Assembly (NCBI GenBank): GCA_021805985.1
Contig: JAJZDN010000030.1
Coordinates: 1-45,014, forward strand
Origin: Planctomycetota bacterium
GTDB taxonomy: Bacteria; Planctomycetota; Phycisphaerae; WQYP01
Length of the DNA: 45,014 nt
Direction of reading: 5' to 3'
The translations under genes were made by a program, and so were the position numbers. The notes beneath the pieces are model-generated. The model did not search any database and was not told where the DNA came from. It was given only the letters and a program-made list of their open reading frames with translations. Positions 1 through 45,014 of this stretch are shown here, piece by piece; position 1 is the first letter of the stretch, and every line of letters begins with the position of its first letter.

Positions 1-343
1 CGATCTCGCCGACGGTCAGATGCGGGACGAGGTGCTGTTTATGGACTGCGCGGCTTATGGGAAGCCGGGCCAGACTATGGGCCAGTATCTCAAAAAAGGT
101 AATCCGGTTCTGGTGGAAGGGCACTTAAAGCTCGACCGCTGGCAGGATGACCAAGGCAACGCCCGCAGCAAGGTGCGTACGGTGGTGGAACGGTTCCAGT
201 TTATTGGACGGGGCGAGCAAGCGCAACCCGATCAGACATCCGGTCCGAACCGGCCGGGCAAGCCCGCCGGCAAACGGAAACGCTCCCCGGCCGGCCACGC
301 ACCAACGGCGGAATTGATTCCGCAGGAGGTGCTACCCGTGTAG
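1..343 (+). CDS. ssb: Single-stranded DNA-binding protein, 5' end cut by window
   Basis: This is the C-terminal part of an SSB (OB fold), which coats single-stranded DNA during replication and conjugative transfer. The frame is open from base 2, so the start lies outside the window. Seen: the OB-fold strands with RDEVLF, the stretch YLKKGNPVLVEGHLKLDRW, and a strand ending in RFQFIGRG; these match the middle and end of the bacterial SSB fold. The tail after that is short and rich in Pro, Gly, Lys and Arg, and it ends in LPV instead of the acidic DDIPF-type tip of chromosomal SSB, as is common for element-borne copies. Roughly the first 40 residues are missing. It is followed by a strong hairpin. 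An accessory role for the conjugative element is inferred from context. Confidence 0.85.
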   Translation, partial: DLADGQMRDEVLFMDCAAYGKPGQTMGQYLKKGNPVLVEGHLKLDRWQDDQGNARSKVRTVVERFQFIGRGEQAQPDQTSGPNRPGKPAGKRKRSPAGHAPTAELIPQEVLPV

Positions 344-358
344 TGGAGGCGGAGGTAT

Positions 359-395
359 CCCGCCGCCAACGATAAGGTAAAGACTTGGCGGCGGG
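359..395 (+). terminator. Perfect 11-bp hairpin after ssb
   Basis: CCCGCCGCCAA (359-369) pairs perfectly with TTGGCGGCGGG (385-395) across a 15-nt loop, starting 16 bp after the ssb stop codon. It is followed by a CT tract and not by a T run, so it is not a textbook intrinsic terminator. It may end or stabilise the ssb transcript. Confidence 0.5.
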
Positions 396-397
396 TA

Positions 398-421
398 CTC
401 TCTCTCTCTCTCTCCCCCTTT
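398..421 (+). repeat. CT dinucleotide microsatellite and pyrimidine tract
   Basis: Eight or so CT units (398-414) run into a C5T3 tract, directly after the hairpin. Such a tract can slip in replication. It lies in the 174-bp space between ssb and the DUF932 gene, which holds no other clear feature apart from a short TCCC/GGGA inverted repeat near 490-500. Confidence 0.7.
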
Positions 422-517
422 ATGAATTCAATGCTTTTAGTGGTTTGTTTCAACTGGATTTTCTTAATTGTTTTATGAAAGGCTTGTCCCTATCGGGACT
501 TGTAAATTGGTGTTTTT

Positions 518-1513
518 ATGTCACATGAGATTGATATCAGCGTTAACGGTGAGGCCGCAGTATTTGTGACCGGCACGCCCGCATGGCACAAACTTGGCCA
601 AGTAGTGGCCAATGCCGTTACCAGCGCCCAAGCCATTGAACTGGCGCGCTTGAACTGGGACGTCGAACAATGGGAACTCAAGGCCTTTGACCGGGAACTG
701 GGTAAAGAGGCTTTGGTACGCCACAAGTATGCCAATGTCCGCAAGGATACCGGCACGGTACTGGGCGTAGTATCCGACCATTACCGTATCTTTCAAAATA
801 AGGATTGTTTTGATTTTATGGACTCTCTGGTGGCCGACAAACTGGCCATGTTTGAAACTGCCGGCGCATTAAAGGACGGCCGGGTAGTCTGGATGCTGGC
901 CCGTATTCCCACCGAGTATATGGCCGGCACGCAGGATGCGATCCAGCCTTATATTCTGCTTACCAACTCCCATGACGGTTCCAAGGCCTTGCGACTGTTT
1001 CCCACCACTATTCGGGTGGTTTGCCAGAATACGCTCAACTTGGCGTTACGCGATGGACTGGGCGAAGGTATCAGTATCCGCCATCGGCCCAGCTTATCCG
1101 AACGGGTATCGGAAGCCCGTGAGAAGCTTGGCATCATCCATGCCCGATTTGACCAATTCGATGCCGAATTGCATACCATGCTGGATAAGCAGATGACCGG
1201 CGTAGAACTGGAAGGTTACTTCAATGCCAGTACACCGCCGACCACGGGCAAACGGGCGGAGATGCGACGCCGGAAGATATTACATCAGTTTCAAAGTAAT
1301 TTTACCAATGCCACCAATACCCTGCCGGGTGTTACCGGCACGGCTTGGGCGGCCTACAACGCGGTAAGCCAATACTTTGACCACCAGAGAATGTTTAAGG
1401 GCACCAATACCCTTGAAAAGGCCGACCATCAACTGGAATCAATCTGGTTTGGCAGCTCGCATCATGCCAAGCAGGAAGCCTACCAGATGGCGCTAACGCT
1501 GGCGGCCGGTTAA
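518..1513 (+). CDS. DUF932 family protein (phage/plasmid-like)
   Basis: A 331-residue protein that matches the DUF932 / phage-plasmid-like family. Seen: the early GTPAWHKLG motif, a central VVSDHYRIFQN, the segment FPTTIRVVCQNTLNLAL, and a C-terminal FKGTNTLEKADHQLESIWFG, which is typical of the end of this family. Length is full for the family. Members are common on plasmids, phages and ICEs near ssb and other DNA maintenance genes, but their biochemical function is not established. The ATG at 518 is used; the upstream sequence has only a weak ribosome site. A near-perfect hairpin (1542-1575) follows the stop. Confidence 0.85.
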   Translation: MSHEIDISVNGEAAVFVTGTPAWHKLGQVVANAVTSAQAIELARLNWDVEQWELKAFDRELGKEALVRHKYANVRKDTGTVLGVVSDHYRIFQNKDCFDFMDSLVADKLAMFETAGALKDGRVVWMLARIPTEYMAGTQDAIQPYILLTNSHDGSKALRLFPTTIRVVCQNTLNLALRDGLGEGISIRHRPSLSERVSEAREKLGIIHARFDQFDAELHTMLDKQMTGVELEGYFNASTPPTTGKRAEMRRRKILHQFQSNFTNATNTLPGVTGTAWAAYNAVSQYFDHQRMFKGTNTLEKADHQLESIWFGSSHHAKQEAYQMALTLAAG

Positions 1514-1541
1514 ATGAATTGGTTAAGCGGTTTGTGAACAT

Positions 1542-1575
1542 GGCGGGGGTTTTGCAGAACACGCAAGCCCCCGCC
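1542..1575 (+). terminator. 11-bp hairpin after the DUF932 gene
   Basis: GGCGGGGGTTT (1542-1552) pairs with AAGCCCCCGCC (1565-1575), one G-T wobble, 12-nt loop, starting 28 bp after the stop. No T run follows. It is similar in size to the hairpins after ssb and after 2485. Confidence 0.5.
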
Positions 1576-1627
1576 GGTTTACGCCTTGACGGTATTGAGA
1601 ACACTACCAGTAAGCAGGAGACACGTT

Positions 1628-2485
1628 ATGCGAAACTACTACCGATCACATCCGATCCGGCGTTATCGAATGACCCAGCCGGGCGATTTTCCATTGTGGG
1701 AATCTAATGGGAGAAACGATCCGAAGGCCGATTCTCCGGTGATGATGCAGACGGATAAACTGGCCGTTGAACCGGCGAAGCAGCCGGCCAATCCGCTGGA
1801 AACCCCGCCAGTTCCACTGGTTGATCTGGTCAACGAACAAGCTCCGGGTGTTCCCAGTGAGGAGGAAGCCATATCCCGCCAGGGAGATGCAATGCGCCAA
1901 TCGGATGCCGGGTATGTCAGTGCGGCCGCCGCCATGGAAAACCCCGGCAATAATCTGGCCGACGCCGGCAACGCAATGTCGGCAACGCCTGACAACGATA
2001 ACCAAACCGTACCAGTCAACATGCCGGATAGTGCTTCGCCCGGCCAGCCGGATACCACCTTGGCGGCAGCCCCATCCGCAACGCCGATCCCGGTGGATGA
2101 CGCTTGCATCAGCGCCCCAAAAATTCTATTCCGCCAGCAGGTTGAAAACTGGCTCAAGCGGGAAAAACTTCCCTATATCCGGGTCGATGAAGCCAAGCGG
2201 GCCTTGTTTGCCGGCGCTCGCTTACGGTCTTTTCACCTTGTGGTTTACATGGCCAAGACTGGCCCCAACTGGCTGGTTTGGGCTGGCCCGTTGAACCGGG
2301 AATGCCGCGCAGATATGCAACAATGGGAATCCATTTTCGGCGACGGATTTGTGGCCGTGATCTCCCGGCCCAGCCGATCCAATGCCCGCGGATTCAGTCT
2401 GCAAACCTTGGCCGGCCAGCCGGTTTTATACCCGGCTCAGGAGGCGGAATCCCAACCCAACTCCCAACCGGAAACCCGGCCTTGA
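1628..2485 (+). CDS. Unrecognised accessory protein, 285 aa
   Basis: I do not recognise this gene. The ATG at 1628 is chosen because GCAGGAGA lies six bases upstream; an upstream in-frame start would lack this site. Residues about 1-160 are low-complexity, rich in Pro, Ala, Asn and Asp, and look disordered. Residues about 165-265 look like a compact alpha/beta domain containing KREKLPYIRVDEAKRALF, a hydrophobic strand FHLVVY, and IFGDGFVAVI. The arrangement (disordered linker, then one small domain) suggests a binding protein. It sits between DUF932 and the transfer region, so an accessory role in element maintenance or transfer is possible but is only inferred from position. Confidence 0.6.
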   Translation: MRNYYRSHPIRRYRMTQPGDFPLWESNGRNDPKADSPVMMQTDKLAVEPAKQPANPLETPPVPLVDLVNEQAPGVPSEEEAISRQGDAMRQSDAGYVSAAAAMENPGNNLADAGNAMSATPDNDNQTVPVNMPDSASPGQPDTTLAAAPSATPIPVDDACISAPKILFRQQVENWLKREKLPYIRVDEAKRALFAGARLRSFHLVVYMAKTGPNWLVWAGPLNRECRADMQQWESIFGDGFVAVISRPSRSNARGFSLQTLAGQPVLYPAQEAESQPNSQPETRP

Positions 2486-2491
2486 ACCGGA

Positions 2492-2647
2492 ATGAACCCA
2501 ATGCAAAAGGAAGACGGACAACGCGTAATCCCTAAAAAATTTCGCCCGGCTGATCCCACCAAAAGCGGAATCAGCCGGGCCATTGTCGCCGCCTCCAGAT
2601 GGCCGCCGCCCTTACCAACTCGCTTGGAACTTAGCCTGCCGAAATGA
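2492..2647 (+). CDS. Possible small basic protein, 51 aa
   Basis: A short open frame starts six bases after the stop of the preceding gene (MNPMQKEDGQRVIPKKFRP...) and ends at a TGA at 2645-2647. The first half has a plausible protein composition (Lys/Arg rich) and could be translated by coupling with the gene before it. Against it: no clear ribosome site, and the frame runs through the hairpin at 2544-2580. I treat it as a candidate only. Confidence 0.25.
   Translation: MNPMQKEDGQRVIPKKFRPADPTKSGISRAIVAASRWPPPLPTRLELSLPK
2534..2580 (-). terminator. Intrinsic-type terminator on the minus strand
   Basis: GCCCGGCTGAT (2544-2554) and ATCAGCCGGGC (2570-2580) form a perfect 11-bp stem with a 15-nt loop. 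Read on the minus strand the stem is followed after a few bases by TTTTTTA (plus strand taaaaaa, 2533-2539), the classic layout of an intrinsic terminator. On the plus strand there is no T run, so a minus-strand transcript from 2600-3090 is the likelier client. Confidence 0.5.
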
Positions 2648-3085
2648 CTGGCCGAGGCCTTGGCCAAGGTGTCGCAGGATGCCCAAACCCGGCACCGAAA
2701 CTCAGTGCATCCGGCAACCATGAAGGCACATTACCGCCTGTGCCTACCCCATCCTTGATGCCGGAACATTGCCCGCCGGATGCGCCCAACTCATACCTGA
2801 TACGATTGCCGGATCGCGCCGCCAGGACACTCCCTCTTTGCCCCGCCGCTACCCCCACGCTCTGCCGCATTGCTCCGTTCCATCGGCTTACACCGCCCCG
2901 GTGTGACTTGTTTTGTGACGTGCCCCAACCCCCATGGCCATATCGGCTGAGCGCTCCGCCCGATCCCATTCTCAACCTCGGTTGTCCCTGCAATGTACCC
3001 CGGATTCAATGCCCTCGCTGGCCCACTGGATGACCCAAACCACGCTCCCCGATTTCCCCTGACTTGACGTTCGGGTTCCGTTAGG
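2540..3085 (-). ncRNA. Candidate structured noncoding RNA or oriT-like structured region
   Basis: About 500 bp without a convincing gene: the open frames on both strands are Pro/Cys- or Gly/Ser-rich with no domain. The plus strand is strongly C-rich, so a minus-strand RNA would be G-rich. Several complementary segments are visible: GCATCCGGC (2707-2715) with GCCGGATGC (2775-2783), enclosing AGGCACA (2724-2730) with TGTGCCT (2739-2745); CACCG/CGGTG near 2891-2903; and ATCGG/CCGAT near 2942-2964. A minus-strand promoter is possible in the AT-rich element at 3091-3118 (TTGTCA, 17 bp, GACAAT), and a terminator-like hairpin lies at 2544-2580. The reading as an RNA is inferred; inverted repeats of an origin of transfer would look similar. 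Confidence 0.25.
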
Positions 3086-3090
3086 TACAA

Positions 3091-3118
3091 TTGTCTTTAA
3101 TAACTTTAGTAATGACAA
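3091..3118. promoter_or_regulatory. Palindromic operator-like element upstream of the relaxase
   Basis: TTGTC...GACAA bounds an imperfect 28-bp palindrome with the inner core TTAATAACTTTA (3097-3108). The reverse complement of that core, TAAAGTTATTAA, recurs exactly upstream of trbC (29630-29641), and TTAGTAATGACA (3106-3117) recurs there with one change. It lies about 190 bp before the relaxase and contains possible -35/-10 sequences on the minus strand. A binding site for a transfer regulator is inferred. Confidence 0.5.
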
Positions 3119-3140
3119 ACGTAAATGAGTTGGAATAGAA

Positions 3141-3311
3141 ATGGCTACGAAATACGACTTAAAAATGGAAGGCAGGATAAAGGAGATGGCATCCCGTTTT
3201 TTGTATCTGCTTGTTTTACCGTTACTTAGGTGGCATCCCGGTGATTTTTCGAGATGCCATTGGCTGCCGCAGATATTGGCAACTATTTTCAGTTTGGAGA
3301 TCGAACCATGA
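3141..3311 (+). CDS. Possible 56-aa leader peptide overlapping the relaxase start
   Basis: An ATG at 3141 opens a 56-codon frame that ends in a TGA overlapping the relaxase ATG by four bases (ATGA). The peptide has a hydrophobic stretch, FLYLLVLPLL, in its middle. Overlap would allow translational coupling. Against it: a weak ribosome site, and the frame covers repeats that look like oriT or regulatory structure. I regard it as uncertain. Confidence 0.25.
   Translation: MATKYDLKMEGRIKEMASRFLYLLVLPLLRWHPGDFSRCHWLPQILATIFSLEIEP
3187..3259. promoter_or_regulatory. Repeat cluster upstream of relaxase, candidate oriT
   Basis: TGGCATCCCG occurs twice (3187-3196 and 3231-3240). The second copy forms a 10-bp stem (one mismatch) with CGAGATGCCA (3250-3259) over a 9-nt loop. 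CATCCCGT (3190-3197) is one base from the known IncP/Ti nick consensus YATCCTG|Y. Direct plus inverted repeats immediately before a TraI/VirD2-type relaxase gene fit an origin of transfer, but this is an inference; a 5' UTR control hairpin is the alternative. Confidence 0.35.
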
Positions 3312-5365
3312 GTACGTCCCGCAAGCCCAGTCGCCGTTCCGGCCGGCCTGATCAGACAGGCCGGCTATCAGCCATCCGGCCCGATCCGTATGATCGAGAT
3401 CGCCTTGGCCGTATGGGATCCGGCCATGCTCGTGAGCCCAGCATCAATAGCCAGTTGGCACGCCGACTCGCCGGCTTTAAGGGTCGAAGTTCTGCCGCAT
3501 CCAAGGCTCGCAAAGCCGGTCGTGGAGCTGGCCATGGTACGGGCTTTGATCGCTTGCAACGGGTGGTGGTCAAAGTTCATGTGAGTCGCCATCGGCCCGG
3601 CAAAGTTCACGGCAGTGTGTTACGTCATGTGTCGTATGTTGGCCGGGAAAGTGCCAGTCTGGATGGCAAGCATGGGGTATTCTATGACGCTACGCGGGAA
3701 GGTCTGGATGCCCGCCAGATTGTCAAAGCATGGGAGCAGGACCGACACCATTTCCGCCTGATCGTCTCGGCTGAAAATGCCGGTGACCTGCCGGATACGA
3801 ATAAGTATATCCGCACCGTTATGGCCCGTGTCGAACGGGATTTGGGAACGTCTTTACAGTGGCTGGCGGTCAATCATTACAACACGGATAACCCGCATAC
3901 CCACATCCTGTGTCGGGGAATCAAACAAGACAATACAGACCTGGTGATCCCCCGGCAATATGTCTCTTACGGCATTCGCCGACGAGCCGAAGAGGTGGCC
4001 ACCGAAATACTCGGCCCACGCAGCGCTGAAGACATCCGGCGGGAGCAGGATAGTCAAATTGAGGCCGAACGGTTCACCGCCTTGGACCGGATGATTGAAC
4101 GGCATCTGGAATCTGGCAAAATTGATCTGCACCCCGATAAACGCATCGGCTTTGGTGCCGATGACCGGACCCGCATACTGGGCCGATTGCAGTTCCTTCA
4201 GACCATGGACCTGGCAAAGAAGGGCAGGGGAACATGGTGGATGTTAGACCCGGAATTTGGATTCAAGCTCCGTGACTTGGGGCAACGCAATGACATTATC
4301 AAAGTCCTTTACGCAACACTGGGCAACCAGGCGGGATATGTTGAGCGGCTGGGAACCAGAGATGCTCTGGCCGAACCGATTCTGGGCGCGTTGGTGGCCA
4401 AGGGGAGTGTCGATGAGATCAGTGACCGACAGTTTGTGGTGGTTCGGGATGTTGTCGGCAGACTCTATTACAGCCAGGTGCCGGAGGATGACAGCTTCCG
4501 ACGGGCACAAGCGGGTGCCGTGGTCGAATTGGGGGCGAAAGCCTATCGGGGGAATGTTCTCGCCGCAGAAATAACAATGGTAGCGCAGAACCATGGCGGC
4601 GTTTACACCGCGGCAGATCATGCGGCCTTTCTGGCCAAGCAGCATCCGGAAGTTACACCGGATCAGGCCGTCGCCCGGATTCGGCCGGCAACGGCCAAAT
4701 TGGTCTTTGTCGCCGGGCATAACGGTGCAGGTGTAGAGCAGATGGCGGAAAACCAGTTCAGAATCGACGCTCCGGTCTTTGAGAGATTCACCTCCGCGCG
4801 ACGCGGCCAGACTGACCTGCGTATTGTCTCTGCGTACAGTCTGGATCAGCAGGTGGAAGCACGGGCGTTTACCTGGCTGGACCGGCAATTGTTCGAGCAG
4901 ACGCCCCAATCATCGTGGAAAGGTCAGTTTGCCGAGGCTCTGAAACATCGCCGGCAATGGCTGGTGGGTCAGGGACTGGCCGAATTTACCGGCCCGGATC
5001 AGAAGGCCATTACACTCAAAGCCGGGGCCGTAGCCCACCTCCGATCGGTGGAATTTCGTCAGGTTCTGGCCGACATCGCCGGCGAATTCAAGCGGCCCGC
5101 GATCCGGTTGCCACGGGAGGTGACCATCACGGGCCGATACACCGGTTCGCGAGAACTTCAGGCTGGACCCGTCGCGATGATTGTTACGCTCCAGAAAGTT
5201 TATCTCACCTACCCAACGCGCCAATTAAGTTCAATCCGTGTGGGAAGTACGGTAACGCTTCGCATGGACCGATCCGGCAAGTTGGCCTTGGAATCCAATA
5301 GCCGGTTGCCGGAAAACACGCTCTTTGATCACGTCCAGAATCTGGAACCGGAGGTTCACCAATGA
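3308..5365 (+). CDS. Relaxase, VirD2/TraI-like with DUF3363 region
   Basis: This 685-residue protein is the conjugative relaxase that nicks oriT, stays covalently on the 5' end and pilots the strand into the channel. The ATG at 3308 is chosen because GGAG lies eight bases upstream and the preceding small frame ends there. Residues 1-85 are basic and Gly/Arg-rich. The relaxase core follows: HVSYVGRES near residue 107 (candidate catalytic Tyr), and the metal-binding three-histidine-type motif VNHYNTDNPHTHILCRG at about 187-203. The long C-terminal half fits the DUF3363 region of this family. It overlaps traG by four bases. The S26-type peptidase gene traF, which often stands between the two, is absent here. 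Confidence 0.9.
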   Translation: MSTSRKPSRRSGRPDQTGRLSAIRPDPYDRDRLGRMGSGHAREPSINSQLARRLAGFKGRSSAASKARKAGRGAGHGTGFDRLQRVVVKVHVSRHRPGKVHGSVLRHVSYVGRESASLDGKHGVFYDATREGLDARQIVKAWEQDRHHFRLIVSAENAGDLPDTNKYIRTVMARVERDLGTSLQWLAVNHYNTDNPHTHILCRGIKQDNTDLVIPRQYVSYGIRRRAEEVATEILGPRSAEDIRREQDSQIEAERFTALDRMIERHLESGKIDLHPDKRIGFGADDRTRILGRLQFLQTMDLAKKGRGTWWMLDPEFGFKLRDLGQRNDIIKVLYATLGNQAGYVERLGTRDALAEPILGALVAKGSVDEISDRQFVVVRDVVGRLYYSQVPEDDSFRRAQAGAVVELGAKAYRGNVLAAEITMVAQNHGGVYTAADHAAFLAKQHPEVTPDQAVARIRPATAKLVFVAGHNGAGVEQMAENQFRIDAPVFERFTSARRGQTDLRIVSAYSLDQQVEARAFTWLDRQLFEQTPQSSWKGQFAEALKHRRQWLVGQGLAEFTGPDQKAITLKAGAVAHLRSVEFRQVLADIAGEFKRPAIRLPREVTITGRYTGSRELQAGPVAMIVTLQKVYLTYPTRQLSSIRVGSTVTLRMDRSGKLALESNSRLPENTLFDHVQNLEPEVHQ

Positions 5366-7293
5366 GTCGCAAATGGATTCTAATATTTTACTCTCTGGCG
5401 ATGTTGCTGGGCCTCGTGGTCGGTATACAGTGGGCCGCCTATCGGCTGGGCGATAAGCCCAAATTGGGCTGGGGAATCCCGATTGCACGCTTGGTGTTCT
5501 ATCCGCCATGGGACGTGTTTGGCTGGTATCAGCGGTTCGGAAAGGATCATCCCCGGCCCTTCAACCAAGCCGGCCTGATAGCCTTGGGGTTCATGCTGCC
5601 AGCTACGGTTCTGTTGATTGTCTTCCGGCGGCAAGGTCCGCCGACGGTCGAGGCGATTGGCCGTGATCGTTGGGCGGCGCGTGCCCACATCCGGAAGGCC
5701 GGCTTACTATCCGGCCACGGTACGGTCGTGGGATTACTGGACAAGGAATTGCTCACATACAATGGTCCGGAACATCAACTGGTATCCGGGGCCAGCCGAT
5801 CCGGCAAAGGGGTGGGCCACGTTGTACCAACCCTATTGAACTGGACTGGCAGTGTATTGGTCTACGATGTCAAAAATGAACTCTGGAACATTACCGCGGG
5901 CTTCCGCACCAAATTCTCCCATACCGTCTTTTTCAATCCCACCCGAACCGATTCGGTGCGGATCAATCCGCTTCTGGAGATACGGCCCGGTGACGCCGAG
6001 ATTCGTGATACCCAGAATGTCGTGGAGATGCTTATTAATCCCACCGGGGCCAAGCAGACACTGGATATCTGGGATCAGCAGGCATCACAATTGCTGGTGG
6101 CCCTGATTCTCCACGTTCTGTATACCGAACCGCCTGATCGCAAAAACCTCTCCGTGGTCCGACAGAGATTGCTGGACTTTCAGACCACCTGCCAAGCAAT
6201 GGCATCAGCGGCCCATCGCCGGAATCCCGGAACCGGTTTGTGGGAACCCCATCCGGAGATTCAACTGGTGGCCCGAGAACTTTTGGCCCAGCCCGATAAA
6301 TTCCAGGCCAGTGTACGCGGTACCACCGCCAGTTGCCTGACACTGTATGCCGATCCAATTGTATGCCGGAACACCAGTACCAGTGATTTTAAGTTAAGTG
6401 ATCTGGTCTGCGGCACCAGACCCATGAGTCTGTATATCCAGCCCCCGCCATCGGATGCATCCCGATTACGACCCCTGATTCGCCTATTGATCAATCAGGT
6501 CTGCCGAACATTAATGGAACACATAGAGGCGGATGCGGATAACCGGCCCAAGAAGCATCGACTTCTATTACTGCTCGATGAATTCCCCACACTGGGGAAA
6601 TTAGACTTTTTCTCTCTGAACTTGCGCCAAATGGCCGGTTATGGCATCAAGGCACATCTGATTGTCCAATCCTTCAACGATATTATTGAACAGTACGGCC
6701 CGCACAACACCATTCTGGACAACTGCCACATTCTGACCACCTTTGCCTCCAGCGATCCGGTCACCCAGCAGAAGATCAGCCAGATGACTGGAACGGTGGT
6801 GGAATACCGGGCCGGTTACAGTCAACCGGCCAAAATGTTCTCCGGCGGCCATCATGGTGTCAGTTACAGTGAACAGGTACGGCCTTTGCTTCAGCCCGGC
6901 GATGTACGGGAATTCCCCACGGATCAGGAACTGATATTTGTGACCGGCTGTAAGCCGATTAAATGTTCCAAACTGCGTTACTACGCGGATCCACGATTCA
7001 CAAGCCGTTTGCTTCCACCGCCGGAACAGGCCCTGAGGCTCGATTTGGCGGGCAAGCCATCGATTGCATGGCTCAATGATCCCGGCATTTCAGCGAGGGC
7101 CAGTACGGTCGGCGGCATAGCCACGGATGCTGATCGGGAAGAACACACCGGCAGCCTTGAGGGAACGCCGTCTGCGGCCACCGACAAAACCGCCCCCGCT
7201 TTCATGCGACAATCTAAACGGCAATCCCAATCTATCGACAACCAGTTGCGCTCTTCCCAGAGCGCGGCCACGACGGAGGATGAATACCATTGA
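5362..7293 (+). CDS. traG: Type IV coupling protein TraG/VirD4
   Basis: A 643-residue coupling ATPase that links the relaxase-DNA complex to the secretion channel at the inner membrane. Seen: two N-terminal membrane segments (about residues 7-25 and 70-87), Walker A in SGASRSGKGVGHVVPT (about 141-156), Walker B LLLLDEFPTLGKL near 403, and a conserved sensor-type stretch HLIVQSFNDI near 433. The ATG overlaps the relaxase stop (ATGA), with GGAGG upstream, so the two are translationally coupled. The final 80 residues are a polar, probably disordered tail. Length is normal for the family. The following CopG-like gene starts within its stop region. Confidence 0.93.
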   Translation: MSRKWILIFYSLAMLLGLVVGIQWAAYRLGDKPKLGWGIPIARLVFYPPWDVFGWYQRFGKDHPRPFNQAGLIALGFMLPATVLLIVFRRQGPPTVEAIGRDRWAARAHIRKAGLLSGHGTVVGLLDKELLTYNGPEHQLVSGASRSGKGVGHVVPTLLNWTGSVLVYDVKNELWNITAGFRTKFSHTVFFNPTRTDSVRINPLLEIRPGDAEIRDTQNVVEMLINPTGAKQTLDIWDQQASQLLVALILHVLYTEPPDRKNLSVVRQRLLDFQTTCQAMASAAHRRNPGTGLWEPHPEIQLVARELLAQPDKFQASVRGTTASCLTLYADPIVCRNTSTSDFKLSDLVCGTRPMSLYIQPPPSDASRLRPLIRLLINQVCRTLMEHIEADADNRPKKHRLLLLLDEFPTLGKLDFFSLNLRQMAGYGIKAHLIVQSFNDIIEQYGPHNTILDNCHILTTFASSDPVTQQKISQMTGTVVEYRAGYSQPAKMFSGGHHGVSYSEQVRPLLQPGDVREFPTDQELIFVTGCKPIKCSKLRYYADPRFTSRLLPPPEQALRLDLAGKPSIAWLNDPGISARASTVGGIATDADREEHTGSLEGTPSAATDKTAPAFMRQSKRQSQSIDNQLRSSQSAATTEDEYH

Positions 7294-8027
7294 TAAACGA
7301 TGACAAAATCAAACTGTCGATCCGGCTTATGCGGTCCGCGTATGACACCGCCAAATCCCAGGCGGCCACCACCGGATCAGCCATCAGTGTGATTGTGGCC
7401 GAAGCGGCGACACAAACCCTGCTGGCAACCTATCGCTCGGATCGCGAGGCGGAAATACTTAAAGCCGTCGAACGGGTATTTTTCAAACTCCAGAAACTGG
7501 AAAAACGTCAGAATCTGGACTTGCTGATACTCAAGGAAATGGTGGGCCTGAGCGTCCGGGCTTATTTTAACCATACGCCTGAGGTTCCGGAGCATGAACG
7601 ATCCGCAGCGCTGCTGAGCGGTAAAGCGCGGTTCCACCGGTATCTGGACACTCTGGCCCGTAATCTGCGCCAGAACAAATCGATTCTGGGTGAGGTGCCG
7701 GAGCTATTGGCTATCCCGATGGCTATCCAGGGCGAATCCAACGGCTCGCCCGCAGCCGAACCAGCAACTTCAGAATCCGCACCGGCGCAGAGGTTGGATC
7801 CACCGCCCAACGGCAACGTAGCCCTCCGCGAAGCGGCATTGTCACCAGAAGAAAACGTGGACAGACGCGGCAAGGAGCCGATTGGTTCCCATCAGCCCGC
7901 AGGTCGCCGCATCAGTGTCGGGTATGACGAACCCGGATTGTTTCATGACGCGGTGAAACCGGCTCAGCCGGAACCACCGGCATGCCCAAACGGCGTGCCC
8001 GGCAACAATATGGCAGAGGATTCATAG
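7290..8027 (+). CDS. CopG/ribbon-helix-helix-like protein between traG and trbB
   Basis: A 245-residue protein in the place where Trb clusters of this kind usually carry a CopG-type gene. A TTG start at 7290 is favoured because GGAGGA stands about nine bases upstream; it overlaps the end of traG by four bases. Residues 1-50 (IKLSIRLMRSAYDTAKSQAATTG, then SVIVAEAATQTLL) have a beta strand and two helices as in ribbon-helix-helix DNA-binding proteins, and residues 50-110 look helical (KLQKLEKRQNLDLLILKEM). The rest, from about 145, is low-complexity and Pro/Ala-rich. A role in relaxosome assembly or control of transfer genes is inferred from position. Confidence 0.7.
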   Translation: MINDDKIKLSIRLMRSAYDTAKSQAATTGSAISVIVAEAATQTLLATYRSDREAEILKAVERVFFKLQKLEKRQNLDLLILKEMVGLSVRAYFNHTPEVPEHERSAALLSGKARFHRYLDTLARNLRQNKSILGEVPELLAIPMAIQGESNGSPAAEPATSESAPAQRLDPPPNGNVALREAALSPEENVDRRGKEPIGSHQPAGRRISVGYDEPGLFHDAVKPAQPEPPACPNGVPGNNMAEDS

Positions 8028-8115
8028 CGGAAGTCTGATGGAATATTGAATTTGCTACGCTTAGCAGCCAGTCGGAAATGTTATCCAAGTACTTTAATCA
8101 AAAAGGAGAATGAAT

Positions 8116-9069
8116 ATGGTCAGTATCGTTCAGCAGCGTCACAACGAAAGCCTAAATCACGCCTTGGGGCCTGTCATTGCTGATGCATTGGCGCGGCCCG
8201 ACGTGGTGGAGATCATGGCCAATCCCGATGGTGGTTTATGGGTGGATATCATCGGCCAGGGCCGCCAGCGCCTGGGCGCTATTGATTCGAGTTCCGCGGA
8301 AACGGTGATTCGTCTATTGGCCGCCCATGCCGGGGAAAATGCCAATCCTGAATCACCCGCCATCGCCGGCGTATTACCGGCAACGGGAGAACGGTTTCAA
8401 GGCTTATTGCCGCCGCTGGTCGACCGGCCCACTTTTACCATTCGCAAAAGACCAGCACGCATTTTTACACTCGATGATTATGTGGCATCCGGTGTGCTGG
8501 CGGCGGATGGTGCAAAAAGCATACGCCACGCCATTGCCCAGCGCCAGAATATTCTCGTCGCCGGCGGCACCGGTTCCGGTAAGACCACCCTGGTCAACGC
8601 CATATTACATGAACCGGAGTTCCAGATGCAGCGTGTGGTACTCATTGAAGATACCCGTGAACTGCAATGCTCAGCCCCGGATCGGGTGGAACTGCTAACC
8701 AAACAAACCGAACCCAAGGTAACCATGAATGATCTGCTGCGTATGACGCTGCGCCTACGGCCCGATCGGATTGTGGTGGGTGAAGTGCGGGGTGGTGAAG
8801 CCTTGGCACTCCTCAAGGCATGGAATACCGGCCATCCCGGCGGCGTGGCCACCATTCACGCCAACAGCGCCGAAGACGCCTTGTATCGGCTGGAAGATTT
8901 AATTGGGGAGGTTTCCCAGACGGTTCCGCAGCGTTCCATTGCGTCAGCGATCAATCTGGTGGTTTTCATTAAGAGAATTGCTGTTGCACCTGGGCGCGTG
9001 GTATCGGAGATATTGCAGGTTGTTGATTTCAGTGCCGGTAGGTATATGTTACACAAGCCGACGCTGTAG
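8116..9069 (+). CDS. trbB: Conjugal transfer ATPase TrbB (VirB11 family)
   Basis: A 317-residue hexameric secretion ATPase of the VirB11/PulE superfamily, which works at the cytoplasmic face of the channel. Seen: Walker A GGTGSGKTTL (about 149-158), an Asp box LIEDTRELQC, the Walker B region IVVGEVRGGEAL (about 219-230) and the His box HPGGVATIHANS. Two ATGs are close together; the second (8116) is preferred because AGGAG lies eight bases upstream, whereas the first is only two bases away. In the usual order trbC would follow at once; here 20.6 kb of other genes come between them. Confidence 0.93.
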   Translation: MVSIVQQRHNESLNHALGPVIADALARPDVVEIMANPDGGLWVDIIGQGRQRLGAIDSSSAETVIRLLAAHAGENANPESPAIAGVLPATGERFQGLLPPLVDRPTFTIRKRPARIFTLDDYVASGVLAADGAKSIRHAIAQRQNILVAGGTGSGKTTLVNAILHEPEFQMQRVVLIEDTRELQCSAPDRVELLTKQTEPKVTMNDLLRMTLRLRPDRIVVGEVRGGEALALLKAWNTGHPGGVATIHANSAEDALYRLEDLIGEVSQTVPQRSIASAINLVVFIKRIAVAPGRVVSEILQVVDFSAGRYMLHKPTL

Positions 9070-9072
9070 CAC

Positions 9073-9204
9073 TGCTTTGGTGATCTGCGGAACAATTGGA
9101 ACCGTCTGCTTGATGCCGCAGGCCTGACACCGGAAGAACGCAAGGAGGCAGTGGTGTTATTCTATTCGCGGGTAGAAACGCTGCCGGGTACGGAAGTTGG
9201 GTGA
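9073..9204 (+). pseudogene. Possible gene fragment just after trbB
   Basis: In the 225 bp between trbB and the PIN gene, an open frame without a start codon encodes a protein-like segment (DLRNNWNRLLDAAGLTPEER..., then VVLFYSRVETLPGT) ending in TGA. The residue pattern (amphipathic helix, TPEER, hydrophobic strand) looks like coding sequence and does not belong to TrbB. It could be the 3' remnant of a gene lost when the cargo arrived. I could not assign a family. Confidence 0.3.
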
Positions 9205-9230
9205 AGGCGTTGGAAGAGAACAAATGCGGG

Positions 9231-9260
9231 GTGTCACATAATGGGGGAAGGTAATATAAT
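9231..9260 (+). promoter_or_regulatory. Sigma-70-type promoter for the PIN gene
   Basis: A perfect TATAAT (9255-9260) stands 18 bp after GTGTCA (9231-9236), which matches four of six bases of the -35 consensus. The PIN gene ATG is at 9294. This is the first promoter of the cargo region. Confidence 0.55.
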
Positions 9261-9293
9261 AGAGACAATGGATATTAGGAACGGAGTCCAAAG

Positions 9294-10250
9294 ATGCAGT
9301 CCTTATATTCGACGCTGATATCGAAATGCGATGCCGTCAAAATGAAGATAAATACTTTCATCAGCCAGCACACAAAGATCTACGTTGTCCCAAGCAGCAT
9401 CGAAAGGGTGCCGTCCAACTCACCCATTGACACGTTCATGCGGCGGATGCCACACTTTCTTCCATCTGATGCCTTTGAAGATACCGTGGCGACAATCGGC
9501 TTTCAATCGTGGGCACCGCTCGATGACGAGGGGCGGATGGCACAATGTGATGCACTCAACGATTTTCGTGAATACGCCGGAGTCCTTACGCCAGTCATCC
9601 ATGACTATCCGGCCACGACAAAACAAGATATGGAAGAATCTATCCAGACGATTATGGACTTCATCCAGCAGGATGGCTACTTGCCCTATCAAACTGTTGA
9701 TGCGGTGGTGCAGGCCATCAGCACGGAACTGGATAAACAGAAGCAGATACTCGGTTCTTATATAAAAAATTCTGTCGCATCGCCGATCCTCGTTGCTGAC
9801 ACTAATGCACTATACTACAACCCGGCCTTGGAGGATTGGACATTCGCCGACATTCCGCAGTTCCAGTTGGCGGTGCTGCCGCCGGTATTGGAAGAACTAG
9901 ACCGACACAAGAGCGAGCACCGGAATGAGACCCTACAGATAAAAGCTGGGCGGCTCGTCAACCAAATTAAGGAATACCGGCGGAGGGGTGATATTCAAAG
10001 AGGCGTGCCGCTGAAGAGCACAATCAGCACCTTCATCACCCCCAATATTATACCGATCTTCAACAGGGTGGGGCCGTTTTCGGATTCTAAGGTGGCCGAC
10101 AACCAGATTCTCGCAGGCTGCTTCGAGCTGGCACGGCAGAACCCTGGCTGTCCTGTCGCCCTCGTGACCCGCGACGTTAATCTCCAGAACAAAGCCGCCT
10201 GCATTTGCTTGCCCTACCTTGAGCCACCTGATGCCGTTCCAAAACCGTAA
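9294..10250 (+). CDS. PIN-domain ribonuclease-like protein
   Basis: A 318-residue protein with a C-terminal PIN domain, the fold of metal-dependent RNases. Seen: the first acidic strand ILVADTNALYY at about 163-173, PPVLEELDRHK at about 201-211 (second acidic site), DSKVADNQILAG near 268, and VTRDVNLQNKA near 295 (last acidic site); all four acidic positions are present. The first 150 residues look helical and I do not recognise them. The ATG at 9294 has CGGAG eight bases upstream. It is alone behind its own promoter, with no antitoxin-like partner next to it, so a simple VapBC pair is unlikely. It opens the defence cargo; an RNase effector role is inferred. Confidence 0.7.
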   Translation: MQSLYSTLISKCDAVKMKINTFISQHTKIYVVPSSIERVPSNSPIDTFMRRMPHFLPSDAFEDTVATIGFQSWAPLDDEGRMAQCDALNDFREYAGVLTPVIHDYPATTKQDMEESIQTIMDFIQQDGYLPYQTVDAVVQAISTELDKQKQILGSYIKNSVASPILVADTNALYYNPALEDWTFADIPQFQLAVLPPVLEELDRHKSEHRNETLQIKAGRLVNQIKEYRRRGDIQRGVPLKSTISTFITPNIIPIFNRVGPFSDSKVADNQILAGCFELARQNPGCPVALVTRDVNLQNKAACICLPYLEPPDAVPKP

Positions 10251-10275
10251 TCCGATCTCGGTCGATGCAGCCGTC

Positions 10276-10330
10276 AATAGCTGCCGAACCATTCTTGCGG
10301 TATCCTTTCGGGCGGCGGTGAAATTGGGAA
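10276..10330 (+). repeat. Long direct repeat, copy 1
   Basis: The 40 bp at 10291-10330 (starting ATTCTTGCGGTATCC) recur at 13208-13247 with one mismatch, and the similarity continues more weakly for about 15 bp upstream. This copy lies before the brxA-like gene; the other lies before the SNF2 helicase gene. The two copies bracket the brxA fragment and the KAP NTPase gene. Confidence 0.85.
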
Positions 10331-10399
10331 TTGTGGAAGTTGTATGGCCGTGAGAAGACTGGTATCGTGCAGTATCCGCGTGGAGGGCTGAAACTGGAA

Positions 10400-10786
10400 A
10401 TGGTCTCTGACAGGACGACAATCCGTTATTCCGCCAATATCTGTGCGGGATCGCTGAAGGTGCCGGAAAGCCGGATCGTGGCCGGTCTGCTTCTGAAGGG
10501 TGTCAGCGGGGATGACTGGCACCACGCCATGGTGGAGCAAAATGTCCTGCAGGCCCGCAATACCGTTTCTGCCGTCCGCATCGGACGGCTGGTGCGGCAG
10601 CGGCTGGAGCTTATGAAACCTGATCTGTGGCGACTGGTGCGGGATGGCTCCGGCCCGGTCGCTACCCAGGCTATTCTGGCCGCCGCCATTAAGCACAGCC
10701 CGTTGCTCGGCGATTTTCTTGATCTGGTCGTGCGTGAACAGTTTCGTTATTATTACGTTTTCGTAATTGAACGGTACGATACATGA
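10400..10786 (+). pseudogene. BrxA-like (DUF1819) protein, apparently truncated
   Basis: A 128-residue product that resembles the N-terminal two thirds of BrxA/DUF1819, a NusB-like DNA-binding helical protein of BREX and related loci. Seen: YSANICAGSLKVPESRIVA at the start, ENVLQARNTVSAVRIGRLVRQRL in the middle, and LLGDFLDLVVREQFRYYY near the end, the usual order of conserved blocks. The ATG at 10400 is chosen because GGAGGG lies 12 bases upstream and family members start near this point. Typical BrxA proteins are close to 200 residues; this one stops just after the REQF block, at a 16-bp tandem duplication. It may be inactive, or a short functional form. No brxB, brxC or pglZ is nearby. Confidence 0.6.
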
Positions 10787-10798
10787 ACGGTACGATAC
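10769..10798 (+). repeat. Tandem duplication at the brxA-like 3' end
   Basis: GAACGGTACGATAC occurs at 10769-10782 and again at 10785-10798, period 16 bp. The unit is not a multiple of three, so the duplication shifts the frame at the very end of the brxA-like gene. Confidence 0.85.
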
Positions 10799-10867
10799 CA
10801 CCAACGGGCGCAGCGTAGCATAGTCGGCGGTATCCACCAATGCAGAACGACTACACGGAGATATACT

Positions 10868-13021
10868 GTGGCTCAACTTGACCGATTGAAAAAGAGGTTG
10901 TTCAGTTGCGTCGGTGATACAGTTCTTCCATACTGGGCGCTCGCCGTGAGCACAATGCTCGTGTCATGCACGTTGTCCGAATGGTTCTCTTTATCCAGCG
11001 GAGCAACCATTGGTGCATGGTTGGTGCTGCCGATTCTTCTGGCCATCGCGATTCTGGTCTGGGGGTGTCATTTGGCACGCCTGCCGATGGCGGGTTCAAT
11101 TTTCCTCCGTCGCGGCCTACCTCCGCCAGTAATCTGGGTGATGCTCGCGTCCGGAACAGTTGCATTATTTACCGCGCTTTATTTCCATCACATCGGCTCT
11201 TCATCCGATATATCAACCGCTTTCGTGGCCGCCGCGCTGGCGCTGATAGGGTACACATTGCTTCTGCCCCGCGTGCTGGCCTGCCAGACTACCAGCCGCC
11301 TGCGCACCGAGCTTCAGGCTGCTGTTGGAGATACGGCAGCATCCGCATCCAAGACGCGGTCCGAGTCTGCGGCTGCGGCCAAAGAGCCTGATCGCATCCC
11401 GCCTATCAACAACGGCCCAACGCCTTGGGGCGCACCCATTAACGACCCCGAACGCGAGCAACGGCTTTTCCGTTGGATTGCGGTACCAGAAAATCCAATT
11501 GGCCGCAGTACCGACGACTTGTTTGACGTGAAGCAGAAGGCGGTGAGGTTGCTGGAACTGCTATGCCCGGTATCGCCTGTTTCGAATGCCGGTACCGTCA
11601 ATGTGCTGGGGCCGCGCGGATCAGGGAAGTCGTCTTTACTGCGCCTCGCTGCCGAGTTTGAGCAAACCTCGAAGGCCAAGCTGATATCTGCGCCGCAGGT
11701 CGTGCTGCGGTTTTGTTTTCTTTCCCTTTGGGATTACTCGAACCCCAGGGCCGCACTGCGGGGTGCAATCGATGAACTCCTCGAAATAATCCGTGACCGT
11801 ATCGACATCCTTCCGATTGCGGGCATATCAAATGGGATTGTCCGGGCGTTTTTTGGTGCTTCCGCTATCCCTGACATTCTCGGCGGGTTTTCGGCCCCTT
11901 CTCTGGACCACTGGCTTCCGGCTCTATCGGAATTACTTGTCAGGGCCAATCTGCGCATCATTTTGTGTGTTGAAGACGATGATCGCATTACAACCGCCGC
12001 TCGCCGCGCCGACCACTGCGAAATCATGCAGGGATTCCTGGATCGCCTTAAGGGTCTTCCGGGATTCGGGTATGTAATATGTACGTCGACGCCGGTTTGG
12101 TCAGAACCATCGCCCGATGAATTCCACTCCGTTATCCCGGAAGGAGGGAACGATAACGCCGATAATTGGAACAGCTACAACGAGCGATGGTTAAAGGCGT
12201 GCCGGGACGGCGTTATTAAAACAGAGAACGCCCCACCGTTGACCGCAGCAGAGATGGCTCGCCTCCGTGGGGAGGTCGGCGGGATTATTTATCGGGGGCG
12301 ATCAAAATGGGCGGAAAGCATGGGGCACCTGCCTGTGTCCAGGCTCTGTCAATATGATTGTCTGCTTGACGAGTACCTTCGATACGCGGAGGTGGAACCT
12401 GTATTAAAGGTATTCCGAACCTGGATGGTCCGGCAAGTGTGGCCGGACCTTCAGGACCTTACCATGGCGGTTCCCCTGTGCGGAATTGACACACAACAGC
12501 GGCAGAGCCTGTTCAGTGCATTTCTTGCGGACTACTCAGATAGCGGACTGGCGCAGCACATCACACCACGCACACTGCGAAATGCTTTGCGTGAAGCGCA
12601 TCGGCGCTGGATGAATATCGTTGCTGTTCTCCAGCAAGACCGTAGCCAAGACAGTAGCGATTGGCAGAAGCGGTGGACCGAAAACGGTATCGATTTTGAC
12701 AGCGTGCTGACGGCGTGCCTCCTGCGCGCATGTCTGCCCGATCGGTGGCCAAACTTCCTCCGGGGCGCGGGTAATCAAACTTTGTATACAAGTTTTCACC
12801 GTAATCTTGCGGAACAAAGGCCGGGTGGGCCCGAAGGTTTTAGCATGTTGCACGGTGAGGTTGCCACGCAGTTGAGGAATTTGCCACTTTGGCTGGGCCT
12901 GTCGAGTTCCGTATGGAACGTGCTCGCCGTACAGGATTTTGTTCAGGGCCACAATGTAAGGCCTGGCGGCATCATCGGAAACGGTGCGCAGAATAACTGG
13001 AAGTTGTTTATCAATTCTTGA
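10868..13021 (+). CDS. Membrane-anchored KAP-like P-loop NTPase
   Basis: A 717-residue protein with four N-terminal membrane segments (about residues 18-40, 46-67, 86-106 and 113-135), a polar linker, and a P-loop NTPase domain. Walker A is GPRGSGKSSLLRL at about 247-259; the Walker B-like strand is RIILCVEDDDRI at about 362-373, where the DDDR pattern recalls the Asp-Asp-x-Asp-Arg box of KAP NTPases. The GTG start at 10868 has CGGAG nine bases upstream. KAP NTPases are STAND-related ATPases, often membrane-bound, and occur in phage-defence loci, where they may sense and signal. Here it stands between two copies of a long direct repeat, as if inserted into the locus. The family call is tentative. 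Confidence 0.6.
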   Translation: MAQLDRLKKRLFSCVGDTVLPYWALAVSTMLVSCTLSEWFSLSSGATIGAWLVLPILLAIAILVWGCHLARLPMAGSIFLRRGLPPPVIWVMLASGTVALFTALYFHHIGSSSDISTAFVAAALALIGYTLLLPRVLACQTTSRLRTELQAAVGDTAASASKTRSESAAAAKEPDRIPPINNGPTPWGAPINDPEREQRLFRWIAVPENPIGRSTDDLFDVKQKAVRLLELLCPVSPVSNAGTVNVLGPRGSGKSSLLRLAAEFEQTSKAKLISAPQVVLRFCFLSLWDYSNPRAALRGAIDELLEIIRDRIDILPIAGISNGIVRAFFGASAIPDILGGFSAPSLDHWLPALSELLVRANLRIILCVEDDDRITTAARRADHCEIMQGFLDRLKGLPGFGYVICTSTPVWSEPSPDEFHSVIPEGGNDNADNWNSYNERWLKACRDGVIKTENAPPLTAAEMARLRGEVGGIIYRGRSKWAESMGHLPVSRLCQYDCLLDEYLRYAEVEPVLKVFRTWMVRQVWPDLQDLTMAVPLCGIDTQQRQSLFSAFLADYSDSGLAQHITPRTLRNALREAHRRWMNIVAVLQQDRSQDSSDWQKRWTENGIDFDSVLTACLLRACLPDRWPNFLRGAGNQTLYTSFHRNLAEQRPGGPEGFSMLHGEVATQLRNLPLWLGLSSSVWNVLAVQDFVQGHNVRPGGIIGNGAQNNWKLFINS

Positions 13022-13260
13022 GTCCGCTTGCAGCTCGGCGAAAATTAGTTTTCGTCCATTTCCACGTTGTGCCGCCCCCGGGTCTGTGCGACAACCTACC
13101 GACTGATCTACCCCGCCGGCGCATTACCGCAAGCGGCACACGTCGGTCCCCGATGGTTTGGGCCCATCCCAGAACCCGGAGTTGGTTCCCCCATTAGCCG
13201 CCGCGTCATTCTTGCGGTATCCTTTCGGGCGTCGGTGAAATTGGGAAAAGCGGAACTTTC
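13022..13260 (+). other. Gene-free spacer before the SNF2 helicase gene
   Basis: These 239 bp hold no convincing open frame. The only feature I see is the second copy of the long direct repeat, ending 14 bp before the helicase ATG. A promoter for the following operon is possible in or near the repeat, but I could not identify a clear -35/-10 pair. Confidence 0.5.
13193..13247 (+). repeat. Long direct repeat, copy 2
   Basis: Second copy of the element at 10276-10330; positions 13208-13247 match 40 bp with a single difference (10315 G, 13232 T). It ends shortly before the start codon of the SNF2 helicase gene. Confidence 0.85.
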
Positions 13261-16131
13261 ATGACCACCCCATACCATGCACGCTACTTTGCACACGAGC
13301 TTACGCGACGGCGGCAGCCGCTGGGTGTGGACCGGCTTTCCATGGCATTATTCGATGCCAGTGTTGATCTCAATCCCCATCAGATTGACGCTGCCGCATT
13401 CGCCCTGCGTAGCCCACTGTCCAAGGGTGTATTGCTGGCGGATGAAGTGGGCTTGGGAAAAACCATTGAGGCCGGATTGGTGCTATGCCAATGTTGGGCC
13501 GAACGAAAACGGCGATTGCTGGTCATTTGCCCCGCGAGCATCCGCAAACAATGGGGACTGGAATTGCAGGAAAAATTTAATCTGCCCACCGTTATCTTAG
13601 ATGCCAAAACGTACCGCCAAGAACAAGCCGCTGGCAATGCCCATCCATTTGCAAGTGACAAAGTGGTCATAACTTCCATGAACTTCGCCAGCAAAATGCA
13701 GGCGGACATCCGATCCGTGCCTTTTGATCTGGTGGTCATTGATGAGGCCCACAAGCTGCGCAATGCTTATCAGCCAAAAAACAAAATAGGGCAGGCGATC
13801 AAATGGGCGGTTCAAGACCGCAAGAAACTTCTTCTGACCGCCACGCCATTGCAAAATTCGCTGCTGGAACTTTATGGCCTCTCCACCATTCTTGATGAGA
13901 CGGTCTTCGGCGACGTTAATTCCTTCCGTTCCCAGTACACAAATTCCACGGGAGATATGAAGGCCCTGCAGGATCGGATCGAACATTTTTGCCAGCGTAC
14001 ACTGCGGCGGCAGGTTGTGGAATACATTAAATACACCGCCCGACGGCCTCTGACTTTCAAATTCAGCCCTACGGACGAAGAACAGAAGCTTTACGAAGCG
14101 GTCTCGGAATACCTCATGCGGGAAAACACCTTTGCGTTTCCCAAGCGGCAACGGCACCTGACGACACTGATTCTTCGCAAGTTGCTGGCGTCATCCTCCT
14201 TTGCGGTGGCCAATACGCTGGATACCATGCGAAACCGGCTGGAGCAACTGATGAAGGGGGTACCGATACCGGACGATCTGCCTTCGGATATCGTCGCCGA
14301 TGAGGAGATGGAGGAAGACCTGCTCGATGAAATCCTTGATGATACCGGTGCCGAGAACAGGGACGCCGAACCTTCGGAAAGCAAGCCGGATCGCAAGGTC
14401 CTTGAAGATGAGATCAACGAACTGGCTCGTTACGCGAACTGGGCCAGAAGTATCGGCGTAGATACCAAAAGCAAGGCACTCCTTGTGGCGCTGAACACCG
14501 GATTGGCGGAGATGGCCAAAATGGGGGCCAAACGCAAGGCCCTTGTTTTTACAGAGTCCCGCCGCACGCAGGAATATCTCAAAAAATTCCTTGAAGTCAA
14601 TGGTTATGCCGGGCAGATTGTCCTGTTCAACGGTACCAACGCTGGTTCAGAATCCGGGGAGATTATTGACCGCTGGCTCAAGGACAATACCGATTCCGGG
14701 CGTGCCACCGGCTCGCGCACCATCGACAGCCGCACCGCGTTGATTGAGTATTTCCGCGATCACGCCACCGTGATGCTGGCCACCGAAGCGGCGGCGGAGG
14801 GTGTGAACCTGCAATTCTGTTCTCTGGTGGTAAATTACGATTTGCCATGGAATCCACAGCGTATTGAGCAACGTATTGGCCGCTGCCACCGATATGGGCA
14901 GGAACACGATGTGGTGGTTGTTAACTTTCTCAACGAACGCAACGAAGCCGACCGCCGGGTTCAGGAACTTCTGGCTGAAAAATTCAATCTATTCAGTGGT
15001 ATTTTTGGTGCCTCGGATGAGGTATTGGGAACCATCGAATCCGGAGTTGATTTCGAGCGGCGAATTCTGGCGATCCACCAGGAGTGCCGCACGCCGGAAC
15101 AAATTGCGGCAGCGTTCCAAAAGCTCCAGCAGGAAATGGAAGAGTCCATCAAATCCCGCTTAACCGATACGCGCCGGGTGCTCATGGAGCAATTTGATGA
15201 AGATGTCCACGCCCGGCTTAAAATGCGGCTTAGTGATGCCCAAGCCAATCTGGACCGCATCAGCCGCCTGTTCTGGACGTTGACGCGGTTCATCCTTGCT
15301 GACCGCGCAAATTTTGAGGACGCGGCCCTGGCATTCACATTGCAACGTCCACCCCAGGATAGCCTCAAGCCGGGCCGCTATCACCTGATTTCTAAAACGC
15401 AGGAAAATATCCCCGGCGATTTCCTTTATCGACTATCCCATCCGCTGGGGGAATGGGTCATCGATACCGGCAAAAGCCGTCCCACGCCTACGGCTAGCGT
15501 GGTTTTTAACCTGACCGGACACGGAACCAAGCTTTCCATGGTGGATTCAATCAAGGGGCAGTACGGCTGGCTGACATTGCAACATCTGAAGGTCGATTCG
15601 TTTGACCGCGAGGAATATCTGCTGTTTTCCGCCGTTACCGACTCAGGCCGGTCGCTGGATCAGGAAACCTGCGAAAGATTGTTCCAATGCGATGGCATCG
15701 TGGTTCCAGCGGAGGACCCGCCCGCACCGGTGCGGGAACGGCTGGAAAATGAAGCCATCCGTCACGCCGATGCCACCATTGGAGCCTCCCTGGAGGCCAA
15801 CAGCAAATTGTTCGGTGAGGAGCGAGAGCGGCTGGAAAACTGGGCGGAGGACATGGTTTTTGTCGCCGAAAAAGAACTGGCGGACATTAAAGCCCAGATT
15901 AAAGCGGTTCGGCGAAAATCCCGCCTGGCCACCACGCTTGATGAGCAGAATAATCTCCAGCAAACCATTCAGGAACTGGAAAGGCGGCAGCGGACGCAGC
16001 GGCAGGAAATTTTTGACGTGGAGGACCAGATTGCGACAAAGCGAGATAAACTCATTGACGCCCTGCACCGCCGCATGAGCCAGAAAACCAGTATGATGCC
16101 ACTGTTTACTATTCAATGGAAAGTAGTGTAA
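13261..16131 (+). CDS. SNF2/HepA-type helicase of the defence operon
   Basis: A 956-residue superfamily 2 DNA translocase of the SNF2/RapA type. Seen: motif I DEVGLGKTIEAG (about 61-72), motif II IDEAHKLRN (about 160), motif III TATPLQN (about 194), and the C-terminal RecA domain with KALVFTESRRT (about 426), EAAAEGVNLQF (about 508) and PQRIEQRIGRCHRYGQ (about 533-548). A long coiled-coil-like tail spans about 850-945. Its stop overlaps the start of the methyltransferase gene (TAATG), so the two are coupled. SNF2-like helicases with an adjacent adenine methyltransferase are known from DISARM (DrmD) and from other modification-based defence loci; the exact role here (DNA scanning or remodelling) is inferred. 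Confidence 0.88.
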   Translation: MTTPYHARYFAHELTRRRQPLGVDRLSMALFDASVDLNPHQIDAAAFALRSPLSKGVLLADEVGLGKTIEAGLVLCQCWAERKRRLLVICPASIRKQWGLELQEKFNLPTVILDAKTYRQEQAAGNAHPFASDKVVITSMNFASKMQADIRSVPFDLVVIDEAHKLRNAYQPKNKIGQAIKWAVQDRKKLLLTATPLQNSLLELYGLSTILDETVFGDVNSFRSQYTNSTGDMKALQDRIEHFCQRTLRRQVVEYIKYTARRPLTFKFSPTDEEQKLYEAVSEYLMRENTFAFPKRQRHLTTLILRKLLASSSFAVANTLDTMRNRLEQLMKGVPIPDDLPSDIVADEEMEEDLLDEILDDTGAENRDAEPSESKPDRKVLEDEINELARYANWARSIGVDTKSKALLVALNTGLAEMAKMGAKRKALVFTESRRTQEYLKKFLEVNGYAGQIVLFNGTNAGSESGEIIDRWLKDNTDSGRATGSRTIDSRTALIEYFRDHATVMLATEAAAEGVNLQFCSLVVNYDLPWNPQRIEQRIGRCHRYGQEHDVVVVNFLNERNEADRRVQELLAEKFNLFSGIFGASDEVLGTIESGVDFERRILAIHQECRTPEQIAAAFQKLQQEMEESIKSRLTDTRRVLMEQFDEDVHARLKMRLSDAQANLDRISRLFWTLTRFILADRANFEDAALAFTLQRPPQDSLKPGRYHLISKTQENIPGDFLYRLSHPLGEWVIDTGKSRPTPTASVVFNLTGHGTKLSMVDSIKGQYGWLTLQHLKVDSFDREEYLLFSAVTDSGRSLDQETCERLFQCDGIVVPAEDPPAPVRERLENEAIRHADATIGASLEANSKLFGEERERLENWAEDMVFVAEKELADIKAQIKAVRRKSRLATTLDEQNNLQQTIQELERRQRTQRQEIFDVEDQIATKRDKLIDALHRRMSQKTSMMPLFTIQWKVV

Positions 16132-19100
16132 TGCCCACCAACCTTGAAAAATTCCGTGATCTTCTTCGGCAACTGTTCCAACTGGACCAGGCTGATCTGG
16201 ATTTCGGTATTTACCGCATTATGAACCAAAAGCGGGATGAAATTCTCCGCTTTCTGGATCAGGATTTATTGCCGCAGGTAAAAGCGGCGTTTGCAGAATA
16301 CCAGTCCGCTGATAAATCGGTTCTGCAGGCGCAATTGGAGCAGGCCGTCAATAAGGCTAAAGACCTGGGTGCCGATGCGGATTCCATGCCCGTAGTTAAA
16401 GAACTGCGGCAAAAGATCGCCACCGAAGCGGTGGACATCACCGCACTGGAAAACACGGTATTCTCGCATCTCTTTAATTTCTTCCGCCGGTATTATCAGG
16501 ATGGGGATTTTATCTCCCTGCGGCGCTATAAGGAAGGTGTGTACGCCATTCCCTATGAGGGAGAGGAAGTAAAACTTTATTGGGCCAATCACGACCAGTA
16601 TTACATCAAAAGCAGTGAAACCTTCCGTGACTACACCTTCAAACTGGATTCCGGAAAACGGGTCAATATGCGTATCGTGGCGGCAACCACCGAACAAAAT
16701 AACAACAAGGAAGCCCCCGGCAAGGAACGCCGCTTCGTGCTCTGTCCGGAAAATCCGCTCTCTGAAGAAAATGGCGAATTGCATATCCGCTTTGAATACC
16801 GCCCCAGTGAAGGCCGGGAAAAGCAAAGCGACTTAAATCAAGCGGCCATCACAGCCATTCTTGCGGCACCGGGCTTTGAGCAATGGGCGGCACAATTGGG
16901 CAAAGCCGCCCCAAGCGAGAACAATAGCAGCCGCACCGTGCTGGAAAAGCATTTAACAAAATTTACCGCCCGCAACGAATTTGATTATTTCATCCATAAA
17001 GATTTGGGCGGCTTCCTGCGGCGGGAACTGGACTTTTACATCAAAAACGAAGTCATGCACCTGGATGATATTGAAAATGATTCCGCCCCGCGTGTGGAGC
17101 AATATCTCAGTCTGATCCGCGTAATCAGGAAAATCGCCCACAAGATCATCGCCTTTCTGGCCCAACTGGAGAATTTTCAGAAAAAGCTGTGGCTGAAAAA
17201 GAAATTTGTCATTGAAACCCATTATTGCATCACATTGGACCGCATTCCGGAAGAACTGTATGCCGAGATCGCCGCCAATGATGCCCAGAGGGAAGAGTGG
17301 GTAAAGCTGTTTGCCGTAGATGAAATAAAAGCCGAGAAGCTGCGCGAAGTGGCATACAGCCAACCGTTGACCGTGGAATTCTTAAAGGCCCAGCCGCATT
17401 TGGTGCTGGACACAAGGCATTTCCAGGAAACGTTCGAGAAGAAACTGCTGGCATCCATCCACGGTTTAGATGAAAAACTTAATGGCGTACTGTTCCATTC
17501 GGAAAATTATCAAGCGTTGCGACTGATGGAGGAGCAATACCGTGGACGGGTTGATTGCGTTTACATTGATCCGCCATATAACACCGACGCATCGCCTATC
17601 ATATACAAGAACGGGTATAAGGAATCCTCCTGGCTCAGTTTGGTCGTGGACCGGCTGGCAGTAGTGCGTAGGGTTCTGGGCGATTCCACCCCCGTTTGCC
17701 AAGCGATCGATGACGCTGAGCTGGATTATTTGTGCCAGGCCACGCGGGCCGTGCTGCCGATGCATGAGTTGCACAAATGCGTTGTGGAGCACTACCCGGG
17801 ATCGGGAACCGGGCGATCTAACGTCTCACGTACCCATGAATATGTGATCTACTCTATACCCTTGGGAGCCGACCTGCTGCGAGGGAACGTGTTGGAATCT
17901 TCCGAGCGCGTCCGTGGATTCAGGCGGAGCGGCACCGGGGAGAACAACTTTCGAGCGGGACGCCCCAACAGCTTTTACGCCGTATTGGTCGATCCCCGAA
18001 GCAAGGAGATAATGGGTTTCGAGCCACCCCCAAGCGGCACGGGGTATCCCACTGACTCGACCGCCGACGGGTGGATTAGGGTGTATCCCCTAGGTGATCG
18101 TGCAGCCGGCAACGTCCAAAACCCGGAGCGGGTATGGTCCCTTAGCTACGAATCGGCACCCCCTGCCTTAGCGGAAGGCCGCCTCCGTTGTACGGAGGAT
18201 ATCGTGATCCAGCGGCTCTACACCGACTCCGAGCGACGCGAACTGCTACCGAGCATCTGGCGTGGGGCGGAATTCAGCGCGGTCGCGAACGGGACCAACC
18301 TGCTCCAGTCAATCTTCAACGACGCCTCGGCCTTCTCATACCCAAAGTCCGTCAGGACCGTTCAGCGTGCGGTTGACAGCATGACGCACGGACACCCCGG
18401 CGGCGTGGCCCTAGATTATTTTGCGGGGTCCGGTACCACCGCCCATGCGGTTATAAACCTCAACCGCGAGGATGATGGCAACCGCAAATACATCCTTGTT
18501 GAAATGGGTGAATATTTTCATACCGTACTTTTGCCACGAATTAAAAAGGTCGTTTATTCCAAGGATTGGAAAGACGGTAAGCCCATCGCACGCGATACCG
18601 GCATCAGTCATGCCCTCAAATATCTCCGCCTGGAATCCTACGAAGATGCACTGGCCAATCTGGAACTTAGCCGCACCACGCAGCAGGCTGATTTGTTAAA
18701 TTCCGATTCTGCCATGCGTGAGCAATACATGCTTTCCTATATGCTGGATGTGGAAAGCCGGGGCAGCCAGTCGCTTTTGAATATCCAGAGTTTCCGCAAT
18801 CCCAACCAATACAAACTGAAAGTGGAAAGAAATGGTGAAACGCAACTGGTTAATGTTGATTTGCCGGAAACATTCAATTGGCTGCTGGGATTAACCGTCA
18901 AGCATATTGATGTCATACGGGGTGTGCGCGTCATTGACGGCAAGAATCCCAAGGGAGACCGCGTGCTGGTGCTCTGGCGGAACATGGATGAAATGGATAA
19001 CGACAAGCTGGATCAGTGGTTCCAGAAGCAGAACTACAATACCCGCGAGCTTGAATATGACATTTTCTATGTCAACGGCGACAATAACCTTGAAAACCTC

Positions 19101-19181
19101 CGCCGACCCGATCAGACGTGGAAGGTGCGGCTGATTGAAGAAGAATTTAAGCGGCTGATGTTTGATGTGCAGGATGTGTAG
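16131..19181 (+). CDS. Adenine-specific DNA methyltransferase, type III Mod-like (class beta)
   Basis: A 1016-residue N6-adenine methyltransferase. The start at 16131 overlaps the helicase stop; an in-frame ATG 15 bp upstream is an alternative. About the first 430 residues form an N-terminal domain (LFQLDQADLDFGIYRIMN at 17-34). The catalytic motif IV YIDPPYNTD is at about 478-486, and the SAM-binding motif I LDYFAGSGTTAHA is at about 760-772. The order IV before I places the target-recognition region between them and defines class beta, as in type III Mod. Bases about 17600-18400, which encode that region, have visibly higher G+C and other codon choices than the flanks. It probably marks host DNA for the partner nucleases. 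Confidence 0.88.
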   Translation: MPTNLEKFRDLLRQLFQLDQADLDFGIYRIMNQKRDEILRFLDQDLLPQVKAAFAEYQSADKSVLQAQLEQAVNKAKDLGADADSMPVVKELRQKIATEAVDITALENTVFSHLFNFFRRYYQDGDFISLRRYKEGVYAIPYEGEEVKLYWANHDQYYIKSSETFRDYTFKLDSGKRVNMRIVAATTEQNNNKEAPGKERRFVLCPENPLSEENGELHIRFEYRPSEGREKQSDLNQAAITAILAAPGFEQWAAQLGKAAPSENNSSRTVLEKHLTKFTARNEFDYFIHKDLGGFLRRELDFYIKNEVMHLDDIENDSAPRVEQYLSLIRVIRKIAHKIIAFLAQLENFQKKLWLKKKFVIETHYCITLDRIPEELYAEIAANDAQREEWVKLFAVDEIKAEKLREVAYSQPLTVEFLKAQPHLVLDTRHFQETFEKKLLASIHGLDEKLNGVLFHSENYQALRLMEEQYRGRVDCVYIDPPYNTDASPIIYKNGYKESSWLSLVVDRLAVVRRVLGDSTPVCQAIDDAELDYLCQATRAVLPMHELHKCVVEHYPGSGTGRSNVSRTHEYVIYSIPLGADLLRGNVLESSERVRGFRRSGTGENNFRAGRPNSFYAVLVDPRSKEIMGFEPPPSGTGYPTDSTADGWIRVYPLGDRAAGNVQNPERVWSLSYESAPPALAEGRLRCTEDIVIQRLYTDSERRELLPSIWRGAEFSAVANGTNLLQSIFNDASAFSYPKSVRTVQRAVDSMTHGHPGGVALDYFAGSGTTAHAVINLNREDDGNRKYILVEMGEYFHTVLLPRIKKVVYSKDWKDGKPIARDTGISHALKYLRLESYEDALANLELSRTTQQADLLNSDSAMREQYMLSYMLDVESRGSQSLLNIQSFRNPNQYKLKVERNGETQLVNVDLPETFNWLLGLTVKHIDVIRGVRVIDGKNPKGDRVLVLWRNMDEMDNDKLDQWFQKQNYNTRELEYDIFYVNGDNNLENLRRPDQTWKVRLIEEEFKRLMFDVQDV

Positions 19182-19185
19182 ACCC

Positions 19186-20391
19186 ATGGGTGATAAAATT
19201 AAGAGCATCTCAATCGAAGGGTTTAAATCCATCCGGAAAATGGATCTTGAACTTCGGAATCTGAACGTGCTGATTGGGGCTAATGGGGCGGGTAAAAGTA
19301 ATTTCGTCGATTTCTTCCACTTGCTTCATGAGATGGTTGAACAGCGATTGCAATTAGCGGTCGGCGTTGGCGGCGGGGCCGACATTTTTCTCCATTTTGG
19401 GCCGAAGGTTACAAAAGCAATCGAACTAAAAGCGCGATTCGGTCAAAACGCCTACGAGTTCGTACTTACGCCCACCGTCGATAACCGACTGATTTTCGCC
19501 AGTGAAAACACCGTATACTACCCGTCTTCCAATGATCGGGTGGCGAAATCACAAGGGGCTGGCCACACGGAAGCGAAACTCAAGGAAATTAGAGAAGATC
19601 CGCCGACGCTACGTCAGGCGCGGTATGGGCCTCCCCATTACATTTATAAGGCTGTTTCAAACTGGGTCGTTTACCACTTCCATGACACCAGCCTCTCGGC
19701 GTACGTGCGAGGGCAAAAAGCGATTAACGACAACGAGTTTCTCCGGCAGGATGCCGAAAATCTCGCGGCATTTCTGTTTAAGCTCAGGCAGACAAAACCG
19801 ATGGCATACCAAAAAATCCGTGATGTGGTCCGGCTGGCTGCTCCATTCTTTGATGATTTCAAATTACGCCCGGTTACGGCGAATCCCGAACTGATCCAAC
19901 TGGAATGGGCCCAAGTTGGATCCGATTATCCGTTCCGGCCCAGCCAACTTTCTGATGGCACGCTTCGGTTTATCTGCCTGGCCACGGCCCTGCTGCAGCC
20001 GAATCCACCGGCCACCATGCTCTTTGATGAGCCGGAGTTGGGGCTGCATCCGTATGCACTGGCCCTGCTGGCCAGCCTGTTCAAGCAGGCCGCCACAAGC
20101 GGCGGACAAGTAATCGTCTGCACGCAATCGGCAGCGCTGCTTAACGAATTTGAGCCGGAGGATGTGATTGTCGTGGATCGGGAGGATGGCCAATCAACCT
20201 TCCGCCGCCTGGAAAAGGCAAATCTTTCCGAGTGGCTGGAGAATTACAGTCTGGGCGAATTGTGGCAAAAAAATATTTTCGGCGGCAGGCCGCATGGAGA
20301 TTCCGGCAATGGGCCGCCAGACTCGGAAACTCCGGACAACCCACCTTCGGAAATGCCCGATACGCCGCCGCCGGAGGGCGACATTCCATGA
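19186..20391 (+). CDS. AAA (AAA_21/COG4637-like) ATPase
   Basis: A 401-residue ABC/SMC-type ATPase. Seen: ISIEGFKSIRKMDLELRNLN at the start, Walker A LIGANGAGKSNFVDFF (about 29-44), signature-like QLSDGTLRFICLATALLQ (about 253-270), Walker B TMLFDEPELGLHPYA (about 277-291), and a following strand VIVCTQSAALL. The ATG at 19186 is chosen because family members begin near the IEGFKS motif; it starts four bases after the methyltransferase stop. The last 40 residues are Pro/Asp-rich and probably disordered. Its stop overlaps the DUF4276 start (ATGA). ATPase-DUF4276 pairs are recurrent; the pair looks like a split OLD-type machine, with the ATPase as sensor and DUF4276 as TOPRIM-like effector (inference). 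Confidence 0.85.
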   Translation: MGDKIKSISIEGFKSIRKMDLELRNLNVLIGANGAGKSNFVDFFHLLHEMVEQRLQLAVGVGGGADIFLHFGPKVTKAIELKARFGQNAYEFVLTPTVDNRLIFASENTVYYPSSNDRVAKSQGAGHTEAKLKEIREDPPTLRQARYGPPHYIYKAVSNWVVYHFHDTSLSAYVRGQKAINDNEFLRQDAENLAAFLFKLRQTKPMAYQKIRDVVRLAAPFFDDFKLRPVTANPELIQLEWAQVGSDYPFRPSQLSDGTLRFICLATALLQPNPPATMLFDEPELGLHPYALALLASLFKQAATSGGQVIVCTQSAALLNEFEPEDVIVVDREDGQSTFRRLEKANLSEWLENYSLGELWQKNIFGGRPHGDSGNGPPDSETPDNPPSEMPDTPPPEGDIP

Positions 20392-21080
20392 CGCGAGTGA
20401 ATATTGTTGTCGAAGGGCAGACTGAGGAAACGTTCGTCAAGGATGTGCTCGCACCGGCCCTTGGATACCAGGGAGTATACCTGAAACCACGCCTGCTTGG
20501 TACGTCCGGCCATCGGGGCGGTAACGTGAATTACGCCCGCGTAGAGAGGGATGTTACCGCATTACTTAAACAGGACAGGCAGGCTTATTGCACAACGCTC
20601 ATTGACCTGTACGGTTTGGGAAGTGGCTTCCCGGAGAGCGTCCCGATCTCAATCGGAATCCCCAGCCGCCCCGAACCCGGTAGGGCATCGCAAATCGAAC
20701 AGGCGGTAAAGAACGATATTATCTCCACGCTTGGCGACAATTGGCGCGCTGATATTCGGTTCATCCCGTATATCCAGCAGTACGAATTCGAAGGCTTGCT
20801 TTTCAGCAGTCCGGTGGCACTGGCACAGGGCATATCCCAGCCGCAACTGGCGAAACAATTCCGGGATATTCGCGAAGAATTTAACACACCTGAGGATATT
20901 AACGACAGCCCGCACACCGCACCATCGAAACGGATATTGCAAATTCATCGGCCTTATCAGAAGCTGCTCCACGGTGTCCTTGCCGCCAAGGCAATGGGCC
21001 TTGCAACCATTCGACGCGAATGTCCGCGATTTAATGCGTGGATTTCCCGCCTGGAAGCATTAGGCACGGGAGGTGCGTGA
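20388..21080 (+). CDS. DUF4276 protein, TOPRIM-like partner of the ATPase
   Basis: A 230-residue protein with the marks of DUF4276: IVVEGQTEETFV at residues 5-16, LIDLYGLGSGFPE near 68-80, and YIQQYEFEGLLFSS near 125-138. The VEGxTE start is reminiscent of the acidic TOPRIM motif of OLD-family and primase/topoisomerase enzymes, and conserved acidic residues follow in the second and third blocks; the nuclease reading is an inference and not established for this protein. It overlaps the ATPase gene upstream by four bases and the Res gene downstream by one base (TGATG), so it is firmly inside the operon and not a separate insertion in transcriptional terms. Confidence 0.82.
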   Translation: MTRVNIVVEGQTEETFVKDVLAPALGYQGVYLKPRLLGTSGHRGGNVNYARVERDVTALLKQDRQAYCTTLIDLYGLGSGFPESVPISIGIPSRPEPGRASQIEQAVKNDIISTLGDNWRADIRFIPYIQQYEFEGLLFSSPVALAQGISQPQLAKQFRDIREEFNTPEDINDSPHTAPSKRILQIHRPYQKLLHGVLAAKAMGLATIRRECPRFNAWISRLEALGTGGA

Positions 21081-24000
21081 TGGCAAAATCAAAATCATCT
21101 CGATCCGGAATGGCCACGCTTTACCCCGAAGCCGTGCCCATCCGCTTTGAGCAGAAATTGGTGCTGCTGCAATGGATGCTAAGTCTGTTTGATAAGACGA
21201 GTTTCGAGCAGCTTGCCGAACGGCTTAAAGTCCCCGAACTGGAAGGCCTGACGGAAGATAATAACCATAAGTTCTTGCAGGCGATGAGAAACTTGTGGGA
21301 GTTTCCGGAATTCCCCGGCGACACATTGCTGGGCTATGACCAGAACATCGTCAAACATTCCATGGCACTGAACCAGAGACGGGAAACACCCGTCCGCTGG
21401 AAGTATTTTCAATGGCTCACGCTGCTGTTTGCCGAGGTTTATCTGGACCGCTTTTTCCGCAACCCGGAGAAGCTGCTGATAGACCTTAATGGTTTCGTCG
21501 TACAGTTTAACGCCGACAAACTGGAAAAAGACCGTATCCCCGCATATGAGGCCGCCGATCTGCGAAAGCTGGCTTTCTGGAATGCCACCGGCAGCGGAAA
21601 AACACTGTTGATGCACATCAATATTCTGCAATACCGCCATTATCTTGGCTTGTACGGGCAGGAAAAGGAACTGAACCGGATTATTCTGCTCACGCCCAAT
21701 GAGGGGCTTTCGCGGCAACATCTGGTGGAATTCCGCGCCGCAGGCATGGAGGCGGAACTGTTTAATAAGGACGGAGGCTCACTTTTTTCGGGCAAGACCA
21801 TTGAAATTATCGATATTCACAAGCTGCGTGAAGACAGCGGGGAAAAAACAGTCGCCATCGACGCCTTTGAATCCAACAATCTGGTATTGGTGGATGAAGG
21901 CCATCGCGGCTCCAGCGGCAAGGAAACAGGCCGCTGGATGGATGCCCGGCGGCGGCTTTGTGAAAACGGGTTTTCGTTTGAATATTCCGCGACGTTCGGC
22001 CAGGCGATGAAGGTCAGCGGCAACCGTGATCTGGAAAAAGAATACGCCAAGTGCATTCTGTTCGACTACTCCTACAAATATTTCTATCGGGACGGCTTTG
22101 GAAAAGACTACCGAATTTTGAATTTGGCTGATGATTCCGATGATGAGAAACGGACGCTTTATTTGACCGCGTGTCTGCTGGCGTTTTATCAGCAGCAGCG
22201 GCTATATCGGGACAAGGCCGGTGAGTTCCGAGCCTTTTTGCTGGAAAACCCATTGTGGGTGTTTGTGGGCGGCAGCGTCAATGCGGTTCGGTCAGACAAT
22301 AAACGCAAGGTTTCCGATGTGGTGGATATTCTGTTGTTTCTGGCGGAATTTGTCAGGGAAAGACCACGGACGGTCCACTTGCTGGATCGTTTGCTGGGCG
22401 GCAGGCCGGGGTTGCTGGATCAGCGGGGAAATGAAATTTTCGCCACCGCTTTCGGCTATTTAAGTAAATGCCGGATGACCGGGGCGGAGGCATTTGATGA
22501 TATCCTGAAGTTGCTGTTCAATTCGCCCGCACAGGCGTTGCTGCACGTTGAGAACCTTACAGGCACGGATGGGGAAATTGCCCTGCGGCTGGGAGAAAAC
22601 GAACCATTCGGACTTATCAACGTCGGAGATGCCACCGCATTGTGCAAATTGTGCGAGGAGCATTCTAAACATCTGGTAGTGGCCAGCAAAGATTTTTCCG
22701 GCTCGCTGTTTTCCGCGCTTGATAAACCGGATTCCACGGTCAATGTGCTGATCGGATCGAAAAAGTTCACCGAAGGTTGGAATAGCTGGCGGGTCAGCAC
22801 AATGGGCCTGATGAATGTCGGTAAAAGCGAAGGTTCGGAGATTATTCAGTTGTTCGGTCGCGGTGTGCGGCTCAAGGGTCTGGGCATGAGCCTTAAACGC
22901 AGCGGCAAGATTACTGGTATCACCTGTCCCGATAAGATCGAATTACTGGAAACACTGAATATCTTCGGTATCCGGGCACAGTACATGCAGCAATTCAAGG
23001 AATATCTGGAAGATGAGGGGCTGCCCGCCAACGAGGATCGCATTGAATTTATCCTGCCGGTGGTGAAGAACCTTGATGGCAAAAAGCTGAAAAGTATTCG
23101 CCTGAAGGCTGGCCTGGACTTCAAACGGGACGGCCCCAAGCCGATGCTGACCGCCGCCAATGCCGACCAACCCGTAGATGCCCACCTTTTAAGGTATCCG
23201 TTATTGCTGAACTGGTATCCGAAAATTCAAGCCCAGCAGAGCCGGGGGCTGGACCGTTTGGAGGAAACTGCGAATTTACAGGAGGGACATCTGGAATCCC
23301 GCCATCTGGCCTTCATGGATATGGACCGGATTTATTTTGAATTACAGGACTTTAAGAATGAACGGGCGTGGTTTAACTTAAACGTGCCGCGCGAAAGTAT
23401 TCCCAAGCTGTTGGAGCGTTCAGATTGGTACAAACTGTACATTCCCGCCGCCGAGTTGGAATTTACCCGCTTTGATCGCGTGCGGCACTGGGAAGAGATT
23501 GCGACCGCCCTGCTGAAGAAATACAGTGATCGCCTGTATAAGCTCCGCAGGCAGGAATGGGAAGCCGACCATCAGGAGTACCATGAACTGGCCGAAGGCG
23601 ATCCGAATTTTATCAACGAATATCGGCTCATGGTTGAACAGTCGGCGGACGACATTGTAGCGAAACTTGACGAACTCAAGGAAATGATTTCTTCCAAACA
23701 GTTTACGGATTGGTCTTTCCGGAACCTTGAAGCGTTATGTTTCGGCCAGCACCTGTATCAGCCGCTGCTGCATTTCAGAAACGATCTGGTGGAGGTTACG
23801 CCAGTAACGCTCAATGACGGAGAAATGGAATTTGTTCGCGATCTGCGTAAGTTCTTTAATGAAAAGCAGGACTCGTTCAAAAACCGCGAAATGTATCTGC
23901 TGCGCAACATGAGCCGGGGACGTGGCATCGGCTTTTTCGAGGCGGGGAACTTCTACCCCGATTTCATTCTCTGGCTGCTCGTGGACAGCAAGCAGTACGT

Positions 24001-24289
24001 GACCTTCGTCGATCCCAAGGGATTGCGGAATCTGGACGGCATGGACGATCCAAAGATACGCTTCCACAAGACAATCAAGGAATTGGAAAACCGGCTGGGT
24101 GATCCGAGCATTATTTTGAATTCATTTATCATTTCCAACACCCCGTCGAAGGTGGTGAGTTGGTGGAAGAGCAGTGCGAAGTCCGAACTGGAAAAATGTC
24201 ACGTTTTGTTTCAGGACGAAGACAAAACTACGTATATTGAGAAGATGCTCACGGCGGTTGTGGGGTATGGTGGCGATTCGCTTCAATGA
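21080..24289 (+). CDS. Type III restriction-like Res subunit (helicase-nuclease)
   Basis: A 1069-residue protein with a superfamily 2 helicase core: Walker A FWNATGSGKTLLMH (about 165-178), motif II VLVDEGHRGSSG (DEGH, about 269), motif III SATFGQ (about 307), and late motifs TEGWNSWRVS (about 562) and IIQLFGRGVRLKG (about 588). Near the C-terminus FYPDFILWLL (about 956) and VTFVDPKGL (about 974) fit the PD...(D/E)xK pattern of a restriction endonuclease domain, as in type III Res. The start overlaps the DUF4276 stop and has GGGAGG upstream. With the methyltransferase it forms a type III-like pair, but the two are separated by the ATPase-DUF4276 pair, and a SNF2 helicase is added. Confidence 0.88.
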   Translation: MAKSKSSRSGMATLYPEAVPIRFEQKLVLLQWMLSLFDKTSFEQLAERLKVPELEGLTEDNNHKFLQAMRNLWEFPEFPGDTLLGYDQNIVKHSMALNQRRETPVRWKYFQWLTLLFAEVYLDRFFRNPEKLLIDLNGFVVQFNADKLEKDRIPAYEAADLRKLAFWNATGSGKTLLMHINILQYRHYLGLYGQEKELNRIILLTPNEGLSRQHLVEFRAAGMEAELFNKDGGSLFSGKTIEIIDIHKLREDSGEKTVAIDAFESNNLVLVDEGHRGSSGKETGRWMDARRRLCENGFSFEYSATFGQAMKVSGNRDLEKEYAKCILFDYSYKYFYRDGFGKDYRILNLADDSDDEKRTLYLTACLLAFYQQQRLYRDKAGEFRAFLLENPLWVFVGGSVNAVRSDNKRKVSDVVDILLFLAEFVRERPRTVHLLDRLLGGRPGLLDQRGNEIFATAFGYLSKCRMTGAEAFDDILKLLFNSPAQALLHVENLTGTDGEIALRLGENEPFGLINVGDATALCKLCEEHSKHLVVASKDFSGSLFSALDKPDSTVNVLIGSKKFTEGWNSWRVSTMGLMNVGKSEGSEIIQLFGRGVRLKGLGMSLKRSGKITGITCPDKIELLETLNIFGIRAQYMQQFKEYLEDEGLPANEDRIEFILPVVKNLDGKKLKSIRLKAGLDFKRDGPKPMLTAANADQPVDAHLLRYPLLLNWYPKIQAQQSRGLDRLEETANLQEGHLESRHLAFMDMDRIYFELQDFKNERAWFNLNVPRESIPKLLERSDWYKLYIPAAELEFTRFDRVRHWEEIATALLKKYSDRLYKLRRQEWEADHQEYHELAEGDPNFINEYRLMVEQSADDIVAKLDELKEMISSKQFTDWSFRNLEALCFGQHLYQPLLHFRNDLVEVTPVTLNDGEMEFVRDLRKFFNEKQDSFKNREMYLLRNMSRGRGIGFFEAGNFYPDFILWLLVDSKQYVTFVDPKGLRNLDGMDDPKIRFHKTIKELENRLGDPSIILNSFIISNTPSKVVSWWKSSAKSELEKCHVLFQDEDKTTYIEKMLTAVVGYGGDSLQ

Positions 24290-24359
24290 TCTACGCGACG
24301 CAGGCGCATAATGAATAATAAAAATGGACGACGTGGGTGCGATTCGAGTCCCGAGAACC

Positions 24360-24377
24360 TTACAGGTTCCCCTGTGA
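24360..24377. terminator. Hairpin between the two convergent defence operons
   Basis: TTACAGG (24360-24366) and CCTGTGA (24371-24377) pair over a TTCC loop, with one wobble. It lies in the 109 bp between the Res stop and the KTSC stop, where both operons converge. No T run is visible, so its role as a bidirectional terminator is a guess. Confidence 0.3.
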
Positions 24378-24398
24378 ACGCATCCTGCGGTATGCCGT

Positions 24399-24608
24399 TC
24401 AGAGTTTGGTGAAAGGATATTTGTTTTTGATGTTAGCGCCGAAGTATTTACCTTTTGATGCGGCGTTGATCAGTGCGTCGTATTCCTCCTGCGGAACACC
24501 GTGATACTGGTAGATTGAGCCGGTGGTGAACTCCACCTCGAGCGTTGAAGTGCTCGGGTCGTAGCCAATCGCACGGATATTACTTGAACTGACTGATACA
24601 CGTTCCAT
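24399..24608 (-). CDS. KTSC-domain small protein
   Basis: A 69-residue protein that is almost entirely a KTSC domain: it starts MERVSVSSSNIRAIGYD, continues with LEVEFTTGSIYQYHGVP and ends with the domain-naming pattern around INAASKGKYFGANIK (here AASKGKYF in place of the usual K-[ST]-x-G core) and NKYPFTKL. The second ATG (24608) is preferred since GAGG lies eight bases before it and family members begin at that point; it is eight bases after the HerA stop. KTSC domains occur alone or fused to lysyl-tRNA synthetase or nucleases, and their function is not settled. Here it is the last gene of the leftward operon. Confidence 0.8.
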   Translation of the reverse strand: MERVSVSSSNIRAIGYDPSTSTLEVEFTTGSIYQYHGVPQEEYDALINAASKGKYFGANIKNKYPFTKL

Positions 24609-24616
24609 AATAAACC

Positions 24617-26557
24617 TCATTTCTTTTCTGTTGCGGCACCCTTGGCCGTGTTATCCAAGACGGAGTGTGCTGCGAGTGCGTCCCGCTCGCGCCAACACCT
24701 AATTATTGTAGCGTAATCCTCATCGATTGAACAGTCTGTCCAACCGCCGCCGTGCTCAGGTTTTCCATCTAACCCTGTCGGAACAACAACCTTTGGGTCG
24801 TCGCTGTCTGGCCTGAGCGCTACCGGCAGCGGCTCAATCAATGCCCGGATGGGCAGGCCAACCGCCTCTCCAACGACGAGAGCCTCGCCGGTGCGCAATG
24901 TAGGAAGCATAGCAAAGAGTCCTTCAAGGTTGTCCGAAGCGCAAGATCGAATCTGTGACCGATCTGTCTCATTTGTAAGGCGCATAGCAATCAGGGTTCC
25001 GCACTGCGAGAGGATCGTGGGATCGATCTCCGATGGCCGCTGGCTCACGAGCATAAGGCCGACACCGTATTTGCGGCCTTCCTTCGCAATGCGCCTCACG
25101 GCGGCGGCCGCGCGGCTTTTTGCTTGTGTTGACAAATAGGTATGGGCTTCCTCTAACACTATTAGTAGTGGCCGCGTTCGCGATCCGGCCGGGACGGCGC
25201 GTCCCCAAAACATCGCATCATAGATAATTCTCAGAACTGCCCCCACTAGGTCATCCAAGATACTCGGCGGAATTCCCGAAAGGTCGAGAACGGATATGGG
25301 CTTATCTTTTCCAATCCATTCTTGCAAAAGCTCGTCCAGGTCCCGATCTGTTGAACCGTCCTCTTTCACACTCCATGTACCAGGCCGAAAGAGGAAATCG
25401 AGCCGTTTATCGCGAAGCTTTCCTTCCAGTGTATCGGTCTGAGCCCGCGTCAGCGTTTCAGAGATGCCTTTGTATACCTTGTCTTTATCACTCTCTTCGT
25501 TCTTTGTCGGGCGGAACCGGGGGCGCTTAACCGACATTGCGTCTCCGGGCTGTACTGGCTTTCCATCGTTGCCGATTTCGTATGCCATTGTTGCGTCGGA
25601 TTGGTTGCCGCTGGGCTTTGTGGTATGCGTTGCGTACTGCAGGCAATGAACGTCAAACCATAACTTGTGTATGCAAAACGGCAACGGTGTATCAGCTGTG
25701 ATGTCATCTGGCTGGAGCGGACAGGCTGCTCCTGCTGGCTTCGCCGAGCGTTTCATGGTAGTCACCATTTCGAGGAAGTATGCGAGTGCAGGGCCGGAAA
25801 GTTGGCCCGTCGTGGTGCTCATGAGTTCCTCCGAACTGAGCGCCCAAAATGGCACGTATAGCGGGCGTTCACCGCGTGCCATATCTGCGTTGATTCGGAA
25901 GACCCTGGCTCGTCCGTTGAAGGCCTTCGCATACTCGCCATGCAGATCTAACAGGATTATTCTGGAGGATGGAAAGTCTGCGGAGTCGGCGAGCGAGTGC
26001 AGTAGGCTGGCAACGGTTGTAGATTTTCCAGCGCCGGTGCTACCAACGACGGCAGAGTGTCGTGCGACGATCTTGTTCAAGTCTATATACGCGGGGATTG
26101 ACCGGGCGCTAGCAACCTTGCCAATGGCGACGTAGGATCGCATGTCGCCCGGCGCGTATATTGCCGCGAGATCAGATTCGGTTACTACATGGGCGGCGTC
26201 ACCGATGGACGGATATTGTGAAATCCCACGCTCGAATTTTCCTTGATGCCCGGCTTCGCCGACTAGCTCGATCCGCAGCCAACGATCTCCGAAGGACGGT
26301 GCCGATTCCGGAGGCCCAGGGGCAGCTCCTGCTCCCACCTGCGAGACCACGCCATAAAGGTTAACGTACCCAGCGGGAATGCGCACGAAGCTCCCCACTT
26401 GCCCGACACGGTATCCTTCGCCCCGAACGAACACCAAGCCCGTTGCGGTTCCCTCATCGAGTTTGACGCGCACACTGGGACCCGCCACATCTTCGACCGT
26501 GCCCAGCCGCGTGGGGTTAGCGGACCGTTGCGCGGAGCCATCAGCTATCCTTGACAC
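24617..26557 (-). CDS. herA: HerA-type hexameric ATPase/helicase
   Basis: A 646-residue FtsK/HerA-superfamily DNA translocase. The GTG at 26557 is chosen because GGAGG lies nine bases upstream and it overlaps the SIR2 stop by 17 bases; longer in-frame starts would lie deep inside the SIR2 gene. Seen: an N-terminal beta-barrel-like region (LGTVEDVAGPSVRVKL), Walker A AVVGSTGAGKSTTVASLL at about 180-197, the strand IILLDLHGEYAKAF, Walker B LLIVLEEAHTYLS near 475, and a following GVGLMLVSQRPSEID motif. HerA with an upstream SIR2 partner is a known antiphage pair (SIR2-HerA, also called Nezha), in which both assemble into a large NAD-depleting complex. The remaining operon members here are extra. 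Confidence 0.88.
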   Translation of the reverse strand: MSRIADGSAQRSANPTRLGTVEDVAGPSVRVKLDEGTATGLVFVRGEGYRVGQVGSFVRIPAGYVNLYGVVSQVGAGAAPGPPESAPSFGDRWLRIELVGEAGHQGKFERGISQYPSIGDAAHVVTESDLAAIYAPGDMRSYVAIGKVASARSIPAYIDLNKIVARHSAVVGSTGAGKSTTVASLLHSLADSADFPSSRIILLDLHGEYAKAFNGRARVFRINADMARGERPLYVPFWALSSEELMSTTTGQLSGPALAYFLEMVTTMKRSAKPAGAACPLQPDDITADTPLPFCIHKLWFDVHCLQYATHTTKPSGNQSDATMAYEIGNDGKPVQPGDAMSVKRPRFRPTKNEESDKDKVYKGISETLTRAQTDTLEGKLRDKRLDFLFRPGTWSVKEDGSTDRDLDELLQEWIGKDKPISVLDLSGIPPSILDDLVGAVLRIIYDAMFWGRAVPAGSRTRPLLIVLEEAHTYLSTQAKSRAAAAVRRIAKEGRKYGVGLMLVSQRPSEIDPTILSQCGTLIAMRLTNETDRSQIRSCASDNLEGLFAMLPTLRTGEALVVGEAVGLPIRALIEPLPVALRPDSDDPKVVVPTGLDGKPEHGGGWTDCSIDEDYATIIRCWRERDALAAHSVLDNTAKGAATEKK

Positions 26558-27824
26558 AGGATTGCGCCTCCAAAAGCAAGCCGAGATGGTGAAAATTGCC
26601 AAGTCTGCATGATCCGCCGATAGTTTTTTCGGCGGCTGGACTTTCAATTGGTTGGCCCGTGCCGGGAATGCGGCCTTGGGGTTGCCCTGTTCCTTCTGCG
26701 GGCCTATAGCTTCCCTGCCGGGCACCAATCACTGCTCCATCCGTGGCCAAAAGTGTGAGATTTGGGTTCTTCGCAGCATGCGAGACTGCCACCGTACAAT
26801 CCTCAAGTTTTGGGAACATGAGTGCAAAGCAATGAGCAGAATGGTTCCCCCTGAGGCCGTCAATGAGTACTTCGTTGAGGTGCTGGTCCGCAAAAGAGTA
26901 TCCGCAAATTATTAACATCGAGTCTGGCTCGCGAAAGAACGACCGCAACCGATCGAGCATTGCAAGATAGGGCATTCTCCGGCTCTGATCGTACTTAAGA
27001 TGAGACGGGTATATCAAAAGCTGCTGATCCGCTTTCACGGGGTAGCATCTGAATACGCTGTCGTCTGTTCGCTTTACCCAGTTAATCGCCCCATGGAGTT
27101 TCCATAGTCGCACCCAGCGGGATGGGATTGCGTCTTGCTCCATCGCCGAAAGGTCGAAGAAGGGCTCGCGAGCACCAACGAAGCCGTCGAAGAATGGCAC
27201 CCTCTCCGATTCCAGTGCCTGTTCCATAAGAAGGTCGTAATTTGGTGTAAATACTTCAACCGCATGCACCCGGCTCAGGCGGCCTATCCAAGCCGCGAAT
27301 CGGCGATAAGCATTCGGGTAGTTGGGCAGTTGTTTGTCAACCTCGCTTGCTATGAGTTCACATATTCTGGATTCCAGGTACTTCAGTTCTTCACTGCTCA
27401 TATCGCCAAAGTGCGGGTTTCCCTTGAGGGCTAATATTGTGCGAAGTTGTGTCAGGATGTGCTCGACAGTCGGCGCCCCAACAACGCCCCCCGTGCAGTC
27501 TTTACAGAGTTTCGACCAGCAGTCCTTGAGGCCGCTCTCCCGTTCCAGCCCTTCCTCAACCTTCTTTGTCAGACCAGCAACATCTGGGATAAGGCAGGCA
27601 CTCTCTTCTCCGGCCTCGTCGTATACGCCTAGCGGGCATCCTGCTCCGAGAAAAAATCCAAGCCGCCGTTTCTCCGTTTGGAGCGCCTCGCGGAGTAAGT
27701 TTATTTGGCTGGTCGCGTCGTGCAAAACCCCAGTGGATCCGACAACGGCGAGGTCCGCGGGCCGGGGCGTCGGAACGCTAGTCGGTGCTGTCGCGTCTGC
27801 TTTATGGACTGTCGCCCTATCCAT
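26541..27824 (-). CDS. SIR2-family NADase-like effector
   Basis: A 427-residue protein of the SIR2_2 type. Seen: the NAD-binding start LGFFLGAGCPLGVYDEAG at about 55-72, the Asn-Tyr-Asp motif EVFTPNYDLLMEQALE near 190, the catalytic-type His in LWKLHGAINWVK near 246, and the late SIR2 block SMLIICGYSFADQHLNEVL near 302. The first 35 residues are Ala/Pro-rich. The ATG at 27824 has GGGAGGGG upstream and overlaps the DUF2130 stop; the 3' end overlaps HerA. In known SIR2-HerA systems the SIR2 part depletes NAD on infection, leading to growth arrest or death of the infected cell; that role is transferred here by homology. Confidence 0.87.
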   Translation of the reverse strand: MDRATVHKADATAPTSVPTPRPADLAVVGSTGVLHDATSQINLLREALQTEKRRLGFFLGAGCPLGVYDEAGEESACLIPDVAGLTKKVEEGLERESGLKDCWSKLCKDCTGGVVGAPTVEHILTQLRTILALKGNPHFGDMSSEELKYLESRICELIASEVDKQLPNYPNAYRRFAAWIGRLSRVHAVEVFTPNYDLLMEQALESERVPFFDGFVGAREPFFDLSAMEQDAIPSRWVRLWKLHGAINWVKRTDDSVFRCYPVKADQQLLIYPSHLKYDQSRRMPYLAMLDRLRSFFREPDSMLIICGYSFADQHLNEVLIDGLRGNHSAHCFALMFPKLEDCTVAVSHAAKNPNLTLLATDGAVIGARQGSYRPAEGTGQPQGRIPGTGQPIESPAAEKTIGGSCRLGNFHHLGLLLEAQSCVKDS

Positions 27825-29106
27825 TTTCCACCCCTCCCAGCATCTTCACATCCAACCCCTCAATTTCCTTGAGGCTTTTCCCGGCAATGCCCTGCAAGTC
27901 GCCGTACATGCCAACCGTGGCCTGCATCACACGTTCAATTTGTGATTCTCTTTTCGCCCATTGTTTGGTAATTGCCTTTTTCTCGGCGTTCAGATCCTCC
28001 TGCATGGACGTGAATGCTTCCACAATGGCTCCCACACGCTGGCGGAAATGCGGGCCGGTCAAATAATCGTAGACCATGCCCATTTTGGTCTGCTGGCCTT
28101 CACCCGCTTGCCGGGCGCCGGCAAGTTCCATCAGCGATTGCCGCAGTGCCATGGCTACGGGCAACGCACAGGCCATTGATGTAACCCATACGCCATCAGT
28201 GAATTCGAACGTTTCCACCCCGTCCGGCAAAACCTTGGAAACGATCACCGCAACTTCCGCCTTGGCGGTCCGCTGATCATCGCGCAATTTCGCGAGCCAG
28301 CCATCACTCCAGTTTTTGGTGCGTTTAGCTTCCCAAAGAATCGTGCCGCAGGCCTGCCCGCCGGAACTGAAAACACGGTGCAGCACATCGCCGCCGAATT
28401 CGCCCTTGGGCACCGGTTCAATGGTGTCGCGTGGGAATTTGCTGCGAAGCGTACTTTCCAAATTCAATTCCTGCACTTCGCCCTGTAATTGCTGGGAACC
28501 CTGTTCTGCCTTCTGTTTAAGTTCCTCAATTTTCTTTTGCATAGAAGTAATCGTATGCTCTTTTTCCGTCAGACTAAGCCTCAGGCCCTCTTCCGCTTCC
28601 TTGCGGGCCTTGTCGCGAACCTGCCCCAAACTCGCCTGCACCTGCTTTTCAATGTTCAGTTCCATTTCCCGTTTGGCATCAGCCAACTCCCTTTCCTTGC
28701 GGATCAGGTCCGCCTGGGCTTTTTGTGCTTCGGCCAGCTTGGCATCGCGCTCTTTCATCACCGCCTGCAGATTGGTGATTTCATCAGTCTTTTGCTTGAG
28801 TTCATTGGATAGCAGCAACTTGGCCTTTTTCGCCTCTTCAGCGGCAATGGCTGTGCGTTGGCTCTCCAGTTTGGCGGTTACCTGCTCATCAATGGAAGCC
28901 CGCGCCGCAGCGACCGCCGCCTCTTTTTCCCGAATCGCAGTTTCCCGTTTGGCAACCTCGGAATTATTGCGTGCGATCTTTTCCTCCAATTCACTGCGCA
29001 CCGCCGCAACCAAAGGCGCAGCAAGCGATTCGGTGAGCTTAATCTCGGTGCCACATGTCGGACAGATAATGGTCGGTTCAGCCACAAGCAATTTCCCGGA
29101 ACACAT
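27817..29106 (-). CDS. DUF2130 coiled-coil protein with predicted nuclease fold
   Basis: A protein of 429 residues (ATG 29106) or 422 residues (GTG 29085, where the family motif AEPTIICPTCGTEIKLTESL begins). Seen: a CPTCG half zinc ribbon, a long Ala/Glu/Lys-rich coiled coil over about residues 35-215, and a C-terminal domain with GGDVLHRVF followed by GTILWEAKRTKNWSDGWL near 258-275. The Asp then Glu-x-Lys spacing is that of PD-(D/E)xK nucleases, a prediction made for DUF2130. It overlaps SIR2 by eight bases and so heads the leftward operon. A DNA-cutting or DNA-sensing subunit for the SIR2-HerA complex is inferred; the family also occurs outside such loci. Confidence 0.82.
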   Translation of the reverse strand: MCSGKLLVAEPTIICPTCGTEIKLTESLAAPLVAAVRSELEEKIARNNSEVAKRETAIREKEAAVAAARASIDEQVTAKLESQRTAIAAEEAKKAKLLLSNELKQKTDEITNLQAVMKERDAKLAEAQKAQADLIRKERELADAKREMELNIEKQVQASLGQVRDKARKEAEEGLRLSLTEKEHTITSMQKKIEELKQKAEQGSQQLQGEVQELNLESTLRSKFPRDTIEPVPKGEFGGDVLHRVFSSGGQACGTILWEAKRTKNWSDGWLAKLRDDQRTAKAEVAVIVSKVLPDGVETFEFTDGVWVTSMACALPVAMALRQSLMELAGARQAGEGQQTKMGMVYDYLTGPHFRQRVGAIVEAFTSMQEDLNAEKKAITKQWAKRESQIERVMQATVGMYGDLQGIAGKSLKEIEGLDVKMLGGVENG

Positions 29107-29114
29107 TTACCAAC

Positions 29115-29158
29115 AGTATAATCCGATCTGCCGTTAATGGTAGAGCGCGGCAGATTGG
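29115..29158 (-). promoter_or_regulatory. Possible promoter and operator of the DUF2130-SIR2-HerA operon
   Basis: On the minus strand TATACT (29120-29115) fits a -10 box close to the DUF2130 start. Immediately upstream is an 11-bp inverted repeat, CCGATCTGCCG (29123-29133) with CGGCAGATTGG (29148-29158), one wobble, 14-nt spacer. The position between -10 and -35 suits a repressor site. No good -35 was found. Confidence 0.35.
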
Positions 29159-29616
29159 CGTGAATATTGAATATTGGACTGTTGCCCGGTGCGTAACCTT
29201 CTCGTTCACGGCGACCGCACGAATTGGCTACTTTTTCCCGTGCAGCGTTTTCGCCATCTGATATTCTTTGCCAAAGTCCATTCCGATACCGTGTCGATGT
29301 AAGGTCGCATGGATGCGGCATTTGGTCATCGTCTGCATGTGAACCAGGCCCATGCGATAACGCAGCCAACTGCAATCACTTCCTCCGTTTACCTCCGCTG
29401 CCGTAGTTTACCCCGGTGCGCCGGGGTGGTGAAAATCGAAAACTGCCACGCCTGTTCGTTGCTCGTTGCCGTATTAGCGGCCAGAACTACGACAAGGGTG
29501 TGCTCGCCCAGAACCGGATGGTGGCCATCGCCCGCAACAATTCGCGACCGTCACCGGGCGAAAACAGAATTTTGTCTCCAGTACTTGCATTCGGCATTTG
29601 TTAGGGTATATTGGTA
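29159..29616. other. Gene-free right border of the defence cargo
   Basis: About 460 bp with no convincing gene. Short open frames exist on the plus strand, but their composition (Arg/Cys/Trp-rich) is not protein-like and none has a good ribosome site. I see no terminal repeats, tRNA or transposase remnant that would mark the cargo border. Confidence 0.45.
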
Positions 29617-29649
29617 TTAGTGATGACATTAAAGTTATTAATGTTGTCA
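29617..29649 (+). promoter_or_regulatory. Palindromic operator-like element upstream of trbC
   Basis: TTAGTGATGACA (29617-29628) is followed by the core TAAAGTTATTAA (29630-29641) and TGTTGTCA (29642-29649); TGACA...TGTCA forms an outer palindrome. The core is identical, in reverse orientation, to that upstream of the relaxase (3097-3108), and the first box differs by one base from 3106-3117. It lies about 60 bp before trbC. Confidence 0.5.
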
Positions 29650-29707
29650 GGCCGCATCCGTCATCACCGCGGCCCGGCAGCGGTGCTTTGTTTTAAGGAG
29701 TATCCCC

Positions 29708-30049
29708 ATGAGTATTTCCCGTTGGTTGTCCAATCGTCTTTCCGCCTTGATGGCCTCGGCGGTCCTGCTGGGCTATTCAAGCCTCTCAGAGGCTTCCAGC
29801 TTCGGCGGCAGCGGCGGAACGCCGCTACCGTGGGAGACGCCGCTGGCCAGAGTGCTGGCGAGCTTCACCGGCCCGGTGGCCAAGGCTCTGTGTATTCTTT
29901 CCATTGTGCTGCTGGGCTTTGGTTTTGCCTTCTCGGAAGGCGCGGGAATGAGAAAAATACTCGGCGTACTGCTGGGTGTGTCCATCGCCGTTACGGCGAC
30001 GAGCTTCGGCGTGAGCTTCTTTGGCTTTGATGGCGGAGCGGGCTTCTGA
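29708..30049 (+). CDS. trbC: Conjugal pilin precursor TrbC (VirB2-like)
   Basis: A 113-residue pilin precursor that forms the conjugative pilus. Seen: a basic start, a signal-type hydrophobic segment (about 12-28) ending near SEASS, then two hydrophobic helices (about 50-73 and 82-103) with the short loop SEGAGMRK, the layout of VirB2/TrbC. The ATG at 29708 has AAGGAG seven bases upstream. Its stop overlaps the trbD start (TGATG). It now starts a transcription unit separate from trbB, with its own operator-like site. Confidence 0.88.
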   Translation: MSISRWLSNRLSALMASAVLLGYSSLSEASSFGGSGGTPLPWETPLARVLASFTGPVAKALCILSIVLLGFGFAFSEGAGMRKILGVLLGVSIAVTATSFGVSFFGFDGGAGF

Positions 30050-30321
30050 TGAGTAATTCCGCTAACAAAATCGAAGGTCTGGAAGTGCCGCTGCACTTAT
30101 CACTGACCCAGGGCGTACTTTTGGGTGGTGTGCCACGCGCCTTTGGCATTCTCAACGGCACCACCGCCTTGGTGCTGGGGCTGGGTCTACACGTCTGGTG
30201 GCTGGGATTTCCATTGGGGCTGGTATTGCATGCCACCGCCGTCGTGCTGACCCGACTGGATCCGGACTGGTTTGAGATTTTCCGGGCACATATTAAGCAG
30301 CCGGTATTTCTTGATACGTAA
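30049..30321 (+). CDS. trbD: Conjugal transfer protein TrbD (VirB3-like)
   Basis: A 90-residue inner-membrane protein of the VirB3/TrbD family that works with the TrbE ATPase. Seen: VPLHLSLTQGVLLGGVPR near the start, two adjacent hydrophobic segments (about 33-68), and a polar C-terminus (DPDWFEIFRAHIKQPVFLDT), as usual in the family. It overlaps trbC by one base. Confidence 0.88.
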   Translation: MSNSANKIEGLEVPLHLSLTQGVLLGGVPRAFGILNGTTALVLGLGLHVWWLGFPLGLVLHATAVVLTRLDPDWFEIFRAHIKQPVFLDT

Positions 30322-30323
30322 TG

Positions 30324-30396
30324 AAGCGTTTTCAGTTTGAAGTGTTCAGTTTTTAGCATCATTTGTCCAAGCCTGAGCACTGAAAACTGAACGCTT
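30324..30396 (+). repeat. Long hairpin between trbD and trbE
   Basis: The arm at 30324-30349 (starting AAGCGTTTTCAGTTT) pairs with 30373-30396 (ending AACTGAACGCTT) with a 2-nt bulge and three mismatches; loop about 23 nt. It occupies most of the 118-bp gap between trbD and trbE, the only sizeable gap with structure inside the trb operon. It could tune mRNA stability or expression of trbE; it may also be a small dispersed repeat. Confidence 0.6.
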
Positions 30397-30439
30397 AACA
30401 CTCTCAACAACTTTTGAACTCAAGCATCGGATATAAATC

Positions 30440-33007
30440 ATGTGGAATTTAAGTGAATATCAGAAACATCCCCGGCGGTTAAGCGATTACCTGCCATGGG
30501 CGGCCTTCATCGGACCCGGTGTCATCCTCAATAAGGATGGGAGCTTTCAGCGTACAATCCGCTTCCGCGGGCCGGACACGGGCAGCGCTACGCCCGGTGA
30601 ACTCATGGCCATGCGAGCCCGTCTGAACAATGTGATCAAACGCCTGGGTTCCGGCTGGTGTATCCACGTCGAAGCTGCCCGTAAAAGCTCGCAATCGTAC
30701 CCCAAAAGCTCTTTTCCCAATTCCGCCGCCACCCTGATTGACCAGGAACGTCGGAAAACGTTTACCGACGATGGGAACCACTGCGAATCCAACTATTTTC
30801 TGACCTTGACGTTTCTGCCGCCCGAGGATCAGGTGCGATCCCTGACCAGTGTTCTTATTGAACGCCCCATAGATAAGGCGGGTATTTCCTACCGGGCTTC
30901 TTATGAGACCTTTCTGGGCCAGATCACCCAGATCGTCAATTTGCTTTCCGGCTTTATGCCGGAGGTGACACCACTGGATGATGACCAGACCCTGAGTTAC
31001 CTCCATGACTGCGTATCCGAGCGTGTTCTGGCGGTTAAAAGGCCATTGCAATCGTTTTACCTTGATGAAATGCTTACCGATTCAACTCTGAGCGGGGGCT
31101 TAAGTCCCAAACTGGGAAAGCATTTTATCAAGACGGTCTCTATTCGGGCCTATATCGGCCAGACCTTGCCCTGTTTGTTGGATGGCTTGAATGAACTGGC
31201 CCTGGAATACCGCTGGGTAGCGCGTTATCTGCCCATGGACAAGGTGCAGGCGACATCACATCTGGGCAAACTGCGCCGGCAATGGTTTGCCAAACGTAAG
31301 GGGATGGTCACACTACTGAAAGAAGCGATCATGAAGCAGGAGAGTCGGCTGGAAGACTCGGATTCACTCAACAAGGCGCAAGATGCCGATGCGGCCTTGC
31401 AGGAACTGGGAGGAGATTATGTATCATTCGGCCACTTTACGCTAACCATTACCGTATGGGATGAAAATGAATCTGCGGCGATCGACAAAGCCCAGGCGGT
31501 ACAGCAGGTGGTGGACAGCAGCGGCATAGTTTCCCAGATTGAGAGTTTTAACGCCGTACAAGCCTGGCTGGGGAGTCTGCCGGGCCATGGTTATGCCGAT
31601 GTCCGCAGACCTCTGATATCGTCACTGAATGTCTGTGATCTCATGCCCGCCAGCAGCATCTGGTCCGGCCCAGCATGGTGCCACCATCTTAATGGTCCGG
31701 CCTTGCTGCAAACCCGCACGGCGGGATCAACACCTTTTCGGCTTTCCATTTATCAGGGCGATGTGGGCCATACCTTGATTGTAGGTCCAACAGGGGCGGG
31801 TAAATCAACACTGCTGAACTTATTGGCCTGCCAGTTTTTACGTTATGACAAGGCGCGAGTCTTTATTTTTGACAAGGGCCAGAGTGCACGGGCCATGACG
31901 TATGCCATGGACGGAATGTTTTATCCGATTGGGGCCGAAGGGCCGGCCAATAAACATGCCAACGGGCAAGTTGGCGAGCAAAGCGACAGCCAACGCCGTC
32001 AGCCAGTGGGGGAAGACACGAAAGTGGCAGCAAATGCGCATGAGCGAGAGCAAGGGGAGAGAGAGCAAGTCGAGGAGCAAGTATGCTTCCAGCCGCTGGC
32101 CCGAATTGATGAAGATGGCGAACTGGCCTGGGCGCAGGATTGGCTGTTGGACTTGCTGGTACGGGAAGGTATTGCCGTTACACCCGGCCTCAAACGGGAA
32201 TGCTGGTCGGCACTGAATAACTTAAAAATGCTGCCGACACGGCAACGCACGATGACCACACTGCGGAACCTGGTGCAGGATACCACGATCCGGCAGGTAC
32301 TGGAGAGCTTTACCCTTGCCGGCCCTTATGGCCGGTTACTGGATGCTGATCAGGAAACACTCTCCGATGGCGATTGGCTGACCTTTGAGACCGAACATTT
32401 AATGCACTCGCCGCGTGTACTGCTGCCGGTGCTGACGTATTTATTCCATAAACTCGAAGAGCGTTTCAATCAGGGGCATCCGACGCTGCTGATTCTGGAT
32501 GAAGCGTGGATGTATCTGACCGATTCGACGTTTGCGGCGCGGATACGCGAATGGCTCAAGGTGCTGCGTAAGAAGAATGTCGCGGTAATCTTTGCCACAC
32601 AGTCACTGGCGGATATTGCCGAGAGTTCCATTGCCCCGGCAATCATTGAAAGCTGTCTGACGAGAATCTTTTTACCCAACGCGGCGGCGTTGGAAGATAC
32701 GTCGCGCCGGGTGTATCAATCCTTTGGCCTCAATCTGCGGCAACTCCAGATACTGCAAGCCGCGACACCCAAACGGGATTACTACCTGCAATGCCGACAG
32801 GGATCACGATTGTTTCAACTGGATTTGCAACCCATCGCCAAAGCCTTCTGTGCGGCTGGGTCTCCGGAAGATCAGGCCCGGATCACACGGGTATTGGCCC
32901 AACATGGGCCGGATGGTTTTGTCACCGCGTATCTCAATGAATTAGGTATCCACGAGGAATATCTCCAGAGTTTGTCTCCGCAGAACAATACACAGCTGGT
33001 GCGGTAA
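30440..33007 (+). CDS. trbE: Conjugal transfer ATPase TrbE (VirB4-like) with an internal insert
   Basis: An 855-residue VirB4-type ATPase that powers pilus assembly and substrate transfer. Seen: the N-terminal TrbE block WAAFIGPGVILNKDGSFQR, Walker A IVGPTGAGKSTLLNLL at about 447-462, Walker B LLILDEAWMYL near 683, and VAVIFATQSLADIAESS near 713. Between DGMFYPIG and the usual FQPLARIDEDGE stands an extra hydrophilic stretch of about 48 residues (about 501-548), rich in Gln, Glu, Asn and Arg, that I do not expect in the family. The frame is intact. The start has no strong ribosome site; the long hairpin upstream may matter. Confidence 0.9.
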   Translation: MWNLSEYQKHPRRLSDYLPWAAFIGPGVILNKDGSFQRTIRFRGPDTGSATPGELMAMRARLNNVIKRLGSGWCIHVEAARKSSQSYPKSSFPNSAATLIDQERRKTFTDDGNHCESNYFLTLTFLPPEDQVRSLTSVLIERPIDKAGISYRASYETFLGQITQIVNLLSGFMPEVTPLDDDQTLSYLHDCVSERVLAVKRPLQSFYLDEMLTDSTLSGGLSPKLGKHFIKTVSIRAYIGQTLPCLLDGLNELALEYRWVARYLPMDKVQATSHLGKLRRQWFAKRKGMVTLLKEAIMKQESRLEDSDSLNKAQDADAALQELGGDYVSFGHFTLTITVWDENESAAIDKAQAVQQVVDSSGIVSQIESFNAVQAWLGSLPGHGYADVRRPLISSLNVCDLMPASSIWSGPAWCHHLNGPALLQTRTAGSTPFRLSIYQGDVGHTLIVGPTGAGKSTLLNLLACQFLRYDKARVFIFDKGQSARAMTYAMDGMFYPIGAEGPANKHANGQVGEQSDSQRRQPVGEDTKVAANAHEREQGEREQVEEQVCFQPLARIDEDGELAWAQDWLLDLLVREGIAVTPGLKRECWSALNNLKMLPTRQRTMTTLRNLVQDTTIRQVLESFTLAGPYGRLLDADQETLSDGDWLTFETEHLMHSPRVLLPVLTYLFHKLEERFNQGHPTLLILDEAWMYLTDSTFAARIREWLKVLRKKNVAVIFATQSLADIAESSIAPAIIESCLTRIFLPNAAALEDTSRRVYQSFGLNLRQLQILQAATPKRDYYLQCRQGSRLFQLDLQPIAKAFCAAGSPEDQARITRVLAQHGPDGFVTAYLNELGIHEEYLQSLSPQNNTQLVR

Positions 33008-33060
33008 GAAAATTCCATCAACAAATTCCTAGGCTACGGAACCAGAAAGGAATGGTTATT

Positions 33061-33852
33061 ATGAAAAACCAAAATGTAAAAACCGATCAACCACTCATTG
33101 GCCACCGACATAACCGTTGGCGTAAGGCGGCAATTGCCGCAGCGCTGGGGGCATCTCTGATGGTTGCGGCCCCAGCGTTAGCGCTATTTGGCGGGATCAT
33201 TTTTGATCCCAGCAACTTTGTTGAGCACATTCTGGCTGTGGCCGCATCGGTGCAGCAACTGGTCGGCATGGAGAGTCAATTGCAAGCCCAGGAAAAAATG
33301 CTCGCCAATCTGGGCAGTAATCCATGGCCAAATATGGCCCAATCCATGCAGGATACATCCATCATTCTGCAAGCCGGGGGGCGTTTTGCCGGTGGCAATC
33401 CCGATACCCAGATGGCGAGTAATGAACCCCTGTCGTTTGGCAACGGAACCACAAACCCGAATAGCACGGCAATGGCAGAGTTACGTACCCAATGGAATCA
33501 GAACAATCGGGTCGCGGTTATTCAGAACCGGCTTTTGGAAAACCAGATTGTTGCCAATATGCCATCCGATTCACAGCAGATTGGTGGCATCGTTGCCGCC
33601 TCCAACAGCGCCCCAGGGATGACGGCGGCCATTGAGGCCCACAATCAGTTGCTGGCGAATTTAAGCGTACAGGTAGGCCGGATCATCGCCCTGAAAGTGG
33701 CCAAGAATCGACTGCTCGCACAACTTTCCGCACAGCATCAGTCACGCCAGGCGTATCACGCCGCGGTGCGGCAATGGGTGATGCACGATTGGAATAATCC
33801 AACCCAGAGCCAGCCGATTGCGAATCCGTTTACGGATATGTATGGGAATTGA
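33061..33852 (+). CDS. trbJ: TrbJ-like (VirB5-type) protein, first copy
   Basis: A 263-residue periplasmic protein of TrbJ/VirB5 type, a minor pilus-associated component. Seen: an N-terminal basic region and signal helix (about 26-42, ending PALALF), then GIIFDPSNFVEHI, a helical region VQQLVGMESQLQAQEKML, and the block VAASNSAPGMTAAIEAHNQLLA near 180. The second ATG (33061) is preferred since AAAGGA is nine bases upstream. The next gene is a clear paralogue with the same order of blocks, so this locus has tandem trbJ genes. Confidence 0.82.
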   Translation: MKNQNVKTDQPLIGHRHNRWRKAAIAAALGASLMVAAPALALFGGIIFDPSNFVEHILAVAASVQQLVGMESQLQAQEKMLANLGSNPWPNMAQSMQDTSIILQAGGRFAGGNPDTQMASNEPLSFGNGTTNPNSTAMAELRTQWNQNNRVAVIQNRLLENQIVANMPSDSQQIGGIVAASNSAPGMTAAIEAHNQLLANLSVQVGRIIALKVAKNRLLAQLSAQHQSRQAYHAAVRQWVMHDWNNPTQSQPIANPFTDMYGN

Positions 33853-33928
33853 TGTTGGATGAATCAAACGGCATAAACGCATCGCCATAACGAAATCAAC
33901 CAAAAACCAAGATTCAGGAGACTATATA

Positions 33929-34717
33929 ATGCACTCAGAACAACCGACAACCAAACCTGGAAAACCGAGTATGAGAAAACGGATTCCGGGTAAACGCGCC
34001 CTGGCTCGACCGCTTTGGAATGCGGCCATCGCGGTAAGCGCATTGATCACGTTGACCGTGCCCACGACCTCATGGGGATTTGGGATTGTCTTTGATCCAG
34101 CGATTTATGCCAAAAATATCCAGCAGGTTCAGCAGGATATTCAGATGCTTCAGATCATGCAGCAGCAACTTCAACAAGAAGAAATGATGCTGGCGAGCCT
34201 CAATATCAACTTGTTTCCGCAATTGAGTTATTCCATGAATCAGTTGCAGGCCATCATCGAGCAACCGGCCTATCTGGCCGCCAATGTTCAGGCGGTCATC
34301 AGTGCCGACTATCCACTGGAATATGCCAGTTTGTCCAACACGCAGGTAATGGCGCTCCAGCAGCAATGGCAGCAGAGTCAGAGATCGGCTCTGGTGGAGA
34401 ATCGGCAGATACAAAACCAGATCGTGGCCCAGATGCCCGCGACTTCCAGTCAGGTGGGCCAGTTGGTCGCGGCCTCCAATTCCGCTCCCGGTGCCACGAG
34501 TGCCCTGCAAGCGGGCAATCAGATTGTCGCGACGCTGGCCGGCCAGCTTCAGCAGTTGGAGGCTCTGGAAGCCAGTAACCAGAGAACCTCTGTGCAAAAG
34601 CAGGCCATCTACCAATCACAGAGGGCTTATGCCGATCAACAGCGGGCTGCGGTGATGCGTGACTGGAATACCCCGGCGACAACGCAACCGATCCCGATGC
34701 CGTTTGGCCAACAATAA
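33929..34717 (+). CDS. trbJ: TrbJ-like (VirB5-type) protein, second copy
   Basis: A 262-residue paralogue of the preceding protein: basic start, signal helix (about 30-48), GIVFDPAIYAKNIQQVQQDI, a Gln-rich helical stretch, LVAASNSAPGATSALQAGNQ near 180 and a C-terminal RDWNTPATTQPIPMPF matching HDWNNPTQSQPIANPF of the first copy. AGGAG lies nine bases before the ATG. It is 76 bp downstream of the first copy. It is the better match to canonical TrbJ by its coiled region; which copy serves the pilus is not clear. Confidence 0.82.
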   Translation: MHSEQPTTKPGKPSMRKRIPGKRALARPLWNAAIAVSALITLTVPTTSWGFGIVFDPAIYAKNIQQVQQDIQMLQIMQQQLQQEEMMLASLNINLFPQLSYSMNQLQAIIEQPAYLAANVQAVISADYPLEYASLSNTQVMALQQQWQQSQRSALVENRQIQNQIVAQMPATSSQVGQLVAASNSAPGATSALQAGNQIVATLAGQLQQLEALEASNQRTSVQKQAIYQSQRAYADQQRAAVMRDWNTPATTQPIPMPFGQQ

Positions 34718-34769
34718 AAAGATGTCCAGGTAAAGCGTTCAACGTCAAGCCGTTACATAAAGGTATCCC

Positions 34770-35945
34770 ATGCAAACCATCAATCTGATTCTGAACCAAT
34801 ATCTGCAAACCATCAACAGCGCCTTTGGCCTGATCCAGGGCCATGTGGTCTGGCTGCTGAATTTTCTAATTATTATGAATATCGTTTTGTCGGCGATGCT
34901 CTGGGCCTTATCGGAAGACCAGGTCATGGTCAAATTAGCGCGCAAGATCGTCTACATTGGATTCTTTGTATGGCTGGTTCAGAATTGGCAGAGCCTTTGT
35001 GATACCATCGCCCAATCATTTATGTACCTGGGCTTTGAAGCTGGGGGAATAGGTTTTCCCCAAGTGTATCTGCTGAACCCCGGCAATATCGCCTATCGGG
35101 GCTTTACCGCCAGTTCTCCGATCATGACGGAAATTGGCAATCTCTGCGGGCCAATTGGCTTTTTTAAGAATTTCCCGCAGATTGCGCTGCTGACCTTGGC
35201 CGTACTGGCCATTCTGGCCGCGTTCTTTATTGTCGCCATACAGGCTGTTGTGACGATCCTATCATTTAAACTCGGCTCATTGGCGGCCTTTGTACTGATT
35301 CCCTTTGGGGTACTTTCCAAGACCGCATTTATTGCCGAACGTCCATTGGGCTGGGTCGTGTCATCCGGTGTAAGACTCATGGTATTAACCCTGGTGGCCG
35401 GAATCGGTGATCTGGCCTTTGGCCACCTGCAACTCAATCCCGATTCTATTACGATCCGTTCGGCTCTGGACATTGCACTGGGAGCCATTGTGCTGATGGT
35501 GTTGGCGATTACCGCGACACGATTGGCTGGTGATCTGGTCTCCGGCGGACCAAGCCTCGGTGCAGCAAGCATGGTCGGAGCAGCCGGCGGAGCCGGTGCG
35601 GTGGCCTTTGGTTCCGGTCAGGCGGTTTATGGCGGCGGAACCTTTTTAGCCGGCTCTGTGGTTGGGGCGTCCCTGGCATCGGTACGCGCCGCTTCCACGA
35701 TCACCTCCACTGGAAACGCTGCCGTCGCGGCCAGCGGAAGTGGTGCTTTACCAACGGGAGCCGCCAGGGCCGGAACGTCCTCGCAGACAACGCCATCACG
35801 CTCTCCATCTGGTGCATCACCAACATCTTCCGGTTCCGATCATCTTCGGTCTGGCAGTCAGAAGATCAGTAATGGGATCGGTAAGATCGGCGGATCAGGG
35901 GGTGGAGGCTTGAGTGCGGGGCGCAGCGGAATATCAGAAGAATAG
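34770..35945 (+). CDS. trbL: Conjugal transfer protein TrbL (VirB6-like)
   Basis: A 391-residue polytopic inner-membrane protein of the VirB6/TrbL family that forms part of the translocation pore. Seen: an N-terminal segment (about 25-48), several further hydrophobic helices between about 50 and 265 (for example IALLTLAVLAILAAFFIVAI and SALDIALGAIVLMVLAIT), the conserved FKLGSLAAFVLIPFGVLSKT, and a long Gly/Ser/Ala-rich C-terminal tail after 270 that is typical of TrbL. AGG stands eight bases before the ATG. Confidence 0.88.
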   Translation: MQTINLILNQYLQTINSAFGLIQGHVVWLLNFLIIMNIVLSAMLWALSEDQVMVKLARKIVYIGFFVWLVQNWQSLCDTIAQSFMYLGFEAGGIGFPQVYLLNPGNIAYRGFTASSPIMTEIGNLCGPIGFFKNFPQIALLTLAVLAILAAFFIVAIQAVVTILSFKLGSLAAFVLIPFGVLSKTAFIAERPLGWVVSSGVRLMVLTLVAGIGDLAFGHLQLNPDSITIRSALDIALGAIVLMVLAITATRLAGDLVSGGPSLGAASMVGAAGGAGAVAFGSGQAVYGGGTFLAGSVVGASLASVRAASTITSTGNAAVAASGSGALPTGAARAGTSSQTTPSRSPSGASPTSSGSDHLRSGSQKISNGIGKIGGSGGGGLSAGRSGISEE

Positions 35946-36039
35946 CGATACGGCCGCGATTTGAAATGTAAAAAAACAGTGGATCAGTTTTTAGAATACG
36001 TTTTATAGATCAGCTTGAATGTATCAATGGAGTTTAAAA

Positions 36040-36741
36040 ATGGGATTTTCATTACACACCACCAGTTATGGCCAGAACAACAAGACCGATTACCAGACAC
36101 CGTACAGTCAGGCCGCCAAAGCTTGGGATCAGCGGATCGGAACCGCTCGCCAGCAGGCGGCCCACTGGCGGCTGGCGGCTCTGGGATGTCTGGGCTTGGC
36201 GATTCTTTCCACAAGTGCCCTTGTCTACATGAGCCTGACACGCCAGGTGGCCGCTTACGTTGTGCCGGTAAACCGGGTGGGAATGCCGGGCCGCATTGAA
36301 CTGGCCAATGGACTTTATAAACCCGATACCGCCCAGATCGGCTACTTTGTCGGTCAGGTGGTGAGCTTGGTCCGTTCCCGTCCACTGGACCCGGTGGTAC
36401 TGCGGAATCAATGGTTGCAAGCCTACCACTTTTTGGCCGGCGACGCGGTGCGGGCCATGAATCAGTATGCGGCTTCACAAAGCCATGTAAATACCGATGC
36501 CCGAACCGTTCACCTTGTCAGCATTCTCCAACGCAGTAAGACCACGTATCAGGTGCGCTGGATTGAAGCCACATTCCGACATGGCATTGAAAAGCGTTCG
36601 GTGCGTTACACCGGTCTCTTTGAGATCAAATTGATCCCGCCGCATAACGCTCATGCGGTATTTAACAATCCGTTGGGCGTTTATATCACCAATTTTACCT
36701 GGAGCCGGGACTTTGATTCTCCGGTGCAAACGGTGCGATAG
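36040..36741 (+). CDS. trbF: Conjugal transfer protein TrbF (VirB8-like)
   Basis: A 233-residue inner-membrane anchored assembly factor of VirB8/TrbF type. The second in-frame ATG (36040) is preferred since GGAG is seven bases upstream. Seen: a cytoplasmic start with NPY-like TDYQTPYSQAAKAWDQRIG, one membrane segment (about 47-67), then the periplasmic NTF2-like domain, ending NPLGVYITNFTWSRDF, which is characteristic of the family. Confidence 0.88.
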   Translation: MGFSLHTTSYGQNNKTDYQTPYSQAAKAWDQRIGTARQQAAHWRLAALGCLGLAILSTSALVYMSLTRQVAAYVVPVNRVGMPGRIELANGLYKPDTAQIGYFVGQVVSLVRSRPLDPVVLRNQWLQAYHFLAGDAVRAMNQYAASQSHVNTDARTVHLVSILQRSKTTYQVRWIEATFRHGIEKRSVRYTGLFEIKLIPPHNAHAVFNNPLGVYITNFTWSRDFDSPVQTVR

Positions 36742-36815
36742 CCAGAAAGAGAGATGTAACCCGACATTGAAGATTGAAATTCAGATAACTGCTTTTTTAA
36801 GGAAAGGATTTTTAC

Positions 36816-37835
36816 ATGAACTGGAACTCCAAAACAAAAGGCTTCAAGAGTTTTGCAGGCTGGGGCCTGATGGCGGCACTGGGCCTCTTGGCCGGATGCA
36901 CTGCGCAAAAGCCGGATATTGTCGTCGGCCCGGATACACGTCTGGTGCCCGCCCATCTGGCCCCCAATCCGGCGCCGCCCAAAGTCGTCGAGGTCAAGGT
37001 GCCGGTGCTTGAGCCGCAACTGCGGCCATTGCCGGTAACGATGGTCCGTAAAATCCGATCCGGACATTCTGGCAATGTTTTACAGAGTATTGCCAATGCG
37101 GTGGCCAGGGCCACACGGGAGCCGACACCCAAAGGATTTATTGATGCGGTGCAATACTACAACTATGCCCCGGGCGTGGTGTATACCGCCATCACCAGTC
37201 CGGGCTTTGTCACAACGATTGCCCTTGCTCCAGGCGAAAAATTGGAAAGCTGCGCCGCCGGGGATACGACCCGCTGGATTGTGCAGGAAGTACATGCCGG
37301 TTCCGGGCCGCAGCGTCAGGCACTGGTGCTGGTCAAACCCCGTTTACCGGATTTGAGCACCAACATGGTCATTACCACCAGCCAGAGAATTTATCAGATT
37401 GATCTACAGAGCGTAGCGGTGGGGGTTTATCAGACCATGATCGCATGGCATTATCCGTTTGGTGATCTGATCATGATTCGCCACACGATGCAACGTGAAA
37501 GCAGTCGTCAGGCGGCCATTCTGGGCCGGCATCTGAATTTATCCAAGATGAATTTCAATTATCTGATTCTCAAGCAGAAGGGCAAAACGCCGCCATGGAC
37601 ACCGCTAAGGGCTTTTGACGATGGAGAAAAGACCTTCATTGAGTTCCCGCCGGAACTCGGCGTTACCGCAGCCCCGCCTCTGTTTGTGTTGGGCCGAAAT
37701 GGGCGTTCCCAGATCGTCAACTACCGAATTGCAGGCAATTACTACATCGTGGATCAACTGTTCAATGAGGCGGAACTGCGTCTGGGCGAAAGTCCACAGA
37801 CCATTGTGCGAATTGTGCGGGCCAAGCCCAAATAA
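36816..37835 (+). CDS. trbG: Conjugal transfer protein TrbG (VirB9-like), lipoprotein
   Basis: A 339-residue periplasmic/outer-membrane core protein of VirB9/TrbG type. Seen: a signal peptide with the lipobox LLAGC (Cys at about residue 28), suggesting lipid anchoring, which may replace the separate lipoprotein TrbH of RP4, a gene not seen here. The VirB9 domain follows, with YNYAPGVVYTAITSPGFVTTIALAPGEKLES near 112-142 and the C-terminal NYRIAGNYYIVDQLFNEAELRLG near 300. AAGGAAAGGA precedes the ATG. Confidence 0.88.
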   Translation: MNWNSKTKGFKSFAGWGLMAALGLLAGCTAQKPDIVVGPDTRLVPAHLAPNPAPPKVVEVKVPVLEPQLRPLPVTMVRKIRSGHSGNVLQSIANAVARATREPTPKGFIDAVQYYNYAPGVVYTAITSPGFVTTIALAPGEKLESCAAGDTTRWIVQEVHAGSGPQRQALVLVKPRLPDLSTNMVITTSQRIYQIDLQSVAVGVYQTMIAWHYPFGDLIMIRHTMQRESSRQAAILGRHLNLSKMNFNYLILKQKGKTPPWTPLRAFDDGEKTFIEFPPELGVTAAPPLFVLGRNGRSQIVNYRIAGNYYIVDQLFNEAELRLGESPQTIVRIVRAKPK

Positions 37836-37922
37836 CTTCGGTGAAATGCAATCCCAGAAATGCAATCCCGGATTAGAAAGAATGTTTTCAACATCACGAC
37901 CAATGTAATGAGAGGAAAAGCG

Positions 37923-39449
37923 ATGGATGAAAGTATGAATAACATCACAAACGAAATCATTGAACCGCGCACCGGCGCGGACGATGCGCGGCCGGAATCT
38001 GGCCACGGCGACACGGATGCGGGAGTTTCAACAAACCACTTGGACTCCCCATCCGCCGCAGAGGCATCGCCGGCGGCTTCCGGAACCAATTTGCCAACCG
38101 AATCGTCGGTGCGCACTCAAGGACAATTCAATGATCCCGCAAATGGTTCCACTGGAAATTCTCCAGATCAGACGCCGTATCAGGTGTCGGATGAAAAATT
38201 CGATGGCCAGACAGTGGTGCGTATGCACACGCCGCAACCAAGGGTAACGCGGTTAAAACCCAGGGCGGTCATGCTGATACTGCTGGCCACCGCAGGCGCG
38301 GTGGGCACCGCGCTGGTCATTGGTCTGGGCGGTACGCCATCGGTTCCACAGGTACAAAGGCGGCCATCTTCCAATAGTGCTGTACAGCCGTCCAGCGAGA
38401 TGGCCGACAACAACGCTCTTGTGAGAACGTTACCGCAGACGTACACCTGGCCACAAGCGGATAACCATGCCGCTGCTACGGTTTCAGGCCATTCTGCAAC
38501 ACCAGCCAGGAACTCATCCCGGTCTTCCGTGTCCCAATCCAAATCGACCACCGCACCTGATCGGCAGCGGATGCGTCAATTAAAATCCTTGCAACGCCAG
38601 TGGCGTAAGGCGATGAATGCCCCGGTGGTTTTTGCCGGTATGGCTGACAATGCGTATAACACTGGCGGCACGGGAACGCCGCCGATGGCGAATTCATCCT
38701 CGCTGGGGGCAAGTAATGGTCTGATCGCTGCTGACGGTGTTATTCCACCGGGTATGCCAACACCCGATGGCAATTCAAGCCATGGCGACCAAGGCACGGC
38801 AATTCAACAGGAGCACCGGGCCTTTATGAAATCATCCGCTTCGGTTCAATCCTATCTGGCCCAACCGTTGACGCCGCCGGCATCCCCCTATGAAATTCAG
38901 GCCGGCACCGTGATCCCCGGCGCTCTCGTGACAGGTATCAACAGTGACTTGCCGGGCCAGATCATCGGCACGGTGACGCAAAACGTCTTTGATTCCGTTA
39001 CTGGCAAATATCTGCTCATACCACAGGGATCGCGGTTATTAGGCCGCTACAGCAGTGTGGTGGGCAATGGTGAAAACCGAGTATTGGTGGCTTGGCAGAG
39101 GTTGATACTGCCCAATGGCGATTCGATTGTGCTTGATGCCATGCCGGGTACAAACCAGGAAGGTCAATCGGGCCTGCATGATCAGGTAAATTACCACTTT
39201 GCCAAACTCGCCCAGGCCGCAGCCTTAAGTACCGCCATCGCTTACGGTGGCAATCTGGCCATTAATCCCAACAGCACCTCCACCAATCAGGATGTGGTGG
39301 GCAATACGATTGCCCAGGAAGGTTCCCAGATCGGGCAGAAGATTATTGACCGGCAACTCAACGTGCAGCCGACTATCACGATTCGGCCCGGCTGGCCGTT
39401 TCGTGTCCTGGTGAACCAGGACATGCGCTTAAAGCCGTACCGACCTTGA
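37923..39449 (+). CDS. trbI: Conjugal transfer protein TrbI (VirB10-like)
   Basis: A 508-residue channel protein that spans both membranes. The ATG at 37923 is chosen since GAGAGG lies seven bases upstream; an earlier in-frame ATG has no such site. Seen: a cytoplasmic Asp/Ser-rich start, one membrane segment (about 116-137), a Pro/Ser-rich periplasmic linker, and the VirB10/TrbI C-terminal domain (IQAGTVIPGALVTGINSDLPGQI near 320, KYLLIPQGSRLLGRYSS near 360, and RPGWPFRVLVNQDM at the end). It is the last intact trb gene; the following DUF2274-type gene is interrupted. Confidence 0.9.
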   Translation: MDESMNNITNEIIEPRTGADDARPESGHGDTDAGVSTNHLDSPSAAEASPAASGTNLPTESSVRTQGQFNDPANGSTGNSPDQTPYQVSDEKFDGQTVVRMHTPQPRVTRLKPRAVMLILLATAGAVGTALVIGLGGTPSVPQVQRRPSSNSAVQPSSEMADNNALVRTLPQTYTWPQADNHAAATVSGHSATPARNSSRSSVSQSKSTTAPDRQRMRQLKSLQRQWRKAMNAPVVFAGMADNAYNTGGTGTPPMANSSSLGASNGLIAADGVIPPGMPTPDGNSSHGDQGTAIQQEHRAFMKSSASVQSYLAQPLTPPASPYEIQAGTVIPGALVTGINSDLPGQIIGTVTQNVFDSVTGKYLLIPQGSRLLGRYSSVVGNGENRVLVAWQRLILPNGDSIVLDAMPGTNQEGQSGLHDQVNYHFAKLAQAAALSTAIAYGGNLAINPNSTSTNQDVVGNTIAQEGSQIGQKIIDRQLNVQPTITIRPGWPFRVLVNQDMRLKPYRP

Positions 39450-39535
39450 GGCCCTTAATGAACGTTAAAGCATTCGTCGGAAAAACCGAAACTTCGGACA
39501 AGACAGACTATTATGAACGAAAAGGAGAACACCCC

Positions 39536-39592
39536 GTGACTGAAATCTCATTGCCGGCATTTCACCATACGGCGACGACATATGTAGCGTAG
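39536..39592 (+). pseudogene. 5' remnant of a DUF2274-type gene split by the RIT element
   Basis: A GTG start with GGAG eight bases upstream opens TEISLPAFHHTATT, matching the start of the DUF2274-like proteins at 39727 and 43841 (both contain PAFH or APFHVTT). The frame then enters the terminal repeat of the RIT element and stops after a few codons. Joining it to the right-hand remnant at 43997 restores the family spacing (24 residues from Phe-His to Leu-Tyr) to within one codon. DUF2274-like genes normally follow trbI. Confidence 0.7.
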
Positions 39593-39608
39593 ACGGTTAT
39601 GTGGTGTG
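39578..39608 (+). repeat. Left terminal inverted repeat of the RIT element
   Basis: Begins ACATATGTAGCGTAGA and ends GGTTATGTGGTGTG with one variable base between (C here, T in the right copy). It matches the reverse complement of 43938-43968 at 30 of 31 positions and contains one TTATGTGG motif. Confidence 0.9.
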
Positions 39609-39726
39609 TGGCAAACGTATTACATGCTGGCCGCAATATGATGCACCAGTTATACAACATAATTTCACATGAGATCGGCCTACTTGGCGGAGCCAGTCAA
39701 TTGTTTATTTTCAACGGAGGCTACCA

Positions 39727-40041
39727 ATGATTGCGTTGCCAGCTTTCCACGTAACCACCCTGCGTGTGGTCCAAACGCGATTGCCACACGGACTTGCAGA
39801 AGACCTCACCTTGTACCGCATGTTCTACAAGCAAACGTACGGTGCCGAAGTATCGGAGGCTGATTTAATGCGCGAGATTCTGCGTGCGTTTATCGAAGGT
39901 GATGAAACTTTTCGGCAATTCAAGCGTGTAGCAAGAGGCTGCAACCGCTCCAAGCGGTTACGTCAAGCGAACCTTATGCCAAACGCTTCCTCGAAGGATA
40001 GCGCCGTTCATGATGTTGCTGCACCTCCCGGCGCTCCATAA
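39727..40041 (+). CDS. DUF2274-like protein inside the RIT element, left copy
   Basis: A 104-residue protein of the same family as the interrupted host gene: PAFHVTT at the start, LAEDLTLYRMFYKQTYGAEV in the middle, then DLMREILRAFIEGDETFRQFK. GGAGG lies six bases upstream of the ATG. It stands about 120 bp inside the left terminal repeat and just before ritA, in the same direction. The family has no known function; many members follow trbI in conjugative elements. Its regular presence at the ends of this element, together with the right copy, suggests either an accessory RIT gene (perhaps a small DNA-binding protein) or a captured target gene. Confidence 0.65.
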   Translation: MIALPAFHVTTLRVVQTRLPHGLAEDLTLYRMFYKQTYGAEVSEADLMREILRAFIEGDETFRQFKRVARGCNRSKRLRQANLMPNASSKDSAVHDVAAPPGAP

Positions 40042-40073
40042 AGAGTGGAAGGTGGCAGTTGTGGAGGTTGGCG

Positions 40074-41468
40074 GTGTTTGAATACGAGCAGTACGTTCAG
40101 AGTCCACGGGGGGCGGTTCTTCATCGCCAGGGACCCTATGCAGCCGAGCGGGATCGCTATCTCACACACCTTGCTGCCGAGGGGCGGGCTGTCAGTACGA
40201 TGCGGCTAATTATGGGGCAGTTGCGATTCGCGGCGAAGCATCTTGACCTTGCTGATGGCCACTTGCTGAATCAGCGCCAAGTCGCGCGGCAACTTCGCAA
40301 GCCGTGGCTGCCCCGGCCGCTCGCCCACCCACACACCCTTGGCAACCGTGAACGTGGATGGCGGTTGTTCATGACTCATGTGACTGATTGGCTGCGGTTC
40401 ATCGGACGATTCCGGGAGCCGTCGGTGACACCACCGGCCTTCGAGCGCTATATACGTGAGTACACGACGTTCCACCGTCAGGAAAAAGGCTTCACGAACG
40501 CAACACTGGTAGGCCAATGCCAGACTATTCATGCGTTCTTTCAGCACCTTACCGCGTCGCATCGCTCCCTGTCGGCGGTAACCGAAGCAGATACCGCATC
40601 CTTCCTTGCTGCGGGAAAAGCTCGTGGCTGGAGAGTCGTGTCTCAACGCGATGCGGCGCAAAACCTGCGCAGCTTCCTCCGATTTGCCGCCCAGCGCAAT
40701 TGGTGTCCGTCGCATCTTTCGGAAGCGATTCACCTTCCGCGAGTCTATCGACATGCAACACTGCCTTTGGGACCGCGTTGGAATCAAGTCCGTCAGTTGA
40801 TCGCCTCTACCCGCGGTTCCAGCCCCAAGAGCATACGTGATCGGGCGATGATCCTGTTGCTGGCAGTGTATGGATTCCGTGTCGGAGAAGTCGCAGCGCT
40901 ACGTTTGGAGGACATAGACTGGCAGACGAATGTTATTCGGCTTCGGCGTTCCAAGTGTCACCGGCCCGGTATATATCCACTGACAGAGCCGGTCGGTCAG
41001 GCGATTCTGCGATATCTTCAGCGGGTTCGGCCGACGACGTGCCCACACCGTACTCTGTTTATCTCCAGGCTCCAGCCGTTTCGGCCGGTCAACTCCAATG
41101 CCATTACGGCCATCGTGCGTCAACGGCAGCAGCAGCTTGGGCAGAAACTCACACGCTACGGTGCCCATGGGCTTCGTCATGCCTGTGCGACGCATCTTCT
41201 GGCTGAGGGATTTACGTTCAAGCAGATCGGCGACCAACTTGGTCACACGAGCTCGGCGGCGACCGGCATCTATGCCAAAGTGGATTTGGCCGGATTACGG
41301 GAAGTGGCGGCGATCGATATCAAGGAGTTGGTACGACACGACCGTGCATGTGCGGATCGGGAGGCTGGGCTATGGCCGAGACGGAGCGTGGAGGCGCTGC
41401 GGGAAGTGGCCGATGTTACGCTTCGGCGATTGCTTCCATACGCCGCACCGTTTGGGACACGAAGATGA
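40074..41468 (+). CDS. ritA: Tyrosine recombinase RitA
   Basis: A 464-residue tyrosine recombinase, first of the trio. The GTG at 40074 is favoured because GGAGG lies six bases upstream. Seen: an N-terminal core-binding region (YLTHLAAEGRAVSTMRLI), the first catalytic Arg in LAVYGFRVGEVAALRLEDIDW near 268, the His-x-x-Arg motif YGAHGLRHACATHLLAEG near 364, and LGHTSSAATGIYAKVDL near 391 with the nucleophilic Tyr. All catalytic residues appear intact. It is separated from ritB by 18 bp. Confidence 0.88.
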   Translation: MFEYEQYVQSPRGAVLHRQGPYAAERDRYLTHLAAEGRAVSTMRLIMGQLRFAAKHLDLADGHLLNQRQVARQLRKPWLPRPLAHPHTLGNRERGWRLFMTHVTDWLRFIGRFREPSVTPPAFERYIREYTTFHRQEKGFTNATLVGQCQTIHAFFQHLTASHRSLSAVTEADTASFLAAGKARGWRVVSQRDAAQNLRSFLRFAAQRNWCPSHLSEAIHLPRVYRHATLPLGPRWNQVRQLIASTRGSSPKSIRDRAMILLLAVYGFRVGEVAALRLEDIDWQTNVIRLRRSKCHRPGIYPLTEPVGQAILRYLQRVRPTTCPHRTLFISRLQPFRPVNSNAITAIVRQRQQQLGQKLTRYGAHGLRHACATHLLAEGFTFKQIGDQLGHTSSAATGIYAKVDLAGLREVAAIDIKELVRHDRACADREAGLWPRRSVEALREVADVTLRRLLPYAAPFGTRR

Positions 41469-41486
41469 CGCCATGAGGATCTGACC

Positions 41487-42476
41487 ATGAAGAAGCAAGC
41501 TGCGGTTCCTCGATTGCTCGAAGCAGTCAGGGAATACATACGCCATCGTCGAGATCAAGGCTTGGCCTTCCGCAAGGAAACGGACCGCTTGGGGTGGCTT
41601 CTCAGGACGTTAGGTGATGTGCCGCTGGATACGGTTACCGCCGAAGGGATTCAACGTTATTTACAAGGAAATGGCCCCGCGACCAAATACTGGCGATTCA
41701 AGCGTCGGACGATTGAGTCATTTTACCGCTTTTTGATTCGTCAAGGATATGTGACGCGTTCGCCGCTGGCGGATGTTGCACCACCGGTTCTGGCCCGCAT
41801 GGAGCCGTATATCTACACAGTAGAGGAGGTCAAGCGGCTGCTGACGGCGGTTGATTTATGCCACAAGGATGTGTGGGTAATTGAGCCGCAGACGCTGCGA
41901 ATGCTGATTTTGTTGTTGTATGGAACCGGCATGCGGATCGGCGAAGCGATCAAGATGAAGCTATCCGATGCCGACTTGGCGGCGGGGGTCTTGACCGTGC
42001 GCGCGACCAAATTCAACAAGACTCGGTTGGTGCCGCTGGGCAAGGATCTTCTGGGCGTATTGCGGCGGTACCGCGCCGACATGGCCAAGCGGTGGCCATG
42101 CGGCGATGGTGCACCGTTGTTGGTTGACCGTCGTGGGCTGCCTTTACCACGACAGACGTGTGAAAAATCCTTCCGCACTCTCTGTGAGCATGTTGGAGTT
42201 GTCCGGAAACCCGCCACGGCGTACGAACAACCGCGTCTCCATGACTTCCGGCACACCTTCGCTGTCAATCGTGTGGTAACCTGGTATCGGGAAGGGAAGA
42301 ACGTGCAACGGCTGCTGCCGCATCTCTCGACGTATTTGGGGCACTACGACGTGGGCGATACGCAACGTTATTTGAGCATGACCGCCGACCTGTTAGCCGA
42401 GGCCGGAGACCGATTCCGCCGGTATGCCGAAGTGGAAAAGAAAACGCGAGGTAAGGATGTTCAAAAGAAGAAATAG
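41487..42476 (+). CDS. ritB: Tyrosine recombinase RitB
   Basis: A 329-residue tyrosine recombinase, second of the trio. Seen: REYIRHRRDQGLAFRKETDR (SAM-like DNA-binding region), the first catalytic Arg in LYGTGMRIGEAIKMKLSD near 151, RLHDFRHTFAVNRVV near 250 (His-x-x-Arg), and YLGHYDVGDTQRYLSMT near 285 (His and Tyr). GAGG stands eight bases before the ATG. Its end overlaps the probable ritC start. Confidence 0.88.
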   Translation: MKKQAAVPRLLEAVREYIRHRRDQGLAFRKETDRLGWLLRTLGDVPLDTVTAEGIQRYLQGNGPATKYWRFKRRTIESFYRFLIRQGYVTRSPLADVAPPVLARMEPYIYTVEEVKRLLTAVDLCHKDVWVIEPQTLRMLILLLYGTGMRIGEAIKMKLSDADLAAGVLTVRATKFNKTRLVPLGKDLLGVLRRYRADMAKRWPCGDGAPLLVDRRGLPLPRQTCEKSFRTLCEHVGVVRKPATAYEQPRLHDFRHTFAVNRVVTWYREGKNVQRLLPHLSTYLGHYDVGDTQRYLSMTADLLAEAGDRFRRYAEVEKKTRGKDVQKKK

Positions 42477-43515
42477 ATTAGATAAAATTCCGGTCGGTGC
42501 GGCCTCCGGCGTGGAACTGGGACCGATCCTGTTGGGTTATTGGATTCGAAGATTCCTATTGGAACACTTGGTATCCGACCGAAATCTCGCCCGAAACACA
42601 CAACGCAGTTACCGGGACACGTTCAGGTTGCTTCTGCCATTCGTGGCTGGCCAAACGAAGCGGGCGGTAGACAAACTGTGCGTCACGGACATCTCGCACG
42701 ACGTTATACGAAGATTCCTCGTCCACATCGAAGGAGTGCGAGGTTGCTCTTCCCGGACACGAAATCAGCGTTTAGCTTCGATTCATGCACTGGCCAAGTT
42801 CATTGCCGGTAATGCGCCCGAGTTTATTGGATGGGCCGCCGACGTGAGGGGAATTCCATTCAAACGGTTTGAACGGCCAGCCCTTTGTTATCTGGAAAAG
42901 CCGGAGATGGACGCGCTGCTGGCCGCTCCGAAACAGAATACGCCGCAAGGACGGCGCGATCATGCGCTGCTATTGTTCCTGTACAACGCTGGAGCACGGG
43001 CCAGCGAGGCCGCTGGCGTAATGATGGCCGATCTGACGTTCCATCCGGATGGATCGGGATCGGTGCGACTGCTTGGGAAGGGGGCCAAGGTCCGGTACTG
43101 TCCCTTGTGGCCGACGACAATGGCGGCGCTGCGGCCTCTGGTGGCCACGGCGACGGCCGAACGGCATGTGTTTCTCAACCGACGCGGCCAGCCGATCACC
43201 CGATATGGCGTGCATGCCATGGTTAAACGACATGCACGCGATGTCGCCCAAAGAGTTCTATCGCTACGAAATAAACGCGTCAGTCCGCACACCATTAGGC
43301 ACACCACGGCGACACACCTGCTGCGTGCCGGCGTGGACATCAACACGATCCGCGCGTGGCTGGGGCATGTGTCGATCGATACGACCAACGTGTATGCCGA
43401 AGTCGACTTGGAAGCCAAGGCCGCGATGCTTGCGGCGTGTGAGCCAGCGGCCAAGAAGTCCAGGCGACAATGGAACGATGACCCAAACCTGATGGAGTTT
43501 CTTCGCGGTCTTTGA
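42457..43515 (+). CDS. ritC: Tyrosine recombinase RitC
   Basis: A 352-residue tyrosine recombinase, third of the trio. An ATG at 42457, inside the end of ritB, is preferred (MFKRRNRLDKIP); an earlier ATG at 42424 is possible. Seen: the core-binding block NLARNTQRSYRDTFRLLLPF, the first catalytic Arg in LYNAGARASEAAGVMMADL near 180, SPHTIRHTTATHLLRAG near 270 (His-x-x-Arg), and WLGHVSIDTTNVYAEVDL near 295 with the Tyr. The stop is 20 bp before the convergent DUF2274-like gene. Confidence 0.88.
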   Translation: MFKRRNRLDKIPVGAASGVELGPILLGYWIRRFLLEHLVSDRNLARNTQRSYRDTFRLLLPFVAGQTKRAVDKLCVTDISHDVIRRFLVHIEGVRGCSSRTRNQRLASIHALAKFIAGNAPEFIGWAADVRGIPFKRFERPALCYLEKPEMDALLAAPKQNTPQGRRDHALLLFLYNAGARASEAAGVMMADLTFHPDGSGSVRLLGKGAKVRYCPLWPTTMAALRPLVATATAERHVFLNRRGQPITRYGVHAMVKRHARDVAQRVLSLRNKRVSPHTIRHTTATHLLRAGVDINTIRAWLGHVSIDTTNVYAEVDLEAKAAMLAACEPAAKKSRRQWNDDPNLMEFLRGL

Positions 43516-43535
43516 ATATTGGCGGTGGGCAACGT

Positions 43536-43841
43536 TTAGCCGGACGATTGCGGCGAAGCATCGCCCCCGGATAAAACGGCTTTTGGCACGACCGCATCCT
43601 TCGCGTGGCCGCGTCGGCTCATCGGCTTTGACCGGGCTACTTCCTTATACCGGCGGAAGGCGTCGTCGTGATCGAGGAAGGCACGGATGATCTCCCGAAC
43701 CACATCTGATTCGGCGACCTCGGCTCCGTAGGTATCCTGATAGAGGCGACGGTACAAGTCCAAGTCTTGAGCTACAGGCGCGGGTAACTTGAGCTCAATT
43801 TTGCGAGGCGTTGTCACATGAAACGGTGCGAGTGCAATCAC
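43536..43841 (-). CDS. DUF2274-like protein inside the RIT element, right copy
   Basis: A 101-residue protein, paralogue of the left copy and of the interrupted host gene: LAPFHVTTPRKIELKLPAP, then AQDLDLYRRLYQDTYGAEV and DVVREIIRAFLDHDDAFRRYK. A GTG start at 43841 is chosen since GGAGG lies seven bases upstream and the product then begins like the left copy (VIALAPFH against MIALPAFH). It points inwards, about 95 bp from the right terminal repeat, convergent with ritC. Confidence 0.65.
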   Translation of the reverse strand: MIALAPFHVTTPRKIELKLPAPVAQDLDLYRRLYQDTYGAEVAESDVVREIIRAFLDHDDAFRRYKEVARSKPMSRRGHAKDAVVPKAVLSGGDASPQSSG

Positions 43842-43937
43842 GATAGACCTCCGAATGGCGGGACAAATCGGCAAAGTAAAACTTATGTGGCCAACTGTTG
43901 GATTAACAAGTCCGCTTAATCGCATCTGCGGTGTCAC

Positions 43938-43968
43938 CACACCACATAACCATCTACGCTACATATGT
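43938..43968 (-). repeat. Right terminal inverted repeat of the RIT element
   Basis: Reverse complement of the left repeat with one mismatch in 31 bp. It overlaps by two bases the 32-bp palindrome at 43967-43998. Confidence 0.9.
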
Positions 43969-43998
43969 TGTCTTATGTGGTCAACCACATAAGACAAC
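43967..43998. repeat. 32-bp palindrome at the right RIT end
   Basis: GTTGTCTTATGTGGT (43967-43981) and ACCACATAAGACAAC (43984-43998) are perfect inverted copies separated by CA. It contains two facing TTATGTGG motifs, the same motif found in both terminal repeats and at 43883-43890. Its position at the element-gene junction suits a recombinase core or crossover site. The left end has no such palindrome. Confidence 0.8.
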
Positions 43999-44263
43999 CC
44001 AGTGTAATATTAAAGTTGATTACCGTATGGGGCTGGATTTACAGCTTTACCGGCAATTCTACAAACAGGCCTACAACGCGGAGGTTGCCGATGCGGACTT
44101 GGTGCGTGAAATGGCCCGACGATTCATGGATTCGGATAGGGAGTTTCAAACGTTCAAGACCAGACTCGCCGCTGCCAACGTCCGCAAAGTATCAAAGATC
44201 AACTCTGCGAAGGACGTTAAAACTAGACCAACACTAAACGGTTCTGGGGCAGTGTCGTCATGA
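43997..44263 (+). pseudogene. 3' remnant of the DUF2274-type gene split by the RIT element
   Basis: The open frame reads TQCNIKVDYRMGLDLQLYRQ, then FYKQAYNAEV and DLVREMARRFMDSDREFQTFK, the body of a DUF2274-like protein, ending at TGA 44263. The N-terminal residues are at 39536-39580 on the other side of the element. A shorter frame from an ATG at 44029 (MGLDLQLY) could still be translated and would keep the conserved core. Confidence 0.7.
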
Positions 44264-44404
44264 CCGATGGACGATTAAATCATAATTGATTATTAGATCT
44301 GTGGCGTTTTAAAAACAAGAAAGATGCAGTGTGCATTTTCATGTTTATCGTTTCATCAAATTAAGTGACTTGTGTGGCCTCGGCAATTGTCCGTTAGTTC
44401 ATCA
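44264..44404. other. Gene-free spacer after the split DUF2274 gene
   Basis: About 140 bp of AT-rich sequence between the convergent DUF2274 remnant and the DUF6527 gene. I see no clear hairpin, promoter or repeat in it. Confidence 0.5.
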
Positions 44405-44764
44405 TCATTCTCGACCACACCATTCGATGAATCCCCGTCGCAAAAAGAAGTGACTGTGGCAGCCAACCTTCCGCCAAATCGACGGATGCAGAGAAATTGT
44501 ATTGTCACCATGCTCGTGAATCCGCCACTGTGGCTTGGCATCCGGCAATAAACTTATTTGTACTATTGCTCCGCATCCACATGGACAGATCATCGCCACG
44601 AACCACTTTTTTTCCCCTTCGCCCATCACATAGACGGTATCAGCGTCGAGCGTTTCAGGCAACTCTTCCAGATATACGGTGCGCAATCGCTTGGAAGTTC
44701 GTCTGTACCTTGAGACAAGCCGAATCCATATCCGTGAGACCACACCAGCAATAAATCTTATCAT
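44405..44764 (-). CDS. DUF6527 family protein of a ubiquitin-like conjugation locus
   Basis: A 119-residue protein with the DUF6527 pattern: MICPCGCGAIVQISLLPDA at about 59-77, a Trp-bearing strand PQWRIHEHG, SLHPSIWRKVGCHSHFFLRRG near 92-112 and a final FIEWC. Conserved Cys and His residues suggest a zinc site. DUF6527 genes are found next to ThiF/E1-like and E2-like genes and multi-ubiquitin domain proteins in predicted bacterial ubiquitin-like systems; the upstream gene here fits that. AAGGG lies 11 bases before the ATG, which is 14 bp after the E1-like stop. Its molecular role is not established; a peptidase or ligase-associated part is speculative. Confidence 0.8.
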   Translation of the reverse strand: MIRFIAGVVSRIWIRLVSRYRRTSKRLRTVYLEELPETLDADTVYVMGEGEKKWFVAMICPCGCGAIVQISLLPDAKPQWRIHEHGDNTISLHPSIWRKVGCHSHFFLRRGFIEWCGRE

Positions 44765-44778
44765 GCTATTTGCTACCC

Positions 44779-45014
44779 TTAGCTCAGTTCCGGCTTATCG
44801 AGCAATGGTGCGACATCGCCACGTCCGAGTTCTTTGCTAAGCACTATACAAGTCTGCATTTTCGATTCTGTTTCTTTAAACGTTAGGCCTTCGTGTAACC
44901 CAATACGCTGTGAGGCAAATTCCTCATTTGAGGGGATGCGGTAGCGATGGATTCTCGCCAGCAATTCATTGACCGCCATTGCCGCGACCAGCGTGTTGAC
45001 ACTGATGACGGCTG
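44779..45014 (-). CDS. ThiF/E1-like adenylyltransferase, C-terminal end (cut by window)
   Basis: The reading frame is open to the window edge, so the gene continues outside. The visible 77 residues start AVISVNTLVAAMAVNELLAR and continue with a helix-rich tail ending LLDKPELS. The VNTLVAAMAVNELLARIHRYR segment is the typical last helix of ThiF-family E1-like enzymes in bacterial ubiquitin-like loci, which adenylate the C-terminus of a ubiquitin-like protein and pass it on. The assignment rests on this short segment and on the DUF6527 neighbour. Confidence 0.65.
   Translation of the reverse strand, partial: AVISVNTLVAAMAVNELLARIHRYRIPSNEEFASQRIGLHEGLTFKETESKMQTCIVLSKELGRGDVAPLLDKPELS

Follow-up and report, generated by a model that had tools for sequence, protein, structure and literature searches.

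Gene content at the right end of the element

The window, which is the whole stretch of DNA analysed here (45,014 nt), is the entire contig C166 (JAJZDN010000030.1) of a 4.68 Mb Planctomycetota MAG with 197 contigs. Conjugation genes found within positions 5362-39449 encode TraG/VirD4 (T4SS-DNA_transf), a TrbB-like ATPase, TrbE, TrbL, TrbG (CagX), and TrbI. The features that matter for the locus at the right end are as follows:

13261-29106, first cargo cluster, between the TrbB-like and TrbE genes
39574-43972, plus strand, RIT-type element with 35-bp inverted repeats at 39574-39608 and 43938-43972
40059-41468, 41487-42476, and 42424-43515, three RIT tyrosine recombinases with Phage_integrase matches
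43973-44263, plus strand, 3' part of a DUF2274 gene, the last gene of the trb operon (PF10038, 6.4e-7)
44405-44764, minus strand, DUF6527 gene, BubE-like and last in its operon; complete ORF with ATG start, 119 aa
44779-45014, minus strand, 3' end (last 77 codons) of a JAB-ThiF fused E1 gene, BubCD-like, with the frame open to the contig end

The first cargo cluster contains a DrmD-like helicase, a type III methylase and restriction enzyme, a HEC-01A/B-like pair, and a SIR2 protein. The RIT element is inserted inside the DUF2274 gene (region 39536-44263), as seen by comparison with the empty site in a copy on contig C185 of the same genome, and has cut off the 5' end of this gene, which is intact on C185 and C62. 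The DUF2274 gene is convergent with the operon at the contig end and forms the flank of a cargo slot. The RIT element also has two DUF2274-like ORFs of its own (39727-40041, plus strand; 43536-43940, minus strand).

The product of 44405-44764 matched PF20137 with E = 9.4e-23 and 80 bits, far above the cut-off of 23.6, so that the DUF6527 assignment is not due to chance. The motif CPCGCG begins at residue 60 of the 119-aa protein and SIWRK..GCHSHF is also present, which bears out the first-pass annotation of a DUF6527 gene with these two patterns at exactly these coordinates. In an alignment of 89 homologues, P94, S95, H105, C60, C64, C102, and W80 were identical throughout, and C62 was kept in 87. 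This conservation points to Ser95 and His105 as a candidate catalytic dyad and to a likely metal site formed by Cys60, Cys62, Cys64, and Cys102. The PDB held no structure of DUF6527 (best profile match 0.09), and the AF2 model (pLDDT 86.6) gave no convincing fold match, with a best Foldseek value of 0.05 and a best VIA-align Z of 2.9. A protease activity of DUF6527 therefore leans on residue conservation and on the literature, according to which Bub operons reportedly include a Ser-His protease family.

Completion of the operon beyond the contig edge

By itself, the E1 fragment at 44779-45014 is too short to have a Pfam match, and it was assigned by 99% DNA identity to the last 236 bases of a 463-aa JAB-ThiF gene on C185. 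This contig carries a second copy of the element, 96–98% identical to that of the window, and the right-end 1 kb of the window recurs there at 96% identity. Additionally, the 6,484 bp of window positions 38531-45014, with the RIT variant, recur at 100% identity on contig JAKAEB010000070.1 (C93 of genome G024), from Planctomycetota bacterium WY1.bin118, a different MAG belonging to the same family. Past the window edge, this contig supplies what is missing of the E1 gene and then a Ubl-E2 gene, completing the operon. The genes beyond the edge are:

C185:37485-38876, minus strand, full JAB-ThiF E1 gene (463 aa) of the sister copy, from Pfam and DNA identity
JAKAEB010000070.1:1361-2752, plus strand, full JAB-ThiF E1 gene on the contig with 100% identity
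C185:38885-39733, minus strand, Ubl-E2 fusion gene with one Multi_ubiq and one Prok-E2_E domain, from Pfam
C185:39941-40380 (L008:19561-20000), plus strand, ECF-sigma-like gene, incomplete at the contig end and transcribed away from the Bub operon

On both contigs, the three genes follow the order Ubl-E2 fusion, JAB-E1, and DUF6527. When the window's genome was searched for the E1/E2 half missing from C166 as a stand-alone copy, the operon on C185 and another on C94, described below, were the only ones found. The first-pass annotation had read the end of a ThiF/E1-like gene before DUF6527 as the edge of an E1-E2-multiubiquitin locus and had predicted E2-like and ubiquitin-like genes past 45014. 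A complete JAB-E1 and its E2-like and Ubl partners indeed lie there, on C185 on the minus strand as predicted, but the multi-ubiquitin part of the description fell away, as the protein has a single Ubl domain fused to E2.

The Ubl-E2 fusion protein and its glycine boundary

The Ubl-E2 protein matched Multi_ubiq (PF14452, 3.3e-9) and Prok-E2_E (PF14462, 1e-32). The probable start of translation is the ATG 22 codons into the frame, after AGAAAGGA, giving 260 rather than 282 aa; Gly139 and Ser253 in the longer numbering are Gly117 and S231 in the shorter form. The AF2 model of the 260-aa form has two firm domains and a linker (residues 115–129) predicted to be disordered, with pLDDT under 50. Its E2 part matched BubB with E = 8.5e-12 and a target TM of 0.93, and its Ubl part matched BubA and multi-ubiquitin structures with E around 5e-4. 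No match to the Ubl-E2 protein was found in the phage collection.

Homologues of both architectures mark the same glycine. Unfused Ubl genes stop exactly at this residue, with a (D/P)xTEG-like end, in 38 of 46 cases, and have a short tail after EG in the other 8, while in 20 aligned fused Ubl-E2 proteins the boundary Gly is invariant and E2 begins within a few residues, the window family alone having a 17-residue linker in between. The PDB constructs of the Citrobacter proteins are divided at the same place, with BubA ending at Gly229 and BubB beginning at 230. Fused and unfused homologues thus independently mark the maturation glycine, predicting that the Ubl-E2 precursor of the window family must be cut there.

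Assignment to Bub

The operon belongs to a known kind, Bub (bacterial ubiquitination-like), listed as type 6e by Iyer et al. (2006). Matches of E1, E2, and Ubl to the solved Citrobacter Bub proteins sharpen the family to this kind. The E1, with Prok-JAB (PF14464) and ThiF (PF00899) domains at 1e-33, matched Citrobacter BubCD (PDB 9ea4) at 1.3e-68 over residues 5–462, with 35% identity over the full length. The E2 part matched BubB in the PDB at 6e-26, Bub structures being its sole matches, and the Ubl part matched the Citrobacter multi-ubiquitin protein BubA. The operon accordingly combines a ThiF-type E1 with a JAB domain, as in BubCD, a Prok-E2_E type E2 that lacks a catalytic Cys, a multi-ubiquitin-family Ubl whose C-terminal Gly is defined, and a last gene for DUF6527 with a conserved Ser-His pair. 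With PADLOC, the generic E1-E2 model matched the E1, and no model matched the Ubl-E2 or DUF6527 proteins.

The order Ubl-E2, JAB-E1, DUF6527 is shared with the Bub operons of Citrobacter and IncHI2 plasmids (PDB 9ea4, 9ea5, 9ea8, 9eae, 9eav; pOZ181). In contrast, the window family has one Ubl domain where Citrobacter Bub has three, and 17 residues between Gly and E2 where Citrobacter Bub has few. Upstream of Bub, pOZ181 has CapK-like and wHTH genes, whereas on C185 the divergent ECF-sigma-like gene is found instead, and no CapK and CapS genes were seen upstream of the window family's operon.

In the earlier survey, operons of type 6e, the fifth type, encode an E1 with JAB as its N-terminal part, a Ubl present once or in up to three repeats and in some cases joined to an E2 that lacks the Cys, and a small protein with metal-binding Cys and His residues; the Cys-less E2 was taken as inactive (Iyer, Burroughs and Aravind, 2006; PMC1779556). 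The window operon shares this layout, having a JAB-E1, a Cys-less E2 that carries the Ubl in the same chain, and a likely Cys/His metal-binding protein. Residue conservation was strong in both enzymes. The Ser-Arg-His of E2 was identical in 84 of 84 sequences, with no alignment column having Cys in more than 7 of the 84. In E1, the JAMM residues E26, H89, H91, S99, and D102 and the adenylation residues R235, K250, and D294 were kept in 80–81 of 81 sequences, none of which had a conserved Cys in the crossover region. C292, beside D294, was the only conserved Cys in the ThiF part, at a place that is not known to be catalytic in MoeB-type enzymes. More recent work reportedly assigns activity to the Cys-less E2 of Bub, unlike the earlier reading, and is said to ascribe oxyester chemistry to the system. 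Our alignments agree with this chemistry and with a Ser-His protease, without proving either.

Distribution of Bub-like loci

A DUF6527 profile made from the closer homologue set found 80 loci in genomes of many phyla and 3 in viral contigs. Ubl, E2, E1, and DUF6527 occurred together in 69 of these 83 loci and DUF6527 with E1 in another 9, several of the incomplete loci being located at contig ends. Among the genome loci, Ubl and E2 were separate genes in 46 and fused in 22. By parsimony on the E1 tree, the fused or split state switches at least six times, three of these switches being forced by well-supported branches, and the window's E1 forms its own long branch within a mostly split group, with weak support. 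Fusion of Ubl to E2 is thus, as judged from alignments and the tree, a recurrent state in which the predicted cut site is always retained.

The window's genome has a third Bub-like operon:

L051:7449-10914 (contig C94), Ubl, E2, JAB-E1, and DUF6527 genes in this order

While this operon resembles that of the window in gene order, it differs in its unfused Ubl, in an E1 with a CxxC metal site, and in its deep branch. Upstream lies a pair of XRE-like HTH and ImmA/IrrE genes resembling CapH and CapP.

Cargo slot and regulatory genes

In the sister element on C28 of the same genome, the trbI/DUF2274 flank is followed by CBASS (CD-NTase, bacHORMA, AAA, and DUF6602):

C28:18449-24177 (L012:8450-14178), CBASS cargo of the sister element, in the slot that holds Bub in the window's element
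C28, L012:8855-10813, minus strand, three-gene module transcribed away from CBASS (products of 249 aa and 148 aa, and an ImmA/IrrE peptidase), its first gene being the homologue of the sigma-like gene of C185

Given CBASS at the same flank, the trbI/DUF2274 slot is a second defence-type cargo site, in addition to the defence cluster at 13.2–29.1 kb. A second cargo site had been suggested from the position of the locus just beyond the trb/RIT region, and this suggestion is supported. Our results place a complete Bub operon on a Planctomycetota conjugative element, in a slot filled by CBASS in sister elements, and sharing this slot supports a defence-type role for the Bub pathway. We therefore consider it highly probable that the end of C166 is the distal part of a bubAB-bubCD-bubE operon, which a conjugative element of this Planctomycetota MAG carries as defence-type cargo just beyond its trb operon.

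Within the window's own family, the sigma-like gene alone is visible, at the C185 contig end. The profile of its family matched ECF sigma factors in the PDB at 1e-6, covering both sigma regions, and two family members fell just below the Pfam Sigma70_r2 cut-off. The full module of sigma, small helical protein, and ImmA/IrrE genes was found divergent to Bub in L076, L082, and L118, and also in the viral contig L147, where the match of the middle gene is weak. In L144 the module is found on the downstream side of Bub, and in G112 it neighbours a ThiF/DUF6527 operon; the ECF-sigma-like gene is also present at L153 and L162. On a plasmid of Cereibacter sphaeroides 2.4.1, the module is divergent to a nucleotidyltransferase/SAVED CBASS, and on several other plasmids it adjoins one or two small genes only. 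A match to the middle protein in G591 was rejected as spurious, judged by its neighbourhood.

Most Bub loci, 48 among the 65 tested, have ImmA/IrrE-type genes upstream that no sigma gene accompanies, in line with regulation by CapH and CapP. For the C185 gene, we tentatively suggest a different arrangement, possible though somewhat short of probable, in which it belongs to a mobile three-gene switch of sigma factor, small helical inhibitor, and ImmA/IrrE peptidase that drives Bub, CBASS, and other Ubl operons. The peptidase would free sigma and turn immunity on, as opposed to the destruction of a repressor by CapH and CapP. The literature searched, a partial collection, contained no description of such a sigma/ImmA-IrrE defence switch; if the suggestion is true, the module would add a new mechanism for the activation of bacterial immune operons.

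Role of the operon and alternative readings

Antiphage action is established for the related Bil and CBASS systems, but no such protection has been demonstrated for Bub operons (EMBO J, 2026; PMC13373217). The first-pass statement that some related types defend against phages hence holds for Bil and CBASS and does not extend to Bub itself. Since the authors of that study also left a global stress role open, the operon could instead encode a stress-response or housekeeping protein-modification system, acting for example on the element's transfer proteins. We regard this as rather unlikely in view of the defence-type cluster nearby in the same element, the CBASS that occupies the same slot in the sister element, and the CapP-kind ImmA/IrrE-type regulators upstream of most Bub loci.

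It is very improbable that the window's element copy holds a broken remnant consisting of DUF6527 and an E1 stub. C166 itself does stop with no more of the E1 gene than its final 77 codons, but JAKAEB010000070.1, with the same RIT variant, continues into intact E1 and Ubl-E2 genes. Furthermore, contig C14 of G024, which matches 9 kb of C185 at 100% identity, ends within E1, so that opposite element variants break inside E1 in the two MAGs, as expected if the assembler collapsed a near-identical repeat.

A Bil-type (BilA-D) or CBASS-type (Cap2/Cap3) defence locus is scarcely credible: while E1, E2, JAB, and Ubl parts are common to all, the E1 matches PADLOC E1-E2 models, and it weakly matches Cap2 structures (1.6e-4), Bub structures lead all other E1 matches by more than 50 orders of magnitude, the E2 part matches Bub structures only and, unlike the Bil E2 with its catalytic Cys, has no conserved Cys column, and, in contrast to the E2-E1 fused Cap2 beside a CD-NTase in type II CBASS, E1 is fused to JAB and E2 to Ubl, with no CD-NTase within the operon.

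Returning to Bub, gene content, gene order, domain identity, conserved residues, and the Gly boundary are directly established here, and they suggest how the operon could work. The precursor (one Ubl, the 17-residue linker, and E2) would first be cut after the Gly of ELTQGDG, freeing Ubl, with DUF6527 (Ser95/His105) or the JAB domain fused to E1 as candidate proteases. The ThiF-type E1 would then adenylate the C-terminal Gly of Ubl, using the conserved set of Arg235, Lys250, and Asp294. As neither the E1 crossover region nor E2 has a conserved Cys, we infer that Ubl may pass to E2 and on to target proteins through oxygen esters, the invariant Ser of WSRH being the candidate E2 nucleophile. Tags would finally be removed by the JAMM-type JAB domain, DUF6527, or both.

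The idea that DUF6527 is confined to operons whose Ubl needs trimming was rejected, since unfused Ubls ending at Gly are accompanied by DUF6527 too. Because many unfused Ubls stop exactly at Gly and yet DUF6527 is retained, DUF6527 is not solely a precursor-processing enzyme.

The two MAGs with 100% identical element segments of 6.5–9 kb (window positions 38531-45014; L008) are assigned to different genera. This identity may reflect recent transfer or shared or mis-binned contigs, and given the latter possibility, there is less certainty about the host species than about the sequence itself.

Pairs of DUF6527 and ThiF proteins were also observed at L153:8337-10186, L063:6744-9049, and L062:204-1812. 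No Prok-E2_E gene was found at the L153 and L063 loci, where a Ubl-like protein precedes the ThiF/DUF6527 pair; these two apparently represent a different, E2-less kind of Ubl operon.
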